A stretch of 64,000 bases of DNA from Nonomuraea cavernae. GTDB taxonomy: Bacteria; Actinomycetota; Actinomycetes; Streptosporangiales; Streptosporangiaceae. Shown one piece after another: positions 1-64,000 of the stretch. The stretch covers positions 258,615-322,614 of the forward strand of contig NZ_BMNH01000001.1 in the NCBI RefSeq assembly GCF_014646355.1, read 5' to 3'. A model generated the notes under the pieces. The model was not told the origin of the DNA, did not search any database, and saw only the letters and a program-made list of their open reading frames with translations. Each line of letters begins with the position of its first letter. The stretch's first letter is position 1. The position numbers and the translations under genes were made by a program.

Positions 1-211
1 GATCTCGACCGGCGACATCGAGGGCTGCCTGGCCGAGGTCACCCTCGACAGCCTGCACCTGCCGGGCAACGCCACGCACGGCTTCATGGACTTCATGCTG
101 ATGATGGGCGTCGCGGGCGAGGGCCGGAAGGCCGACTACGTCGACACCTACGATCTGTTCCACACCATGGAGGCCTACTTCACCTGGTATCCGAACGGAG
201 GGCAGGCATGA
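1..211 (+). CDS. C-terminal part of a probable extradiol dioxygenase catalytic subunit (LigB-like)
   Basis: Only the last 69 codons lie in the window (reading frame begins at base 2, TGA at 209-211). The visible protein contains LPGNATHGFMDFMLMMGVAG and ends in TWYPNGGQA. These residues resemble the C-terminus of class III extradiol (LigAB-type) ring-cleavage dioxygenases as I remember them, and that is the main reason for the call together with the neighbour. Its stop overlaps the start of the LigA-like gene (ATGA), so the two are translationally coupled, as expected for the large and small subunits of one enzyme. The metal-binding residues are upstream of the window and cannot be checked, so the family call is tentative. 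Confidence 0.5.
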   Translation, partial: ISTGDIEGCLAEVTLDSLHLPGNATHGFMDFMLMMGVAGEGRKADYVDTYDLFHTMEAYFTWYPNGGQA

Positions 212-567
212 GCAAGTACCTGCTGAACAAGTTCCTGTTCACCGTCGACCGCGATCCGGAGCTGGTGGAGCGCTACCGGGAGGAGCCGCGGGCCACGGTG
301 GAGATGTGGGAGGCCGACTACGCCAACCGCATCCTCGGCTGCCACGAGGGCGAGTCGTCCACCTGGCTGCGCTTCGACGACGTGGAACGTGAGGCGCTGG
401 CCGCGCACGACTATCCGAGGCTGTTCGAGCTCGGCGCGCATCCGTTCCTCACGCTGACGCTGTTCATCGCCATGTTCGAACGCGACCACGAGCCGCTGGG
501 GTTCCAGACCGAGTACGCCCGGCGGCTCTCCCACCTGAGCCTGCCCTATCCCGACATCGCGACCTGA
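208..567 (+). CDS. LigA-like small subunit of an aromatic ring-opening dioxygenase
   Basis: This 119-residue protein begins MSKYLLNKFLFTVDRD and has the compact all-helical character of the LigA family. The stretch EREALAAHDYPRLFELGAHP matches the helical signature I associate with the alpha subunit of LigAB-type extradiol dioxygenases, which caps the active site of the LigB catalytic subunit. The ATG overlaps the TGA of the preceding gene. The next gene begins 3 bases after its stop, so all three form one operon. Subunit order (catalytic first, small second) is inverted relative to the classical ligAB arrangement. The aromatic substrate cannot be predicted. Confidence 0.68.
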   Translation: MSKYLLNKFLFTVDRDPELVERYREEPRATVEMWEADYANRILGCHEGESSTWLRFDDVEREALAAHDYPRLFELGAHPFLTLTLFIAMFERDHEPLGFQTEYARRLSHLSLPYPDIAT

Positions 568-570
568 GTC

Positions 571-1527
571 GTGCGCGCACTGGAGATCCGGCGTCCCGGC
601 CGGCCGCCCGTGGTGTCCGAGCGGCCCGCCCCGGCGCCCGGCGCGGGCGAGGCCCTGGTCGAGGTCCTCGCCGCCCCCATCACCCCGCTGGACGTGCTCT
701 GCGCGAGCGGCACGTCCTACTTCGGCACGCCGTCGACTCCGTACGTGCCGGGGGTGCAGGGGGTCGGGACGGCCGGCGGTCGCCTGGTGTGGTTCCCCAC
801 CTCGGCCGGGATGGCCCCGGGTGACGGCAGCATGGCGGAGGTCGTCCGGGTGCCCGAGGCCGACCTCGTCGAGCTGCCCGAGGAGGCCGATCCGATTGCC
901 GTCGCCGCGCTCGGCCTGTCGGCGGTCGCCGCGTACCTGGCGCTCACCTGGCGGGGCGAGCTGGCGGCCGGCGAGCAGGTCATCGTGCTGGGCGCGGGAG
1001 GCGTGGTGGGGCAGGCGGCCGTCCAGCTGGCCCGCATCGCCGGCGCGCGCCGGGTCGTCGCGGCCGCGCGCTCGGCGGCGGGGCGCGAACGGGCGGCGGA
1101 GGCCGGCGCCGACGCCGTCGTCGCGCTCGACACCGACGACGTGGCCGAGCTCGCGGCCCGGTTCGAGGCGGTCATCGACGGACCGGCCGACCTGGTCCTC
1201 GACCCGTTGTTCGGCCCGCCGGCGGCGGCTGCCGCGCGTACGCTGCGGACGGGCGGCCGGCTGGTCAATCTCGGCGGCTCGGCCTCGGAGACGTGCCCGC
1301 TCGACTCGGCCACGCTGCGCAGCCGGTCGCTGCGGCTGCTCGGCTACACCAACAACGAGCTGACCTCCGGGCAGCGCGCCGCGGCGGTGGCCACGGTGGC
1401 CACGCACGCCGCGCGGGGGCGGCTGGCCGTCGCCCACGAGGTCGTGCCGTTCGACGCCGCCGGGCCGGCCTGGACCCGCCAGGCCGACGGCTCGGCGAGC
1501 GGCCGGATCGTCCTCACCCTGCGCTGA
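571..1527 (+). CDS. Zinc-independent MDR family oxidoreductase (quinone oxidoreductase-like)
   Basis: A 318-residue medium-chain dehydrogenase/reductase starting at GTG 571, 3 bases after the LigA-like stop. The N-terminal GroES-like half (residues 1-120) lacks the structural-zinc cysteine cluster. The nucleotide-binding half carries VIVLGAGGVVGQAAVQLAR near residues 137-155, the AxxGxxG-type motif of NADPH-using quinone oxidoreductases. It probably reduces a quinone or enone in the same aromatic-degradation operon. The spacing supports co-transcription, but the substrate is unknown. Confidence 0.82.
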   Translation: MRALEIRRPGRPPVVSERPAPAPGAGEALVEVLAAPITPLDVLCASGTSYFGTPSTPYVPGVQGVGTAGGRLVWFPTSAGMAPGDGSMAEVVRVPEADLVELPEEADPIAVAALGLSAVAAYLALTWRGELAAGEQVIVLGAGGVVGQAAVQLARIAGARRVVAAARSAAGRERAAEAGADAVVALDTDDVAELAARFEAVIDGPADLVLDPLFGPPAAAAARTLRTGGRLVNLGGSASETCPLDSATLRSRSLRLLGYTNNELTSGQRAAAVATVATHAARGRLAVAHEVVPFDAAGPAWTRQADGSASGRIVLTLR

Positions 1528-1612
1528 TCCGGGGGACAAAACGGTTCAATCATGCACTTCGCGGACGACCTGGTAGCGTCCTCCTCACATGCCGGAAACA
1601 TGGAGATCACGG

Positions 1613-3810
<2,198 letters not shown>

Positions 3811-3877
3811 TCATCTCACTCTAGGGGGTGCTCGGAACCGCTCGGCTCCGGGGGTCCGGATCATGATCCCCCATGGC

Positions 3878-4981
3878 TCAGAAGCGGCGGGCGTGTCCCG
3901 CCTCGGCCGCGGCCGCCGGGCTGCCCGGCCAGTACTCGATGGCCCCGCCCGCGTGGTCCAGGCGGATCGTGAGCATCGTGCGCCGGCGGGCGGGTTCGGG
4001 CAGCCGGGGGTCCTCGCGCATGCAGATGGGGGCCCCGGCACCGGCCTCGCCGCAGAGCCGCCCGGCCAGCTCAGGCAGGCCGCCGTCCGAAACGCCGTCC
4101 GAAACGCCGTCCGGGACGCCGGCGGCGAGCGCCTTGTCCAGGTGCTCGTAGCGGGGCAGCGAGGTGCTGGTCGGCTGCCGGACGTCGGCGTCGCGGAACT
4201 CGGCGCCGAGCAGGTGGTTGGTCCGGATCAGCCAGCCGTCCGCCCGCACCGGGATCACCACCGCGCCGGCCGGGGTGAGTTCGATCGAGACCGCCTCGGC
4301 TGCCGGGGCGACGGCGGTCACGGTGATCGCGGTCGAGGCGCTGACCCGGGCCGAGCGGGCCAGGTCGACGGCCTCACGCACGGTGCCGGCCTCGTCGAGG
4401 ATGCGGCGGGCGATCGCGTGCACGGGCACGCCGTCCCCGGAGCCGTCGGCGCGATGGTGCAGGAAGTTGAAGTTGGCGCCCAGCCCGGCGCTGTTGAGGC
4501 CGATCTTCGCCAGCATGCCCGGCTCGGTGAACGTCTTGACCCAGCGTCCGGGCGCCGGCGAGTAGCGCCAGAGCGCGGCGTCGGGCACCAGGCGGGGGTG
4601 CCAGTCCCAGGTCTGGAAGGCGACCGGCGGACCGCCTGCCGCGCCGGCCCGCACCACCGTGGAGCACTCGCCGTCGCCCTGGGGCGGCGCGACGGCGAGG
4701 ATCTCGGTACGCGAGTTGAGCAGCCCCAGCTCGACGACCGTGATCCCGGCCCCGGCGGCGATCGACTCCAGCTCGTCGCCCAGCGCGGGATGCCAGGCGA
4801 AGAGGGCCTGGCAGGACTTCTCGGCGACGGCGGCGCTGGTCTCGGGGGCGATGCCGAGCTGGAGGTAGTGGCGCCGGTAGGCGGCGATCGCCGCGTGGAT
4901 CCGCGAGGCCCACACCCGCCCGAACTCCCGTCCGCGCTCCGGCGAGCCACGCCCCCTGCTGTCGTGCTCGTGCAGCCGCAC
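3878..4981 (-). CDS. C45-type acyltransferase/peptidase (acyl-CoA:6-aminopenicillanate acyltransferase family)
   Basis: The 367-residue protein shows the NTN-hydrolase signature of this family: LLNSRTEILA, then GECSTVV, whose cysteine is the likely autoprocessing nucleophile, then AFQTWDWHP. IGLNSAGLGANFNFLHH and a C-terminal strand (LTIRLDHAGGAIEYWPG) complete the fold. GTG start with GGGAGG 6 bases upstream. Members cleave or transfer acyl groups on amides; most bacterial ones have unknown substrates. A short in-frame 12-bp repeat (VSDGVSDG) lies in a loop near residue 300. It stands upstream of gdhA but is probably independent of it. Confidence 0.85.
   Translation of the reverse strand: MRLHEHDSRGRGSPERGREFGRVWASRIHAAIAAYRRHYLQLGIAPETSAAVAEKSCQALFAWHPALGDELESIAAGAGITVVELGLLNSRTEILAVAPPQGDGECSTVVRAGAAGGPPVAFQTWDWHPRLVPDAALWRYSPAPGRWVKTFTEPGMLAKIGLNSAGLGANFNFLHHRADGSGDGVPVHAIARRILDEAGTVREAVDLARSARVSASTAITVTAVAPAAEAVSIELTPAGAVVIPVRADGWLIRTNHLLGAEFRDADVRQPTSTSLPRYEHLDKALAAGVPDGVSDGVSDGGLPELAGRLCGEAGAGAPICMREDPRLPEPARRRTMLTIRLDHAGGAIEYWPGSPAAAAEAGHARRF
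4083..4118. repeat. Three tandem 12-bp units inside the C45 gene
   Basis: The unit GCCGTCCGAAAC occurs at 4083-4094 and 4095-4106, with a third variant copy (GCCGTCCGGGAC) at 4107-4118. Because the period is a multiple of three, the reading frame is kept and the protein gains tetrapeptide repeats in a loop. Confidence 0.85.
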
Positions 4982-5071
4982 AGCCGTCCTCCCTCGACGC
5001 GCTCAGTCCGCCGGGGGGCCGTGGGCGGCCCGCGACGTGCTCCCGTCGAGGCCACGGGCCCAATATCTCAC

Positions 5072-5089
5072 GGGCCCTAACCGAGGGCC

Positions 5090-5097
<8 letters not shown>
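5072..5097. repeat. 13-bp tandem duplication at the 3' end of the GH15 gene
   Basis: GGGCCCTAACCGA is present twice, head to tail. The second copy contains the GH15 stop codon (TAG on the reverse strand, 5090-5092). The first copy lies just outside the gene, so the duplication did not change the protein. Confidence 0.85.
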
Positions 5098-6919
<1,822 letters not shown>

Positions 6920-6936
6920 GACCGCCCTTTCTCCCT

Positions 6937-6978
6937 GTCTGTCCCTAAAGGTCTGTCCCTAAAGGTCTGCCCCTCAAG
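6937..6978. repeat. Three 14-bp direct repeats in the leader of the GH15 gene
   Basis: GTCTGTCCCTAAAG occurs at 6937-6950 and 6951-6964, and as GTCTGCCCCTCAAG at 6965-6978. On the transcribed (reverse) strand the units lie directly upstream of the ribosome site of the GH15 gene. They sit in the 240-bp divergent gap shared with the MEDS-ATPase gene, and could be regulator-binding iterons or slippage products. The rest of the gap (6979-7159) is relatively AT-rich near 7050-7140 and must hold at least one promoter, but I cannot place it firmly. Confidence 0.8.
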
Positions 6979-7159
6979 GTATGCGGGTCCGGCCTGGCGC
7001 TGGATCTGGCGTACGTCAAAGGCGGGCAGATCTTCCACTTGCCGGTCTTCTCCGGATTTGAGACCAGACATCTCTTGTGTGAGCGATTCCCTAGGCGTAT
7101 GGGGGTAGAAAAGGTACAGTGCAGGCGAGAGAATTACAGTTTCGGCCGGGGATGAATAC

Positions 7160-8146
7160 GTGATGCGCCAGGCGGAGGAGGGTTCCAATCCCGCTGCGAG
7201 CGACCCGGCGTCCACGCTGATCCACCAGGCGCTGCTTTACGACGGCATCGAGACGTTCGCCGCCGCGGCCGCCCGCTTCTGCCTCGACGGCCTCGCGCGG
7301 GGCGACAGGATCATGGCCGTGGTCACGCCGCCGAACATCGAGGCGCTGGAGGACGTCCTCGGCGCCGACGCCGCGCGGGTCGAGCTCGTCAACGCTCTCG
7401 AGTGGTACGACGCGCCGGGCCGCACGCTCGACGCCTGCGGTCGCTACGTCAACACCCACCAGCTCGACCACCCTCGCGTCCGAATGCTCGGAGAGCCGGT
7501 CTGGCGAGGGCGCGACCGGGCGCAGGAGGCGGAGTGGACCCGGTACGAGTCCATGCTCAACGCGGCCTTCGCCGGCAGCCCGGTGTGGATCATGTGTACC
7601 TACGACACGCGGGCGCTGCCCCGCCACATCGTCGACGACGCCCGGCGCACCCACCCCGAGCTGGTCACGGGACACGGCACGACCGTCAGCCCGGCCTACA
7701 CCGAGCCGTCGGAGTTCGGCCACTCCAGGGACCTGCTGCCGCTGCCGCCACCGGGCCAGGACTACGGCACCAGACACGTGTTCGACGCCGACCTCCGCCT
7801 CCTGCGGCAGTACGTGACCGCGTGGGCGGCGGCCGGCGAGCTGCCCGCCGAGACGGCCGACCGGCTGGTGATCGTGGTCAACGAGGTGGCCGCCAACGCG
7901 GTCGAGCACGGCGGCGGGCGCGGCGACATCCTGCTGTGGACCGAGGACGACTCGATCTGCTGCGACATCCGCGACGCGGGACGGCCCGACGGCGAGGGGT
8001 TGGAGCTCTTCGCCGGCTACCTGCCGCCCACCTCGGCGACCGCCCGCGGCTACGGCCTGTGGGTGGCGCGCCAGCTGTGCGACCTGGTGGAGGTGCGCAC
8101 CGGCCAGGCGGGCACCCAGGTACGGCTGCGCCTTCGCCGCACCTGA
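7160..8146 (+). CDS. MEDS domain plus HATPase_c protein (anti-sigma regulatory factor type)
   Basis: The 328-residue protein starts at GTG 7160 (ATG 7163 is also possible), with GGGGA about 7 bases upstream. Residues 15-190 match the MEDS (DcmR-type sensory) domain: HQALLYDGIETFAAAAARFC, then IMCTYDTRALP. Residues 215-328 form a GHKL ATPase resembling SpoIIAB/RsbW kinases (RLVIVVNEVAANAVEHGGG, YGLWVARQLCDLVEVRTG). Such fusions are widespread in actinomycetes and are thought to control sigma factors or STAS antagonists in response to a ligand. No partner lies next to it, although a STAS gene exists at 41 kb. Confidence 0.87.
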   Translation: MMRQAEEGSNPAASDPASTLIHQALLYDGIETFAAAAARFCLDGLARGDRIMAVVTPPNIEALEDVLGADAARVELVNALEWYDAPGRTLDACGRYVNTHQLDHPRVRMLGEPVWRGRDRAQEAEWTRYESMLNAAFAGSPVWIMCTYDTRALPRHIVDDARRTHPELVTGHGTTVSPAYTEPSEFGHSRDLLPLPPPGQDYGTRHVFDADLRLLRQYVTAWAAAGELPAETADRLVIVVNEVAANAVEHGGGRGDILLWTEDDSICCDIRDAGRPDGEGLELFAGYLPPTSATARGYGLWVARQLCDLVEVRTGQAGTQVRLRLRRT

Positions 8147-8177
8147 CATCCGGGACCCACGAGGCAGGGGTGAGCGC

Positions 8178-9131
8178 ATGCGAGTCGTGCTGATCGGCGC
8201 CAGCGGCCACATCGGCACCTACCTGGTGCCCCGGCTGGTCGACGCGGGCCACGACGTGGTCACGGTGAGCAGGGGCAAGCGCGAGCCGTACACTCCGCAC
8301 GGCGCCTGGCAGCGGGTCACGGCGGTCACCGCCGACCGCGAGGCGGAGGAGGCCGACGGCACGTTCGGCCGGCGCGTCGCCGACCTGGAGGGCGACGCCG
8401 TCATCGACCTGATCTGCTTCCGCGAGTCCAGCGCGCGCCAGCTCGCGACCGCGCTGACCGGCCGGGTCCGCCACTTCCTCCACTGCGGCACGATCTGGGT
8501 GCACGGCCCCAGCACGCGGGTGCCCACCACCGAGGACCGGCCGAAGCGACCGATCGGCGAGTACGGCAGACAGAAGGCCGCCATCGAGTCCTACCTGCTC
8601 GACCGGGCCCAGCGCGACGGCTTCCCGGCCACGGTCATCCACCCCGGCCACATCACCGGCCCCGGCTGGGTGCCGGTCAACCCGGCGGGCAACGTCAACC
8701 CCGCCGTGTTCCAGGCCCTGGCCGACGGGGCCGAGGTCGTCCTGCCCAACCTGGGCATGGAGACCGTCCAGCACGTGCACGCCGACGACGTGGCCCGGCT
8801 GTTCATGGCGGCGCTCGACAGTCCGTCGGTCGCCGTGGGCGCCGGCTTCCACTCCGTGGCCACCACCGCCCTGACGCTGCGCGGCTACGCCGAGGCGGTG
8901 GCTGGCTGGTTCGGGCAGGAGGCGCGGCTCGCCTACCTGCCGTGGGAGCAGTGGCGCGGCACGGTGTCGGAGGAGGACGCCCGCGTCACCTACGACCACC
9001 TCGCGCACAGCCCCCACTGCAGCATGGAGAAGGCCGAGCGGCTGCTCGGTCACCGGCCGCGCCACACCTCGCTCGAAGCCATCGCCGAGGCCGTCGACTG
9101 GCTCGTCGCCTCGGGCGTCATCACCCGCTGA
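8178..9131 (+). CDS. NAD-dependent epimerase/dehydratase-like extended SDR
   Basis: The 317-residue protein opens with the Rossmann signature VVLIGASGHIGTYLVPRL (GxxGxxG), followed by VIDLICFRESSARQLATAL and an EYGRQKAAIESYLL segment holding the YxxxK catalytic pair. The C-terminal half is typical of sugar-nucleotide epimerase-like proteins, but the substrate is unknown. It follows the MEDS-ATPase gene by 31 bases and may be co-transcribed. It ends 15 bases from the convergent histidine kinase gene. Confidence 0.85.
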   Translation: MRVVLIGASGHIGTYLVPRLVDAGHDVVTVSRGKREPYTPHGAWQRVTAVTADREAEEADGTFGRRVADLEGDAVIDLICFRESSARQLATALTGRVRHFLHCGTIWVHGPSTRVPTTEDRPKRPIGEYGRQKAAIESYLLDRAQRDGFPATVIHPGHITGPGWVPVNPAGNVNPAVFQALADGAEVVLPNLGMETVQHVHADDVARLFMAALDSPSVAVGAGFHSVATTALTLRGYAEAVAGWFGQEARLAYLPWEQWRGTVSEEDARVTYDHLAHSPHCSMEKAERLLGHRPRHTSLEAIAEAVDWLVASGVITR

Positions 9132-9146
9132 CCGGCCGGCGCACCG

Positions 9147-11216
9147 TCAGCGCCTGTCCAGTGGGTCGAGCCGCTCGGTCCGGGGCTCCACCGCCGTCGC
9201 GAGGAGCGGCAGCATGACCTCGACCCGGGTCCCGGCGTCCGGCACCCCGCTGACGACGCAGATGCCGCCGAGTTCGGCGGCGCGTTCGCGCATCGAGCTG
9301 AGGCCGACGCCGGCCCGCCGCTCCTCGGGCAGGCCGCGGCCGTCGTCGCTGATCAGCACCCGCAGCACCGACCGCTCCCGCTGGAGGACGATGTCGGCGC
9401 GGGTCGCGTCGGCGTGCCGGCGGATGTTGGTGAGAGCCTCCTGGACGATCCGGTAGACCGCCACCTCGACGGCCGCCGGCAGGTCGGACAGGTCCCCGTC
9501 GACCGCCACCTCGATCTCGGTGCCGGGTGAGGACTGCCCGGCGAGCGCCCGGACGGCCCGGGCCAGGCCGAGGTCGTCGAGGGCGGGCGGGCGCAGGCCG
9601 TAGACCAGCTCGCGGATGTCGCCGGCGACCGCGTCCATGCCGGAGCGCAGGTCCCGCAGCAGCGCGTCGGCCGACTCGGGCGACTTCTTCAGCCTGCTCC
9701 GGGCGATGTTGATGGTCATGGCCATGGCCGACAGGGTCTGGCCGAGCCCGTCGTGCAGGTCGCGCCGCAGCCGGCGGCGTTCCTCCTCGCGGGTGGACAG
9801 GATGCGTTCCCTGGAACGTTGCAGGTCGGCCGCCATGCGCACCGCGTGGGCCACGTCGGCCGCGTACGGGGTGAGTGTGGACAGCACCCGCTCGTTGTGG
9901 GCGGCGGGGAAGCGGCGCGGGCCCGGCGGGCCGACGAGCAGCCGGCCCACCATCTCGCCGTGCCAGACCAGCGGCACCTCCCGGGGATCTTCGCCCACCC
10001 GGCCGTTCTCCACGTAGCGGGGCTCGCCGTCGGTCACCTCCACGGCGACGCCCTCGACCGCCAGGCCGTCGCGCAGCACGCTCACCACCGAGGTCAGCGC
10101 CTCGGCGGGGTCGCCCCGCCGCACCGCCTGCGTCAGCCGCTCGGCCAGCACGCGGGGATCGCCGACCCTGCCGTACAGCAGATGGTCGACCAGCCGTTGC
10201 AGCAGGCGCCGCAGCGGCTGGAAGAACGCGCCCGCGAACAGGGCGGAGGCGAGCCCGGCGAGCTGGTCGTAGCCGGAGAGCACGAGGCTGGACAGCGCGC
10301 CGACGCCGAAGTAGACGGCGCTGATCACGATCAGCAGCCCGGCCGCCACGAACGTCCGGCTGATCACGGTGTCGATGCCGTAGAGCCGGTAGCGCGTCAC
10401 CGCGAACGCGACGGCGACCGGGATGAGCCCCGCCCAGATGATCGCCGGCCACGCCAGCACCGGCACGAACTGGCCCAGGATCAGGAACACGATGTAGCCG
10501 GTGAACGCGAGCAGCGGCCAGCCGATCTGCCGCCTGCCGATCGGGTCGGCGCGCTTCAGGCGCAGCGCCAGGGACAGGGCCGACAGCACCATCGCGGTGT
10601 AGATGAACGTCCAGGCGAGCGTGAAGATGAGGCGGTCGTACGGTGCGATCGCGGGGAGCTGGAGCACGTTGGGGATGACCGCGGGGAACGGATAGACCTC
10701 CAGCGGCGGATCCGGGCGCAGGAGCGCGCGCAGCGACGCGACGGTGAGGGCGGCCCCGCCCAGCACCAGGACGAGCCGCCAGCGCGGCGAGGGCAACCGG
10801 CCGACGGGCGACCACAACGGCAGCAGCATGGTCAGCGTGAAGCCGCACACCGCCCAACCGGCCTGGCCCGGAAACTTCAGCCACGAGGCCAGGACCAGTT
10901 CCCCGTCGGCGGCGGCCCGCAGCATGAGCGCCTGCGAGACGTCGCTGATCGCACCGCCCAGCCCGCCCACGGACATCAGCCACGCCATGTTCAGCCGGGG
11001 CCGGTGGTAGATGAGGAACGCGCCGACCGCGGGGAACGTCAGGGAGACGGCCGACTGCGGGGTCACGGTGGCGCCGGCCGGTGTCCACGCCTCGGGCAGC
11101 CTGGCCCAGATCACCAGCGCGGTCACGGCGAGCGCGGGGGACACCACGGCCATGACGACGGCCACGACCCGCGCCGGAGTGACTCCGACGTCGTCGGAGC
11201 TCTGGGGCATCGTCAT
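9147..11216 (-). CDS. Membrane-bound NarL-type sensor histidine kinase, orphan
   Basis: Read from ATG 11216 the protein has 689 residues; the frame stays open further upstream but that part lacks coding character. The first ~330 residues hold many hydrophobic segments (VVAVVMAVVSPALAVTALVI onward). A linker or GAF-like region follows, then HisKA_3 dimerisation with EERRRLRRDLHDGLGQTLSA, whose histidine is the phosphorylation site. A HATPase_c domain (VYRIVQEALTNIRRHADA; GRGLPEERRAGVGLSSMRERA) completes it. No response regulator gene is adjacent. The ribosome site is weak, so the start is uncertain. Confidence 0.87.
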   Translation of the reverse strand: MTMPQSSDDVGVTPARVVAVVMAVVSPALAVTALVIWARLPEAWTPAGATVTPQSAVSLTFPAVGAFLIYHRPRLNMAWLMSVGGLGGAISDVSQALMLRAAADGELVLASWLKFPGQAGWAVCGFTLTMLLPLWSPVGRLPSPRWRLVLVLGGAALTVASLRALLRPDPPLEVYPFPAVIPNVLQLPAIAPYDRLIFTLAWTFIYTAMVLSALSLALRLKRADPIGRRQIGWPLLAFTGYIVFLILGQFVPVLAWPAIIWAGLIPVAVAFAVTRYRLYGIDTVISRTFVAAGLLIVISAVYFGVGALSSLVLSGYDQLAGLASALFAGAFFQPLRRLLQRLVDHLLYGRVGDPRVLAERLTQAVRRGDPAEALTSVVSVLRDGLAVEGVAVEVTDGEPRYVENGRVGEDPREVPLVWHGEMVGRLLVGPPGPRRFPAAHNERVLSTLTPYAADVAHAVRMAADLQRSRERILSTREEERRRLRRDLHDGLGQTLSAMAMTINIARSRLKKSPESADALLRDLRSGMDAVAGDIRELVYGLRPPALDDLGLARAVRALAGQSSPGTEIEVAVDGDLSDLPAAVEVAVYRIVQEALTNIRRHADATRADIVLQRERSVLRVLISDDGRGLPEERRAGVGLSSMRERAAELGGICVVSGVPDAGTRVEVMLPLLATAVEPRTERLDPLDRR

Positions 11217-11401
11217 CAGCGGGCCGTTCCGGCGGGCGTGCCGATGCCTGATAACGTGGCACACCCGGCGATCATGGCGAATCTGGCCATCCTGGTCCTG
11301 TCTCTTCAGTGTGCGGCGCGGCCCACTGGACAGGATTATGACGCTTTTATCGTAATAATTCCCCCAGTTAGGCAGACAAGGTCTGTGCCGGTTCCCCGAG
11401 A

Positions 11402-11933
11402 ACGCCTTCACCCCGACTGGCCGGCCCACCGGCCGATGATCGCGGCAAACGGCATGCCCTCGTCGCGGCGCAGGTGGAGCGGCTGCCCGGCGAAGGTGGA
11501 GTGTTACCGGACGATTGCGATCCACACGTGCCGGGACAGGGGGGCGACTGGATCGTCAAGCTTCCCGACCGGCGCCTTCGCGAGGTTCCAGCCAACGAGT
11601 ACTCCATGCTGACGTGGGCAGGGCTCGCGGCTCTCCCCGGCCTATGACTTCGTCTCCGTTTCGTCCTACGACGACTTCCGCTCGGAAACGCTGGCGTTCG
11701 CCGTGAACGGCGGCAAGGTGGCGAAGCTCGTCACCATGGACAATTTCCGGAGACTCGCGGGCGGTGCCGGTCTCGACGCGGATCTGGTAGCGAGTGTCGT
11801 GCGCGGGACCGTGGCCGCAATGGTGGACACCTGGCCACAGGTCAAGGCCGAAGCAGAGGTCCCTTCTTTCGTCGCCACCCATATCGAACAGCGACTCGGC
11901 ACACTGCCGCTCATCGCCGACGCGAGACGATAG
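11402..11933 (+). pseudogene. hipA: Decayed hipA-family kinase toxin remnant (internal deletion plus frameshift)
   Basis: Two HipA-like pieces lie in different frames. Piece one (frame of base 11546) reads GGDWIVKLPDRRLREVPANEYSMLTWAGLA. This matches the HipA core where the kinase binds ATP (W-I-V-K-x-P, then P-x-N-E-x-x-M), and it stops at about 11647. Piece two (frame of 11703, readable from about 11630) gives LSPAYDFVSVSSYDD, then LVTMDNFRRLAGGAGLD, then a helical end with stop at 11931-11933. This is the C-terminal segment of HipA (LxPAYD motif and the following helices). The catalytic middle is missing and the frames disagree, so the gene is dead. No hipB-like antitoxin is visible upstream. 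Confidence 0.75.
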
Positions 11934-12031
11934 CGGGAGTTTGCAACCGCCCTACGATCTACGAATGTGACAGCAGCTGATTGCTCGACGGCGAGGCGGC
12001 AAGACCGCTCCGAGGTCAGGTCCGTTCGCGG

Positions 12032-13207
12032 ATGACGCAGATGCGAATCCTCGGCATGATCTCCGGCACCTCCCACGACGGCATCGACGTCGCCGTGGTC
12101 GACTTCGGCCTGGCAGGCGGCACGCTCACCGGCACGGTGGAGTTCACCGCGAGCACACCGTACCCGCCGGAGCTGCGCGCCCGGCTGGTCGCGGCGCTGC
12201 CTCCGGCGCCGACGACGCTCGCCGAGGTGTGCGTCCTCGACACCCTCATCGGACAGAGCTTCGCCGACGTCGCGGCCGCGGCGATCGACGAGGCCGGCCC
12301 GGTCGACCTCGTCGTGTCGCACGGCCAGACGGTGTTCCACTGGGTGGACGAGGCGCACGCGCTCGGCACGCTGCAGATCGGCCAGCCCGCCTGGATCGCC
12401 GAGCGGACGGGCGCTCCCGTGCTGTCGGACGTACGGATCCGCGACATCACGGCGGGCGGCCACGGCGCCCCGCTGGTCTCCGTGCTCGACGCCCTGCTGC
12501 TCGCCGGGCACCAAGGGGTCGCGGCGGCGCTCAACCTGGGCGGCATCTCCAACATGACCGTGGTGCGCGGCCCTGACGACCTCGTCGCCTACGACATCGG
12601 GCCGGCCAACGCGCTGGTCGACGCCGTCGTGTCGAGCAGGGGGCTGAGCGAGCGGGGCTTCGACGAGGACGGCCGGATCGCCGCCTCGGGCCAGGTGGAC
12701 GAGCGGCTGCTCGACGTGCTGCTCGACGAGCCCTACTACCGGCTGCCGACGCCGAAGAGCACCGGCAAGGAGCTGTTCCACCTCGCCTACGTCGAGGAGG
12801 CGATCGCCAGGTCGGGCCGCCGTCCCGGTGACGCCGACCTGGTCGCGACCCTGACCGAGCTGACCGTCCGCACGGTCGCCCGCGAGGTGCTGGCCTCGGG
12901 CGCTGACCTGCTCGTCGTCTCCGGCGGCGGCGCCCGCAACCCCGTGATGACGAACGGCCTGCGCGAGGCGCTCCCCGGCGTGCGACTCACGTTCACCGAC
13001 GAGTACGGCGCTCCGGCGGACGAGAAGGAGGCGATCGCCTTCGCGCTGATCGGCTGGTGCACCGCCCACGGCCTGCCGGGCACCGTGCCCGCCGGGACCG
13101 GCGCGCGCGCCGCCCGCGTCCTCGGCACGCTCACGCCCGGCGCGGAACCGCTCGTCCTGCCCATGCCGATCACCGACCGGCCGCGGTCGCTCACACTGCG
13201 CCGATGA
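12032..13207 (+). CDS. anmK: Anhydro-N-acetylmuramic acid kinase
   Basis: The 391-residue protein begins [20 protein letters not shown], the phosphate-binding start of the AnmK family (GxMSGTSxDGxD). It continues with [20 protein letters not shown] (GP-x-N substrate loop), and [19 protein letters not shown] (C-terminal ATP site). It phosphorylates and opens 1,6-anhydroMurNAc during peptidoglycan recycling. ATG 12041 is an alternative start; neither has a strong ribosome site. The 204-bp gap downstream (13208-13411) shows no gene or clear motif. Confidence 0.95.
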
Positions 13208-13411
13208 GCCCACGAGTGGCGACGGGCGGGCGGGTGCGGGCGACCTGGCGCCGCCGGCGGCGTGAGACCCGGCGGCTGAGACCAGGGGGCGTCTTCCCCG
13301 ATGGCCGTGCTGACGACGCGCCGCCGGTCGCGTACACGCCTGTGGCGGAACGAACTTCGGCCGTGTAGCCGGCGAGCGGAACCCCTGGCCTGGAAATTCC
13401 GAAAGAATCCC

Positions 13412-14320
13412 ATGGTGGAGTCAGGAGCGAACGGCGCCGACGACGCGGGACCCGGCTACGGCATCGGAGCGGTCGCGCGGCGGCTCGGCGTGCCCGCGCC
13501 CACGTTGCGCACCTGGAACCAGCGCTACGGCCTGGGACCGAGCCGCCGCAGCCCGGGCGGTCACCGGCGCTACGACGAGGGTGACCTGCTGCGCCTGGAG
13601 GAGATGAACCGGCTGATCAAGTCCGGCATCGCGCCCGCCGACGCGGCCGCCCAGGCGCTGCGCCTCTCCCTGCCCTCCCCTCCCGCGGAGGCTCCTGCCG
13701 GGCCGCGGGGGGTGGCGGTGCCGTCGATGGCGCGGCTGGCGCGGGCGGCCGACGCGCTCGACGGCCCCACCGTCGCCGCCGCCGTGGCCGCCGCACTCGA
13801 CAGCCGCGGCGTGCGCTGGACCTGGCAGGAGCTGGTGCTGCCGGTCTTCGACCGGATCTGCCGCACGCAGGCGCGCACCGGCTCGGGCATCGACGTCGAG
13901 CACCTGTTCTCCGACCGGCTGCTCGCCGAGCTGCACCGCTACGCCGAGCGCCACCCGGTGCCGGTGACCGGCAGGGCCGTCCTGCTGGCCTGCGCCGAGG
14001 ACGAACAGCACAGCCTGCCGGTGCACGCGCTGGCCGCCGGGCTGGCCGAGCGGGGCGTCGACGCGCGGACACTGGGCGCGCGGGTGCCCAACTCGGCGCT
14101 GGCGACCGCGATGCGCCGGCTCGGGCCGGCCGTGGTGTTCGTCTGGTCGCAGCAGGAGACGACCGGTGATCCGGCCCCGCTCGCGGCGCTGCCCGCGCTG
14201 CGGCCTCCGCCCCGGCTCGTCGTGGGCGGAAACGGCTGGTGGGAGCCGCTGCCGCGCGGGGTCGTACGGGTTCACAGCTTCGACGAAGCCGTCTCGGCCG
14301 TGCTGGACGCACTGGACTGA
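13412..14320 (+). CDS. litR: LitR/CarH-like MerR regulator with a B12-binding-type C-terminal domain
   Basis: The 302-residue protein has an N-terminal MerR winged helix (YGIGAVARRLGVPAPTLRTW, then SPGGHRRYDEGDLLRLEEMN) and a C-terminal region shaped like cobalamin-binding light sensors. It has a helical bundle with IDVEH, then LLACAEDEQHSLPVHALAAG, whose histidine would be the lower axial ligand of B12. It sits immediately upstream of an ECF sigma gene and crtEIB. This is the order of the light-inducible litR-litS-crt locus of Streptomyces coelicolor (established knowledge), so I infer control of carotenoid synthesis by light. The tryptophan of the usual W-x9-EH motif appears to be a glutamine here. 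Confidence 0.8.
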   Translation: MVESGANGADDAGPGYGIGAVARRLGVPAPTLRTWNQRYGLGPSRRSPGGHRRYDEGDLLRLEEMNRLIKSGIAPADAAAQALRLSLPSPPAEAPAGPRGVAVPSMARLARAADALDGPTVAAAVAAALDSRGVRWTWQELVLPVFDRICRTQARTGSGIDVEHLFSDRLLAELHRYAERHPVPVTGRAVLLACAEDEQHSLPVHALAAGLAERGVDARTLGARVPNSALATAMRRLGPAVVFVWSQQETTGDPAPLAALPALRPPPRLVVGGNGWWEPLPRGVVRVHSFDEAVSAVLDALD

Positions 14321-14362
14321 CCTTTCCGTGACCGGTTGCGCGGACTCACTTGCCTCTGTTTG

Positions 14363-14384
14363 AATAAGTTTTGAGTAACTTATT
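14363..14384. promoter_or_regulatory. Perfect palindrome (8-6-8) in front of the LitS-like sigma gene, probable LitR operator
   Basis: AATAAGTT at 14363-14370 and its exact complement AACTTATT at 14377-14384 flank the spacer TTGAGT. It is an AT-rich island in about 75% GC surroundings and ends 2 bases before the ribosome site GGGAGG (14386-14391). Position and symmetry suit a dimeric or tetrameric MerR-family repressor bound over the sigma gene's promoter or start. Identity as a LitR site is inferred. Confidence 0.7.
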
Positions 14385-14399
14385 TGGGAGGGTGCCGCC

Positions 14400-14879
14400 G
14401 TGGGGGCCGACCAGGTTTCCGAGATCTACCGCACCCATGCGCCCTCCGTGCGGACGTACCTGCGCAGGTTCGTCCCCTCGCAGGACGTGGACGACATGCT
14501 GCAGGTGGTCTTCACCGAGGCGTGGCGCTCGCGCGACCGCTACGACCCCGGGCGCAGCCCGCGCGCCTGGCTGCTGGGCATCGCGCACAAGCGCGCGGTC
14601 GACCACCTGCGGCGCAGAAGGCCGCACACGGTCCCGCTCGACGACGCGGCCGAGCCCGCCGGAGACGACGGGCGAACCGGCGCCACCACGCTGGCCGAGC
14701 GTGACCGCCTGCACCGTGCGCTCGCCGAGCTGCCCGTGGCCCAGCGTGAGGCGATCGTGCTGGCCTACTACGCCGGCCTGAGCCAGCGGGAGATCGCCGA
14801 ACGACTCAGCATCCCGCTCGGCACGGTCAAGGCCAGAACCTCCCGTGGCCTGCACCGGCTGGCGACGCTCCTGACCTGA
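14400..14879 (+). CDS. litS: ECF sigma factor, LitS-like
   Basis: The 159-residue protein starts at GTG 14400, with GGGAGG 8 bases upstream. Region 2 reads VDDMLQVVFTEAWRSRDRYD and PRAWLLGIAHKRAVDHLRRR. Region 4 reads LPVAQREAIVLAYYAGLSQ, followed by REIAERLSIPLGTVKARTSR as the helix-turn-helix. Its place between a LitR-like gene and crtE argues that it directs transcription of the carotenoid operon, as LitS does in Streptomyces. No anti-sigma gene is present, in line with control by the upstream repressor instead. Confidence 0.85.
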   Translation: MGADQVSEIYRTHAPSVRTYLRRFVPSQDVDDMLQVVFTEAWRSRDRYDPGRSPRAWLLGIAHKRAVDHLRRRRPHTVPLDDAAEPAGDDGRTGATTLAERDRLHRALAELPVAQREAIVLAYYAGLSQREIAERLSIPLGTVKARTSRGLHRLATLLT

Positions 14880-14995
14880 CCCGAGAGGAAGCCGTTGATC
14901 ATCAGTTCTTTACGCGCCCCCGGACGCCTCGATACCGGCGATCGGGCACGGGTGTGAAACAGATGCGAAGCGTTCGCGACGGAGGAGTGGCATCC

Positions 14996-16048
14996 ATGAC
15001 CGCGGTGACTTCTCGGGCCGACACCGTCCGCGAGCTGATCGACGACCGCCTGGAGAAGTTCCTCGACAGGCAGGGCGACGGGCTCGCCTTCCTGGGACAG
15101 GACGCCGAGCCGCTGCGCGACTTCCTGACCGGCTTCGTGCGCGACGGCGGCAAGCGGCTGCGGCCGTCGTTCGTCTACTGGGGACACCGGGCGGCCGGCG
15201 GCACGGACGACCGGCTCGACGCGGTCCTGGCGGCGGGCTGCGCCATCGAGATCATGCACGCGGCGGCGCTGCTGCTCGACGACGTCATGGACCAGGCGGA
15301 CGCCCGGCGCGGCCGGGTCAGCGCGCACCTCGCCCTGGCCGACCGGCACCGGGAGTCACGCTGGCAGGGCGATCCCCGCCGGTTCGGCGAGTCGGCCGCG
15401 ATCCTGCTCGGCCTGCTGGCCTTCACCTGGGCCGACGCCGCCCTGCTCGACACCGGCGACGACCTCGGCCCGGCGCTGGAGGTCTTCACCCTGCTGCGCC
15501 AGGAGGCGATCGGCGGCCAGTACCTGGACCTGGCCTGGACCGCGCGCGGCACGGTGGGCGTGCGGCAGGCGGCGCACATCTCGGTCTACAAGACGGCCAA
15601 GTACACCATCGAGCGGCCGCTGCACCTCGGCCACGCCATCGCGCGGGGCACCCCGGAGACCCGGCGGCGGCTGAGCTCGTACGCGATCCCGCTGGGCGAG
15701 GCGTTCCAGCTGAGGGACGACGTGCTGGGCGTGTTCGGCGACCCGGCCGGCACCGGCAAGCCCGCCGGGGACGACCTCCGGCAGGGCAAGGCCACCTACC
15801 TCCTCGCGCAGACCCGCGCGCGGGCCGGGCGCGACGCCGCGCTCCTCGACCACCTGCGTGACGAGGACGACCTCGCCGCCGCGCGCGAGCTGATCGTGTC
15901 CTGCGGCGCCCTGGCGGCGGTCGAGGAACGCATCGCCGAGCTGGTCGGCGAGTCCACGGCCGCGCTGGCGGTCGCCCGCGAGCTGCCGGCCGACGCCGTG
16001 GTCGCCCTCGCCGACCTCGCCGGCCTGGCCACCGAGAGGACGTTCTGA
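14996..16048 (+). CDS. crtE: Geranylgeranyl diphosphate synthase (polyprenyl synthetase)
   Basis: The start at ATG 14996 follows GGAGGAG (14981-14987) by 8 bases, giving 350 residues. The first aspartate-rich motif is in LLLDDVMDQADARRG (DDxxD) after GGKRLRPSFVYWG. The second is FQLRDDVLGVFGD. It makes the C20 precursor for CrtB. Its stop overlaps the crtI start (TGATG). The 117-bp gap from the sigma gene should hold the sigma-dependent promoter, but I could not recognise a convincing -35/-10 pair. Confidence 0.93.
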   Translation: MTAVTSRADTVRELIDDRLEKFLDRQGDGLAFLGQDAEPLRDFLTGFVRDGGKRLRPSFVYWGHRAAGGTDDRLDAVLAAGCAIEIMHAAALLLDDVMDQADARRGRVSAHLALADRHRESRWQGDPRRFGESAAILLGLLAFTWADAALLDTGDDLGPALEVFTLLRQEAIGGQYLDLAWTARGTVGVRQAAHISVYKTAKYTIERPLHLGHAIARGTPETRRRLSSYAIPLGEAFQLRDDVLGVFGDPAGTGKPAGDDLRQGKATYLLAQTRARAGRDAALLDHLRDEDDLAAARELIVSCGALAAVEERIAELVGESTAALAVARELPADAVVALADLAGLATERTF

Positions 16049-17514
16049 TGAGCCGGCACGCGCCCGTGGTGGTGGTCGGCGCCGGCCTGGGCGGCCTGGC
16101 CGCCGCCGTCCGTCTCGCCGCGGCCGGTCGCGAGGTGACCGTGGTCGAGGCGGCCGACGGCCCCGGCGGCTGCTGCGGCACCGCGAGCGCCGGCCCGTAC
16201 CGGTTCGACACCGGCCCGTCGGTCCTGACCATGCCGGGCGTGCTGGCCGACACGTTCGCCGCCGCCGGCGAGGACCTCGCGTCCTGGCTGCCGCTGCGCC
16301 GCCTCGACCCGGCCTATCGGCTGGCCTTCCACGACGGCTCCCACCTGGACATCGTGTCCGAGCGGGAGGAGATGGCCGAGCAGGTGCGACGACTCTGCGG
16401 CCCGGCCGAGGCCGGCCGTTACCTCGCCTACCGGCGGCGGCTCGGTGAGCTGTTCGAGGCGGAGTGGCCCGCGTTCATCGACGCCGACATGACCCGGGCG
16501 CGCGCTCTGGTCCGGCCGCTGACCCTGCTCAGGCTGGCCGCCCTCGGCGGCTTCCGGCGGCTCGACCGGCTCGCCGCCGCCCACCTCACCGACGAGCGGC
16601 TGATCAGGGCCCACACCTTCCAGGCCCTGTACGTGGGCCTGTCACCGCAGCGGGCACTCGGCATCTACGCGGTGATCGCGCACATGGACACCGTCGGCGG
16701 CGTCTACTTCCCCGAGCGGGGCGGCATGCACGCCATCCCGCGCGCGCTGGCCGCCCTGGCCGAGAAGAAGGGCGCCTGCCTGCGCTACGGGGTGCGCGCC
16801 AGCCGGGTCGAGGCGGACGGCGACGGCGTCACGGGGGTACGGCTCGACGGGGGCGAGTGGCTGCCCGCGAGCCACGTGGTGGTCGCCTGCGACCTGCCCG
16901 CCGCCCGCGCGGCCCGGCTGCTGCCCGAACGGGCCGTCGACTGGCGCTGGCGCCGCCCCCGCTTCTCGCCGTCCTGCCTGGTGCTGCACGCCGGGCTCGA
17001 CCACGAGCTGCCCGACCAGGCACACCACACCGTGCACTTCGGGCGTACCTGGAAGGAGACCTTCAGCGCCCTGGAGAACGGGCAGCCACAGCCGGACCCG
17101 AGCCTGCTGATCACCTGTCCGCGCGACGCCGACGCCGCGCCCGCCGGGCACGCCACGCTCAGCGTGCTGGAGCCCGCCCCCAACCTGACGGGCGCCGACT
17201 GGCGGCGGCTCCGGCCCGAGCTGGAGCACCGCCTGCGCGAGCGGCTGTCCGGCCTCGGCTACGGCACCCTGTCCGACGCCCCCGGCCTGGTCCTGGACCC
17301 GCCCGCCTGGCAGCGGCTCGGGCACAGCGCGGGCACCCCGTTCGCACTGGACCATCGCTTCACCCAGACCGCCTGGTTCCGCCCGTCCGGCATGGCCAGG
17401 CGGGTTCCCGGGCTGCACTTCGCCGGCATGTACACCGCTCCGGGAGTGGGCGTGCCGCCGGTGCTGATCTCCGGCCGGCTGGCCGCCGACCGCATCCTGG
17501 AGGCCGCGCGATGA
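16048..17514 (+). CDS. crtI: Phytoene desaturase
   Basis: This 488-residue flavoprotein opens with VVVVGAGLGGLAAAVRLAAA (FAD-binding GxGxxG), then TVVEAADGPGGC and RFDTGPSVLTMPGV. It ends with the bacterial desaturase motif LHFAGMYTAPGVGVPPVLIS, the second dinucleotide region. It is expected to introduce double bonds into phytoene to give neurosporene or lycopene. It overlaps crtE at its start and crtB at its end by a few bases, so the three are translationally coupled. Confidence 0.93.
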   Translation: MSRHAPVVVVGAGLGGLAAAVRLAAAGREVTVVEAADGPGGCCGTASAGPYRFDTGPSVLTMPGVLADTFAAAGEDLASWLPLRRLDPAYRLAFHDGSHLDIVSEREEMAEQVRRLCGPAEAGRYLAYRRRLGELFEAEWPAFIDADMTRARALVRPLTLLRLAALGGFRRLDRLAAAHLTDERLIRAHTFQALYVGLSPQRALGIYAVIAHMDTVGGVYFPERGGMHAIPRALAALAEKKGACLRYGVRASRVEADGDGVTGVRLDGGEWLPASHVVVACDLPAARAARLLPERAVDWRWRRPRFSPSCLVLHAGLDHELPDQAHHTVHFGRTWKETFSALENGQPQPDPSLLITCPRDADAAPAGHATLSVLEPAPNLTGADWRRLRPELEHRLRERLSGLGYGTLSDAPGLVLDPPAWQRLGHSAGTPFALDHRFTQTAWFRPSGMARRVPGLHFAGMYTAPGVGVPPVLISGRLAADRILEAAR

Positions 17515-18410
17515 CGCTCACCGCCAGCTACGAACGCTGCCGCCGGCTGCACGCCGGCTACGGCCGCTCCTACTACCTGGCCACCCGCCTGCTGCCCGCG
17601 TGGAAGCGGCGGCACGTGCACGCCCTGTACGGCTTCGCCCGCCACGCCGACGAGATCGTCGACTCCTTCCTCGTGACCGGCGACCGGGCGGGCGCGCTCA
17701 ACACGCTGGCCGCCGAGGTGGCCGCCGGGCTGGCGGGCGAACGGGTGCGCGACCCGGTGCTGCCCGCCTTCCTGCACACGGTCCGCTCCTTCGGCGTCGC
17801 CCGCGACGACATCGACGCCTTCCTGCGCGCGATGCGCGCCGACCTGTCGGTGACCCGCTACCAGAGCTACGACGACCTGCTCGGCTACATGGAGGGCTCG
17901 GCGGCCGTCATCGGCACCATGATGCTGCCGATCCTGGAGCCCGTGTCCGGCGCGGAGGCGCGGGCCCGCGAGCCCGCCCGCCAACTCGGCCTGGCCTTCC
18001 AGCTCACCAACTTCCTCCGCGACGTGTCAGAGGACCTCGCCAGGGAGCGCGTCTACCTGCCGCAGGAGGACCTGGCCAAGTTCGGGGTCGAGGAGGAGGA
18101 CCTGCGCCGGGCGCACGCCGGGCCCGCCGTACGAGAGCTGCTCGCCTTCGAGGCGGACCGGGCGCGCGAGCACTACCGCGCCGCCGCCGAGGGCATCGAG
18201 CTGCTCGTGCCCTCCTCACGGCCGTGCGTGCGCGCCGCCGTGGAGCTGTACGGCGGCATCCTCACCGAGATCGAGCGCGGCGGCTACGACGTGCTGGCCC
18301 GGCGGGCACGGGTGCCGCGCCGCCGCCGGGTCGTCACCTTCGCCCGCCACCTGATCGCCTCGGCCTCGACCGGCCGGGCCGAACGCCTGCTGCGGCTGGA
18401 GCCATCTTGA
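17511..18410 (+). CDS. crtB: Phytoene synthase
   Basis: The 299-residue protein starts at ATG 17511, inside the crtI stop (ATGA). The two Mg-binding motifs of squalene/phytoene synthases are present: HADEIVDS (DxxxD region) and FQLTNFLRDVSEDLARERVY. It condenses two geranylgeranyl diphosphates to phytoene at the membrane surface. It ends in TTGA, from which a downstream TTG could start the next gene. Confidence 0.94.
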   Translation: MTLTASYERCRRLHAGYGRSYYLATRLLPAWKRRHVHALYGFARHADEIVDSFLVTGDRAGALNTLAAEVAAGLAGERVRDPVLPAFLHTVRSFGVARDDIDAFLRAMRADLSVTRYQSYDDLLGYMEGSAAVIGTMMLPILEPVSGAEARAREPARQLGLAFQLTNFLRDVSEDLARERVYLPQEDLAKFGVEEEDLRRAHAGPAVRELLAFEADRAREHYRAAAEGIELLVPSSRPCVRAAVELYGGILTEIERGGYDVLARRARVPRRRRVVTFARHLIASASTGRAERLLRLEPS

Positions 18411-18484
18411 CGGGAACCACCGACCCGGGGATCACCAGGACCGGGGCCGCCGTCACGGGGGCCGCCGTCACGGGGGCCGCCGTG

Positions 18485-19480
18485 ATGCCGACCGTCGTGA
18501 TGCCGACCGTCGTGGTGGACGCGATGGGTGGCGACCACGGCCCGGCCGAGACCGTGGACGGCGCCGTGCGCGCCTGGCGCGAACACGGCGTGCCCGTGCT
18601 CCTCGTCGGCCGCGAGCCGCTGCTGCGCGACCGGCTGAACCGGCTCGGCGCGGCCCGCGACGTCGGCGTGGTGCACGCGCCGGACGCCGTCCCCATGGCC
18701 GAGCCCGGCGCGCGCGCCGCCGCCAGCGCCTCCTCCAGTCTCGTGATGGGCTGCGACCTGGTGCGGCAGGGCGCGGGAGGCGCCTTCGTGTCGGCCGGGT
18801 CCACCGGAGCGGTCGTCGCCTGCGCCGTGCGCGGGATCGGCCGGGCCGAGGGCGTCCTGCGGCCCGCGCTGGCCGTGGCATTGCCGTCCCTGGGAGGCGG
18901 AGCCAGCGTGCTGGTCGACGCCGGGGCGACCGCCGACCCCACACCGGAGATGGTCGGCCAGTTCGCGCTGCTCGGCGCGGCGTACGCGCGGGTCGTGCTG
19001 GGCGTCGCCGACCCGGTGGCGGGGCTGCTGTCCATCGGCTCCGAGCCCGGCAAGGGCAACCGGCTGGCCCGCCGCGCCGCCGAGATCCTGCCCGGCCTGC
19101 CGGTGCGCTTCCACGGCAACATCGAGGGCCACGACGTGCTCGCCGGCACCGTGGACGTGATCGCCACCGACGGCTTCACCGGCAACGTCGTGCTGAAGAA
19201 CGTCGAGGGCACCGTACGCGCCGCGCTCGCCATGGTCGCGGACTCCGGGATCGCCTCGCCCGCCCAGCTCGCCGGGGTGGCGGCCCGCTACGACCCGCGC
19301 ACCCACGGCGGCGCCGCCCTGCTCGGGCTCAAGGGCACCGCGGTCGTGGCCCACGGCTCCGCCACGGCCGCCACCATCGCCCGCGCCTGCGTGGTGGCCC
19401 ACGACCTGGCCCGCGCCGACGTGGCGGCCCGGATCACCTCACAAGTCGCAGCGCCTCTCGCCACGGAGCCGGTGCCGTGA
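18485..19480 (+). CDS. plsX: PlsX-like phosphate acyltransferase in the carotenoid operon
   Basis: The protein starts MPTVVMPTVVVDAMGGDHGP; VDAMGGDHGP is the diagnostic PlsX N-terminus. Further family features are AFVSAGSTGAVVA, IDxGAT-like VLVDAGATAD, GNIEGHDVL and ATDGFTGNVVLK. PlsX makes acyl-phosphate from acyl-ACP for phospholipid synthesis, and its gene normally lies with fabD/fabH/acpP or rpmF, not with crt genes. I took ATG 18485 (331 residues) because GGGGG lies about 9 bases upstream. ATG 18500, or a TTG at 18407 overlapping the crtB stop, are alternatives. The start region carries small tandem duplications (GTGATGCCGACCGTC twice). Confidence 0.88.
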   Translation: MPTVVMPTVVVDAMGGDHGPAETVDGAVRAWREHGVPVLLVGREPLLRDRLNRLGAARDVGVVHAPDAVPMAEPGARAAASASSSLVMGCDLVRQGAGGAFVSAGSTGAVVACAVRGIGRAEGVLRPALAVALPSLGGGASVLVDAGATADPTPEMVGQFALLGAAYARVVLGVADPVAGLLSIGSEPGKGNRLARRAAEILPGLPVRFHGNIEGHDVLAGTVDVIATDGFTGNVVLKNVEGTVRAALAMVADSGIASPAQLAGVAARYDPRTHGGAALLGLKGTAVVAHGSATAATIARACVVAHDLARADVAARITSQVAAPLATEPVP

Positions 19481-19482
19481 CC

Positions 19483-19665
19483 AGATCACCCGCTCCCGGT
19501 GCCGGTGCCGGTGCCGGTGCCGGTGCCAGATCACCCGCTCCCGGTGCCGGTGCCGGTGCCAGATCACCCGCTCCCGGTGCCGGTGCCGGTGCCAGATCAC
19601 CCGCTCCCGGTGCCGGTGCCGGTGCCGGTGCCAGATCACCCGGTCCCGCTCCCGGTGTGGGTGCC
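19483..19665. repeat. Minisatellite of five units with internal GGTGCC hexamer variation
   Basis: Each unit begins AGATCACCCGCTCCC and continues with GGTGCC repeated 5, 3, 3 and 4 times (units of 45, 33, 33 and 39 bp at 19483, 19528, 19561 and 19594). A fifth, degenerate 33-bp unit begins at 19633. It fills the gap between the convergent stops of the plsX-like and crtA-like genes and forms the last codons of the latter. Every unit holds a TCA that reads as a stop on the reverse strand. Unit number is likely to vary between strains. Confidence 0.92.
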
Positions 19666-20457
19666 GACGCCGAAGCCGGCGAGGGGGTCGGCGCCGTTCC
19701 AGGCGCCCTGGCTTCCGTACGGGGTGAAGCGGGCGAACAGCTCCTCGCCGTACCAGTCGTGGGCCCGTACGCGGGTGATGACCGTCCGGTGGTCGGCGGT
19801 GCGGTAGGCGAAGTCGCGGACGGCGTGCGCGTCGCGCCACAGGGAGAAGGTGGCCTGGCGGGCCAGCGGCCACTCGCCGATGCCGACCGAGGCCAGCAGT
19901 CCCTCCTGCTCGCGCAGCGCCTGGTCCACCGCCGGAACCGCACGGTAGAACGCCGCCAGCCGACCGATCCGGATCGACGCCCGCGTCAGCACCGCCACGG
20001 GCCCGGCCGCGTCCTGTCCGACGGCCCCGGCGAGACCGGTTGCATCCTGTCCGGCGGCGCCGGGCGATGTCACCCCAGCGGCGACAGTGGGCCGCCCGGC
20101 CTGGGTGAAGGGGGCGAACGGGTCGATGCCGCCCCAGGCTCCACGGGCGGCCAGCGGGCGCAAGCGGACGTGCCAGGACTCCCGCGCCTCGTCCCGCCAG
20201 CGGCCCGCGATCGGCGAGCGCCGCAGGAAGTCGTCCAGGTCCGGCTCACCACGCCAGACCGCGAACAGGGCCCAGCGGCGCAGATCGGCTCCCAGCGACA
20301 TGCTCGGGCCCCGGCCGGTGCCCAGCAGCCGCCAGAACCGCAACCCGCCGATGCTCCGCAGCACCGGCCGGTCGAAGGCCATGTGGCGCATCGCGCCGAC
20401 GGTGTCATATCGGATGAGGTGGAACGAAGCGATGGTCGCTGTGCTGGTGTCGCTCAT
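19636..20457 (-). CDS. crtA: Spheroidene monooxygenase-like carotenoid ketolase
   Basis: The 273-residue protein starts MSDTSTATIASFHLIRYDTV. It shows the pattern I know from CrtA proteins: FWRLLGTGRG, then RRWALFAVWR, WHVRLRPLAARGAWGG, VAVLTRASIRIGRLAAFYRAVP, IGIGEWPLARQATFSLW near VGIGEW, and a C-terminal DWYGEELFARFTPYG. CrtA inserts a keto group at C-2 of acyclic carotenoids. An extra alanine/glycine-rich insert (residues ~123-150) interrupts the middle. The C-terminus runs into the minisatellite. The gene is head-to-head with, and overlaps, the plsY-like gene by 26 bases. Confidence 0.82.
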   Translation of the reverse strand: MSDTSTATIASFHLIRYDTVGAMRHMAFDRPVLRSIGGLRFWRLLGTGRGPSMSLGADLRRWALFAVWRGEPDLDDFLRRSPIAGRWRDEARESWHVRLRPLAARGAWGGIDPFAPFTQAGRPTVAAGVTSPGAAGQDATGLAGAVGQDAAGPVAVLTRASIRIGRLAAFYRAVPAVDQALREQEGLLASVGIGEWPLARQATFSLWRDAHAVRDFAYRTADHRTVITRVRAHDWYGEELFARFTPYGSQGAWNGADPLAGFGVGTHTGSGTG

Positions 20458-21028
20458 CGGTGGCTACCTGGCCGGCTCGGTGCCGGTCGCCCTGCTGGTC
20501 GCGCGCGCCCACGGGTTCGACCCCCGGGAGGTGGGCGACCGCAACCCGGGCTTCTGGAACATGAAGGAGCAACTGGGCTGGCGGGCCGCGGTGCCGGTGT
20601 TCGCCGGTGACACGCTGAAGGGCACCGCGGCGGGGCTGCTCGGCCTGTTCGCCGGAGGCGGGCACGTCGGCGAGTGGGCGGTCGTGGTGCCGCCGAGTGT
20701 GCTGCCCGTGTACGTGGCCGTGGCGGGGGCCATGCTCGGCCACGCCTGGCCGGTGTTCGCCGGGTTCCGGGGCGGTCGCTCGATCCTCGCCTTCGCCGGG
20801 GGTGTCGCCGTCATCTGCCTGCCCGCCTTCCTGCTGGCCGTTCTGGCGCTGGTGCTCGTCTCCCTGGTGACCCGGTCGTTCGCCGTAGGTGCCAGGGTCG
20901 CCGTGTTCGGTGTGCCGGTGTTGCACCTGCTGTTCGTCCCCGCCCCGCAGGTGGCCGCGACGGGCGCGCTGCTCTGTCTCATCGGCCTGCGCTTCGGGCA
21001 GGCCGCCCTGGCCTCGCAGCGCCCCTGA
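20432..21028 (+). CDS. plsY: Divergent PlsY-like acyl-phosphate acyltransferase, integral membrane
   Basis: The 198-residue protein has several membrane segments and the three PlsY motifs in altered form: GGYLAGSVPVALLVAR followed by GDRNPGFWNM (consensus GSGNPGATN), GDTLKG (consensus DxLKG), and GHAWPVFAGFRGGRSILAFA (consensus GHxFPVFxxFKGGKGVAT). PlsY moves the acyl group of acyl-phosphate onto glycerol-3-phosphate. The changed lysines and glycines suggest a different acceptor. ATG 20432 has GAGGTGG 8 bases upstream. With the PlsX homologue this makes a complete acyl-phosphate route inside a carotenoid locus. Confidence 0.83.
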   Translation: MVAVLVSLIGGYLAGSVPVALLVARAHGFDPREVGDRNPGFWNMKEQLGWRAAVPVFAGDTLKGTAAGLLGLFAGGGHVGEWAVVVPPSVLPVYVAVAGAMLGHAWPVFAGFRGGRSILAFAGGVAVICLPAFLLAVLALVLVSLVTRSFAVGARVAVFGVPVLHLLFVPAPQVAATGALLCLIGLRFGQAALASQRP

Positions 21029-22229
21029 CCGCCGGCGGGTAGGTGCGGCCCCGCCAGGTGCGGACCGGGCGCAGCGTGGCCTGCGTCAGGCGGACCGCCG
21101 TGGCGGGGTCGAGCAGCGGTGAGAGCCACAGGCCGACGCCGGGCCGGGTGTAGCTGCCGCGCAACGCCCCGGCCAGCAGCCACCGTACGGCCAGCAGCGC
21201 CAGGTCGAGCCGGGACGGGCGGCCGATCGCCAGCCGCAGCACGGGCAGCGCGGCGGTCAGCCAGACGACCGCCAGATCGGCCGCCTGCCAGCCGGGCCCG
21301 GTCACGTCCCGCAGCGGCAGCGACCGGCCCCACTCGCGCCAGAGCTCCGCCGTCGAGTCGTGCATGTCGACCTCCAGCAGCGCCCCCGCGTCGAGGAACG
21401 CGACCGACCAGCCCTCACCCGCCAGATGGCGGGCCAGCGCGACGTCGTCGGTCATCCGGTCGCGCACCCGGGCGAACCCGTCGGCCGCGAGCATCCGCTC
21501 ACGCCGGAACGCCATGCACTGGCCGTTGGCGACCGCGCGGTGCGGCGCGGGCGGAGTGGCCGGGCCGATGGGGCCGAACCGGTAGACCAGCGTCGCCAGC
21601 ATCGACGCGTGCGACGCCTGCTCCAGGCCGCCGTCGCAGCTGAACCGAGGTCCCACGGTGACCAGGTCGCGGCCGTCGAGCGCGGCGGCCACCGCTCCGA
21701 ACAGGCCAGGGTCGGGCCGGGCGTCGGCGTCCAGCGTGATGACCACGTCCCCCCGCGCCGCGGCCACTCCCTGGCGCAACGCCCACTGTTTGCCGACCCA
21801 CCCGGCGGGCAGCGGGGCGCCGGTGACCACCTTGGCGCCCAGGGACGCGGCCAGCGCCGCCGTGCCGTCGGTCGAGCCGTCGTCCACGACGATCACCTCG
21901 TCGACGTACGGGTCGGCGAGCGCCGCCCGCAGGCACGGCCCGATCCGCCGCTCCTCGTCCCGCGCCGGCACCACCACGGAGATCCCCTCGCCCCGGCCCT
22001 CCTCCTCACGTGGCGGCACTCCCGCAAAGATCCCCCGGTCGGCCCGCCCGATCCGGGCCGCCTCGCCGGGCGCCTTCATGGCCCGCGCCCGAACCTCACC
22101 GGACAGCCGGTCGTCAGCGGGTGGCGTGGCGGGACGCAGGGGCGGCAGGCGGTCGCGGCCTCGGGCGAGACGGGCGGCGACGACGACGGCCGCGACGGCC
22201 TGGGCGACGACAAGCGGCCGAATCCTCAC
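20979..22229 (-). CDS. GT2 family glycosyltransferase, CruG/CruC-like (carotenoid glycosylation)
   Basis: The 416-residue protein begins at GTG 22229, overlapping the desaturase stop (GTGA). It has an N-terminal hydrophobic segment, then the GT-A fold: ISVVVPARDEERRIGPCLRA, VDEVIVVDDGSTDGTAALA, and ITLDADARPDP (DxD). ANGQCMAFRRERMLAADGF and MTDDVALARHLAGEGW follow, then two C-terminal hydrophobic stretches. Linkage to cruF and a desaturase suggests that it glycosylates a carotenoid hydroxyl, as CruG does in cyanobacterial myxoxanthophyll synthesis. Its end overlaps that of the plsY-like gene by 50 bp. Confidence 0.8.
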   Translation of the reverse strand: MRIRPLVVAQAVAAVVVAARLARGRDRLPPLRPATPPADDRLSGEVRARAMKAPGEAARIGRADRGIFAGVPPREEEGRGEGISVVVPARDEERRIGPCLRAALADPYVDEVIVVDDGSTDGTAALAASLGAKVVTGAPLPAGWVGKQWALRQGVAAARGDVVITLDADARPDPGLFGAVAAALDGRDLVTVGPRFSCDGGLEQASHASMLATLVYRFGPIGPATPPAPHRAVANGQCMAFRRERMLAADGFARVRDRMTDDVALARHLAGEGWSVAFLDAGALLEVDMHDSTAELWREWGRSLPLRDVTGPGWQAADLAVVWLTAALPVLRLAIGRPSRLDLALLAVRWLLAGALRGSYTRPGVGLWLSPLLDPATAVRLTQATLRPVRTWRGRTYPPAVRGAARPGRPARSAGR

Positions 22230-23803
22230 CGGCCCCCCCTTTCGTCGACAGCCCGAGCGACCGATCGGCCCTCCGGTTCGCCGTGAGCCCGACCGCCCGA
22301 TCGGATCTCCCCGGCCACGCGAATCCGGGAGCCCGGTCGGTCATCACGTCTCGGCGACGCCGCCGTGGGGAAGTCCTGGGCGACGAGCCCGGCCACGATG
22401 CGGGCGCCCAGGGTGACCATGGGCAGGCCGCCGCCGGGGTGGGCGGAGCCGCCCACGAGGTAGAGGCCGCGCCGGGGGCCCCGGTTGCCGGGCCGCAGGA
22501 ACGGCGAGAGCGTCCCGTGGGTGGCGGCGCCGTAGATGGCTCCGCCCCAGGCTCCGTAGCGGTCGCGCAGGTCGGCGGGGGTGAAGGTGTCCACGAAGCG
22601 CAGCCGCCCGGCCAGGTCGTGGCCGCGCTCGGCGAGCCGTTCCAGCACGAGATCCCGGTACGACTCCACGGACACCGGCCACCGCCCCGGATCGCGGGCG
22701 GGCACGTTGACGAGCAGGACCTGGTTCTCGGCGCCGTCCGGCGCCTGCGACGGGTCGTCGACGGCCGAGCAGCCGATGTAGACGGTCGGGTCGCGCGGCG
22801 GCACGCGGCGTTCGAAGATGTCGGCGAACTCCTGCCGGTAGTCGGCGGAGAAGACGATCGAGTGGTGCGCCAGCCCGGGGGTGCGGCCTTCGACGCCGGC
22901 CAGCAGCAGCAACACCGACGAGGACCGGCCCAGCCGGGCGATCCGGCGCAGCCGCCGCCGGTGCGGCAGCAGGTCGCCGTACAGGCTCGCGGCGTCGGTG
23001 TTGGCCACCACGATGTCGGCGGGCACCCGCTCGCCACCTGCCAGCCGCAGCCCGGTGACGCGGTCGCCGTCGGCGGTGATGGCGGCCACCGGAGCCGACA
23101 GGTGCACCTCGACGCCCGCCTTGTCCAGCAGCGCCGCCAGGTCGTCGGCCAGCCGGGGCAGGCCGCCGGGCACGTACCAGCCGCCCTGGCCGTGCTCCAG
23201 GGCGGGGATGCAGCCGAGCGCGGCGGGCGCCCGGTGCGGGTCGGAGCCGGCGTAGGTGGCGTAGCGGTCGACGTACTGGACGAGGCGCGGGTCGCGGAAG
23301 TGGCGGCGGGCCAGGCCGTGCAGGGTGCGGCCGGGCGCGACTGCGAGCAGGTCGGCCGGACGGGCCTGCTCGGGAGGGCGGGTGAGGGGTCCGGCGAAGA
23401 AGGTACGGCCGGCGGCGGCGAGGCAGCGGCCGGCCCACGCGTGGAAGGCCCGCCAGGCGGCGCCCTCCCCGGGGGCGAGGCGGTCGACCTCGGCGGCCAT
23501 CTCGGCGGGGTCGCGCCGGGCGGTCAGCCGGGAGCCGTCGGCGAACCGGTAGCGGCACAGCTCGGCCGGTTCGATCAGCTCCCGTTCCAGCCCGAGCTCG
23601 CGGAACACGTCCGGCATGGTGAGCAGCGAGGGGCCGAGGGAGAAGGTGAACCCGTCGCGACGGTGCTCGGCGAGCTTGCCACCGAGCCGGGGCAGCCGTT
23701 CGTACAGCCGGACCTCGTGGCCCCACCGGGCCAGCAGGAGCGCGGCGGCCATGCCGCCGAAGCCGCCGCCCACCACGGTCACCGAAGCCACAGCCGCCTC
23801 CAT
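22226..23803 (-). CDS. CrtI-family carotenoid desaturase, probably CrtD-like (3,4-desaturase)
   Basis: From ATG 23803 the protein has 525 residues. The N-terminal FAD motif is VTVVGGGFGGMAAALLLARW, followed by LYERLPRLGGKLAEHRRDGF and FSLGPSLLTMPDVFREL. The C-terminal motif YLVGGSAHPGGGLPMVTLGA is the family's second nucleotide-binding signature. It is a second paralogue besides crtI and sits between cruF and a glycosyltransferase. It therefore most likely desaturates a 1-hydroxy-carotenoid next to the hydroxyl. It overlaps the end of cruF by 25 bases. About 45 C-terminal residues are low-complexity and arginine-rich. Confidence 0.85.
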   Translation of the reverse strand: MEAAVASVTVVGGGFGGMAAALLLARWGHEVRLYERLPRLGGKLAEHRRDGFTFSLGPSLLTMPDVFRELGLERELIEPAELCRYRFADGSRLTARRDPAEMAAEVDRLAPGEGAAWRAFHAWAGRCLAAAGRTFFAGPLTRPPEQARPADLLAVAPGRTLHGLARRHFRDPRLVQYVDRYATYAGSDPHRAPAALGCIPALEHGQGGWYVPGGLPRLADDLAALLDKAGVEVHLSAPVAAITADGDRVTGLRLAGGERVPADIVVANTDAASLYGDLLPHRRRLRRIARLGRSSSVLLLLAGVEGRTPGLAHHSIVFSADYRQEFADIFERRVPPRDPTVYIGCSAVDDPSQAPDGAENQVLLVNVPARDPGRWPVSVESYRDLVLERLAERGHDLAGRLRFVDTFTPADLRDRYGAWGGAIYGAATHGTLSPFLRPGNRGPRRGLYLVGGSAHPGGGLPMVTLGARIVAGLVAQDFPTAASPRRDDRPGSRIRVAGEIRSGGRAHGEPEGRSVARAVDERGGR

Positions 23804-24537
23804 CCCAGCGCCGCGAACGTGCCCATCGCCACCCCTCCCACTGCCGCGACGAGCGGATCGGGCGGCTGGAACACCGCCGCGAAGCCGAGCGTCTCCATCG
23901 CGGCCATCGTCGTGTACAGCGCCGGCAGCCCGGCGCGGGCCGGGCGGTCGGGCCCGGCGATCCGCCGGACGACCACCATGACCAGTAGGGACACCAGAAG
24001 CCAGCCGGCCAGGTTGCTCAGCGGGACGCCGCGGTAGGGGCCCGGCTCGGCCCACACCCACAGCCCCAGCCGCAGCATCTGCGGGTCGAGGAACAGGTCC
24101 CACGCGGTCAGCGCCAGCGCGCCGACCACCACGCCGGCCCGCCCTCCGACGGTGGCGCCGATCCCGTACGCGGCCAGCCCCATGCCGCCCCAGGCCAGCG
24201 CCACCACCAGCGGCACCCCGCCGACCTGCGGCCACAGCGCGCCGGTGTAGTGGTAGGCGCCGAACGGGAACCCGGTGTGGACGCCGACCAGCTCGGCCAG
24301 GTAGCCGACCGCCACCGCCGCGCCGAAGGCGGCCACGGCCCGCGGCCGGCCCAGCGCCGCCGCCGCGAAGCCCACGGCGCTCACCGCCAGCAGCGCCACG
24401 ACGACACCGGTGAACGGCAGCGGGTCGTCGCTCAGCCCGGACATCACCTGGGCGGCGACCATGGCGCACAGGAACACCGCGCCCAGCGCCTGACCCAGCG
24501 CGGGCCGGGTGACGGGTGCATCGCGAAGAGCGTCCAT
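23779..24537 (-). CDS. cruF: CruF-like carotenoid 1,2-hydratase (DUF422), membrane protein
   Basis: The 252-residue protein has 7-8 hydrophobic segments and the family landmarks ELVGVHTGFPFGAYHYTG, VPLVVALAWGGMG, and LTAWDLFLDPQM. The conserved His, Tyr and Asp residues there mark the CruF/DUF422 hydratases, which add water across the C1-C2 double bond of psi ends. It heads the reverse-strand block cruF - desaturase - glycosyltransferase. The 217-bp gap to the divergent aminotransferase (24538-24754) should carry promoters for both directions. No clear palindrome was found in it. Confidence 0.87.
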   Translation of the reverse strand: MDALRDAPVTRPALGQALGAVFLCAMVAAQVMSGLSDDPLPFTGVVVALLAVSAVGFAAAALGRPRAVAAFGAAVAVGYLAELVGVHTGFPFGAYHYTGALWPQVGGVPLVVALAWGGMGLAAYGIGATVGGRAGVVVGALALTAWDLFLDPQMLRLGLWVWAEPGPYRGVPLSNLAGWLLVSLLVMVVVRRIAGPDRPARAGLPALYTTMAAMETLGFAAVFQPPDPLVAAVGGVAMGTFAALGWRRLWLR

Positions 24538-24754
24538 GTCCTGATCCTTCGGATCCGGGCGGCGCTCGGTTGCGTCGCATCCGGGTCGCTTCCATGCTCT
24601 CCAGGCGTTGTGCGGGGGTTACTACCGAACCGCCGACATGGGGGAATCTTTCCGCTCCGGTCTGTCACGCGCCGGAACCGGAGGCGCCGGGCTGAACCGG
24701 TCGGTGCGCGGGCGCGTACCTCCACACGTCCGGACCCGCGTCCATGGAGGTGTC

Positions 24755-25918
24755 GTGGAGCTCAGCCTCTTGCGTACACAGGCGCACAGCCCTTCGTACT
24801 TCTCACTGCTGCGCGGGTCCTCCGGGCAGCGGGCCCCGGTCGACTTCTGCATCCCGTGCAACCCGTACTTCCCGACGCCGGAGATATTCGAGCATCTCGG
24901 GCGGAACCTGGAGACGATCCTCAAGTTCTATCCCAGTGGCGCGGACACGATCACCGCGGAGCTCTGCTCCACCCTCGGCCTTCACCCCCAGACGGTCGCC
25001 ATGGGCAACGGCTCCACCGAGCTGATCACCTGGATCGACCATCTGCTGGTGCGCGGCAGCCTGGCGGTGCCGATCCCCACCTTCGGCCGGTGGACCGACC
25101 AGCCGCTGGAGACGGGCAAGCGGGTCGACATGTATCCGCTGCTGGAGAGCCGCAACTTCGCCCTCGACGTGAACGACTACGTGTCCTTCGTCCGCATGCG
25201 CGGCTCACGCGTGGCTGTGATCTGCAACCCCAACAACCCCGACGGCGGCTACCTGCCGAAGCACGAGGTGCTGCGGCTGCTCGACCAGCTCATCGACCTG
25301 GACCTGGTGATCGTGGACGAGTCGTTCGGCGACTTCGTGGACGCCGAGCCGTATCCGGGGGTGGCCGCCGAGGCGGCGGTGCGGCCGAACGTGATCGTGC
25401 TGCGCAGCCTGGGCAAGAACTTCGGGCTGCACGGCATCAGGTTCGGCTACCTGGTCGCCAACCCGGCCCTGGCCGGCAAGGTGAGGGACGCGCTGCCGAA
25501 GTGGAACCTCAACTCGTTCGCCGAGGTCGTGGTGTTCATGATGAAGCAGTGCATGGGCGAGTACCAGGAGAGCCTGAGGCGCCTCAGCCAGGACCGGCGG
25601 GTGATGTTCCAGCAGCTCAGCACCATGCCGGAGCTGTCGGTCTACGCCTCGCAGGGCAACTTCCTGCTGGTGAAGCTACCCCCGGGGTATGACGGGGTGC
25701 CCCTGCGCGACCACCTGCTGACCGAGCACGGTGTGTACGTCCGCGAGTGCGGCAACAAGCTGGGCACCACCAGCCAGTTTCTCCGGCTGGTGGTGCGCCC
25801 TCAGGAGGACGTGCGGCGGCTGCTGGTCGGCATGACGCAGTTCCTTTATTCGGGCAGCCTGCACGAGATGCCCGTCATCGGCCTGCACCACCGGGCGGTC
25901 AACCCGTTGTCCGCCTGA
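24755..25918 (+). CDS. PLP-dependent class I/II aminotransferase (histidinol-phosphate aminotransferase/CobD-like)
   Basis: Read from GTG 24755 (GGAGG 4 bases upstream) the protein has 387 residues. Fold type I features are seen: YPSGADTITAELC, VICNPNNPDGGYLPKHEVLR (substrate and PLP-ring contact), DLVIVDESFGDF, and LRSLGKNFGLHGIRFGYLVA, whose lysine should bind PLP. Specificity is not determined by these motifs. It lies beside, and divergent from, the carotenoid block, but an aminotransferase has no obvious role there. Confidence 0.85.
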   Translation: MELSLLRTQAHSPSYFSLLRGSSGQRAPVDFCIPCNPYFPTPEIFEHLGRNLETILKFYPSGADTITAELCSTLGLHPQTVAMGNGSTELITWIDHLLVRGSLAVPIPTFGRWTDQPLETGKRVDMYPLLESRNFALDVNDYVSFVRMRGSRVAVICNPNNPDGGYLPKHEVLRLLDQLIDLDLVIVDESFGDFVDAEPYPGVAAEAAVRPNVIVLRSLGKNFGLHGIRFGYLVANPALAGKVRDALPKWNLNSFAEVVVFMMKQCMGEYQESLRRLSQDRRVMFQQLSTMPELSVYASQGNFLLVKLPPGYDGVPLRDHLLTEHGVYVRECGNKLGTTSQFLRLVVRPQEDVRRLLVGMTQFLYSGSLHEMPVIGLHHRAVNPLSA

Positions 25919-25936
25919 CCCGCGAACCCGCCAACT

Positions 25937-28033
25937 CTACGAACTCTGGAGCTCGCGCTCCCTGTCGAGCCTCCGCGCGGCGCTCAGCGACAGCGGGCGG
26001 CTCGGCCACCAGAAGCGCTCGCCCATCAGCGTGACCAGGGCGGGCACCAGCACGCTGCGCACCAGCAGCGTGTCGAGCAGCACGCCGAAGCCGACGATGA
26101 TGCCGAGCTGGGTGAGCGTGATCAGCGGCAGCACGCCGAGCACCGCGAAGACCGCGGCGAGCACGATGCCGGCGCTGGTGATGACGCCGCCGGTGACCGC
26201 CAGGGCGGTGACGATGCCGGCGTGCGTGCCCTGGCGGACGGCCTCCTCGCGGGCCCTGTGGGTGAGGAAGATGTTGTAGTCGACACCCAGGGCGACCAGG
26301 AACAGGAAGCTCAGCAACGGCACCGAGAGGTCCATGGCGGGGAAGTCGAAGAACCGCTCGAAGGCGAACCACCCGGCCCCGAAGCTGGCCACGAAGCTGA
26401 TGATCACGGTCGTCACCAGCGTGACGGCGGCGACGACCGACCTGAGCAGGAGCAGCAGCACGAGCATGACCACGCCGAGCACCAGGGGGATGACGACGAA
26501 CTGGTCACGGGTGGCGGCCTGCCGTTCGTCCAGGTCGATGGCCTCGGGGCCGCCCACCAGCGCCTGCCCGTCCGGCACGGCCTTGACCGCCTCGCGCAGC
26601 TTCTCGACGGCGGTGAGACTGGCGTCGCTGCCCGGCTCGGCCGCCAGCACGACGTTGATCTTGGTGAGATCGGACGCGCTGTCGGCCACGGTGGCCGTGG
26701 AGACGCCCGGTGCGCCCTTGGCCGCCTGGAGCACGGCCTCGGCCGCCGGCTCGCGGGCGATCACGACCACCGGCTGCGCGCTGCCCGCCGGGAAGGCCCT
26801 GCTCAGGGTCTCCTGCCCGGCGATGGCCTCGACCTTCTCGCGGAACTGCTCCGTCTGCGACAGCCCACTCTGTACGCCCACCGCGCCCACCGCGAGGAAG
26901 GCCAGGACGCCGACGCTCACCAGCGTCATGAGGATCGGGCGACGGGCCACCCCGGCGCCGACGCGCCGCCACAGCCCGTCGCGCGCCGGATCGGCCTGGC
27001 CCACCTTGGGGGCGAAGGGCCAGAACAGCCCGCGGCCGAACAGCACCATCGCGGCCGGCAGCACGATCAGCGCGTAGGCCACGGCGATCACGATGCCGAT
27101 GGCGCCCGCCATGCCGATGGCCCGGTTGAACGGCGACAGCGCGAACAGCAGCGTGCACAACGCCAGGGCGACGGTGGCCGAGCTGGCCAGGATGGCGGGC
27201 GCGGCGGACCGCACCGCGGCGGACATCGCCTGGTGGCGGTCCTCGTGGATGCGGAGCTGCTCGCGGTAGCGGGCGATGAGCAGCAGCGCGTAGTTGGTGC
27301 CGGCTCCGAACACCAGGACGGAGGTGATGCCGAGGGTGGAGTCGTCGACGGTCAGCCCGGTGAGGTTGGTGAGCAGGGCGACGGCCTTGGCGGCGACCTG
27401 GTCGGCCACCCCGACGACGGCGAGCGGCACCAGCCACAGCCACGGGCTGCGGTAGGTGAGCAGCAGCAGCAGCGCCACGACGCTCGCGGTGACGGCCAGC
27501 AGCGTGATGTTGGCCCCGCTGAAGACCGAGGACAGGTCGACCTTGAACCCGGCGCCGCCGGTGACCTCGACCCTCGCGCCGGCCGGGAGGCCGTCTCGCG
27601 CCTCGGCCCTGACCTGCGCCACGGCCTCGGACAGCTCGCTGTTGGACAACGTGCCCGCCAGGGGCACGGTCAGCAGCGCCACGTCACCCTCCGGCGCCAT
27701 GACCGGCGGCGGCACCCTGCCGCCCACGGCCCGCGCGGCCATCCGCTCGGCGTCGGCGTCGATGGCGGCGCGGTCGTCGGCGGTCAGCGCGCCGGACCGG
27801 CTGTAGACGACCAGCGCGGGCAGCACCTGGCCGCTGGGGAACTCCTGCTGCAGCCGCGCCACCGCCGCCGACTCCGCCCCCTTGGGCAGCGAGTCGGCGG
27901 GGTCGGTGCTCACCTTGGCGGCACCGCCGAACGCCAGAGCCAGGCCGGAGATCACGATCGCGAGAACGATCGTGAGCCATTTACCCGATCTGCCCCACAA
28001 GACGTCCCACCTACTAGGCTCTGCTCGCCACAT
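25937..28033 (-). CDS. MMPL family RND-type exporter
   Basis: The 698-residue protein has two repeats, each with one membrane helix, a large extracytoplasmic loop and five more helices. Repeat one ends near residue 350 (TLGITSVLVFGAGTNYALLL is the MMPL signature with GxxxNY). Repeat two holds LFLVALGVDYNIFLTHRARE (GVDYN). Such proteins export lipids or drugs using the proton gradient. A GGAAAGAG ribosome site precedes ATG 28033. A divergent MarR gene and two operator boxes in the shared gap point to substrate-induced expression. Confidence 0.93.
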   Translation of the reverse strand: MWRAEPSRWDVLWGRSGKWLTIVLAIVISGLALAFGGAAKVSTDPADSLPKGAESAAVARLQQEFPSGQVLPALVVYSRSGALTADDRAAIDADAERMAARAVGGRVPPPVMAPEGDVALLTVPLAGTLSNSELSEAVAQVRAEARDGLPAGARVEVTGGAGFKVDLSSVFSGANITLLAVTASVVALLLLLTYRSPWLWLVPLAVVGVADQVAAKAVALLTNLTGLTVDDSTLGITSVLVFGAGTNYALLLIARYREQLRIHEDRHQAMSAAVRSAAPAILASSATVALALCTLLFALSPFNRAIGMAGAIGIVIAVAYALIVLPAAMVLFGRGLFWPFAPKVGQADPARDGLWRRVGAGVARRPILMTLVSVGVLAFLAVGAVGVQSGLSQTEQFREKVEAIAGQETLSRAFPAGSAQPVVVIAREPAAEAVLQAAKGAPGVSTATVADSASDLTKINVVLAAEPGSDASLTAVEKLREAVKAVPDGQALVGGPEAIDLDERQAATRDQFVVIPLVLGVVMLVLLLLLRSVVAAVTLVTTVIISFVASFGAGWFAFERFFDFPAMDLSVPLLSFLFLVALGVDYNIFLTHRAREEAVRQGTHAGIVTALAVTGGVITSAGIVLAAVFAVLGVLPLITLTQLGIIVGFGVLLDTLLVRSVLVPALVTLMGERFWWPSRPLSLSAARRLDRERELQSS

Positions 28034-28043
28034 GTAAAACTCT

Positions 28044-28072
28044 TTCCATGGTGGAATATTTCTATGATGGAA
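28044..28072. promoter_or_regulatory. Two 13-bp MarR-type operator boxes between the MMPL and marR genes
   Basis: Box 1 TTCCATGGTGGAA (28044-28056) is a perfect palindrome around a central TGG. Box 2 TTCTATGATGGAA (28060-28072) differs at two positions. Their centres are 16 bp apart. Box 1 covers the ribosome site of the exporter and box 2 lies on the marR side, so a bound dimer could repress both genes. Confidence 0.8.
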
Positions 28073-28115
28073 ACGTTAGCATGCCCCAAGAGGCGGAGCT
28101 GAGGGAGGGGGGACC

Positions 28116-28583
28116 GTGACGGCGCGCATTCCCGACGCCACCGAGCTGATGTTCGCGATCCGGCGCCTCAACGTGGAGAACGACCGGTTCGCCGAGCGCT
28201 TCGCCGACCTGCACGGCCTGCATCGCACCGACCTCAACGCGCTCGTGGTCATCCTCGACGCGTACGCCGCCGGCCACCCGCTCACCCCCGGCCATCTGGG
28301 CGCCGCGCTCAACCTCAGCCCACCCGCCACGACGGCCCTGATCAACCGGCTCGAAGGCGTCGGCCACGTCGAACGCCGCCGCAGCGCCACCGACCGGCGC
28401 AAGGTCGAGGTGGTGCTGAACGAGCAGGCCGCCCGGCTGGCCGGGCAGTTCTTCACGCCCCTGGCCCGCCAGCTCGCCACCGTGATCGACGAGTTCGCCC
28501 CCGAGGAGCGCGAGGTGATCGGCAGGTTTCTCGACCGCGCCGTCGAGGCCACGGCGAAGGCCAGGCGGCAGTCGACCGCCTGA
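28116..28583 (+). CDS. MarR family transcriptional regulator
   Basis: The 155-residue protein starts at GTG 28116 after GGAGGGGGG. The winged helix reads HPLTPGHLGAALNLSPPATTALINRLEGVGHVERRRSATDRRKVEV, given here as adjoining pieces GHLGAALNLSPPATTALINR (recognition helix) and VERRRSATDRRKVEV (wing). Long helices on both sides dimerise the protein. It is divergent from the MMPL exporter and very likely represses it through the boxes at 28044-28072. Confidence 0.92.
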   Translation: MTARIPDATELMFAIRRLNVENDRFAERFADLHGLHRTDLNALVVILDAYAAGHPLTPGHLGAALNLSPPATTALINRLEGVGHVERRRSATDRRKVEVVLNEQAARLAGQFFTPLARQLATVIDEFAPEEREVIGRFLDRAVEATAKARRQSTA

Positions 28584-28645
28584 CCCTCAGTCCTCGACCT
28601 CATACCCTGTCCTTCGTCAGGGCCTCCCCGTCCGGTTGCATCCGG

Positions 28646-29002
28646 TCATGCCGCGACGTAGCACTCCACTTCGGCACGGCGGTAGGGCAGCCCCTCGTCG
28701 ACCGAGTGGCGCACGCACTTCTGCTCGGCGTCGCTCAGCGTGAGCTCGCCGCATACGGTGACGCCCACGTAGGTGCGGCAGTCGAGCGTCGGATCGGCGA
28801 CCTTGCCGACCCGGTATCCCTCCTTGACGGCCGCCCGGCATTCGGCCTGCCGGGCCGAGGTGTCGGCGTAGCGGCACTGCTCCATCAGGACGTGGTACTG
28901 GTCCTCGCTCACCTCTCGTGGTTCAGAGCCATCCCGGGTGAACCCCACGACCATCCCGAGGATGGCCAGCAACCCGACCCCAGAGACAACGATTCCCTTC
29001 AT
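28646..29002 (-). CDS. Small secreted or membrane-anchored cysteine-rich protein, unknown function
   Basis: From ATG 29002 (AGGGGGG just upstream) the product has 118 residues: a hydrophobic N-terminus MKGIVVSGVGLLAILGMVVG followed by a charged region with six cysteines (in EQCRYAD, AECRAAV, LDCRTYV, VCGEL, KCVRHS, ECYVA). The pattern suits a signal-anchored extracytoplasmic domain with three disulfides. I do not recognise the family. It follows the MetE-like gene by 48 bases on the same strand. Confidence 0.7.
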   Translation of the reverse strand: MKGIVVSGVGLLAILGMVVGFTRDGSEPREVSEDQYHVLMEQCRYADTSARQAECRAAVKEGYRVGKVADPTLDCRTYVGVTVCGELTLSDAEQKCVRHSVDEGLPYRRAEVECYVAA

Positions 29003-29050
29003 GCTTCCCCCCTGCATGCGAGCTACCGCCAGGCGCGGGCGCCAAACCTG

Positions 29051-30151
29051 TCAGCCCCACACCTCCCGTGCCGTCTCGACGATCAGGGCCAGCTTGGCGA
29101 ACTGCTGGTCGGCGGTGAGTGTGTTGCCCTCGACCGTGGAGGAGAAACCGCACTGCGGCGACAGGCAGAGCTGGTCGAGGTCGACGAACTTGGCCGCCTC
29201 GTCGATGCGCCGCTTGAGCGCGTCCTTGGACTCGAGCTCGCCGGTCTTGGTGGTGACCAGGCCGAGCACCACCGTCTTGCCCGGCGGCACGAACCTCAGC
29301 GGCTCGAAGCCGCCCGACCGCTCGTCGTCGTACTCCAGGAAGAAGCCGTCCACGGCAAGCTCGCCGAACAGCGCCTCGGCGACGAAGTCGTAGGTGCCCG
29401 AAGCGGCCCACGAGGAGCGGAAGTTGCCCCGGCACATGTGGGTGGTGACCGTCATGCCCTCGGGCTTGGCGGCGAGCGCGGCGTTGATCTGCTTGATGTA
29501 GCGCAGGTGCATGTGCTCGGCGTCGTCACCGCGTTCGGCCAGCTCGGCGCGCTGGGCCGGGTCGTTCAGGTAGGCCAGGCTGGTGTCGTCGAGCTGGAGG
29601 TAGGTGCAGCCCAGCTCGCCGATCCGGCGCACCTGCTCGGCGTAGGCGGCGCTGAGGTCGCTCCAGAACTCCTCGACGTCGGGGTAGACGGCCGGGTCGA
29701 TGGCGGCCGGCCCGCCGCGGTAGTGGACCATGCTGGGCGAGGGGATGGTCAGCTTGGGCACCGCGGTGCGGGCCGTGTCGCGCAGGAACGTGAAGGCGTC
29801 GGCGAAGACGGGCCGGGGCAGGCTGATCCGGTCGTGCACCCGCAGGGCCGCGGGGGTGAACTCGATGTCGCCCTGCCGGTTGTGGAAGCGGACCGTGATG
29901 CGCTCGTCGGCGGCCTGGCCGATGCCGCCGAGCTGGTAGATGAAGTCCATGTGCCAGGAGGCCCGCCTGAACTCTCCGTCGGTCGCCGCCCGCAGGCCGA
30001 TCTCCTCCTGGCGGCGCACCACCTCGCGGATCGCCTCGTCCTCCACCTCGCGCAGCGCCTCCCCGGTGAGGCTGTCGCGGGCGCGGAGCAGGGCGGGCGG
30101 GCGCAGCAGGCTGCCGACGTGGTCGGCTCGGAACGGCGGTGAGGTGCGCAT
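29051..30151 (-). CDS. MetE C-terminal-domain-like methyltransferase (YxjG/YxjH type)
   Basis: The 366-residue protein contains only the catalytic barrel of cobalamin-independent methionine synthase. It has RADHVGSLLRP at the start, GCTYLQLDDTSLAYL, VTTHMCRGNFRSSW with the zinc-ligand HxC, and LCLSPQCGFSSTVEGN with the second cysteine ligand. Stand-alone members act in methionine recycling or in transfer of methyl groups from other donors. GGAGGAG precedes the ATG. It follows the AMP-ligase by 45 bases and probably shares its transcript with paaX. Confidence 0.88.
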   Translation of the reverse strand: MRTSPPFRADHVGSLLRPPALLRARDSLTGEALREVEDEAIREVVRRQEEIGLRAATDGEFRRASWHMDFIYQLGGIGQAADERITVRFHNRQGDIEFTPAALRVHDRISLPRPVFADAFTFLRDTARTAVPKLTIPSPSMVHYRGGPAAIDPAVYPDVEEFWSDLSAAYAEQVRRIGELGCTYLQLDDTSLAYLNDPAQRAELAERGDDAEHMHLRYIKQINAALAAKPEGMTVTTHMCRGNFRSSWAASGTYDFVAEALFGELAVDGFFLEYDDERSGGFEPLRFVPPGKTVVLGLVTTKTGELESKDALKRRIDEAAKFVDLDQLCLSPQCGFSSTVEGNTLTADQQFAKLALIVETAREVWG

Positions 30152-30196
30152 GGGGATCTTCTCCTCCGTGGTCGGTCGCGACGAGGGGTCGGGGGA

Positions 30197-31708
30197 TCAG
30201 CCGTCGGCGCCGCCGGTGCGCGCCGGGTCACCGTAGCGGGCGCGGAGCGGGGCCTTGAGCAGCTTGCCCGCGGCGTTCCGGGGCAGTTCGGCGACGAACT
30301 CCAGGTACTTGGGGATCTTGTAGCGGGCCAGCCGGCCGTCCAGGTGCGCGAGCAGGTCGGCGGGCCGCGCCGTCGCGCCGGGCCGCAGCACGACCAGCGC
30401 CTTGCCGACCTCCCCCCACCTTTCGTCGGGCACGCCGATCACCGCGCACTCGGCCACCGCGGCGTGGCCGTACAGGGCGCTCTCCACCTCGGCGGGGTAG
30501 ACGTTCTCACCGCCAGAGATGATCATGTCTTTGATCCGATCGGAGATGCGGACGTACCCGTCCTCGTCGGCCACCCCGAGGTCTCCCGAGCGGAACCAGC
30601 CGTCGGGCGACAGCACCTTCGCGGTCTCCTCGGGGCGCCGCCAGTAGCCGGGCATCACGTTGGGGCCCCGCACGTACACCTCGCCGGGCTCGCCCGGAGC
30701 GGCGTCGGAGCCGTCGGGCGCGACCAGCCGGACGTCGGTGAAGAAGCACGGCACACCGGCCGAGCCCGCCTTGTCCGCCGCGTGCTCGGCCGCGAGGAAC
30801 AGCGCGCCGGGCGCCGTCTCGGTCATGCCGTAGCCCTGCAGGAGGGTCAGCCCACGCTCCTCGTACGACCTGATCAGCGGCATGGGCACAGGGGCGCCGC
30901 CGCAGAGCAGATGGCGCAGGCTGGACAGGTCGGCCGACGGCCAGCGCGGCGACCGCGCGAGGAAGCCGAACATCGACGGCACGCCGAACATCACGGTGAC
31001 CCGCTCGGTCTCGATCAGGTCGAAGACCCGCGCCACGTCGAAGGACGGTTCGAGGATCGCCCGGCCGCCCTTGAGCACGCTCGGGAGCAGCGTCTGGGCC
31101 AGGGCGGCGATGTGGAACAGCGGGGCGCTGATCAGCGTCACCTCGTCGTGCGCGAACGGCACGTCGACCAGCAGGTTGACCACGTTCCAGGTCAGGTTGG
31201 CGTGGGTGAGCACGGCCCCTTTGGGGTGCCCGGTGGTGCCCGAGGTGTACATGATCAGGCACGGGTCGTCGCGGTCCACCGGCTCGTCGATCGGGCCGGG
31301 GGCGCCCGAGGCCACCAGCCGCTCGTAGTCGCCGGCCGGGACGTGCCGGCCGGGGAGCCCGGAGCCGTCCTGTCCGTCGCCGAGCAGCACGATCGCCGCT
31401 CCGGCGTCCTCGACGACGAAGCTCAGCTCGGGCGCGGTCAGACGGTGGTTGAGCGGGACGAACACCGCCCCCAGCAGCCCCGCGGCGAAGAAGGTCTCGA
31501 CCAGGGCCGGATGGTTGACTCCCAGGTACGCGACCCGGTCGCCGCGCCGCACGCCGAGACCGCGCAGCGCGTGGGCGAGCCGATCGGTTCTGGTCCGCAG
31601 GTCGCGGTAGGTCCGGTGGTCTCCCCGGTGGCTCAGCGCCACCCGGTCCGGCGTCATCCGCGCCCGGCGCGCCGGCCACGAGCCGAGCCCCTGGTTGCGC
31701 ATCGGCAC
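30197..31708 (-). CDS. Acyl-CoA synthetase (AMP-forming ligase)
   Basis: The 503-residue protein shows ANL-superfamily motifs. These are the P-loop CLIMYTSGTTGHPKGAVLTH, then LLQGYGMTETAPGALFL, GWFRSGDLGVADEDGYVRI (hinge with the GD...Y/R adenylation motif) and the C-terminal catalytic lysine in LPRNAAGKLLKAPLR. It activates a carboxylic acid to its CoA thioester. AAGGAG lies 5 bases before the ATG. Placement after a PaaX-type repressor, and opposite an amide/amino-acid-type ABC importer, suggests that its substrate is imported by that system. Confidence 0.93.
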   Translation of the reverse strand: MPMRNQGLGSWPARRARMTPDRVALSHRGDHRTYRDLRTRTDRLAHALRGLGVRRGDRVAYLGVNHPALVETFFAAGLLGAVFVPLNHRLTAPELSFVVEDAGAAIVLLGDGQDGSGLPGRHVPAGDYERLVASGAPGPIDEPVDRDDPCLIMYTSGTTGHPKGAVLTHANLTWNVVNLLVDVPFAHDEVTLISAPLFHIAALAQTLLPSVLKGGRAILEPSFDVARVFDLIETERVTVMFGVPSMFGFLARSPRWPSADLSSLRHLLCGGAPVPMPLIRSYEERGLTLLQGYGMTETAPGALFLAAEHAADKAGSAGVPCFFTDVRLVAPDGSDAAPGEPGEVYVRGPNVMPGYWRRPEETAKVLSPDGWFRSGDLGVADEDGYVRISDRIKDMIISGGENVYPAEVESALYGHAAVAECAVIGVPDERWGEVGKALVVLRPGATARPADLLAHLDGRLARYKIPKYLEFVAELPRNAAGKLLKAPLRARYGDPARTGGADG

Positions 31709-31774
31709 TCCTTGACGGTCAGGTCGACGGTCAGATCGGTCCCGCCCTCAAGTTAGGCCAGTGTGCAACGGCTG

Positions 31775-32611
31775 TCACTGATCTGCCCAACTTTGCGCGT
31801 CAGGCACCGTGTCGAGGATCGCGCTCGCGACCGCCTCCGCCTCCGGCCGGAACCTCTCGTGCAGCGCGTGGCAGACGCGCTGGGCCTGCTGGGCCGGCCA
31901 GTCGCCGGGCAGGTGGCGCAGCGGCAGCCGCGGATCGGTCCGGATGATCTGCAACCACTCGGTCAGCAGCACCAGCGAGCGGGCCAGGTCGTCGGGCGCC
32001 TCCGGCATCGGGTCCGGCCGGTCCCACCGGTGCAGGAACGCCTGGTAGCGCCGCCCCAGCCCGGCCAGGTCGTAGGCGTCGGCGACGAGCGCCCGCATGT
32101 CGGTGGGCGATCGGGGCTCGGCCGCGAAGACGCGCACGTTGGCGCCCAGGTCGTCGATCACCCGGGTGACGTCGACCTCGCCTGGAGCGATCCACAGTCC
32201 GTTCCGCAACGGGCCGAACCCGGCCCAGGTCAGCCGCGCGCGCAGCTCGTGCCGCTGGCGCTGCCAGGACTCGGGCAGGGAGAAGCCGATCAGCGTCCAC
32301 CGGTCGTCGCCGTCGTCGTTGACCACCCCGCTGCCCCAGATGCGCCGCCCGCCGTCCCTGAGCACCTGGGCGCTCACCGGGGTCAGGCCGAAGTACATGC
32401 GGCGACCGGCCCGCTGGCGGCGCAACAGCCCGCGGCGAACCATCCGCGTCAACGTGGAGCGGGTCGCCTCCTTCGAGATCCCCACCCTGGCGAACGCGTC
32501 GATGAAGCTGCCCGAGAACACGCAGATGTCATTGCCGTGGACGTGGTCGCCGAGGAAGGTGAGCATCACCGACTGGGGGCGCACTCCGCCGTCCCGGCCT
32601 GGTCCGGTCAC
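31775..32611 (-). CDS. PaaX family transcriptional repressor
   Basis: I take GTG 32611 as start because AGGAG lies 6 bases upstream; a TTG at 32632 is a weaker choice. The 278-residue product has RPQSVMLTFLGDHVHG, a winged helix VGISKEATRSTLTRMVRRGL, the central PaaX domain (WGSGVVNDDGDDRWTLIGFS) and the C-terminal extension starting near DAYDLAGLGRRYQAFL. PaaX repressors respond to aryl- or acyl-CoA, which fits the acyl-CoA synthetase downstream. Divergent from livK across a palindromic promoter. Confidence 0.9.
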   Translation of the reverse strand: MTGPGRDGGVRPQSVMLTFLGDHVHGNDICVFSGSFIDAFARVGISKEATRSTLTRMVRRGLLRRQRAGRRMYFGLTPVSAQVLRDGGRRIWGSGVVNDDGDDRWTLIGFSLPESWQRQRHELRARLTWAGFGPLRNGLWIAPGEVDVTRVIDDLGANVRVFAAEPRSPTDMRALVADAYDLAGLGRRYQAFLHRWDRPDPMPEAPDDLARSLVLLTEWLQIIRTDPRLPLRHLPGDWPAQQAQRVCHALHERFRPEAEAVASAILDTVPDAQSWADQ

Positions 32612-32646
32612 GTCCGTCTCCTGCCCCAGCAAGGTTGGGCATTCTC

Positions 32647-32675
32647 TTGACAGCTGTAATGTACCTGCCTACATT
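32647..32675 (+). promoter_or_regulatory. Near-consensus promoter of the livK operon with embedded operator palindrome
   Basis: TTGACA (32647-32652) and TACATT (32670-32675) are separated by exactly 17 bp, close to the housekeeping consensus. AATGTA at 32658-32663 is the exact complement of TACATT, giving the palindrome AATGTA-CCTGCC-TACATT over the -10 and spacer. A repressor dimer on it would block this promoter, and the gap is shared with paaX, making PaaX the likely ligand-responsive regulator. Confidence 0.8.
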
Positions 32676-32705
32676 CAGGGCCTCATCGCGGTCCCGGAGG
32701 TCCAG

Positions 32706-33893
32706 ATGCGCCGGTTACTCCCGTCCCTGGCCTGTCTCCTTCTCGCCGTCACCGCGTGCGGCGGCGGCGCGAGCGGCGGATCCGGCGCCGGCGACCCGAT
32801 CAGAGTGGGCCTCATCGTCTCCCTGACCGGCAACTACACGCCGCTCGGCAGCGAGGACAAGAAGGCCGTCGAGCTGGCCGTCGAGCAGGTCAACGCCCAG
32901 GGCGGGCTGCACGGCCGCAAGATCGAGCTGGTCACCCGTGACGACAAGACCGCGCCCGACCAGGGCATCGTGGCCTACAACCAGATCAAGGGCGAGATCG
33001 ACGCGCTCATCGGGCCGGTCTTCTCCAACGCGGCGCTGGCCATCGAGCCGCTGGCGCAGCGCGACAAGATGCCCTACCTGTCGCTCGCGCCGGCCCAGGA
33101 GCAGGTCGAGCCGATCAAGTCGTACGTCTTCGTCACGCCGGCCCTGTCCAGCATGTACGCCGAGCGCTACCTGCAGTACATCCAGGCCATCGGCGTCAAG
33201 ACGGTAGCCGTGGCCTGGGACTCCAAGAGCGCCTACTCGGTGTCCGGGCACAAGGCGATGGTCGCGCTCGCCCCGAAGTACGACGTGAAGATCGCCGTGG
33301 ACGAGCCGTACGAGACCACGACCTCCGACTTCAGCGCGATCTTCACGCACGTCCGCGAGTCGAGCGCCGAGGCGCTGGTCTTCTGGGGCTCGGGCGCGCC
33401 CGGCGTCACCGCCGCCAAGCAGTACACGGCCTCCGGGCTGAAGGTGCCGTTGTTCCTGACCGCGTCCCAGGCCAGCAAGCTCTGGCTGGAGCCGATGGGC
33501 GCCGCCGCCGAGGGCATGACCGTGCAGAGCGCGATCGGCGTCGTGGGCGAGCACCTGCCCGACGGGCGGCAGAAGCAGATCATCGAGCAGATGGCCAAGC
33601 CCTACCAGGAGAAGCACGGCTATCCGCCGCCGCAGTTCGCGCAGGACGGCTACAGCGCCTGCCTGCTGCTGTTCGAGGCGATCAGGAAGGCCGGCGGCAC
33701 CGACCAGCCCAAGATCCAGCAGGCGCTGGAGACCATGGACCTGGTCACCCCGAACGGCCGGTTCCGCTACTCCCCCACCGACCACTCCGGGCTGTCCCCC
33801 GAGTTCATCTCGGTCAACACGGTCAAGAACGGCCAGTTCGTCCCCACGGAGTGGGCCAGGACACAGCTCGCCAAGACCGTCGGCGCGGGGTAG
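32706..33893 (+). CDS. Branched-chain amino acid/amide-type ABC transporter substrate-binding lipoprotein
   Basis: From ATG 32706 (GGAGG 5 bases upstream) the 395-residue protein begins with a lipoprotein signal (LLLAVTAC, cysteine near residue 19). It continues as a periplasmic-binding-protein type I fold: IRVGLIVSLTGNYTPLG, then KKAVELAVEQVNAQGGLHGR and LIGPVFSNAALAIEPLAQ, typical of LivK/AmiC-like binders. It is first gene of the livKGFHM-type operon. The ligand may be an aromatic or other carboxylic acid rather than leucine, given the PaaX and acyl-CoA synthetase neighbours. Confidence 0.92.
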   Translation: MRRLLPSLACLLLAVTACGGGASGGSGAGDPIRVGLIVSLTGNYTPLGSEDKKAVELAVEQVNAQGGLHGRKIELVTRDDKTAPDQGIVAYNQIKGEIDALIGPVFSNAALAIEPLAQRDKMPYLSLAPAQEQVEPIKSYVFVTPALSSMYAERYLQYIQAIGVKTVAVAWDSKSAYSVSGHKAMVALAPKYDVKIAVDEPYETTTSDFSAIFTHVRESSAEALVFWGSGAPGVTAAKQYTASGLKVPLFLTASQASKLWLEPMGAAAEGMTVQSAIGVVGEHLPDGRQKQIIEQMAKPYQEKHGYPPPQFAQDGYSACLLLFEAIRKAGGTDQPKIQQALETMDLVTPNGRFRYSPTDHSGLSPEFISVNTVKNGQFVPTEWARTQLAKTVGAG

Positions 33894-33895
33894 CC

Positions 33896-34651
33896 GTGCT
33901 CGCGGTCACCGGGATCTCGCGCTCCTTCGGTGGTGTCTACGCCGTGCGTGACGTCACTCTCGCCGTCGGCGAGGGCGAGGTGTGCGGTGTCATCGGGCCC
34001 AACGGGGCCGGCAAGTCCACCCTGTTCAACCTGATCACCGGCCATCTGGCGGCCGACCGGGGCGGCGTCTCCTTTCTCGGCCGGCCGGTCGAACGGCTCG
34101 CGCCGCACCGGCGGGCCCGGCTCGGCATGGCCATCGTCTTCCAGGGCGCCCGCGTCTTCCGCGGCATGACGGTCCGGGAGAACGTCATGGTGGGGATGCA
34201 CGGCCGCACCCGGGCCGGCTTCGTCTCGGCGGCGCTGCGGCTGCCCCGGCACCGCCGCGACGAGCGGGAGATCGCCCGCGAGGCCGGTCTCGCGCTGGAC
34301 CGCGTGGGCCTGGCCGAGTGGGCCGACCGGCCCGCGGACCGGCTGCCGATGGGCCAGCAGCGCGCCCTGCAGCTCGCCCGCGCCCTGTGCGCGCGGCCCC
34401 GGCTGCTGCTGCTCGACGAGCCCGCCTCCGGCCTGCGCGCGGGCGAGCGCGAGCGGCTCGCGACCCTGGTCGAGGAGCTGCGCGCGAGCGGGCTGACGAT
34501 CCTGCTCATCGAGCACGACGTCGGCTTCGTGACCCGGCTCGCCGACCGCGCCGTCGTCCTCGACCTCGGGCAGGTCATCGCCGACGGGCCGCCCGCCGAG
34601 GTGCGCGCGGACCCGCTCGTCCTCGCCGCCTACCTCGGGCAGGCGTCATGA
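33896..34651 (+). CDS. ABC transporter ATP-binding protein, LivG type
   Basis: Starts at GTG 33896, two bases after the substrate-binding gene, giving 251 residues. Walker A is GPNGAGKST, Walker B LLLLDEPASGL and the H-loop LLIEHDVGFV. The signature segment reads LPMGQQRALQLARAL, so the usual LSGGQ is altered to LPMGQ, which is uncommon. It overlaps the next gene (ATGA). Confidence 0.93.
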   Translation: MLAVTGISRSFGGVYAVRDVTLAVGEGEVCGVIGPNGAGKSTLFNLITGHLAADRGGVSFLGRPVERLAPHRRARLGMAIVFQGARVFRGMTVRENVMVGMHGRTRAGFVSAALRLPRHRRDEREIAREAGLALDRVGLAEWADRPADRLPMGQQRALQLARALCARPRLLLLDEPASGLRAGERERLATLVEELRASGLTILLIEHDVGFVTRLADRAVVLDLGQVIADGPPAEVRADPLVLAAYLGQAS

Positions 34652-35307
34652 TCGACGTCACCGGCCTGGTCGTCTCGTACGGCTCCGCCACCGCCCTCGA
34701 CCACGTCACCCTCTCGATCCGGCCGGGCGAGATGGTCGCCCTGCTCGGCCCCAACGGAGCGGGCAAGTCGACGCTGGCCAACACCCTGGCCGGCCTCCTC
34801 ACCCCGGCCTCGGGCACCGTGACCGTACACGGCCGGCTGGCGCTCATCCCGGAGGGCCGCCAGCTGTTCCCCGACCTGTCGGTCGCCGACAACCTGGCCC
34901 TGGGCGGCTGGCGCTCCGGGCAGCGCGACCCGGCCCCGGTCTACACGCTGCTGCCGCGCCTGGCCGAGCTGGCCCCCAGGCGCGCGGGCGTGCTGTCGGG
35001 CGGCGAGCAGCAGATGGTGGCCTTCGGCCGGGCCCTGATGTCGCATCCCGACGTGCTCGTCGTCGACGAGCTGTCCCTCGGGCTCGCCCCCAACGTCACC
35101 TCCGGCCTGGCCCGGCACCTGGTCGAGCTGAACCGGGAACGGGGCCTGACCGTGCTGCTCATCGAGCAGAACGCGCGCCTCGCCTTCGAGCTGTGCGAGC
35201 GGGCGTACGTGCTGGAGTCGGGGCGGCTGGTGGCCGAGGGCGACTGCGCCGACCTGGCCGGCGACCCGCGGGTGGCGGGCGCCTACCTCGGCGGTGCCAT
35301 CACGTGA
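34648..35307 (+). CDS. ABC transporter ATP-binding protein, LivF type
   Basis: The 219-residue protein is coupled to its neighbours by ATGA and GTGA overlaps. It has Walker A GPNGAGKST, the LivF-typical LALIPEGRQLFPDLSVADNL, an intact signature LSGGEQQM, and Walker B VLVVDELSLGLAP. It pairs with the LivG-type subunit to power the importer. Confidence 0.95.
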   Translation: MIDVTGLVVSYGSATALDHVTLSIRPGEMVALLGPNGAGKSTLANTLAGLLTPASGTVTVHGRLALIPEGRQLFPDLSVADNLALGGWRSGQRDPAPVYTLLPRLAELAPRRAGVLSGGEQQMVAFGRALMSHPDVLVVDELSLGLAPNVTSGLARHLVELNRERGLTVLLIEQNARLAFELCERAYVLESGRLVAEGDCADLAGDPRVAGAYLGGAIT

Positions 35308-36164
35308 GCGCCTTCCTCGGCTACCTGCTGAACGGCCTGGCCGTCGGGTGCGCGATCGCGCTCATCGCCAGCGGGCTGGTCGCCGTCCACCGGGTCACCG
35401 GCGTGGTCAACTTCGCCCAGGGCACCTTCGCCGTGGTCGCCGGGCTCTGCGTCTCCTCGCTGCTCGGGCTCGGGCTGCCGCACGGGCTCAGCGAGGTCGC
35501 CGCCGTGCTGGTCGCGGCGCTGGCCGGCCTGCTGACCGGTCTCGCGGCCATCGGCCGGCCGGGCACCACGCCGCTGTCGTCGCTCATCGTCACGCTCGGC
35601 GTGGGCGTCCTCGCGTACGCCGTGGAGATCGTGCTGTGGGGCGACCAGCCGCGCTCGGCCCCCGGCCTGGCCGGCTCGGTGACCGTCGCCGGCGCCCGGA
35701 TCCAGACGCAGCACCTGCTCGTCATCGCCGTCACCGCGGTGACGTTCGTCCTGCTCGCCCTCTTCTTCGGCCGCACCTACCTGGGCAAGGCGCTGACCGC
35801 GTGCGCCTCCAACCCGTACGCCGCCCGGGTGGTCGGTCTCGACGTGCGGCGGCTGGGGCTGCTGGCCTTCGCGCTGGGCGGGCTGCTCGGCGGCATCGCC
35901 GGGGTGCTGGTCACGCCGCTGCGGCCGATCTCCTTCGACACCGACGTCACGCTGATCGTCAACGGATTCGCCGCCGCCGTCTTCGGCGGGCTCACCCGGC
36001 CGGTCGTCGCGCTCGCCGGCGCGCTGCTGCTCGGCGTCGCCGAGACCATGGCCGCCGGTTACGGCTACGGGGCGCACCAGCTGGAGGTGGCGCTGGGCCT
36101 GATGCTGGTCGTCATGATCGTACGGGCCGGTCGCCGTTCGACCATCCACCAGGAGGCCGTGTGA
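35304..36164 (+). CDS. ABC transporter permease, LivH type
   Basis: This 286-residue membrane protein starts at GTG 35304 within the previous stop. It shows the LivH features GLAVGCAIALIASGLVAVHR, GVVNFAQGTFAVVAG and, towards the end, FAAAVFGGLTRPVVALAGAL. About eight hydrophobic segments. The next gene overlaps by GTGA. Confidence 0.93.
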   Translation: MSAFLGYLLNGLAVGCAIALIASGLVAVHRVTGVVNFAQGTFAVVAGLCVSSLLGLGLPHGLSEVAAVLVAALAGLLTGLAAIGRPGTTPLSSLIVTLGVGVLAYAVEIVLWGDQPRSAPGLAGSVTVAGARIQTQHLLVIAVTAVTFVLLALFFGRTYLGKALTACASNPYAARVVGLDVRRLGLLAFALGGLLGGIAGVLVTPLRPISFDTDVTLIVNGFAAAVFGGLTRPVVALAGALLLGVAETMAAGYGYGAHQLEVALGLMLVVMIVRAGRRSTIHQEAV

Positions 36165-37183
36165 GCCGTCCGCCTGTGGGGACGCTGATCGGGCTGCCGG
36201 TCGCCGCGGTGACACTCGCCCTGCCCGCGGTGCTCGACGACAGCGCGCTGGCCGTCTACATCCTGCTCGGCCTCGCCGCGATGGTCACGGTCGGGGTGTC
36301 GCTGCTGATGGGCTACGCCGGCCAGGTCTCGCTCGGCCAGGGCGCCTTCTACGCCATCGGCGCCTACACCGCCGCCCTGCTCAGCCTGGGCGGCGTCCCG
36401 CCGCCGGTCGGTCTGGTCGCGGCCCCGGTCGTGGCCGCGGTGTTCGCCGTCGTGATCGGCACGCCGCTGCTCCGGCTGCGCGGTCACCACCTCGCCTTCG
36501 CGACGCTGGCCATGCAGCTGATCCTGCTCTCCCTCGCGGGGCAGCTCGACTTCACCGGCGGCGACATCGGGTTGCAGGCCATCCCGCAGTTCGGCGTCGG
36601 CTCGTTCGAGATGGGCGGCGCGGCCGCGTACGCCTATCTGACCTGGGGCGGGCTCGCGCTGGTGATGCTGGTGACGCACAACGTGATCACCTCACGACCC
36701 GGCCGCGCGCTGCGGGCCCTGGCGACCAGTGAGACGGCCGCCGCCTCCTCCGGCATCCCGGTCGGCCGCTACAAGCTGACCGTGTTCGCCCTGTCGGCCG
36801 CCTTCGCCGGGCTGGCCGGCGGCATCTACTGCTTCTACACCGGCTACGTCGCGCCGGGCTCCTTCCCGGTGCTCATCTCGATCCAGTACATCGTGATGGC
36901 CGTCGTCGGCGGGCTCGGCACGATCTGGGGGGCCGTCGTCGGGGCGACCGCGATCACCCTGCTGCTGCAGGGCCTCAACACCCTCGCCACCGTGCCGGGG
37001 ATGCCGACGTACGCGCCGAGCGTGCTGTCGTACGCGGTCTACGCGCTCGTCCTCATCGTCGTCGTCCTCTTCCTGCCCCAGGGGCTGCTGCCCGCCGTCA
37101 CCGGCCGCCTGGCCGCCCGGCGTGACCGGACCCGGCAGCCGCTGACAGAGGAACGGGACGGCTCTGCTGCCGAGTCCCGCTGA
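36161..37183 (+). CDS. ABC transporter permease, LivM type
   Basis: The 340-residue membrane protein has the LivM signature YAGQVSLGQGAFYAIGAYTA and later FALSAAFAGLAGGIYCFYTG and VVGGLGTIWGAVVGA. It is the last gene of the operon. A GC-rich inverted repeat (CGCCGG/CCGGCG, 37225-37245) follows the stop by about 40 bases and may end the transcript. Confidence 0.93.
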   Translation: MSRPPVGTLIGLPVAAVTLALPAVLDDSALAVYILLGLAAMVTVGVSLLMGYAGQVSLGQGAFYAIGAYTAALLSLGGVPPPVGLVAAPVVAAVFAVVIGTPLLRLRGHHLAFATLAMQLILLSLAGQLDFTGGDIGLQAIPQFGVGSFEMGGAAAYAYLTWGGLALVMLVTHNVITSRPGRALRALATSETAAASSGIPVGRYKLTVFALSAAFAGLAGGIYCFYTGYVAPGSFPVLISIQYIVMAVVGGLGTIWGAVVGATAITLLLQGLNTLATVPGMPTYAPSVLSYAVYALVLIVVVLFLPQGLLPAVTGRLAARRDRTRQPLTEERDGSAAESR

Positions 37184-37527
37184 CGGGGCTGCCGGAACCT
37201 TTGCCGGATCTTTCCGAAGTCGCCCGCCGGACCACCCGGCCGGCGGCCCGCGTCGGAGGCACGCGCGTGGGGCATGCGCGTGGGGCACGCACGCGGTGTG
37301 GCTGTTACCCGACCTGGTCGGGGCCTACCTCTCAAGACGGTGAAAACCTGACCAGAAGGGAACGTCCCCCTCCGTGGCGACGCGCCCACGGACAGGCATA
37401 GCGCCTGGTGGACGGGGGTAATCCCCGCATACGGCAGGTCGCCGGTCAGAGGGCCGGGACAGCCGCTTCAGGACGGCACACGGCCGGCGATCGCGACACC
37501 CGCCACCGCGGCGGAAGGAGTTTCCCG
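37184..37527. other. 344-bp intergenic stretch between livM and ctaD
   Basis: No convincing gene. It holds a weak hairpin at 37225-37245, two imperfect direct copies of GCGCGTGGGGCAxGC (about 37261-37290), and a small hairpin GGGG-TAAT-CCCC near 37414-37425. The promoter of ctaD must lie here, but I cannot place it. Confidence 0.5.
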
Positions 37528-39222
37528 GTGACCATCTACGAGCCGCTGGCCGACGAACCGCCGATCTCACCGGCCCCGCCCAGGACGAGCAAGGGCAGGA
37601 TGATCGCCGCCTGGCTGTCGACCACCGACCACAAGGTCATCGGATACCTCTACCTGATCACCTCCTACGTCTTCTTCCTCGTCGGCGGCATCATGGCGAT
37701 GGTCATCAGGGCCGAGCTGGCCCGACCGGAGCTGCAACTGGTCAGCCAGCAGGTCTACAACCAGCTGTTCACCATGCACGGCGCGATCATGCTGCTGTTG
37801 TTCGCCACCCCGCTGTTCGCCGGATTCGCCAACGTGCTGATGCCGCTGCAGATCGGCGCCCCGGACGTGGCCTTCCCCCGGCTGAACGCGGTCAGCTACT
37901 GGCTGTTCCTGTTCGGCGGGCTGATCGCGTTGTCCGGCTTCTTCACCAACGGCGGCGCCGCCGACTTCGGCTGGACCGCGTACACACCGCTGTCGCACAA
38001 GGTCTTCACCCCCGGGACGGGCGGCGATCTGTGGATCATGGGACTGGCGCTGGCCGGCCTGGGCACGATCCTCGGCTCGGTCAACTTCATCACCACGATC
38101 CTCGGGATGCGCGCGCCCGGCATGACGATGTTCCGGATGCCGCTCTTCACCTGGAACGTGCTGCTGACCGGCATGCTCGTGCTGATGGCGTTCCCGGTGC
38201 TGTCGGCCGCGTTGCTGGTGCTCGAGCTCGACCGCAGGATCGGCACCCACGTCTTCGACGCGGCCAACGGCGGGGCGATGATCTGGCAGCACCTGTTCTG
38301 GTTCTTCGGCCATCCCGAGGTCTACATCATCGCGCTGCCGTTCTTCGGCATCATCTCCGAGATCGTCCCGGTGTTCTCCCGCAAGCCGCTGTTCGGCTAC
38401 GTCGGTCTCGTCGGCGCCACGATCGCCATCGCGGGCCTGTCGATGACCGTCTGGGCGCACCACATGTTCGGCACCGGGCAGGTGCTGCTGCCGTTCTTCT
38501 CGTTCATGACGTTCCTGATCGCGGTGCCCACGGGTGTGAAGTTCTTCAACTGGATCGGCACCATGTGGCGCGGCTATCTGTCCTTCGAGTCACCGATGCT
38601 GTTCACGGTCGGCTTCCTGGTGACGTTCCTGCTCGGCGGCCTGACGGGGGTGATCCTGGCCTCGCCGCCCCTCGACTTCCAGGTCACCGACACCTACTTC
38701 GTGGTGGCCCACTTCCACTACGTGGTCTTCGGCACCGTGGTGTTCGCGATGTACGCCGGGTTCTACTTCTGGTGGCCCAAGATGACCGGCAAGATGCTCA
38801 ACGACACGCTGGGCAAGATCCAGTTCTGGATGCTGTTCATCGGCTTCCACACGACCTTCCTGGTCCAGCACTGGCTCGGCGTGATCGGCATGCCGCGCCG
38901 CTACGCCGACTACAGCGCGATCGACGGGTTCACCACGCTCAACGAGATCTCGTCGCTGGGCGCCTTCCTGCTCGGCCTCTCCACGCTGCCGTTCCTCTAC
39001 AACGTCTGGCACACCGCGCGCCACGCGCCCAAAGTGAAGGTGGACGACCCGTGGGGGTTCGCCAACTCACTGGAGTGGGCCACCTCCTGCCCACCGCCCC
39101 GGCACAACTTCACCTCGATGCCGCCCATCCGCTCCGAGCGACCCGCCTTCGACCTACGCCATCCGCACGGCGACCCCAGCACGCAGCTCACCGTGGCACC
39201 CGCGAGGAGGTACCGGCCTTGA
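37528..39222 (+). CDS. ctaD: Cytochrome c oxidase subunit I (aa3 type)
   Basis: GTG 37528 follows GGAAGGAG by 7-8 bases, giving 564 residues with 12 membrane helices. Haem and copper ligands are visible: [14 protein letters not shown] (haem a His), [19 protein letters not shown] (CuB His and the cross-linking Tyr), [10 protein letters not shown] (two CuB His) and [11 protein letters not shown] (haem a3 and a His). The gene stands alone without subunits II, III or the bc complex, so it is probably a second copy of ctaD. It might also be an isozyme used under particular growth states. Confidence 0.95.
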
Positions 39223-39292
39223 AGCCCTGGTTCCCACCGCCGCCCGCGACCGGCCGGCACGCGCGCCCGGGTCTCCGGAAGGGACCCGGACC

Positions 39293-39619
39293 ATGAGTTT
39301 GTCGCACCGGGAGCGGCGGATCCTGGCCGAGATCGAGCTGGGCCTGCGTGAGTGCGACCAGGCCTTCGCCCGCCGCATCGACGCGCTCAACGCGGCCGCC
39401 GAGGAGGGCCCGCGCCGGTTCTCCTCGCACGTGAGCGGGATGGAGATGGTCTGCGTGCTCATCGCCGCGCTCCTGCTGGCCGTGCTGCCGGTGATCGTGG
39501 TGCTGCACGCCGGTCGCGCCTGTCCCACGCCCGCTCGTACGGGCAGCTCCAGCAGCGGAGCCCCGTACCCGGCGCCCAACCCACCACCGGCCTCGGCCCG
39601 TTCGGACAGCTGCCGGTGA
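39293..39619 (+). CDS. DUF3040 family small membrane protein
   Basis: The 108-residue protein begins MSLSHRERRILAEIELGL, which is the DUF3040 signature (actinobacterial). It has one clear hydrophobic segment (MVCVLIAALLLAVLPVIVVL) and a Pro/Ser-rich tail. Function is unknown. It lies 70 bases after ctaD. Confidence 0.85.
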   Translation: MSLSHRERRILAEIELGLRECDQAFARRIDALNAAAEEGPRRFSSHVSGMEMVCVLIAALLLAVLPVIVVLHAGRACPTPARTGSSSSGAPYPAPNPPPASARSDSCR

Positions 39620-39701
39620 GCACACCTGCCGTCAGCGCCACTCGGACAGATGCGGGTGAACGCCCGCCGTCAGCCCGCCGGACGGTTGCCGACGCCCGGC
39701 C

Positions 39702-40070
39702 TCAGAGCAGCCCGCCGAGCAGGTAGCCGCCGAACGCGGCCAGCACGCCGAGCACCAGGCTGCCGGCGGCGTTGAGCACGGCCTCCGTCACCGCCCCCTC
39801 CTCCAGCAGCCGCAGGGTCTCGAAGCCGAAGGTGCTGAACGTGGTCAGGGCGCCGCAGACGCCGGTGCCGACCAGTAGGAGGACCTGTGCGGGCAACCCC
39901 GCCCCGGCGCCCATGCCGAGCAGGAACCCGAGGACGAGCGAGCCGAGGACGTTGACGGTGAGGGTGCCCCAGGGGAAGACGCCCCGACGGCGGCTCTGCA
40001 CGTAGCGGTCGATGAGGTAGCGGGCCGGCGCGCCGATGGCGCCGCCGAGGAACACGAGCAGAACCGTCAC
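39702..40070 (-). CDS. crcB: Fluoride channel subunit CrcB/Fluc (second of two)
   Basis: The 122-residue four-helix protein carries [36 protein letters not shown] and [20 protein letters not shown], the conserved Fluc motifs (GxxGAxxRY, GTxxVNxxG, GxxGxxTTFSTF). Fluc channels are antiparallel dimers. With the paralogue at 40414 a heterodimer is expected. It overlaps the DUF190 gene by 4 bases. Confidence 0.95.
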
Positions 40071-40417
40071 CCGGCCGCCCAGGGCGGCCGGCCGACGTAG
40101 CGGTAGACCTCCACCCGGTCCATGATCACGAGCCCTTCGGTCACCAGCTCGTCGAGCTGGGCCACGAACTCGTTGATCCGCTCCTCGTTGTCGACGATGA
40201 CGATCGCGATCGGCAGATCGTCGCTGAGCGACAGGATGCGGTCGGTGTGGATGAGCGAGGAGGCGCCGAAGCCCTCCATCCCTCGGAACACGCTGGCGCC
40301 GGCCATCCCCTGGTCGTGGGCGCGGCGCACGATCTCGGAGTAGAGCGGGCGCTGTTTGTAGTGGGCGTCCTCGCCGATCAGGATGGTCAGCCGCATCGCG
40401 CTGCCGTGCAGTCTCAT
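40067..40417 (-). CDS. DUF190 family protein in the fluoride operon
   Basis: The 116-residue soluble protein has the DUF190 pattern: [39 protein letters not shown] and [17 protein letters not shown]. The fold is ferredoxin-like and resembles PII-type regulators. It lies between two crcB genes with ATGA overlaps on both sides, a linkage found widely in fluoride loci, which suggests a regulatory role on the channel. Confidence 0.9.
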
Positions 40418-40923
40418 CGTCGGCTCCCTTCGGCCCGCCGCCGCGGCAGGCCGGCCACGACCCGGCCCAGCACCGTCCCGAACCAGACGGCCGCCAGCCC
40501 GGCCAGCAGGCTGTCCAGCGCGTAGAGGTCGGTCGGCGTCCAGACCCCGTCGTCGGCCAGGAGGACGATCTCGGCGGTGAAGGCCGAGAAGGTCGTGTAG
40601 CCGCCCAGGAACCCGACGCCGAGGAAGGGACGTACGTAGTGGGTGGGCGGCCAGACGTGCAGGACGAAGACCATGAGCAGGCCGAGGAGGAAGCAGCCCG
40701 TCACGTTGACGAGGAACGTGCCCCAGGGGAAGCCGCCGGCGGCGACCGGCACCGCCTCGCCGACCAGGTAGCGGGCCACGCTGCCGAGACCGCCGCCCAG
40801 CGCGATGACGGCGATCACCCGGGCGGCCCGCCTGTCACGGGTACGCGCGCGTATCTGGAACACATCCTTGGCCGGTCGGCCCTGGAAGCCGCCGAGCCGG
40901 TCGTGGGCCGGTCGCGAGGTCAC
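40414..40923 (-). CDS. crcB: Fluoride channel subunit CrcB/Fluc (first of two)
   Basis: Motifs [36 protein letters not shown] and [19 protein letters not shown] are those of Fluc. From GTG 40923 (AAGGGGG at 40930-40936, 6-7 bases upstream) the product has 169 residues with a ~35-residue N-terminal extension. GTG 40818 would give the usual length. The upstream ribosome site lies just after the riboswitch, which favours 40923. Confidence 0.92.
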
Positions 40924-40949
40924 CTTCATCCCCCTTGGACACGCGTCGC

Positions 40950-41028
40950 TGACCTGAGTCAGGAACCATCAGCCACGTGGGCGGTGCGGGCGGCGAGCCG
41001 CCCCGGCGGGATCCATCACCGGCGGGTT
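40950..41028 (-). ncRNA. Fluoride (crcB) riboswitch controlling the crcB-DUF190-crcB operon
   Basis: On the reverse strand, 5' to 3', the sequence contains GGTGATGGATCCCGCC (41005-41020), a GC hairpin insert, ACCGCC, and then GGCTGATGGTTCCTGAC near 40958-40975. These match the conserved fluoride aptamer pattern GGxGAUGxxxxCCCGCC ... GGCUGAUGGxxUCUxxC. The segments GGATCC and GGTTCC can pair with one mismatch, as in the P1 stem. The aptamer ends about 20 bases before the ribosome site of the first crcB gene, which suits control of translation initiation. Confidence 0.87.
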
Positions 41029-41084
41029 CTCCAAGTCTACGTACCGTCCGCCGCGCTCGATCCGGGGGTGTGCGGTTGGCGAGC

Positions 41085-41477
41085 TCAGAGGCCCAGGCGC
41101 AGCATGTGCAGCAGGCGGCGCATCTGGGACGGCACGTTGTGCACGCGCACCGAGGTCTCCTGGACGAAGGAGACCAGCTCGCGGACCCCCGACACGTCGA
41201 TGAAGACGACCCGGCCCGCGTCGATGACGAGATGGCGATCCATCCGCAGGGCTCGGGCCAGCGCACGACGCAGCGCGCCGCTGTTGGTGGCGTCGACCTC
41301 GCCGACCAGCCGGACCACGGTCGGGCCGGCGATCACGGCGCAGGAGATGCGCAGGATCTCGTCGACGTAGAGCACCTCGTCGGCCGGCACGCCGCCGCCG
41401 GAGGCGACGTCACCGCGGGCGCGGACAGCGTCGTCACGACGTGCGCGAACGGCGTCGTCGCGGTCGGTCGACATCAT
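41085..41477 (-). CDS. STAS domain protein (anti-sigma factor antagonist type)
   Basis: From ATG 41477 (AGGTG upstream) the product has 130 residues. The STAS fold is recognised by VVRLVGEVDATNSGALRRAL and LVIDAGRVVFIDVSGVRELV. The serine in DVSG is the residue phosphorylated by anti-sigma kinases in SpoIIAA/RsbV proteins. The N-terminus has a small repeat (RDDAVRAR twice). A MEDS-ATPase protein elsewhere in the window could be a partner, but this is speculation. Confidence 0.87.
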   Translation of the reverse strand: MMSTDRDDAVRARRDDAVRARGDVASGGGVPADEVLYVDEILRISCAVIAGPTVVRLVGEVDATNSGALRRALARALRMDRHLVIDAGRVVFIDVSGVRELVSFVQETSVRVHNVPSQMRRLLHMLRLGL

Positions 41478-41620
41478 GGCGCGCACCTAGACGACCAACT
41501 CGTCGAGGCTCGCGGACACGCTGATCGGGCGCGGCACGCGCCTGCCACACACACTTCGGATGCTCAAGGTCGGCCCCTTCGAAACGGGGACTGGGGTCCT
41601 CGTCAACGGTAACGTCAGAA

Positions 41621-41657
41621 GAAGATTACCGGAAGAATTTTTCAGTATAAAATCTTC
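41621..41657. promoter_or_regulatory. AT-rich leader with GAAGATT/AATCTTC inverted repeat upstream of the winged-helix gene
   Basis: GAAGATT (41621-41627) and AATCTTC (41651-41657) are exact complements around a 23-bp spacer. A third GAAGAT occurs near 41683. This 235-bp gap is far less GC-rich than its surroundings. It probably carries the promoter and autoregulatory site of the gene at 41713. Confidence 0.45.
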
Positions 41658-41712
41658 GGGTAAGGGCCCCAGGTCCTGTGACGAAGATCCGAAAATTCCA
41701 CCTGAGGGCAAG

Positions 41713-42039
41713 ATGCCGGAAACGCCATCCTCCTGGACGTTCTTGACCAACCACGCTCGTGTCCTGCTCGTGATCGCCCGTGACCCACAGGCTCGCCTCC
41801 GGGACATCGCCGCCGCCATCGGCATCACCGAACGGGCGGCTCAGGGCATCGTCTCCGACCTGGAGGACTCGGGCTATCTGCAACGCATCCGGATCGGACG
41901 ACGCAACAACTACAGCATCGATCCTCGCCAGCACTTCCGCCACCCCACCGAGGCGGACGTGCCGGTGCAGGTGCTGATCGACATGTTCACCCACCGGGAT
42001 CTCCGCGACGACGAGCAGCCGCCGGGCGACCAGCGGTGA
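41713..42039 (+). CDS. Winged-helix (MarR-like) transcriptional regulator
   Basis: The 108-residue protein starts at ATG 41713 after GAGGG and consists almost wholly of a winged helix: WTFLTNHARVLLVIARDPQA, then RLRDIAAAIGITERAAQGIV (helix-turn-helix) and GYLQRIRIGRRNNYSIDP (wing). It belongs to a small actinobacterial family ending in FRHP...VxxLIDMFT. Target and ligand are unknown. Confidence 0.85.
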   Translation: MPETPSSWTFLTNHARVLLVIARDPQARLRDIAAAIGITERAAQGIVSDLEDSGYLQRIRIGRRNNYSIDPRQHFRHPTEADVPVQVLIDMFTHRDLRDDEQPPGDQR

Positions 42040-42108
42040 CCGAGCGGCCCGCCGCCTGCCCGCTCCCCGCCTCGCCGCTCCGGCCAGACCTGCACGTACG
42101 ATCGACGG

Positions 42109-42645
42109 ATGATCGAAGATACCGAGACCCGGCCCGGATGGCTCGCTCCCGAGGAGCTCGAGTCGGTGCGGGGGCGGATGCCGATCCTCTACGTGGACGC
42201 CGTGCCGGTGCGGGTCGACGCCACCGGGGTCGTGACGCATGTCGGCCTGCTGCTGCGGATCTCCGCCGACGGGGCGGTCAGCCGGGCCCTCGTCTCCGGG
42301 CGGGTGCTGCACCAGGAGCGGGTGCGCGACGCCCTGCTGCGCCACCTGGAGAAGGATCTCGGCCCCGTGGCGCTGCCGCACGTGCCGGCGTCGCCGCAGC
42401 CGTTCACCATCGCCGAATACTTCCCGTCGCGCGACGTGACGCCCTATCACGATCCCCGTCAGCATGCCGTGTCGCTGGCGTACATCGTCCCGGTGGCAGG
42501 TGACTGCCGTCCCCGTCAGGACGCGCTCGACCTGGTCTGGTTCACTCCGGAGGAGGCGTGCTCCCCGATGGTGCAGGAGGAGATGGCCGGCGGGCAGGGC
42601 GTCCTGCTGAAGCAGGCGCTGGCCCACGTCGGCCGGCTCAGCTGA
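42109..42645 (+). CDS. DUF4916/NUDIX-like hydrolase family protein
   Basis: The 178-residue protein has a NUDIX-like alpha/beta core: PILYVDAVPVRVDATGVVTH, then SGRVLHQERVRDALLRHLEKDLG in place of the standard NUDIX box, and HAVSLAYIVPVAGDC. The box glutamates of REx2EE are only partly kept (the segment reads ERVRDALLRHLEKDLG), as in DUF4916 proteins. The substrate is unknown. Confidence 0.72.
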   Translation: MIEDTETRPGWLAPEELESVRGRMPILYVDAVPVRVDATGVVTHVGLLLRISADGAVSRALVSGRVLHQERVRDALLRHLEKDLGPVALPHVPASPQPFTIAEYFPSRDVTPYHDPRQHAVSLAYIVPVAGDCRPRQDALDLVWFTPEEACSPMVQEEMAGGQGVLLKQALAHVGRLS

Positions 42646-42700
42646 GCGTCATCCCGGGCGGCGGCTTGCATCTAACCGATCTATCGTTAAATGTCGCGAT

Positions 42701-43885
42701 ATGAGCTCCCGCTGGCTCGGCAACCTGCGGCAAACCGTGCGCCACGAACTCGGCTACATCCGCACCCAGCTGAGAGGACTCGGCCGCCCTGGCTCGCAGC
42801 AGCGGCTCCAGGTGCGCCAGGTCGCCAAGGCGACGCTGGCCGCGGTGACCGCCTGGTTCCTCGCCGACCGGCTACTGCCGCGCGAGAGCATCTGGTTCGC
42901 CCCGGCGACCGCCGTGATCATGGTGCACGCCACCGTCTACCAGACTCTGACCAACGGCCTGCGCCGGGTCAGCGCGGTCGCCGCCGGGGTCATCCTGGCC
43001 GGCAGCATCGGGCACCTGCTCGGCCTGAGCGCGCTCAGCCTCGTCCTGGTGATCCCGCCCGCTCTGGTCGCCGCGCGCTGGCACCGGATGGGGCGGCACG
43101 GCACCGACGTGGCCACCACCGCCGTGCTCATGCTCTCCTTCGGCGCCGCCTCCCAGGAGCGCTATCTGCTCGCCTACATCATCGCCACCGCCCTGGGCGC
43201 CCTGTGCGGAGCGGTGGTCAACACCGTGCTGTGGCCGCCGCTCTACCGCGAGCGCCCCGACCTGGCCTTCCGCCGCCTGGCCAAACACCAGTCGGACCTG
43301 CTGAGCGACATGGCCGAGAGCCTGCGCCACGGCTGGGACCTGTCCGGCGCACCCGACTGGGAACGCCAGGCCGCCCGGCTGGACTCCCGGCTGGCCGAGG
43401 CGAGGACCGCCGTCGCCGACAGCGCCGAGAGCCGCCGCTACAACCTGCGCCACTACCAGTTACGCCGCCTGCGCCGCCAGGCCGACCGTGACCACGCCGC
43501 TCTGCTGCGCACCATGACCGGCGTCGGCGTGCACCTCCACGCCATCGTGCACGCCCTGACCCATCTCGACCCCACCGGGACCTCGCAGCCGGACCCGTCC
43601 GACCTCAGCGACGCCTACGCCCGCGACTACGCCGACCTGCTCGACCTGCTCGCCGACCTGCTGACCAGCCAGATCCGGCACGCCGACGACCCCGAACGGG
43701 TCCGCGAGCTGCTGTCGCGGGCCGACAGGCAGGCCACCCGCATCCACGAGCGGATGACCAGTGAGATCCAGGCGGGCGAGGTCGACCACCCCGCCGGCTG
43801 GGCGATCAGCGGCAGCCTGCTCACCGACGCCCACCGCATCATGACCCTGATCGCCGGCGAACCCGAGGCGGCCCCGGGCCTGTGA
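42701..43885 (+). CDS. FUSC/aromatic acid exporter-like membrane protein
   Basis: The 394-residue protein has an N-terminal membrane block: QVAKATLAAVTAWFLADRLL, then APATAVIMVHATVYQTLTNG and VSAVAAGVILAGSIGHLLGL. A long cytosolic helical part (residues ~195-394) follows. This half-size layout is typical of actinobacterial FUSC proteins, which resemble aromatic-acid exporters. A near-palindrome TAACCGAT-C-TATCGTTA precedes it at about 42674-42690. Confidence 0.85.
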   Translation: MSSRWLGNLRQTVRHELGYIRTQLRGLGRPGSQQRLQVRQVAKATLAAVTAWFLADRLLPRESIWFAPATAVIMVHATVYQTLTNGLRRVSAVAAGVILAGSIGHLLGLSALSLVLVIPPALVAARWHRMGRHGTDVATTAVLMLSFGAASQERYLLAYIIATALGALCGAVVNTVLWPPLYRERPDLAFRRLAKHQSDLLSDMAESLRHGWDLSGAPDWERQAARLDSRLAEARTAVADSAESRRYNLRHYQLRRLRRQADRDHAALLRTMTGVGVHLHAIVHALTHLDPTGTSQPDPSDLSDAYARDYADLLDLLADLLTSQIRHADDPERVRELLSRADRQATRIHERMTSEIQAGEVDHPAGWAISGSLLTDAHRIMTLIAGEPEAAPGL

Positions 43886-43954
43886 CACCACCGGAACACG
43901 GCTAGAACCCGCTCCGCGGGGCAGTGGAGTGCCCGTCACCCCGAGGAGCCCCCC

Positions 43955-45157
43955 GTGTCGGATACCCCCGCGCCGAAACCCCCCGCGCCGTCGGCCTCGC
44001 CGCAGGTCGCGTCGTCCGACGGCGACGCGCCCACCTCCACGACCACCGCGGCTCCCGCGTCCTCCGCGGCCGCCGGAGCCAGCGAAGGATCGGGAGCCGG
44101 AACACCACTGCCCTTCGGCCGGCCCGGCCGCCCGTTCAACGGCAACCCGTTCCTGTTCGGCTTCAACGCCGCCCTTGGTGTGCTGACCGCCTGGCTGCTG
44201 GTCCAGGCGCTGGCGTCCACCGTCTCCGTGCTGATCCTGATCGTGGTGTCGCTGTTCCTCGCCGTCGGGCTGAACCCGTTCGTGGAATGGCTGGAGGAAC
44301 GTGGCCTGTCCCGCGTGCTCGCGATCACCATCGTGTTCGTCACGGTGATCGCCTTCTTCGTGATCTTCGCCCTGGCCGCCGTGCCCGCCCTGTCGGCACA
44401 GGCCGGCCAGTTCGTCGAGCAGCTGCCCACGTACGTCACCCAGCTGCAGAACAACCCGCAGGTGCGCGAGCTCGACCAGCGCTACGGGCTGCTGGAACGG
44501 GCGCAGGAGTATCTGCTCAGCGGCAACCTGGGGCAGCAGCTCTTCGGCGGGCTGCTCGGCGCGGCCACCCTGCTGGTCAGCGCGGTCTTCTCCGCCATCA
44601 CGGCGCTGATCCTGACGCTGTACTTCCTCGCCGCGCTGCCCTCCATCACCAGGTACGGCTACCGGCTGATCCCCCGCAGTCGCCGGACCCGCGTGCAGAT
44701 GCTGGGCGACGAGATCCTCCAGCGCGTCGGCGGCTACGTGGCCGGCAACCTGCTGATCTCGCTGATCGCCGGCGTGACGTCGTTCATGTTCCTGTCGATC
44801 GCCGGAGTGCCCTACGCCCTCGCGCTGTCCATCATCGTGGCGATCACCGACCTGATCCCGCTGATCGGAGCGGGGATCGGCGCGGCCGTGGCCACGCTGG
44901 TCGCCCTCTTCGTGTCGTTCCCGGTCGCCATCGCCACGCTGGTGTTCTTCGTCGTCTACCAGCAGATCGAGAACTATCTGATCGCGCCCCGGGTGATGAA
45001 GTCGTCCGTGGACGTGCCGGCCGCCACCACCATCGTCGCCGCCCTGATCGGTGGCACCCTGCTCGGCGTCGTCGGCGCGCTGCTCGCCATCCCGGCCGCC
45101 GCCGCGCTCCAGCTGATCACGGCGGAGGTCGTGCTGCCCCGGCAGGAACGTCACTGA
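43955..45157 (+). CDS. AI-2E family transporter
   Basis: From GTG 43955 (GAGGAG upstream) the product has 400 residues. About 60 disordered Pro/Ala/Ser residues are followed by the AI-2E family membrane domain: LFLAVGLNPFVEWLEERGL, the amphipathic QAGQFVEQLPTYVTQLQNNP, and AITDLIPLIGAGIGAAVATL with YQQIENYLIAPRVMKSSVDV. Family members include TqsA and Na+/H+ antiporter-like proteins; the substrate is unknown. Confidence 0.9.
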   Translation: MSDTPAPKPPAPSASPQVASSDGDAPTSTTTAAPASSAAAGASEGSGAGTPLPFGRPGRPFNGNPFLFGFNAALGVLTAWLLVQALASTVSVLILIVVSLFLAVGLNPFVEWLEERGLSRVLAITIVFVTVIAFFVIFALAAVPALSAQAGQFVEQLPTYVTQLQNNPQVRELDQRYGLLERAQEYLLSGNLGQQLFGGLLGAATLLVSAVFSAITALILTLYFLAALPSITRYGYRLIPRSRRTRVQMLGDEILQRVGGYVAGNLLISLIAGVTSFMFLSIAGVPYALALSIIVAITDLIPLIGAGIGAAVATLVALFVSFPVAIATLVFFVVYQQIENYLIAPRVMKSSVDVPAATTIVAALIGGTLLGVVGALLAIPAAAALQLITAEVVLPRQERH

Positions 45158-45211
45158 CCAGACCATTACCCTCCTGAGGTTTACCCCTCAAGCCCAGGGC
45201 AGCACTAGGTC

Positions 45212-45361
45212 ATGGCTACCTTGCTCTGGATTCTGGCCGTCGTACTGGTCATCGCCGGCGTCTACGTACTCATCGCCCGCCGCGACATTCTGTGGGGCAT
45301 CGTCCTCATCGTTCTCGGGCTGCTGGTCGGCCCAGGAGGAGTGAGCATCTTCAATGTCTGA
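45212..45361 (+). CDS. GPGG-motif small membrane protein, 49 residues
   Basis: A short reading frame, ATG 45212 to TGA 45359-45361, encodes MATLLWILAVVLVIAGVYVL, a short ARRD turn, WGIVLIVLGLLVGPGGVSIF and NV. The two hydrophobic helices with an ARRD turn and a terminal GPGG motif match a small membrane protein family common in actinomycetes. Function is unknown. It lies 54 bases after the AI-2E gene. Confidence 0.8.
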   Translation: MATLLWILAVVLVIAGVYVLIARRDILWGIVLIVLGLLVGPGGVSIFNV

Positions 45362-45514
45362 CCCTCGTTCCCCGGTCACCGGACACGGGGAACGAGTCGC
45401 CGGCGCCGCGCCTGGATGAGCCGTTCCAGGCGCGGTCCGGCATGTCCGGCGGACCGGGCTCTGACGCCCGAGCTCCGACGCCCGGGCTGGCCGCCCGGGC
45501 TCGGACGCTCCGGT

Positions 45515-46666
45515 TCAGACGAAGGCGCCGAGGCCGGTGATCGCGCGTCCCACGATCAGAGTGTTGATCTCGCGCGTGCCCTCGTAGGAGTAGATCGCCT
45601 CCGAGTCGGCCACGAACCTGCCCATGCCGTAGTCGAGGACGATGCCGTTGCCACCCATGATCTCCCTGCCCCAGCCCACCGCCTCCCGCATCCTGGCCGT
45701 GCAGAACGCCTTGGCCATCGCCGAGTGCTCGTCCTTGTAGACGCCCTGGTCCTGGAGCTGCGCGAGCCGTACGACCATGCCGAGCGAGCAGGTGACGTTG
45801 CCGAGCATCCGGACGAGCAGGTCCTGCACCAGTTGGAAGCCCGCCACAGGCCGGCCGAACTGCTCGCGCTCCTTGGCGTAGGACAGGGCTCGCTCGTAGG
45901 CGCCCATCATGCAGCCGACGGCCTGCCAGGCCACCCCTCCCCGCGTCTGACGCAGGATCGCCGCGGTGTCCCGGAACGTGCGGGCGCCGGGCAGCCGGTT
46001 GGCGTCGGGCACGCGGCAGCCGGTCAGGGTGATGTCGGCGTTCTGCACGGTCCGCAGGGCGATCTTGTTCTCGATCCGCGTCGCGGTGAACCCCGGCGTC
46101 CCCTTCTCCACCACGAACCCCTTGACCTGCCCGTCCGTCTCCTCCTTGGCCCAGACCACGATGAGGTCGGCGAAGGTGGCGTTGCCGATCCAGCGCTTGG
46201 CGCCGTTGAGCACCCAGCTGTCGCCGTCGCGTCGCGCCGTGGTGCGCAGGCCGGCCGCCACATCGGATCCGCCCTTGGGCTCGGTCAGGGCGAACGCCCC
46301 GATCTTCGTCAGGTCGCTCATCGGCGGCAGCCATCTCTCCTGCTGCTCGTCCGAGCCCAGCCGAGCGATGCTGCCCATGGCCAGGCCGTTGTGCACGCCG
46401 AAGAACGTGCCCATCGACGGGTCCACGCGGTTCATCTCCAGCACCACGAATCCGGTCAGCAGGCTGCGCGCCCCCCGATAGGGCAGGCCGGCGATGTCGA
46501 GTTCGGCGAGCTTGGGGATCAGCTGGTGGGGGAACCTCGCGGTGGTCCACGCCTCGTCGGCGATGGGCGCGACCTCCTGGTTCATGAACTCGCGGACGCG
46601 CAGGACGATCTTCTTCTCGTCGTCTTCAAGCAGGTCGAAGTAGTCGTAGAAGTCACCTGTGTGCAC
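45515..46666 (-). CDS. Acyl-CoA dehydrogenase (glutaryl-CoA dehydrogenase-like)
   Basis: The 383-residue flavoenzyme has FALTEPKGGSDVAAGLRTTA (FAD and substrate loop), GAKRWIGNATFADLIVVWAK, REQFGRPVAGFQLVQDLLVR, and a C-terminal IYSYEGTREINTLIVGRAIT, in which the glutamate of YEGT is the catalytic base. That position and the RWIGNATF variant resemble glutaryl-CoA dehydrogenases. No ETF or partner genes are near. TCTACA-N8-TGTAGA at 46758-46777, about 90 bases upstream, may be an operator. Confidence 0.92.
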   Translation of the reverse strand: MHTGDFYDYFDLLEDDEKKIVLRVREFMNQEVAPIADEAWTTARFPHQLIPKLAELDIAGLPYRGARSLLTGFVVLEMNRVDPSMGTFFGVHNGLAMGSIARLGSDEQQERWLPPMSDLTKIGAFALTEPKGGSDVAAGLRTTARRDGDSWVLNGAKRWIGNATFADLIVVWAKEETDGQVKGFVVEKGTPGFTATRIENKIALRTVQNADITLTGCRVPDANRLPGARTFRDTAAILRQTRGGVAWQAVGCMMGAYERALSYAKEREQFGRPVAGFQLVQDLLVRMLGNVTCSLGMVVRLAQLQDQGVYKDEHSAMAKAFCTARMREAVGWGREIMGGNGIVLDYGMGRFVADSEAIYSYEGTREINTLIVGRAITGLGAFV

Positions 46667-47118
46667 GGCGGTCTCTCCTGACGATAGACAGGCTGATCAC
46701 GTGCCCTCAGATGCCTCGGCCAATCGACCTCGGCTCTTTCCAGCGAGAGGCAGAAAATCTACAGCGCTCGATGTAGACATACGCAGCCATCACCAGTAGA
46801 GTTCCTAACGAAGCAACGGGAGAAAGTCATCAGTGAGCGGCCACACGGGTCGCCGAAGTCTTGTCAGTGAAGTGGAAGACACAGAAGGGAGCGTTGAGCG
46901 CCATCAGGATCGCCCGTCGCCGGCCCAGCGCCGCGCGGGTCACCGCAGGTCCCGCAGATTGGAAGGTGGTCTACGGTCTCGCTTACGCGATCCCCGCGTA
47001 GCGTCCCTTCGGGGATGACGCGGACACAAGGAGCCGGCCCAGTGGCCGGCGGATGGTGTTGAACCTCTCGGGGTCCGGTGCACGCACCGGGCCCCCCGTT
47101 CGTGTTACGGAAGGTTAG
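46667..47118 (+). promoter_or_regulatory. 452-bp gap with a probable structured 5' leader of the merR gene
   Basis: Three consecutive potential hairpins precede the MerR start: ATCCCCG/CGGGGAT (46990-47016, with an alternative CCGCGT/ACGCGG pairing), GCCGGCC-CAGT-GGCCGGC (about 47033-47050), and GGTCCGGTGC-ACG-GCACCGGGCC-type (about 47070-47092), which is followed by CCCCCGTTCGTGTT. The stacking suggests a regulated RNA leader or attenuator. TCTACA-N8-TGTAGA lies at 46758-46777 on the acyl-CoA dehydrogenase side. A short frame at 46833-47018 is not convincing. Confidence 0.5.
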
Positions 47119-47481
47119 ATGGATCAAGCTCAAGCCGAGTCGCCGGGCCACTTCCCCGACGACAAGTTCGAAGACGAGGACTACCCCGCCTACAGCATGG
47201 GGCGGGCAGCGGAGATCCTGGGTGTCACCCAGGCTTTCCTCCGCACTCTGGACAGCGCCGAGCTGATCTCGCCGCAGCGATCCGGTGGCGGCCACCGCCG
47301 CTATTCACGCAGGCAGCTCCGGATCGCCGCCCGCGTCCGTGAGCTCATCGACCAAGGCACCGCCCTGGAGGCGGCCTGCCGCATCATCAACCTGGAAGAC
47401 CAGCTCGCCGACGCTCAGCGCGCCAACACCGAGCTGCGTCAGGTCCACGATCGCCGCGAGCCGCCGACGACAGGCCCCTGA
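47119..47481 (+). CDS. MerR-type helix-turn-helix regulator
   Basis: The 120-residue protein has an acidic N-terminus, then YSMGRAAEILGVTQAFLRTL (winged helix) and SGGGHRRYSRRQLRIAARVR (wing). DQGTALEAACRIINLEDQL and a coiled-coil tail follow. There is no ligand domain. The ATG follows GGAAGG. It is convergent with cspA, a neighbourhood I have often seen in actinomycetes, so a role in stress or cold response is possible. Confidence 0.9.
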   Translation: MDQAQAESPGHFPDDKFEDEDYPAYSMGRAAEILGVTQAFLRTLDSAELISPQRSGGGHRRYSRRQLRIAARVRELIDQGTALEAACRIINLEDQLADAQRANTELRQVHDRREPPTTGP

Positions 47482-47488
47482 AAACGAA

Positions 47489-47530
47489 CGAGCCGGCGCC
47501 CAGACCCTTTCAGGTCCGGACCCCGGCTCG
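47489..47530. terminator. Bidirectional hairpin between merR and cspA
   Basis: CGAGCCGG (47489-47496) pairs with CCGGCTCG (47523-47530), with an inner GACC/GGTC stem (47503-47516). It lies between two convergent stops 64 bases apart and has no long T-tract, as is common for high-GC terminators. Confidence 0.75.
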
Positions 47531-47545
47531 AGGTGGTGCGTCGCG

Positions 47546-47749
47546 TCAGGCGGGAACGATGTTCTCGGCCTGCGGGCCCTTCTGGCCCTGCGTGACGTCG
47601 AAGCTCACCTTCTGGCCCTCGTGGAGCTCGCGAAAGCCCTGAGCGGCGATGTTGGAGTAGTGAGCGAAGACGTCGGCGCCGCCGCCGTCCTGCTCGATGA
47701 AGCCGAAGCCCTTTTCAGCGTTGAACCACTTAACGGTGCCAGTCGCCAT
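47546..47749 (-). CDS. cspA: Cold shock protein, CspA family
   Basis: The 67-residue protein [20 protein letters not shown] contains both RNA-binding motifs (KGFGFI and VFAHYS, the latter standing in for VFVHFS). It is a single-domain nucleic-acid chaperone. AAGGAG precedes the ATG by about 8 bases. A hairpin with a T-rich tail stands about 95 bases upstream in the same direction (47836-47871), so its promoter must lie between, unless that hairpin is part of its leader. Confidence 0.96.
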
Positions 47750-47835
47750 GTCATTCTCCTTCGATAGGCGCAGAGCTGGTATCCGCACTTCACGGATCCC
47801 ACGTCGCCGCCATGACCCATCCGGAAATGACCGGC

Positions 47836-47871
47836 AAAACAAAATGCGCCTGGGTTACATTCGCCAGGCGC
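47836..47871 (-). terminator. Rho-independent terminator or attenuator upstream of cspA
   Basis: On the reverse strand GCGCCTGG (47871-47864), a 10-base loop and CCAGGCGC (47853-47846) form a perfect 8-bp stem followed by ATTTTGTTTTG. This is the only classical T-tailed terminator I found in the window. It could end stray transcripts from 48 kb or act as a conditional attenuator in the cspA leader. Confidence 0.8.
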
Positions 47872-48036
47872 ACACAAAGTTCATGGGTACCAAAACTGCA
47901 ACTGATCCTGAGTCTAGCACGCGCCCCGTCGTGCACGGAGCAAAGCCGTGATGCCCCCGCTCGCCTCCTCACAGTGGCCCGCCGTACGGGTTGGGGCGGC
48001 GTACGGATCGGGACAGCGGGCTGGTCAGGGCGGCAG

Positions 48037-48068
48037 GCGGGGCCGGCCACGGGGAAGGCCGGCCCCGC
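48037..48068 (-). terminator. Strong hairpin after the secreted protein gene
   Basis: GCGGGGCCGGCC (48037-48048) and GGCCGGCCCCGC (48057-48068) are perfect 12-bp complements with an 8-base loop. It lies 16 bases beyond the stop of the gene at 48085. With the cspA leader it fills the 335-bp gap 47750-48084, in which I see no gene. Confidence 0.8.
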
Positions 48069-48084
48069 AGGGGATGGCGCGCGG

Positions 48085-48888
48085 TCAGAGGACGGCGCAG
48101 CCGATGCGGACGGGGACACGGGCGGAGTAGCGGCCCGACATCGTGTCGTAGGCGTAGGCGTACGCGTTGGCCGGCTTGTTCTTGGCGGAGCAGTCGAACT
48201 TGCCGGTCTTGTAGCCGAAGCTGCCGCCCGGGTAGCCGCCGTTGGACTTGGCGGTCACGCTGCCGTGCCAGTAGACGGCGTCGTTGTGGCTCCACCGGAT
48301 GACGAGCTGGACCTTGCCGAAGTTGTAGTGGCTGCCGTTCAGCTTGAGCCGGGCGATGTCGTCGACGGACGTGCTGGTGGCGGTGCCGTCGCCGTTGTCC
48401 TTGGGCGGGACCGTGTACTTGGTGATCCACAGCTTGGCCAGGACCTTGCGGCCCGAGCTCGCCCGGTTGTCGGCGGCGGCCAGGTCACGCTGCGTGCCGG
48501 TGACGCACACGTCGTCGCCCTTGTAGGCCTCGCGCCAGACGTAGGGGACGACGCAGGTGTGCGGGCCGTAGGCGCCGTTGGTCCAGCGGCCGGCCTTGGC
48601 GGCGTTGTCGGCGGCGACCTGGCTGCGGGTCTTCGGCAGGACGCAGACGAGGTCGGAGGACCGGGCGACCCGCCAGACGTAACCCTGGCGGCAGGTCTCG
48701 GGGCCGGGGTCCGCGGCGGTGACCGTGGTGGCCACGCCCGTGACGGCGGTGGCGCCCAGGGCGGCGGACGTGGCGGCGGCCTCCGTGGCGGCGGCCTCCG
48801 TGGTGGCGGCGGAGGCGGATGTGGCGGGGACCGCGGTGGCGAGGCCGGCGATCGCGAAGACGGCCAGACCGAGCGAGGTGCGCTTCAT
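48085..48888 (-). CDS. Secreted protein with two CxxxYVWR...VCV repeats, unknown function
   Basis: From ATG 48888 (AGGAGA upstream) the product has 267 residues. A Sec signal MKRTSLGLAVFAIAGLATAV ending ATSASA precedes a short EAAAT repeat. Two homologous modules follow: CRQGYVWRVARSSDLVCV with SQVAADNAAKAGRW, and CVVPYVWREAYKGDDVCV with RDLAAADNRASSGR. Each has two cysteines. The C-terminal half looks like a beta-rich domain (YGKVQLVIRW-like FGKVQLVIRWSHNDAVYWHG). I have seen the double motif in other actinobacterial secreted proteins, but know of no function. Confidence 0.8.
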   Translation of the reverse strand: MKRTSLGLAVFAIAGLATAVPATSASAATTEAAATEAAATSAALGATAVTGVATTVTAADPGPETCRQGYVWRVARSSDLVCVLPKTRSQVAADNAAKAGRWTNGAYGPHTCVVPYVWREAYKGDDVCVTGTQRDLAAADNRASSGRKVLAKLWITKYTVPPKDNGDGTATSTSVDDIARLKLNGSHYNFGKVQLVIRWSHNDAVYWHGSVTAKSNGGYPGGSFGYKTGKFDCSAKNKPANAYAYAYDTMSGRYSARVPVRIGCAVL

Positions 48889-49090
48889 GGGGGGTCTCCT
48901 GTTCGTGGTGTTCCCGGTCCGGCGTTGCCCCCGGGTCTCGTACCAGTTATGCGCTCCACCACCTGCGAGTGCCTTGCCCGGCACTGACGAGAGCTGCCGA
49001 TAGCGGGCTGAAAGTCGGCCGGCCGCTTGCAGCCCACTGGAACGCACACACCGGCCCCCGGCCGTGAGGCGGTCATAGGCCCTGATCGGG

Positions 49091-49174
49091 GACCCGCTCG
49101 AAGGGGCGCTCGGGGACCCGCTCGGGGGCCCGCTCGGGGGCCCGCTCGGGGGCCCGCTCGAAGGGCCGCTCGGG
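49091..49174. repeat. Seven tandem 12-bp units upstream of the CAP-domain gene
   Basis: Units of the form GGCCCGCTCGGG run without gaps from 49091; units 4 and 5 are identical and the others differ at one to three bases. The array sits in the 470-bp divergent gap 48889-49358 between two secreted-protein genes. The last part of that gap (49255-49300) is AT-rich (CCAAATCTCAAAAAATGTCC) and more likely holds the promoter of the CAP gene. Confidence 0.88.
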
Positions 49175-49358
49175 AACCTGAACAGAGCACGGTCGGGAGC
49201 CGAGCGGAGACCTGCCGGGAAGCCGAGCGGGACGCCTCTGGAGCCCCATTGGTTTACCCAAATCTCAAAAAATGTCCGAAATTTCGTGACAAGGCGCGAC
49301 CCACCCCGACAGAATGCGGAGCCTATCCAGCGTCCAATCCGACTGGAGGAACCCCCAT

Positions 49359-50246
49359 ATGCGTAGACCCCTTGGGGTACTCGCGAGCGTCGTAAGCCTG
49401 ATGGCCCTCGGTATGCCCGTCGCCAGCGCCAACGCCGCGACGGAAGCGCAGGCCGCCGCCTGCGGGGTGAAGGTGGCCAAGCCGGCCCTCACCGCCGACG
49501 GCAGGATCCGGGCGTCCGCGTCCCGTAGCGGCTGTGACAGCACCGCACTGGTCCGCATCCGCGTCAAGCGCGCACAGGCCGGCACCGATCCGGTCATCAA
49601 GAGCGGGGCCAGGAGAACCACCGGCGGAAAGGTCACCGTCACCCTGCCGTGCACCCCCGGCGTCTACTACGCGGTGGTCACCGACTATCGCGGCAACACC
49701 GGCAAGTCCCGGGCCACCCGGCTGACGTGCGCCCCGAGCACGCCGACCCCGACGGCCTCCCCCACCTCGTCGGCCACCCCCAAGCCGACCCCCACCGCCA
49801 CGTCGTCGTCCACTCCCAAGCCGTCCGCCACCGCGACGCCGCCCGCCGGCACCGTCGGCACGGCCGAGGAGAACGAGGTCGTACGGCTGACCAACGTGGA
49901 GCGCGCGAAGGGCGGCTGCCAGCCGCTCAAGCACGACGCCCAGCTCCGCCAGGCCGCCTTCGGCCACTCGTCGGACATGGCGACCCAGAACTACCTCAGC
50001 CACACGTCCAAGGACGGCCGCACCTTCATGGACCGTATCCGGGGCGCCGGCTTCACCGGTGGCTCCGGCTGGGCCGAGAACATCGCCATGGGCCAGTCCA
50101 CCCCGGCGGCCGTGATGACCTCCTGGATGAACAGCTCCGGTCACAAGGCCAACATCATGAACTGCAAGTACACCCTCATCGGTGTCGGCGCGGCCAAGAA
50201 CTCGAAGGGCCAGATCTACTGGACCCAGAACTTCGCCGCCAAGTAA
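49359..50246 (+). CDS. Secreted CAP/SCP-domain protein
   Basis: ATG 49359 follows GGAGGA by 8 bases; the product has 295 residues. Signal peptide to about ASANA (residue 27), a ~100-residue beta-rich domain with cysteines, then a Pro/Thr/Ser linker (residues ~125-165). The C-terminal CAP domain follows: NEVVRLTNVERAKGGCQPLK, then SDMATQNYLSHTSKDGRTF, GWAENIAMGQSTPAAVMTSW (GxxAENI) and SSGHKANIMNCKYTLIGVG. CAP proteins of bacteria are extracellular; the catalytic His/Glu set appears present. Function is unknown. Confidence 0.9.
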   Translation: MRRPLGVLASVVSLMALGMPVASANAATEAQAAACGVKVAKPALTADGRIRASASRSGCDSTALVRIRVKRAQAGTDPVIKSGARRTTGGKVTVTLPCTPGVYYAVVTDYRGNTGKSRATRLTCAPSTPTPTASPTSSATPKPTPTATSSSTPKPSATATPPAGTVGTAEENEVVRLTNVERAKGGCQPLKHDAQLRQAAFGHSSDMATQNYLSHTSKDGRTFMDRIRGAGFTGGSGWAENIAMGQSTPAAVMTSWMNSSGHKANIMNCKYTLIGVGAAKNSKGQIYWTQNFAAK

Positions 50247-50310
50247 GCCTGGTAAGCCAGGTAAGCCAGAAAGAACGCGTACGAGAGTCACCAGCCCACG
50301 GCGGGTGAAT

Positions 50311-50348
50311 GAGACGCCCCGCGACGGTCGCCCGTCGCGGGGCGTCTC
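50311..50348 (+). terminator. Very strong hairpin terminator after the CAP-domain gene
   Basis: GAGACGCCCCGCGACGG (50311-50327) and CCGTCGCGGGGCGTCTC (50332-50348) are perfect 17-bp complements around a TCGC tetraloop, 65 bases after the stop. Just upstream is a small triple repeat of TAAGCCxGG (50246-50270). Confidence 0.85.
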
Positions 50349-50460
50349 CCGTTCCGGGGTCCCGCAGGTCACAGGGAATCTCGCCACGACTTCCGTCCAT
50401 GACGCATACCGCGCACCGCGTTGGGCACTGCAGTCGGGGCACTGGGGCGAGCTGCACGAC

Positions 50461-53400
50461 ATGGACACCGAAACGACGCGGACGGGGTCAGTTATGGACC
50501 GGCTCAACCACGAGCCCGGGAAGCCCACGGAGATCGCGATCATCGGGATCGCGTGCCGATACCCGGGAGCGCACGGGCCCGACCAGTTCTGGCGGCTGCT
50601 GATGGACAGGGTGGACGTCGTCGGCGACGCGGCACGCGCTCACGGCGCGGAAGCAGGGCACGGAGCGGAAGCAGGGCGTGGCGCGGAAGCAGGGCGTGGC
50701 GCGGAAGCAGGGCGTGGCGCGGAAGCAGGGCGCGGCGGCCGGCTCGACGCGATCGACCGCTTCGACGCGGGCTTCTTCGACATGGCTCCGAGGGAGGCGC
50801 AGCAGGCGGACCCTCAGCTCCGCCTCTTCCTGGAGACCGCCTGGGAGGCGATCGAGGACGCCGGGCTGTGCCCGGACCGGCTCGCGGGCAGCAGAACCGG
50901 CGTGTTCGTGGGGCAGGTGACCTCCAACTACTGGGAGCTGCTCTGCCGGCAGGCCGACCCCGACATCTACGGCCTGGTCGGCAGTGAGTTCCGGGCGTCG
51001 CTGCCCGGACGCGTCTCGTTCCACCTGGACCTGCGCGGGCCGAGCGTGTCGGTCGACACCGCCTGCTCCGCGTCACTGACCGCCGTCCATCTGGCCTGCC
51101 AGAGCATCCGGCTGGGCGAGTCGACGACAGCCCTGGTCGGCGGCGTCAACCTGGCGTTGCTCCCTCAGGAGGGGGCGGCCTTCGCGGACGCCGGCATGCT
51201 GGCGCCGGACGGCCGGTGCAAGTTCGGCGACGCCGCCGCCGACGGGTTCGTCCGGTCGGACGGGGTCGGCGTCGTCGTCCTCAAGCCGTTACCCGACGCC
51301 GTCGCCGACGGGGACCGGGTGTACGCGGTCATCCACGGGAGCGCGGTCAACAACGACGGGCGGAGCAACGGGCAGCTCATGACGCCGAGCGTGGCCGGGC
51401 AGGAGCACCTGCTGCGGCAGGCGCTGGAGGCCGCCGGGGTGGACGCCGCCGACGTCGACTACGTCGAGGCGCACGGTACCGGGACCAGGGTGGGCGACCT
51501 GGTGGAGCTGACCGCCCTCGGCAACATCCTGCGTGAGGGGCGACCGGCCGGGAAGCCGTGCCTGGTGGGCTCGGTGAAGTCCAACATCGGGCACGCCGAG
51601 GCCGCCGCGGGCATCGCCGGGCTGATCAAGGCGGCGCTCTGCGTCGACCACCGGGCCGTCCCGCCCACGCTGCACGTCCTCGAACCGAACCCCGCCATCA
51701 CGCGTGACGACTCGGCTCTGGAGCTCCCGACCGAACCATGGCGGCCGACCGGCCCGGAGCCGATGATCGCCGGGGTGAGCTCGTTCGGCATCTCGGGCAC
51801 GAACGCGCATGTCGTGCTCGCAGAGCACGTCCAGCACGGACACGCTCAGCACGGACACGTCCCGCCCGGACACGTCCCACGCAGGGCGGAGGCACGGGTC
51901 CGCCCGCCGGTGGGCGGCGCGCACCTGTTCACGCTGTCGGCCCGCTCGCCGGAGGCGCTGAGGGAGGCGGCCGGCAGGGCCGCCGGCTACCTGGCCCCCG
52001 GTGGCGCGGGACGCCGGCCGAGCCTGCGCGACATCTGTTACACGGCGGCACGGCGGCGCGGGCACCACGAGAGCCGGCTGGTCGCCGTCGGACCGACCCA
52101 CGACGCCCTGGCGGCGGCGTTACACGAGTACGGGCACGCGGGCGCGGCCGACGACGTGATCGCCGGCGATGAGGTGCTAGGCGCCGCGCCCCGGATCGCG
52201 TTCGTCTTCCCGGGGCAGGGTTCACAGTGGACGGGGATGGCCCGCGACCTGCTGTCGTCCTCCGAGGTCTTCGAAGAGGCGCTGCGGCGGTGTTCGGAGG
52301 CGGTCGAGGCGGAGGCGGGCTGGTCGGTGCTCGCCAGGCTGCAGGCCGGGGCTCCCCTGTCGGACCGCGCCGACGAGATCCAGCCCACCCTGTGGGCCGT
52401 GTCGGTGGCGCTGGCCGCGCTGTGGCGCTCCCTCGGAGTCGAACCCGACCTGGTCATCGGGCACAGCATGGGCGAGGTGGCGGCGGCCTGCGTGGCGGGC
52501 GGCCTCGGGCTGCCGGACGCCGCCGCGATCATCTGCCGCCGCAGCGGGCTGGCCCAGCGGATCAGCGGGCGCGGCGCGATGGTCTCGGCGGGGCTCTCCG
52601 GGGAAGCCGCCCGCGCGGCGCTCTCCGGCCACGAGGACCGGGTCGCGGTGGCCGCCTTCAACAGCCCGTCCTCGACGATCCTGTCCGGCGACCAGGAGGC
52701 GCTCGGCGAGATCACGCATGACCTCGACCGGCGGGGCGTCTTCCACCGTACGGTCCAGGTGGCCTTCGCCTCGCACAGCCCGCAGGTGGACGACCTCGGA
52801 CAGGACCTGCTCCTGGAGCTGCGCGACCTCCGGCCGGCCGCGCCGGACGTGCCGATCTGGTCGACGGTGCTCGACCGCTTCACCGACGGCGCGGAGCTCG
52901 ACGCCGGTTACTGGGTGCGCAACCTTCGCGAGCCCGTACGGTTCGAGTCCGCCGTGAGTCGGGTGGCCGCGGCGGCGCCGACGGTGTTCGTGGAGGTCAG
53001 CCCGCATCCCATCCTGGCCGGATCGATCGGCGACTGCCTGCGCCACCACGGGCTCCCCGGCTCGGCCGTGGCCTCGCTGCGCCGGGACCGGCCCGCGTGG
53101 ACCGCCCTGCGGGAGTCGCTGGCCGCGATTCACGTCGCGGGCGGGCCGGTGGACTGGCGCCGCCTCTACCCGGAGGGCCGGCCGGTGCGCCTGCCGTCCT
53201 ATCCGTGGCAACGCGAAAGCCACTGGTTCACCTCCACTCCGCTCCCGCCGTTCTCGTCATCTCGCGAAAGCTCGCCGAGCCCAACCGCTCCTCCGTCCGG
53301 TCCACACACCGCCCCGGATCAGGGGCCGGGTTCGGAACCCGGGCCAGGTCCACTTCCGGGCTCCGGGCCAAGTCCGGCTCCGGCTACGGGACCACCGGGT

Positions 53401-53676
53401 GGACATCCCCATACGGGTTCGGAGCTCCGGGAGGGTGACGGGGTGGTAGGGCTGGTGGTGGAGCGGATCGCTCAGGAGCTGTCGATGCCGGCCGCCCGGC
53501 TGAACCTCCGCAGGCCGCTGCACTCGCTGGGGCTCGACTCGCTGATGGCCTCGCGGCTGGCCCGGAGTCTGCGAGCCGATCCAGGGGTCGAGGTGTCGCC
53601 GCAGGCGCTGCTGGGCGAGCAGCCTGTCGGCGAGTTGCTCGAACAGGTCAGAATCTCTGCCAGCGGGCGGTGCTGA
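50461..53676 (+). CDS. Stand-alone single-module type I polyketide synthase (KS-AT-ACP)
   Basis: From ATG 50461 (ATG 50494 also possible) the product has 1071 residues. Ketosynthase (about 22-450): VSVDTACSASLTAVHLA with the nucleophile near Cys202, then VEAHGTGT and KSNIGHAEAAAGIAG. Acyltransferase (about 575-900): FPGQGSQWTGMA, GHSMGE with Ser669; the selectivity motif reads FASH, nearer the methylmalonyl YASH than the malonyl HAFH. A Pro/Gly-rich linker follows, then an ACP with LGLDSLMASRL (phosphopantetheine Ser1027). No KR, DH, ER or TE domain, and no other biosynthetic gene beside it. A hexapeptide repeat sits in a KS surface loop. Confidence 0.93.
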   Translation: MDTETTRTGSVMDRLNHEPGKPTEIAIIGIACRYPGAHGPDQFWRLLMDRVDVVGDAARAHGAEAGHGAEAGRGAEAGRGAEAGRGAEAGRGGRLDAIDRFDAGFFDMAPREAQQADPQLRLFLETAWEAIEDAGLCPDRLAGSRTGVFVGQVTSNYWELLCRQADPDIYGLVGSEFRASLPGRVSFHLDLRGPSVSVDTACSASLTAVHLACQSIRLGESTTALVGGVNLALLPQEGAAFADAGMLAPDGRCKFGDAAADGFVRSDGVGVVVLKPLPDAVADGDRVYAVIHGSAVNNDGRSNGQLMTPSVAGQEHLLRQALEAAGVDAADVDYVEAHGTGTRVGDLVELTALGNILREGRPAGKPCLVGSVKSNIGHAEAAAGIAGLIKAALCVDHRAVPPTLHVLEPNPAITRDDSALELPTEPWRPTGPEPMIAGVSSFGISGTNAHVVLAEHVQHGHAQHGHVPPGHVPRRAEARVRPPVGGAHLFTLSARSPEALREAAGRAAGYLAPGGAGRRPSLRDICYTAARRRGHHESRLVAVGPTHDALAAALHEYGHAGAADDVIAGDEVLGAAPRIAFVFPGQGSQWTGMARDLLSSSEVFEEALRRCSEAVEAEAGWSVLARLQAGAPLSDRADEIQPTLWAVSVALAALWRSLGVEPDLVIGHSMGEVAAACVAGGLGLPDAAAIICRRSGLAQRISGRGAMVSAGLSGEAARAALSGHEDRVAVAAFNSPSSTILSGDQEALGEITHDLDRRGVFHRTVQVAFASHSPQVDDLGQDLLLELRDLRPAAPDVPIWSTVLDRFTDGAELDAGYWVRNLREPVRFESAVSRVAAAAPTVFVEVSPHPILAGSIGDCLRHHGLPGSAVASLRRDRPAWTALRESLAAIHVAGGPVDWRRLYPEGRPVRLPSYPWQRESHWFTSTPLPPFSSSRESSPSPTAPPSGPHTAPDQGPGSEPGPGPLPGSGPSPAPATGPPGGHPHTGSELREGDGVVGLVVERIAQELSMPAARLNLRRPLHSLGLDSLMASRLARSLRADPGVEVSPQALLGEQPVGELLEQVRISASGRC
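50644..50733. repeat. Five tandem 18-bp units in the KS domain coding sequence
   Basis: Exact 18-bp periodicity from 50644 encodes GAEAGH once and GAEAGR four times (residues 62-91), in the loop that precedes RLDAIDRFDAGFF. The frame is preserved. Ketosynthases normally have a short acidic loop here, so the array looks like a recent, possibly variable expansion. Confidence 0.9.
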
Positions 53677-53693
53677 AGCAGGTCGTTCACCGG

Positions 53694-54314
53694 TCACTTG
53701 TCGAATTGCAGATCTTTCGGGATAGGCCTGGCGATTTGCTGCAAGACGCTTATATCCGGTTTGTTCTCATTCCACTTCTGGGAAAGTTCCTGCATGTACG
53801 AAGCATGAAGGTTCCTATGGTTCTCATCGAAGTCATTGACGAGCGCTCTGGCCTTCCGATCCTCTTCCACACGGTCGTTCCAGGGCCACCAGTCGAAACC
53901 ATCGTTCTTGTCCAATGCCTCCTTGAGCGCCTCGAGGGCTGTCAGAATAGACCTCTTGTACAGATCTATAAGCCCGTGCGTGTACAACATCGCCTCTTTG
54001 AGGCTGTCGCACGCACGAACAAGATCTGCGGCGTTGCGCTGGGGAACGGCCTTCCAGTATTCAAGGAAGGATTCGATCGCCACTCCCTCGTTCGCCTCGC
54101 GTATTGAGCCGATGGCCTCCTTTATGGAAGATTCGGGCCGTTCGCTCATGTGTGCCAGATTCAGCAAGGGAGAACCAGGGTGCACTCGCCAGTGGCGGGC
54201 CGCGTTCTCCCAGAGGTCCTCGTTGTCGGCCGGCCAGCGGAAGTCCATCTCGCCGTCGGCCGTCCATTGACGGACGACGGCGGCCAGTTCAGGATACGAC
54301 GCGAGCTCAATCAC
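53694..54314 (-). CDS. Unrecognised helical protein of a small-gene cassette
   Basis: Starts at GTG 54314 after GAGGGAG and encodes 206 mostly alpha-helical residues with many charged and tryptophan residues (MIELASYPELAAVVRQWTAD, WPADNEDLWENAARHWRVHP, FDWWPWNDRVEEDRKARALV). No signal peptide or membrane segment. Its start overlaps the stop of the preceding small gene by 8 bases. Codon use is less GC-biased than in its neighbours, suggesting acquisition. I do not know the family; a secretion-system (WXG100-type) effector is a possibility from helical character and context only. Confidence 0.65.
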   Translation of the reverse strand: MIELASYPELAAVVRQWTADGEMDFRWPADNEDLWENAARHWRVHPGSPLLNLAHMSERPESSIKEAIGSIREANEGVAIESFLEYWKAVPQRNAADLVRACDSLKEAMLYTHGLIDLYKRSILTALEALKEALDKNDGFDWWPWNDRVEEDRKARALVNDFDENHRNLHASYMQELSQKWNENKPDISVLQQIARPIPKDLQFDK

Positions 54315-54678
54315 GATGACTGTCTCCCTCAGGCCGGTCGAGGGTTTTCGCAAGGTCCCTGAACACATCGGCGATGGCGGCGTCCTCGACGCGATCGAGG
54401 TTCACGGCCATCAGCGTGAGTCCGTCGGAGGCACGCTCCGCCTGCTCGGCCAGGCCCCTGAGGGCGCTCTCCATCACCGGAATCAGTCCGTTGACAACTC
54501 GGGCGAGGCTCTGGGCGTCGAACTGCTCGTGGGACGCGGACTTCTCCTCCTGCAGGGTGACGTACCCTTGACGATCACGCACGCCGGACTGGACGTCCTC
54601 CGCCGCAAGGGAGATACGCGCAGAGGCATCGGTGAGGGACTTGCGAGTCAATTTCAGCTTGTCAGAGTCTGCCGACAC
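54307..54678 (-). CDS. Unrecognised small helical protein, WXG100/EspC-like in character
   Basis: Begins at GTG 54678 with AAGGAG 9 bases upstream and encodes 123 residues: MSADSDKLKLTRKSLTDASA, a central amphipathic helix with LARVVNGLIPVMESALRGLA, and GLTLMAVNLDRVEDAAIADV. The helix-turn-helix-like hairpin layout and size recall ESX-associated small proteins, but there is no clear WxG motif. It overlaps both flanking small genes, so the three form one operon. Confidence 0.6.
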   Translation of the reverse strand: MSADSDKLKLTRKSLTDASARISLAAEDVQSGVRDRQGYVTLQEEKSASHEQFDAQSLARVVNGLIPVMESALRGLAEQAERASDGLTLMAVNLDRVEDAAIADVFRDLAKTLDRPEGDSHRD

Positions 54679-54874
54679 TCCAATGCTCTCCTTGTTCGCC
54701 GGCCAGCACCTTCGGGAGGCGAAAATCGATCCATCCCAGGCATGGGGTAGACCGGTCGACCGCCAGCGCGAGATTACTCGGATTGATCTTTGTGCGGTAG
54801 TGCAGGGCCACGTGTTCCTCGCCACGGGCGGGCAGGAGCCGCAGCATGTCGCCGACGGTCACGGCACGAGCCAC
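54662..54874 (-). CDS. Possible first gene of the small-gene cassette, 70 residues
   Basis: GTG 54874 to a stop at 54662-54664 encodes a 70-residue protein with MARAVTVGDMLRLLPARGEE at its start. It overlaps the start of the 123-residue gene by 17 bases, which supports translational coupling. Codon positions look protein-like, but the family is unknown. A downstream start or a non-coding leader cannot be excluded. Confidence 0.45.
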   Translation of the reverse strand: MARAVTVGDMLRLLPARGEEHVALHYRTKINPSNLALAVDRSTPCLGWIDFRLPKVLAGEQGEHWSVGRL

Positions 54875-54921
54875 GAATTCCGCACAATCCCGTTTTCGTT
54901 GCGGTGATGCCGCGCAAGCCG

Positions 54922-54935
54922 TAGACTCCAGTCCA
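54922..54935. promoter_or_regulatory. TetR-type operator upstream of tetR
   Basis: TAGACTCCAGTCCA at 54922-54935 is an almost perfect version of the palindrome TAGACT-N2-AGTCTA found intact at 55618-55631. It lies 36 bases before the TetR start, between it and the divergent small-gene cassette. Confidence 0.7.
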
Positions 54936-54970
54936 ATGTTTTATTCAGCATGAACGGTGAGCTCGTCCTG

Positions 54971-55597
54971 ATGCATGCCAAGCCCACCGCCGGGAGGCGG
55001 GAGCGAAACCGCGACGCGATGCGGGCCCGGGTCTACGAGGCCGCGGTGTCGCTGTTCGCCGAGAAGGGGTTCACGGCGACCTCCTTCGACGACATCGCCG
55101 CGCGGGCCGACGTCGCCCGCGCGACCGTGTTCAACCACTTCCGGCGCAAGGACGAGTTCCTGCTGGCGTGGGGCGACGAACGCCGTCGCCGGCTGGGCGC
55201 GCTGCTCATCCAGGAGAGCACCCGTGAGGTCGGCGTGGTCAACCAGCTGACCCGCTGCATGCGCGCGCTCAGCGACGTCACGACGCAGGAGCGGGCCCTT
55301 ACCAGCGAGTTGCTGCTGGCCTGGGTGCGCACGGGCGCGCCCGTGCTGGAGGAGCCCTACAGCGCCTACGTCTTCGCCCAGATCGTCACCGACGGCAAGG
55401 CGCGCGGCGAGGTACGGCCCGAGGTCGATCCGGTGATGGCGGGCCAGCTGATCAGGGACATGTATCTGGGCACCCTCTACCGCTGGGTCGGCGGCGCCGC
55501 CGAGGCGCCGTTCCCGCTGGCGGACGCGATGACGGGCGCGCTGCGGCTGATCTTCGACGGGATCTTGACCCGGCCGGAGACCGGCTCCGCGCCTTGA
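54971..55597 (+). CDS. TetR family transcriptional regulator
   Basis: ATG 54971 follows GGTGAG by about 10 bases; an ATG at 54950 lacks a ribosome site. The 208-residue product has AVSLFAEKGFTATSFDDIAA and ARADVARATVFNHFRRKDEF (helix-turn-helix), followed by a ligand-binding helical domain with the sequence YLGTLYRWVGG near its end. Copies of one palindrome lie upstream of this gene and upstream of the kinase gene that follows. I therefore infer autoregulation and control of the two-component pair. Confidence 0.9.
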   Translation: MHAKPTAGRRERNRDAMRARVYEAAVSLFAEKGFTATSFDDIAARADVARATVFNHFRRKDEFLLAWGDERRRRLGALLIQESTREVGVVNQLTRCMRALSDVTTQERALTSELLLAWVRTGAPVLEEPYSAYVFAQIVTDGKARGEVRPEVDPVMAGQLIRDMYLGTLYRWVGGAAEAPFPLADAMTGALRLIFDGILTRPETGSAP

Positions 55598-55617
55598 CGC
55601 GTACTTTGATCTGCTTT

Positions 55618-55631
55618 TAGACTCAAGTCTA
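55618..55631. promoter_or_regulatory. Perfect TetR-type palindrome upstream of the kinase-regulator pair
   Basis: TAGACT-CA-AGTCTA is a perfect 6-2-6 inverted repeat 28 bases before the kinase start. It shares 12 of 14 bases with the site at 54922-54935. A second small palindrome GTCTGAGAC follows at 55638-55646. Confidence 0.8.
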
Positions 55632-55659
55632 CGAATTGTCTGAGACTGGGACCCCAACC

Positions 55660-56322
55660 ATGAGCCTCAGCAAGACGATCAACCCGGCCGCGGGCGAGCC
55701 GGCCGCCGAGGTCCGGAGGGACGAGCGCCACCGCCTGTCCTGCGACCTGCACGACACGGTCGGGCCGGCGCTGGCGGGCATCCGTTTGCGTCTCGACACC
55801 GCGGCGACCATGGTCGCCCACGCGCCGGAGGCCCACCGCCTGATCATCCAGGCGGCCGAGGAGACGGCCCGCACGGCACAGGAGCTGCGGCAGATCATCG
55901 ACGGCCTGAGCCCCACCGACCTGCATCTCGGGCTGCCGGGCGCGCTGCGGCGGCTGGCCGCCCGCCTGGACGAGGGCGCCCGCATGACGATCGTGCTCGA
56001 CGTGCCCGACGTCTCGCCGCGGCTGCCCACCGAGGTGGAGGTGGCCACCTACCGCATCGCCTCCGAGAGCCTGACCAACGTCGTACGGCACGCGGACGCG
56101 GGTCAGGTGACCCTGCGGCTCGCCCTCGACGACGAGCACATCGTGCTGGAGGTCACCGACGACGGCGTCGGCCCGCAGGCCGTCCGTCATGCGCGGGGCA
56201 TCGGCCTGTCGTCGATGACCAGACGCGCCCAGGAGGTCGGGGGCCGCTGCGACGTGCTGCCCCGAGGTGACGGGCGGTCCGGCACCCTGGTTCGAGCCGT
56301 GCTCCCGGGGCAGGCCGCATGA
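55660..56322 (+). CDS. Soluble NarL-type sensor histidine kinase
   Basis: From ATG 55660 (TTG 55636 possible) the product has 220 residues with no membrane segment or sensor domain. The dimerisation domain reads RDERHRLSCDLHDTVGPALA, the histidine being the phospho-acceptor. The ATPase domain shows ATYRIASESLTNVVRHADAG (N box) and DDGVGPQAVRHARGIGLSSM (G boxes). The minimal architecture means that it must sense through a partner or cytosolic signal. It overlaps the response regulator gene by ATGA. Confidence 0.92.
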   Translation: MSLSKTINPAAGEPAAEVRRDERHRLSCDLHDTVGPALAGIRLRLDTAATMVAHAPEAHRLIIQAAEETARTAQELRQIIDGLSPTDLHLGLPGALRRLAARLDEGARMTIVLDVPDVSPRLPTEVEVATYRIASESLTNVVRHADAGQVTLRLALDDEHIVLEVTDDGVGPQAVRHARGIGLSSMTRRAQEVGGRCDVLPRGDGRSGTLVRAVLPGQAA

Positions 56323-56978
56323 GCATCGGGGTCTTTCTGGTGGACGATCATCCGACGTTCCGCGACGGGCTGCGGGTGGCGGTGGACTCGGCCGAGACGA
56401 CGCGGGTGGTCGGGGAGGCCGACACCGGCGAGGCGGCGGTCCGGGCCCTGCCGACGCTGCGGCCCGGGGCGGACGTCGTGCTCATGGACGTCAAGCTCAC
56501 GGGCTGCTCGGGGATCGAGGCCACCCGGCTCGTCGCCGGCGGCGCCGGGGCTCCGCACGTGCTCGTGATATCCGCCGCCGACGACGACGAGGTGGTCCTC
56601 GGGGCGCTGCGCGCGGGCGCGAAGGGCTTCCTCGACAAGGCGACCTCGCGCGACGACCTGCTGCACGGCATTCACCTGGTGGCCAAGGGCGGCGCGGTCT
56701 TCAGCCCGCACGTCGCCTCCCGGCTGACCACGTACTTCTCCGCGATCGGGCAGGTGCCGGGGCGCGTGGCGTTCCCCGAGCTCACCGACCGCGAGACGGA
56801 GATCCTCGACCTGCTCGCGCGTGGTCACGACAACCGCGACATCTCCCGCCAGCTGGTGCTGGCCGAGAAGACCATCCGCAACCACATCACGCGCATCTTC
56901 ATGAAGCTGGACGTCAGCGACCGCACGACGGCGGCGTTACGCGCCAGGAACGCCGGCCTGGGGCTCGATCCGGCCTAG
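56319..56978 (+). CDS. NarL/FixJ-type response regulator
   Basis: The 219-residue protein has a receiver domain (VFLVDDHPTFRDGLRVAV, phospho-Asp in VVLMDVKLTGCSGIEATRLV, conserved Lys in GFLDKATSRDDLL) and a LuxR-type helix-turn-helix (LTDRETEILDLLARGHDNRD, then ISRQLVLAEKTIRNHITRIF). It is the cognate partner of the preceding kinase. Confidence 0.95.
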   Translation: MSIGVFLVDDHPTFRDGLRVAVDSAETTRVVGEADTGEAAVRALPTLRPGADVVLMDVKLTGCSGIEATRLVAGGAGAPHVLVISAADDDEVVLGALRAGAKGFLDKATSRDDLLHGIHLVAKGGAVFSPHVASRLTTYFSAIGQVPGRVAFPELTDRETEILDLLARGHDNRDISRQLVLAEKTIRNHITRIFMKLDVSDRTTAALRARNAGLGLDPA

Positions 56979-57089
56979 ACCTCGGCCGCGAATCAGGGAC
57001 CGGGTCGGGACCTGGCTCCCACGAATCCGGGACAACGGGACGCCTACGTTGAGGAATGTCCAACGACAGGCGACCCAAGGGCTTCGGAT

Positions 57090-57740
57090 ATGACGATTTA
57101 TCTGGACTCAGCGGATCGAGACGACGTCCACGCGGCCGTACGTCTCGCCTTCGTGCACGGAATCACCACCAATCCCACGCTCATGCGCGCGGTGACCAAG
57201 GACCCGCTGGAGCACGCGAAGCAACTGCTCTCCGACACGGAGCTCAGGGAGTTCTACTACCAGCCGTGCGGCGCGTACGGCGGCCTGGTGGAAGAGGCCG
57301 AGATGGCCTGGTCGCTGGCCCCGGACCGGGTCATCCTCAAGATCCCGGCGACCACCGCCGGTCTCACGATGGCCAGGAGCCTGATCGACCGGGGCATCCC
57401 CGTCGCGCTGACCGCCGCCCAGACGCCCAACGCGATGATCGCCGCCGAGGCGGCCGGCTGCGTCGCGGTCATCCCCTACGTCGACCGCGCCCTGCGCGAC
57501 CACGGGACCGACAGTCACCTGGTCTCGGCCCTGGCCCGGGTCAGGAAGGGCGGCACCCGGATCGTCGCGGCCTCGGTGAAGAACGCCGGCCAGTTCACCC
57601 AGGCGTACCTCGACGGAGCCGACGCGGTGACCGCGCCGCTGGCCGTACTGGAGCAGGTGCTGGAGCACCCGGCCGCGCTGGAGGCCGAGCGGGCGTTCGC
57701 CGAGGAGTACCGCGTGGAGCAGCCGATCGAGAGGGGCTGA
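57090..57740 (+). CDS. Transaldolase/fructose-6-phosphate aldolase-like protein (TalC type)
   Basis: The 216-residue protein matches the short, single-barrel transaldolase subfamily: MTIYLDSADRDDVHAAVRLA, FVHGITTNPTLMRAV, and VILKIPATTAGLTMARSLID, where the lysine of LKIP forms the Schiff base. TAAQTPNAMIAAEAAGC and ADAVTAPLAVLEQVLEHP complete the barrel. Such enzymes cleave or join sugar phosphates with dihydroxyacetone- or related donors. It is first in a compact four-gene operon; AAGGG precedes the ATG. Confidence 0.88.
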   Translation: MTIYLDSADRDDVHAAVRLAFVHGITTNPTLMRAVTKDPLEHAKQLLSDTELREFYYQPCGAYGGLVEEAEMAWSLAPDRVILKIPATTAGLTMARSLIDRGIPVALTAAQTPNAMIAAEAAGCVAVIPYVDRALRDHGTDSHLVSALARVRKGGTRIVAASVKNAGQFTQAYLDGADAVTAPLAVLEQVLEHPAALEAERAFAEEYRVEQPIERG

Positions 57741-57741
57741 C

Positions 57742-58452
57742 ATGTACGAGGCAGTGCTGTTCGACATGGACGGGGTCATCGTCGACACCGAGCACTCGGT
57801 GACCGAGTTCTGGCAGCGGCTGGCCCGGTCCGAGGGCTTCTCGATCGCCCCCGACGACCTGGAGCGGCATGTCTACGGGCATCGCGCGGACCACACGCTC
57901 CGCGAGCTGTTCCCCGGCATCTCGCCCGACCGGTACGGCGAGGTCTACCAGCGGCTGCGCGAGAACCAGGAGAGCCTGCGCTACACCGCCATCCCGGGAG
58001 TGCTGAGGCTGCTGGCCGAGCTGAGCGACGCGCGCGTCCCGGTCGCCCTGGTCACCGGCGCGCAGGACTGGAAGGCGGCGGAGGTGCTCGGCCAGCTGGA
58101 CCTGGCCGACACCTTCGACGTGCTGATCTGCGCGGACGACGTGGCACTGGGCAAGCCGCATCCGGCCTGCTACCAGCTGGCCGCCGAGCGCCTGTCGGCC
58201 GCGATCGGCGACTGCCTGGTGTTCGAGGACGCGATCAGCGGCGTGACCTCCGCCGTCACCGCCGGCGCCGCCTGCGTGGCGCTCGCCGCGCCGCACCGCG
58301 CCGCCCAGGTGATCGAGGCGGGCGCCTCGACCGTCGTACGGGACTTCGAGCGGATCTCCTTCGACCCGTACGAGCACCTGCTGCGGGTCGGCGGCCAGAC
58401 GGGCTTCCCGTTCACGACCGCCCGCGAGAGCCGCCGTCTCCGCGCCAACTGA
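57742..58452 (+). CDS. HAD superfamily phosphatase (beta-phosphoglucomutase-like)
   Basis: The 236-residue protein shows HAD motifs I-IV: VLFDMDGVIVDTEH (nucleophile Asp), VALVTGAQ (Thr), KPHPACYQLA (Lys) and VFEDAISGVTSAVTAGA (acidic pair), with an alpha-helical cap after motif I. It starts one base after the TalC-like stop. It likely dephosphorylates, or isomerises, a sugar phosphate made by the neighbouring aldolases. Confidence 0.93.
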   Translation: MYEAVLFDMDGVIVDTEHSVTEFWQRLARSEGFSIAPDDLERHVYGHRADHTLRELFPGISPDRYGEVYQRLRENQESLRYTAIPGVLRLLAELSDARVPVALVTGAQDWKAAEVLGQLDLADTFDVLICADDVALGKPHPACYQLAAERLSAAIGDCLVFEDAISGVTSAVTAGAACVALAAPHRAAQVIEAGASTVVRDFERISFDPYEHLLRVGGQTGFPFTTARESRRLRAN

Positions 58453-58483
58453 CTGACCGGCCTGATCCGGAAGGGGTCAACTC

Positions 58484-60511
58484 ATGGACGAGCTGTTCGT
58501 GCCACCGGTGGACCGCTGGGAGCCGGAGGCCGCCCAGTTAACGGGCAGGGACGCGGTGCTGCACCGCTCTCACCTCGTCGGGGCCGACCCGGCGCTGACC
58601 AAGGAGGGCGGCGGCAACTTCTCGGCCAAGGGCATCGTCTCCGACCACCGCCACCGCATCACCCGGGTGCTCTGGATGAGCGCGTGGGGCTGTGACGGCG
58701 CCGCGACCACCCCGGCCGACTTTCCCGCGCTGCGCCTGGATGACCTGCTCGAACTCCGCGCCTCGGGCCCGCTGAGCGAGAACGGGATGATCGACTACCT
58801 GGTCGACTGCGGCCTGCGCGGGGAGCAGCGACGCCCGGGCATCGAGACCCTGACCCACGCGTTCATCCCGTACCCCCATGTCGACCACTGCCATCCTGAC
58901 GCGGTCATCGCGCTCACGTCGTTCCCCGGCGGGCGGCAGGCGGCGGACGCGGAGTTCGGCGACGAGGCGATCTGGTTCGACTACCGGCAGTTCGACGTGG
59001 GCGTGGCCCGCGAGCTGGCCGACCGGATCGCCGCCAGACCGGGCTGCCGGTTCGTGCTGCTGGCCAACCACGGGCTCTTCACCTGGGCGGACTCCAGCGA
59101 GGAGTGCTACCGCAACTCGCTGGAAGCCGTCGAACGGGCCACGCGGGCGGTGCGGAAGGCGGTGCGGCGTCCGCCGGACCTCGGCGGCCAGTCGGTGAGC
59201 CCGCCGGCTCCCGAGGTCGCGACGGACCTGCTCGGCGAGTTGCTCCCGGCGATGCGCGGCGCGCTGTCGGCCGGGACCCCCGGCGTCGTCCTGCACCTGG
59301 ACCGGAGCGACGAGGCGGTGCGGTTCGCCTCCTCCGCGCGTGGTCCGCGGTGCACCCAGGACGGGCCGAGCTGCCCCGACCACCTGGTCACGGTCGGCTA
59401 CCGCCCGCTCGTCCTGGACGTCACTCCGGCCGGCACCCGCACGGAATCGAACCGCACATCGGCCGACGTCGGCGCGGAATCGAACCGCACGATGGCCGAT
59501 GTCGGCGCGGTTCTGGACGGTATCGAGCGGCACCGGCGCTGGTACAACGACTACTACGAGCGGCATGTGCCGCTCACCGCGCGGGGCCTGGGCAGGCGCG
59601 GTGACGCGCCCCGGGCGATCGTGCTGCCCGGCCTCGGCGCGGTGACGGCCGGGCCGGACGCGGCGAAGGCCCGGCTGTGCGCCGACCACCTCGCCCAGAC
59701 GATGACCGTGATCCGGGCGGCCGACGCGGCCGGCGGCTACGTGTCGCTGTCCGAGGCGCAGGGCGCCGCCGACGAGTACTGGCCGCTGATGCGGCTGAAG
59801 CCCCAGCTCCGGCCGCCGGACGGGCCGCTGGCCGGGAAGGTCTTCCTCGTCGCCGCCTCCGACGAGGCCTGCGCCACCACCGTCGCCGACCGGCTGGCCG
59901 CGTCCGGCGCGCACGTCGCCCTGGCCGCCGAGCTGCCCCGGCGACAGGCCGGGATGGCGGCCTCGGCCGCCGAGATCTGCGCGCGGCACGGCGAGCGGCG
60001 GGCCGTCGCCCTGCCGTCGCCCGCCTCCGACCCGGAGGCGGCCGTGCGGGACGCGGTGCTGGCCTACGGCGGGTTCGACGTCTTCATCGACCTGACTCGC
60101 TCGGGCGGCCTGGCGTCCGCCGCGCTCGCCGTCTTCGACCGTCAGCGCCGCCGTGGCTCGGTCCTGCTGGCCCGCGACGGGCGGACCGCCGGCGAGCTGG
60201 AGCTGGAGATCGGCCGTCTGGAGGCGGACGCGGAGGGCCGGTTCGGCCTGACGGTCAACGCCGTCGCGACCGCCGATCCGGTGGCCGTCGCCGAGGCGGC
60301 CCTGTTCCTCGCCGGACCGGTCTTCGGGCCGGTGAGCGACACCTGGGACGGCACGGTGCTCTTCCCGAGGCGGGCTCCCGACCTCGCACACCACACGGTC
60401 CAGGCGACCGCCCACGACCTCCCTCACGAGACGGCGCACGACCCGGCTCACGAGACCGCTCACGACATTCACGACGACACGATCCACGACAACACAAGGG
60501 GATCCAGATGA
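58484..60511 (+). CDS. Class II aldolase/SDR-like fusion (rhamnulose-phosphate aldolase/dehydrogenase type)
   Basis: The 675-residue protein has an N-terminal class II aldolase domain (residues ~20-230) with THAFIPYPHVDHCHPDAVIA (metal histidines) and VLLANHGLFTWADSSEECYR. The C-terminal SDR-like domain (from ~440, LAGKVFLVAASDEACATTVA) lacks a recognisable GxxxGxG and YxxxK. It is therefore probably catalytically altered, although it ends with the typical AEAALFLAGPVFGPVSDTW. A His/Asp-rich tail (9 histidines in the last 45 residues) follows. It also holds an 11-residue tandem repeat. Its stop overlaps the next start (ATGA). Confidence 0.87.
   Translation: MDELFVPPVDRWEPEAAQLTGRDAVLHRSHLVGADPALTKEGGGNFSAKGIVSDHRHRITRVLWMSAWGCDGAATTPADFPALRLDDLLELRASGPLSENGMIDYLVDCGLRGEQRRPGIETLTHAFIPYPHVDHCHPDAVIALTSFPGGRQAADAEFGDEAIWFDYRQFDVGVARELADRIAARPGCRFVLLANHGLFTWADSSEECYRNSLEAVERATRAVRKAVRRPPDLGGQSVSPPAPEVATDLLGELLPAMRGALSAGTPGVVLHLDRSDEAVRFASSARGPRCTQDGPSCPDHLVTVGYRPLVLDVTPAGTRTESNRTSADVGAESNRTMADVGAVLDGIERHRRWYNDYYERHVPLTARGLGRRGDAPRAIVLPGLGAVTAGPDAAKARLCADHLAQTMTVIRAADAAGGYVSLSEAQGAADEYWPLMRLKPQLRPPDGPLAGKVFLVAASDEACATTVADRLAASGAHVALAAELPRRQAGMAASAAEICARHGERRAVALPSPASDPEAAVRDAVLAYGGFDVFIDLTRSGGLASAALAVFDRQRRRGSVLLARDGRTAGELELEIGRLEADAEGRFGLTVNAVATADPVAVAEAALFLAGPVFGPVSDTWDGTVLFPRRAPDLAHHTVQATAHDLPHETAHDPAHETAHDIHDDTIHDNTRGSR
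59441..59506. repeat. Two tandem 33-bp units in the aldolase/SDR gene
   Basis: The units at 59441-59473 and 59474-59506 differ at only a few bases and encode (T/A)ESNRT(S/M)ADVG twice, in the linker between the aldolase and SDR-like domains. Confidence 0.88.
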
Positions 60512-63500
60512 CGATCGAGAAGCTGACCACGCTGGACGGCCTGGTGCCGCCGGATCAGCACCTGCTGGCGTCGTGCTTCGACGCGCACCACACGATCGGC
60601 GGCGGACTGTTCGCGATCAACGGCTCGGTCGAGGAGATCGACCGGGTGTCGAGCACCGGCCTGTTCGCGGCGGACGGCCTGCTGTTCCGGTGCCTGTGGA
60701 GCGCCGAGGGCAGCCCGGCCGAGCTGGTCGCGTACGACGAGACGGGGGTACGGCGGTACCACCGGCTGGACGACGTCTCCACGCCGCACGACATCCTGGT
60801 CGTGGACGGCCAGGTGCTGGTGGTGGCGACCACCCAGAACGAGGTGCAGTGCGTCGCGCCCGACGGTGAGATCGCGTGGCGCTGGCGGGCGCCCGGCGAG
60901 GTCGACAGCTGGCACCTGAACAGCCTGGCCCTGGCCGGTGACCGGGTCGTGGTGTGCGGGTTCGGCCCGTTCCTGCGCCGTCGCGGCTGGGACGAGAGCG
61001 GCAAGCCCACCACCGGCCAGGTCGTGCACCTCGACACCGGCGAGCCGGTGCTCAAGGGGCTGCGCGCCCCGCACAACCCGTGGTACGGCGACGGTGTGTG
61101 GCTGGTCTGCGACTCGGCCGAAGGCGAGATCGTGGAGATCTCCGACGCCACCCGCAAGGAGACCAGGCGGCTGAGCCTGCCCGGCTGGCCGCGTGGCCTG
61201 GTGGTGACGGACGACCACCTGTTCGTCGGGGTCAGCCCGCACCGGTACATCACCGACTCGGTGGAGACGGCGGCGGTGGCCGTGGTGGACCGCGCCGACT
61301 GGAGCGTGATCGGGCTGGTGGACCTGCCCGCGCGCGAGGTGTACGCGCTCACGCTCGCCCCGTCGCCGCTCGCCGAGGGCGCCAGGCAGGGCTTCGACGC
61401 CAACCACACCCGGGTGCACGAGCAGGGCCAGCGGCAGCTCTTCGACCGGCTCGGCAGGCAGCCGAAACGGCTCTGGGCGGTCGGCGACCCGCTGGCCGTC
61501 GAGGACTGCCGGGCGAGCATCACCGTGGCCGAGCTCGCGGACGAGCAGGTCGAGGCCGACAGCCTGATCACGGTGGACTGCCGGATCCGCAACACCGGAG
61601 CCGGCGTGCTGACCCCCGCCCCGCCGTTCCCGGTCCGGGTGCTGCACCGCTGGTACGACGCGGACGGCCAGGTGGTCTCGACGCAGCCGATCACGGTGCC
61701 GCTGCCCCGGTCGCTGCCGCCGGAGGCGATCGCCCGGGTGCCCATCCGGGCGCGCACGCCTTCCGAGCTGGGCGACTACCGGCTGCGGATCACCCTCGTG
61801 CAGGACGGCGGCGTGCCGTTCGACGAGCTGGACGAGCAGTGCGCCGCCGACGTCGGCATCAGCGTGGTCGCCGAGAACGCCGCCTACGGGGCGCTCGGGG
61901 ACTTCGGGCTCTACCCGGCCGAGGTACGGGCCGCGCGTACGGCCGGCGGCACGGTCCACGACCTGGTCCGAGCCCTGTTGACCCGTCCGACCGGCGGCGT
62001 CAACGGCCTGGCCGTGGGGCTGATCGAGGACGCCGGGCGGCCCGCGTTCGTCAAGGCGCTGGCCTCGGCGCTCAAGGCGTCGGCCGCCTCGCTCGAACAC
62101 GTCGTCGACGACGCCATTCCCGACGCCGGTGACGTGCTGCTGACCGGCGCCGAGGCGGTCGGGCTCATGCTGCGCCGCTCCGGCGTGAACGTGGCGTTCG
62201 CCTACGCCGGCACCTCCGAGCTGGTCATGTGCGACGCGATGGCCCGGCTGGGCCTGCTCGTCAACGGGCGCGGCGACCGGGAGTCCCTCTTCCAGGCCGG
62301 GGGCGCCAGCCGGCTGCGGCCGGGCAACGGCGCGGCCGTCCTGCACGGCGCCCGTGGCCTGACCAACGCGCTCGGCGCGCTGGCCGACCTGCGCCGCAAC
62401 GAGATCGGCACGGTCGCCGTGGTCGGGCTGCCGTCCACCGGCTCCCAGCCGTTCCTGCCGCCGCACGCCGAGCCGGACCTCGTGCCGGTCTCGGGCGCCT
62501 TCGCCAAGTCGTGGCGTGAGCTGCGCGCCGTTCCCAAGGAGCCGGGCGAGCGCCGGCCGGCGGTGGAGGCGCTGGTCGAGGCGGTCGAGGCGGCGATCGA
62601 CGACGCGAAGAGCGCACCGTACGGACCGGCGCTCGTGGCCGTGCCGCAGGACGTGGCGGAGGCCGCCTGGGTGCCGCTCGACGCGCTGCCCGGAAGGGGC
62701 GGCTCGGGCGGCGACGCCGCCCGGGACGACGGGGCGCTCCGCGCGGCCACGGCGTTACTCGCCGAGGCCCGCCGGCCGGTGGTCTTCGTCGACGACTACG
62801 CGCTGCTCCATGACGGCGCGGTGCCCGCGCTCGCGGCGTTCTGCGAGCGGACCGGCGCACCGGTGCTCCAGGTGAAGTACCGCCGCGGCCCGATGCTGTT
62901 CGAGCGGATCAGCGATAGCCAGGTCCCGGGGTTCCTCGGCTGGTACGACCCGGCCGACCCCGCGCACCGCGAGGTGCTGGAGAGCGCCGACCTGCTGATC
63001 ACCGTCGAGGACCGCAACATGTATCCCCGCGTCGTCGGGGAGCTGCCCGGCTGCCGCAAGATCGCCCTCACGTCCAAGCCCGCGGCGGTCGAGAAGAACG
63101 GCTACCTGGGAGCGGACGACGCGCTCGTGCACGCGGACGTGGTGGCGTCGCTACGCGATCTCACCGCCGCCGCGCCCGGTCACGACGGTTCGGCCCCCTG
63201 GTACGCCGGCATCGCGACCGGCGAGCGGGCGCCCGCCGCCCCGGACCTGACGCCTCCGGAGGAGGCCGCGACGCTGCGCACCGGGATCGCCCGGACCATC
63301 GGCCAGGTGGCCGCCCGGCTGTCGCGGCAGGTGGTGCTCGTGGACGACAGCCAGATGTTCGGCGGGCTGCTCGCCGAGGAGTACGACGAGTTCCCGCCCG
63401 ACCTGCGCGTGGCCGGCGGCCACGGCGGCTTCGTCGGCAGCGGCATCACGCTGGCCACCGGTCTGGCCCTGGGCGAGCCCACGGCCAAGGTGATCTGCTG

Positions 63501-64000
63501 CCTGGGCGACCAGGGGTTCACCAACAGCATGCAGGGCCTGGTGAGCGCCGTGCAGGAGGCGGCGCCGGTCACGTTCCTGGTGTGCAACAACGGCGGCGCC
63601 GTGTCGCTGCGCAAGCAGTCGACTCCCTCGGGCTGGCTGGACAGCGGTCAGAACCGCTACCTGGACAACGCCGAGGGCATGCGTTACGTCGAGATCGCCA
63701 CCGCGCTCGGAGTCCGCAGCCTGCGCGTCGACCTGCGCGGCTGGCTGGACCAGGAGCACGCCGCGATGCGGCTGGAGACGTTCGCCCGGGCGCTGGACGC
63801 CATGGTCGACCATCCCGGCCCCACCATGATCGAGCTCGTCCTGCCGTCCGACCCGGAGTTCTGGACCGGCGTCTGGATCAACCAGGGTTTCGAGCAGGCC
63901 GGGAAGAAGCAGGAGCCCGTCAGGCAGCAGCCCGTCGACCAGGAGCGCGTCTCCCAGGAGCCCGTTTCCGAAGAGTCCGTCGATCAGGGGCCCGTCAAGG
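60508..64000 (+). CDS. DUF4915 (TIGR03032-like) propeller fused to a ThDP-dependent enzyme, 3' end outside the window
   Basis: The frame is open from ATG 60508 to the window end (1164 residues seen). Residues ~15-335: LLASCFDAHHTIGGGLFAIN, VVATTQNEVQCVAPDGEIAW, and DSWHLNSLALAGDRVVVCGF, a beta-propeller like DUF4915/TIGR03032 proteins. Residues ~345-450 form an Ig-like beta domain (EADSLITVDCRIRNTGAGVL). Residues ~525-1130 form an acetolactate-synthase-like ThDP enzyme: the pyrimidine domain has GDRESLFQAGGASRL with Glu592 as the likely cofactor-activating residue. The PP domain has CCLGDQGFTNSMQGLV (GDQ at 1000-1002) and VCNNGGAVS. The visible C-terminus is a QEPV-type repeat. No canonical cofactor Glu is missing, but GDG is replaced by GDQ. 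Confidence 0.85.
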   Translation, partial: MTIEKLTTLDGLVPPDQHLLASCFDAHHTIGGGLFAINGSVEEIDRVSSTGLFAADGLLFRCLWSAEGSPAELVAYDETGVRRYHRLDDVSTPHDILVVDGQVLVVATTQNEVQCVAPDGEIAWRWRAPGEVDSWHLNSLALAGDRVVVCGFGPFLRRRGWDESGKPTTGQVVHLDTGEPVLKGLRAPHNPWYGDGVWLVCDSAEGEIVEISDATRKETRRLSLPGWPRGLVVTDDHLFVGVSPHRYITDSVETAAVAVVDRADWSVIGLVDLPAREVYALTLAPSPLAEGARQGFDANHTRVHEQGQRQLFDRLGRQPKRLWAVGDPLAVEDCRASITVAELADEQVEADSLITVDCRIRNTGAGVLTPAPPFPVRVLHRWYDADGQVVSTQPITVPLPRSLPPEAIARVPIRARTPSELGDYRLRITLVQDGGVPFDELDEQCAADVGISVVAENAAYGALGDFGLYPAEVRAARTAGGTVHDLVRALLTRPTGGVNGLAVGLIEDAGRPAFVKALASALKASAASLEHVVDDAIPDAGDVLLTGAEAVGLMLRRSGVNVAFAYAGTSELVMCDAMARLGLLVNGRGDRESLFQAGGASRLRPGNGAAVLHGARGLTNALGALADLRRNEIGTVAVVGLPSTGSQPFLPPHAEPDLVPVSGAFAKSWRELRAVPKEPGERRPAVEALVEAVEAAIDDAKSAPYGPALVAVPQDVAEAAWVPLDALPGRGGSGGDAARDDGALRAATALLAEARRPVVFVDDYALLHDGAVPALAAFCERTGAPVLQVKYRRGPMLFERISDSQVPGFLGWYDPADPAHREVLESADLLITVEDRNMYPRVVGELPGCRKIALTSKPAAVEKNGYLGADDALVHADVVASLRDLTAAAPGHDGSAPWYAGIATGERAPAAPDLTPPEEAATLRTGIARTIGQVAARLSRQVVLVDDSQMFGGLLAEEYDEFPPDLRVAGGHGGFVGSGITLATGLALGEPTAKVICCLGDQGFTNSMQGLVSAVQEAAPVTFLVCNNGGAVSLRKQSTPSGWLDSGQNRYLDNAEGMRYVEIATALGVRSLRVDLRGWLDQEHAAMRLETFARALDAMVDHPGPTMIELVLPSDPEFWTGVWINQGFEQAGKKQEPVRQQPVDQERVSQEPVSEESVDQGPVK

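Follow-up and report, generated by a model that had tools for sequence, protein, structure and literature searches.

A predicted PlsX–PlsY acyl-phosphate pathway in a carotenoid locus of Nonomuraea cavernae and other actinomycetes

A pigment locus of soil actinomycetes probably encodes a dedicated acyl-phosphate pathway, in which PlsX supplies acyl-phosphate and PlsY uses it to acylate the glycoside that a GT2 glycosyltransferase forms from the carotenoid. The locus lies in a 64,000-nucleotide stretch of the Nonomuraea cavernae genome (here called the window). Judging from its family, crt-PlsX would acylate phosphate with acyl-ACP as the donor; GT2 is predicted to put a sugar on the carotenoid, giving a glycoside for acylation; and crt-PlsY would pass the acyl group of acyl-phosphate to a sugar hydroxyl, yielding a carotenoid glycoside fatty-acid ester. 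crt-PlsY appears to be a PlsY paralogue that has lost the glycerol-3-phosphate clamp and kept some key acyl-phosphate residues. On balance, we favour the view that in a PlsY subfamily of Streptosporangiales and some Actinomycetota outside their class a carotenoid-linked sugar has replaced glycerol-3-phosphate as the acceptor, with a dedicated PlsX gained in Streptosporangiales. A preliminary description of the window had proposed that PlsXY chemistry could acylate a carotenoid glycoside or hydroxyl, and the evidence below supports this reading, with the sugar as the predicted acceptor.

crt-PlsY would thus be an acyl-phosphate-dependent pigment acyltransferase, independent of CruD, CrtO and the PlsC-like enzyme of Methylobacterium extorquens, and would fill the role that CruD, itself PlsC-like, and other PlsC-like acyltransferases have in other bacteria. 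If this is true, the missing carotenoid-glycoside acyltransferase step is supplied for a large actinomycete group, the second plsX of their genomes is accounted for, and a role of acyl-phosphate beyond phospholipid synthesis becomes directly testable. A natural PlsY subfamily without the acceptor pocket, but with some residues of the acyl-phosphate site, would show that the chemistry can be retargeted. A non-glycerol acceptor is not known to us for any other PlsY, and among the matches listed in a literature search (titles, abstract openings and word counts), none connected PlsX or PlsY with carotenoid loci.

Organisation of the locus

The preliminary description placed PlsX- and PlsY-like genes on either side of crtA within a carotenoid locus, and Pfam and NCBIfam profile matches confirm this (Table 1). 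The matches of GT2, CrtA, CrtD and CruF are all below the NCBIfam equivalog cut-offs, a point against our main reading; the crtA-like gene, for example, reaches 171.6 bits against the spheroidene monooxygenase CrtA model, whose cut-off is 300.

Table 1. Genes of the carotenoid locus, in window coordinates.
Gene or product	Position	Strand	Profile matches
MerR-type regulator, LitR/CarH-like	13301..14320	+	Pfam MerR_1; B12-binding weak (25.2 bits, below cut-off); NCBIfam CarH below cut-off
ECF-type sigma factor	14400..14879	+	Pfam Sigma70_r2, r4_2
crtE-like prenyl diphosphate synthase	14954..16048	+	below cut-off for every NCBIfam prenyl diphosphate synthase model matched
crtI phytoene desaturase family	16048..17514	+	NCBIfam crtI_fam 407 bits
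crtB phytoene synthase	17511..18410	+	Pfam SQS_PSY 255.8 bits
crt-PlsX, pigment-locus protein predicted to be an acyl-ACP:phosphate acyltransferase	18485..19480	+	Pfam FA_synthesis, NCBIfam plsX
crtA-like carotenoid monooxygenase	19636..20457	-	NCBIfam CrtA below cut-off; no Pfam match
crt-PlsY, predicted acyl-phosphate-dependent acyltransferase, altered acceptor pocket	20432..21028	+	Pfam G3P_acyltransf
GT2, CruG/CruC-like	20979..22229	-	Pfam Glycos_transf_2; NCBIfam best CruG, 227 bits (cut-off 600)
crtD-like carotenoid desaturase	22226..23803 (start by eye from frame)	-	NCBIfam crtI_fam 319.8 bits; CrtD 300.7 bits, below cut-off
cruF-like carotenoid hydratase	23779..24537	-	Pfam Caroten_synth 131 bits

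In the window, plsY runs from an ATG at 20432 to a stop at 21028. Its 5' end overlaps that of crtA head-to-head by 26 nt, and the 3' end of GT2 overlaps it by 50 bp. The exact 26-nt overlap is only partly a conserved trait, since it was found by projection in 65 of 114 loci and as ATG-N20-CAT in 50 of 114. Pathway genes interleaved with an opposite-strand gene are likewise described, in the part of the source available, for the noncontiguous operon menE-menC-MW1733-ytkD-MW1731 of S. aureus (PMC7154746); for the crt block the likeness is one of gene order alone. The MerR-type regulator (for which LitR is our presumptive name) and the ECF sigma factor were set aside as members of the system, having homologues in only some mapped loci. 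An aminotransferase gene at 24608-25918, with no homologue recorded in the mapped loci, was not retained as part of the cluster.

The crt-type PlsX and PlsY proteins

The window PlsX matches Pfam FA_synthesis with 256.1 bits (cut-off 29.1) and exceeds the NCBIfam plsX equivalog cut-off (251.6 bits vs. 243.4). From its family, it is predicted to perform the acyl transfer from acyl-ACP to phosphate. Housekeeping PlsX proteins have 103 columns conserved in at least 97% of 30 rows; 73 of these are kept in at least 90% of 32 crt rows, and 30 are not. The helix-bundle tip of crt-PlsX is about 10 amino acids shorter than that of housekeeping PlsX, in a comparison where one crt row and three housekeeping rows had no match. 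In a tree that used 32 of 97 crt rows, crt-PlsX separates from the canonical rows with an SH-aLRT of 100.

The window PlsY matches Pfam G3P_acyltransf with 104 bits (cut-off 24.1), but falls below the NCBIfam PlsY equivalog cut-off (78.2 bits vs. 137.2). Its structural model (pLDDT 91.9) has the PlsY membrane fold (Z 21.6 over 186 residues and rmsd 3.7 to 5xj6; TM 0.77 to 5xj7), and among the matches listed no other family had a clear score. Three motifs had been described as altered, GDRNPG, GDTLKG and FRGGRSILAF. All are present, but GDTLKG hardly differs from the canonical form (LDFLKG in Aquifex) and is uninformative. What sets the protein apart is GDRNPGFWN..E, GGRSxL and the loss of a C-terminal H..N motif.

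Comparison of these motif residues with canonical PlsY reveals that the glycerol-3-phosphate clamp (S35, R45, K104 and N180), along with H177, is lost in crt-PlsY. The window protein has D, E and R for S35, R45 and K104, and its C-terminal segment lacks H and N. Across 110 crt-PlsY rows (which include genomes fetched twice, with 89 distinct over residues 21-170, and leave out L085, of canonical type), S35 is replaced by D in all, R45 is lost in 107, and K104 is replaced by R in all. H177 and N180 are absent in an alignment with a motif-picked canonical set, where a one-residue shift is possible. In 106 of 107 rows, the C-terminal segment contains neither H nor N (three of the 110 had no match, and the C-terminal columns are unaligned in the alignment with 30 canonical proteins), and the exception, L210, is a wrong match of the search. 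S35, R45, K104, H177 and N180 are all present in 30 of 30 canonical PlsYs taken by coordinates without a motif filter; for the residue counts, these 30 replaced an earlier set of 23, which was motif-chosen and hence circular. Outside the host's class, K104 was seen by eye to be kept as K in two of five genomes (L274 and L276), which counts against our main reading.

The pocket for glycerol-3-phosphate in PlsY is described as highly invariable in the available portion of the Aquifex study, where the mutants S35A, R45A, H177F and N180A have residual activities of 4.8%, 1.1%, 0.32% and 4.6%, respectively (PMC5700162). Among 7,288 PlsY homologues, the same portion lists D at S35 in 2.7%, R at K104 in 2.6% and F at H177 in 1.0%, and assigns them no function; thus, D at S35 is not unprecedented (PMC5700162). 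In a tree of 34 of the 110 family-type rows, five rows from outside the host's class and the motif-picked 23 canonical rows, crt-PlsY separates from the canonical proteins with an SH-aLRT of 99. The preliminary description had held that a place inside the canonical clade with no crt linkage elsewhere would speak against it; instead, crt-PlsY and crt-PlsX each fall outside the canonical rows and the linkage is conserved elsewhere.

The donor side of the active site is less uniform in what it suggests. In Aquifex PlsY, T41 binds the carbonyl of acyl-phosphate (T41A, 4.8% activity). All 110 rows have Trp at this position, which makes the donor site non-canonical as well and counts against our main reading. 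The Trp would fit a crt-PlsY that takes acyl-CoA or acyl-ACP directly, or is non-catalytic, while the linked PlsX serves something else, as would the nine loci without PlsX among the best 80 of 130 (one of these, L240, is truncated where its contig stops). Such an arrangement is nonetheless very unlikely, given that none of the 110 rows deviates at N37, H92 or the GG loop and that PlsX is found in none of the six readable clusters that lack PlsY.

Genome survey and the housekeeping question

The preliminary description had considered that the two genes would simply be housekeeping copies if the genome held no other plsX and plsY. A second plsX is present at C49:23665-24609, and with its separate clade the window plsX is rejected as the housekeeping gene. 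A second plsY was not found in the host genome by a PF02660 search. However, a single plsY does not make it a housekeeping one, since PF02660 is absent from 117 of 150 host-family genomes, including two from the host's own genus, and since crt-type and canonical PlsY coexist in four of the five crt-PlsY genomes from outside the class. PF02660 is present in the other 33 genomes (in 30 if the count is limited to the 130 good-quality genomes), and PF02504 in 145 of the 150. By tally, at least two PlsX copies occur in 26 of the 33 genomes with PlsY vs. two of the 117 without it. This distribution of PF02660, the separate canonical PlsY in four genomes and the separate clade all disfavour a housekeeping role for the window PlsY.

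A different form of the same idea is that the pair continues to produce lysophosphatidic acid, either for housekeeping or as a membrane supply associated with the pigment. It is favoured by the window PlsY being the only PF02660 protein of the host and by the rarity of PlsB (GPAT_C), which is present in three of 100 host-family genomes, was not found in the host genome, and was rejected as the family's glycerol-3-phosphate acyltransferase; no other such enzyme is named for the family. The 847 kb contig that carries the window (C1) has no PF01553 match, and the five PF01553 proteins found elsewhere in the host genome are candidates for this activity. Continued lysophosphatidic acid synthesis by the pair seems highly improbable in view of the many family genomes without PF02660, the loss of the clamp residues, and the separate canonical PlsY of the four outside-class genomes.

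Conserved linkage and the predicted acceptor

PlsY sits in the crt block in 29 of the 32 other genomes of the sample that have it. Relatives were found by PlsY peptides, and the best 80 of 130 were kept: all 80 loci have CrtA, PlsY and GT2 in this order, and 71 also have PlsX. Cluster-type CruF was found in 113 of 341 host-family genomes, and 105 of the 113 also have crt-PlsY, in a tally made per genome and not by position. Outside the host's class, CrtA, PlsY and GT2 occur together in five genomes (G305, G262, G180, G270 and G227), in a block without PlsX. Chance neighbourhood was rejected, since the linkage recurs in the family and outside the class.

The 81 clusters whose states were read comprise 69 with GT2, PlsY and PlsX, six with GT2 and PlsY, five with GT2 alone, and one with none of the three; accordingly, the six without PlsY also lack PlsX. 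The tree of cluster states left out L170, L209, L226, L233, L238 and L240, with genes missing or cut, and L283 and L284, cut by contig ends, were counted neither way. An independent-pairs test of joint loss had four pairs only, with a median p of 0.125. PlsY without a linked PlsX, in six of the 81 clusters and in the five outside-class blocks, counts against our main reading; three genomes of this kind in the 150-genome sample (G009, G016 and G108) have one PlsX each, which could provide the acyl-phosphate. The five clusters with GT2 but no PlsY imply that acylation would be optional.

PlsY without GT2 was not seen in the loci mapped, and this favours a sugar over a bare carotenoid hydroxyl as the acceptor. 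Acylation of the carotenoid itself, at a hydroxyl introduced by either CruF or CrtA, would suit the position of CrtA next to PlsY in all of the best 80 of 130 loci and the head-to-head overlap of the two genes in many. We give it little credence, since the expected CruF product is a tertiary alcohol, a poor acyl acceptor, and since the sole GT2-less cluster of the 81, a thin base, has neither PlsY nor PlsX. With its acidic and aromatic residues, the acceptor site would also fit other sugars or polyols, and the pair may act on a non-carotenoid lipid, such as a glycolipid, that shares the membrane with the pigment. This is unlikely, because the linkage is to pigment tailoring genes, both in the family and in the five outside-class genomes (homologues of 13 window genes were mapped).

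A carotenoid glycoside as the acceptor would set the pair apart from the phospholipid pathway (Aquifex PlsY 5xj5-5xj9; B. subtilis PlsX 1vi1 and 6a1k). The families, the PlsY fold, N37, H92 and the GG loop are shared, whereas the crt pair lacks the glycerol-3-phosphate clamp, forms separate clades, lies in a pigment locus and has the shorter PlsX tip. Sugar-acylated carotenoids have precedents in the available portions of three studies (PMC2615216, PMC5822342, PMC10448405). CruD, with CruC and CruF in Salinibacter and Rhodothermus, acylates a GT2-made carotenoid glycoside as in the predicted step, and a fused form was proposed in Thermomicrobium (PMC2615216, PMC5822342); the window candidate is instead a PlsY homologue with a predicted acyl-phosphate donor, on a contig without a PF01553 protein. 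In Methylobacterium extorquens, the PlsC-like META1p3664 is likewise a phospholipid-type acyltransferase beside a glycosyltransferase. It differs from crt-PlsY in enzyme family, no PlsX partner is named for it in the available part of the study, and its role in carotenoid acylation is supported by gene deletion (PMC10448405).

Gene order and the distinction from housekeeping copies

The carotenoid locus runs in the order MerR regulator, ECF sigma factor, crtE, crtI, crtB, plsX, crtA, plsY, GT2 (a CruG/CruC-like family 2 glycosyltransferase, the predicted maker of a carotenoid glycoside), crtD and cruF. Against the PlsY equivalog model, the window PlsY reaches 78.2 bits, the cut-off being 137.2.

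PlsX-, CrtA- and PlsY-like genes of the carotenoid locus (window positions)
Gene	Position	Strand	Remark
plsX-like	18485-19480	+	above the cut-offs of curated PlsX models
crtA-like	19636-20457	-	between plsX and plsY
plsY-like	20432-21028	+	Pfam passed; PlsY equivalog model not passed

Strands alternate along plsX, crtA, plsY and GT2. In the window, plsY and GT2 share 50 bp at their 3' ends, and the head-to-head overlap of crtA with plsY measures 26 nt (20432-20457; ATG-N20-CAT). Projection places the latter overlap in 65 of 114 loci, and the exact ATG-N20-CAT is present in 50 of the 114. The locus resembles two gene sets that interleave and are antisense to each other. Since the crtA-plsY overlap in the window leaves no space for a promoter, these sets, as read from gene order, may be noncontiguous operons in the sense given in excerpts of PMC7154746. 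The stretch at 19481-19640, where the 3' ends of plsX and crtA face each other, appears by eye to be filled by short G+C-rich direct repeats, consisting of units of GGTGCC type and a longer one that contains CCAGATCACCCGCTCCC.

The possibility that plsX and plsY are simply the housekeeping copies used in phospholipid synthesis was considered; it was rejected for PlsX and disfavoured for PlsY. The preliminary description had proposed looking for a second canonical plsX and plsY in the genome (8.12 Mb, 99.6% complete); a second PlsX is present on contig C49, while a search of the same genome for a second PlsY found none. The family Streptosporangiaceae was surveyed in 150 genomes, that of the window among them: 145 have PlsX and 33 have the PlsY family (30 of 130 among those of good quality). 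Of the 33 genomes with PlsY, 26 carry at least two PlsX copies, versus 2 of the 117 PlsY-negative ones (G047 and G084). Thus, most of the family does without PlsY, and a second PlsX accompanies PlsY where it occurs. Together with the copy on C49, this upholds the view that the pair is not housekeeping. Across the family, PlsX is frequent although PlsY and PlsB are both scarce, PlsB having turned up in 3 of the 100 genomes searched, with none in the window genome.

Occurrence of the block within and beyond the family

PlsY lies inside a crt block in 29 of the 32 other PlsY-positive family genomes. The three exceptions are G114, which has a canonical-type PlsY, and G079 and G117, where the fetched stretch has no crt gene. 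Among the 29, PlsX is absent from G009, G016 and G108, and lies past the contig end in G017. A profile of the 29 PlsYs from carotenoid loci (crt-PlsYs) was scanned against genome contigs, and the best 80 of 130 relatives were kept. These are mostly from Nonomuraea, Actinomadura, Streptosporangium, Microbispora, Planobispora, Sphaerisporangium and their kin, with one Acidimicrobiales MAG. Mapping by homologues of 13 window genes placed CrtA, PlsY and GT2 in the same order on alternating strands in all of these best 80 loci, and PlsX in 71. Since both scan patterns were PlsY peptides, crt linkage was not selected for. The block is conserved.

The same profile was applied to 296 genomes of the phylum Actinomycetota, a strong match having an E-value of 6e-36 or better and the next 2e-24. 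Strong matches outside the family came from five genomes, all outside the class Actinomycetes (G305, G262, G180, G270 and G227). CrtA adjoins PlsY in all five, with other crt-like genes nearby, and GT2 adjoins PlsY in four, lying 0.8 kb off in G270. No PlsX was found in the 20 kb fetched around any of the five. By eye, each of these crt-PlsYs has D at S35, W at T41 and E at R45 (Aquifex PlsY numbering, as below) and keeps H92; K104 is R in three and K in two. A separate canonical PlsY with GSGN and H..N motifs is present in all but G270.

In a tree of 69 PlsY sequences, a branch with support of 99 separates all 39 of crt type from the rest; the method gives a warning of long branches that meet. 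The PlsX tree cleanly splits 32 crt rows from 30 housekeeping rows (support 100).

Alongside canonical and crt-type PlsY, G180 and G262 hold a third PlsY-like type (GSGNPG or GTGNPG, GGKGVA) at fetched loci L277 (9417-10184) and L278; the gene in L277 adjoins a DegV-family gene. Locus L076 of G079 has, at 9392-11396, two further PlsY-family genes around a same-strand 255-aa frame with no Pfam match, and no crt homologue within the 20 kb fetched. This is possibly another use of PlsY.

Acceptor pocket and fold of PlsY

According to excerpts of PMC5700162, Aquifex PlsY holds the phosphate of glycerol-3-phosphate by S35, R45, K104 and N180, its 2-hydroxyl by S142 and H177, and acyl-phosphate by H92, T41 and the backbone amides of 104-107, while N37 probably steadies the intermediate. 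Throughout 110 crt-PlsY rows (89 distinct), S35 is replaced by D and K104 by R. Position 45 is E in 94, Q in 7, D in 4, G in 2 and R in 3, and S142 is A in 91. Among 107 matched rows, the C-terminal segment is free of H and N in 106, and the remaining one was matched falsely. N37, H92, G102 and G103 are kept in every row. S35, R45, K104, H177 and N180 are present in each of 30 canonical PlsYs from the phylum, which were picked by coordinates with no motif filter. Judged by these residues, the acceptor pocket of crt-PlsY is lost. Its new acidic and aromatic residues presumably resemble those of sugar-binding sites.

An AlphaFold2 model of the window PlsY (46 sequences, mean pLDDT 91.9) matches PlsY crystal structures with Z of 21 to 22 and TM of ~0.77; the next entry has Z of 6.6.

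Possible acylation of a carotenoid glycoside

In the proposed mechanism, the PlsX of the locus (crt-PlsX) would convert acyl-ACP to acyl-phosphate, and crt-PlsY would then pass the acyl group, in the membrane, from acyl-phosphate to the sugar of a carotenoid glycoside. T41 is W in all 110 crt-PlsY rows, so the donor site is altered too, which counts against this reading. Acylated carotenoid glycosides are described, in excerpts of PMC2615216, PMC5822342 and PMC10448405, both for bacteria that have CruC and CruD and for Methylobacterium, where the enzyme is PlsC-like. In the open-licence literature (titles, abstract starts and word counts), neither PlsX nor PlsY was found tied to a carotenoid locus; description elsewhere is possible. 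The window's contig was searched for PF01553, which we take to be the family of PlsC-type enzymes, and no such protein was found.

The helix-bundle tip of PlsX has a median length of 40 residues in 31 crt rows versus 50 in 27 housekeeping rows; in the window crt-PlsX, it lies between the GFTGN and HGGA motifs and falls ~10 residues short of the housekeeping tip. In Bacillus subtilis, an amphipathic peptide within this region targets PlsX to the membrane (excerpts of PMC6702220). Thus, crt-PlsX may dock differently, and our guess is that it uses another route, perhaps onto PlsY.

Counted per genome, cluster-type CruF occurs in 113 of 341 family genomes, and 105 of the 113 have crt-PlsY; ten CruF matches of at most 42% identity and the PlsY matches of G079 and G114 were left out. 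In G603, PlsY is present and CruF lies past the contig end. CruF occurs without PlsY in eight genomes. Contig ends truncate two of these; the other six are without PlsX as well, and five of the six retain GT2 whereas one does not. Over 81 clusters, the states of (GT2, PlsY, PlsX) are (1,1,1) in 69, (1,1,0) in 6, (1,0,0) in 5 and (0,0,0) in 1, requiring at least 4 changes for PlsY and 9 for PlsX on the CrtI-CrtD-CrtB tree. This order of states would be expected if addition of the sugar precedes its acylation by PlsY, with PlsX helpful but replaceable by the housekeeping copy. A formal test of dependence had four independent pairs only and was not significant (median p 0.125). The strain of locus L158 (G066), whose rearranged crt cluster lacks GT2, PlsY and PlsX, could serve as a natural comparison in assessing the acyl-glycoside hypothesis.
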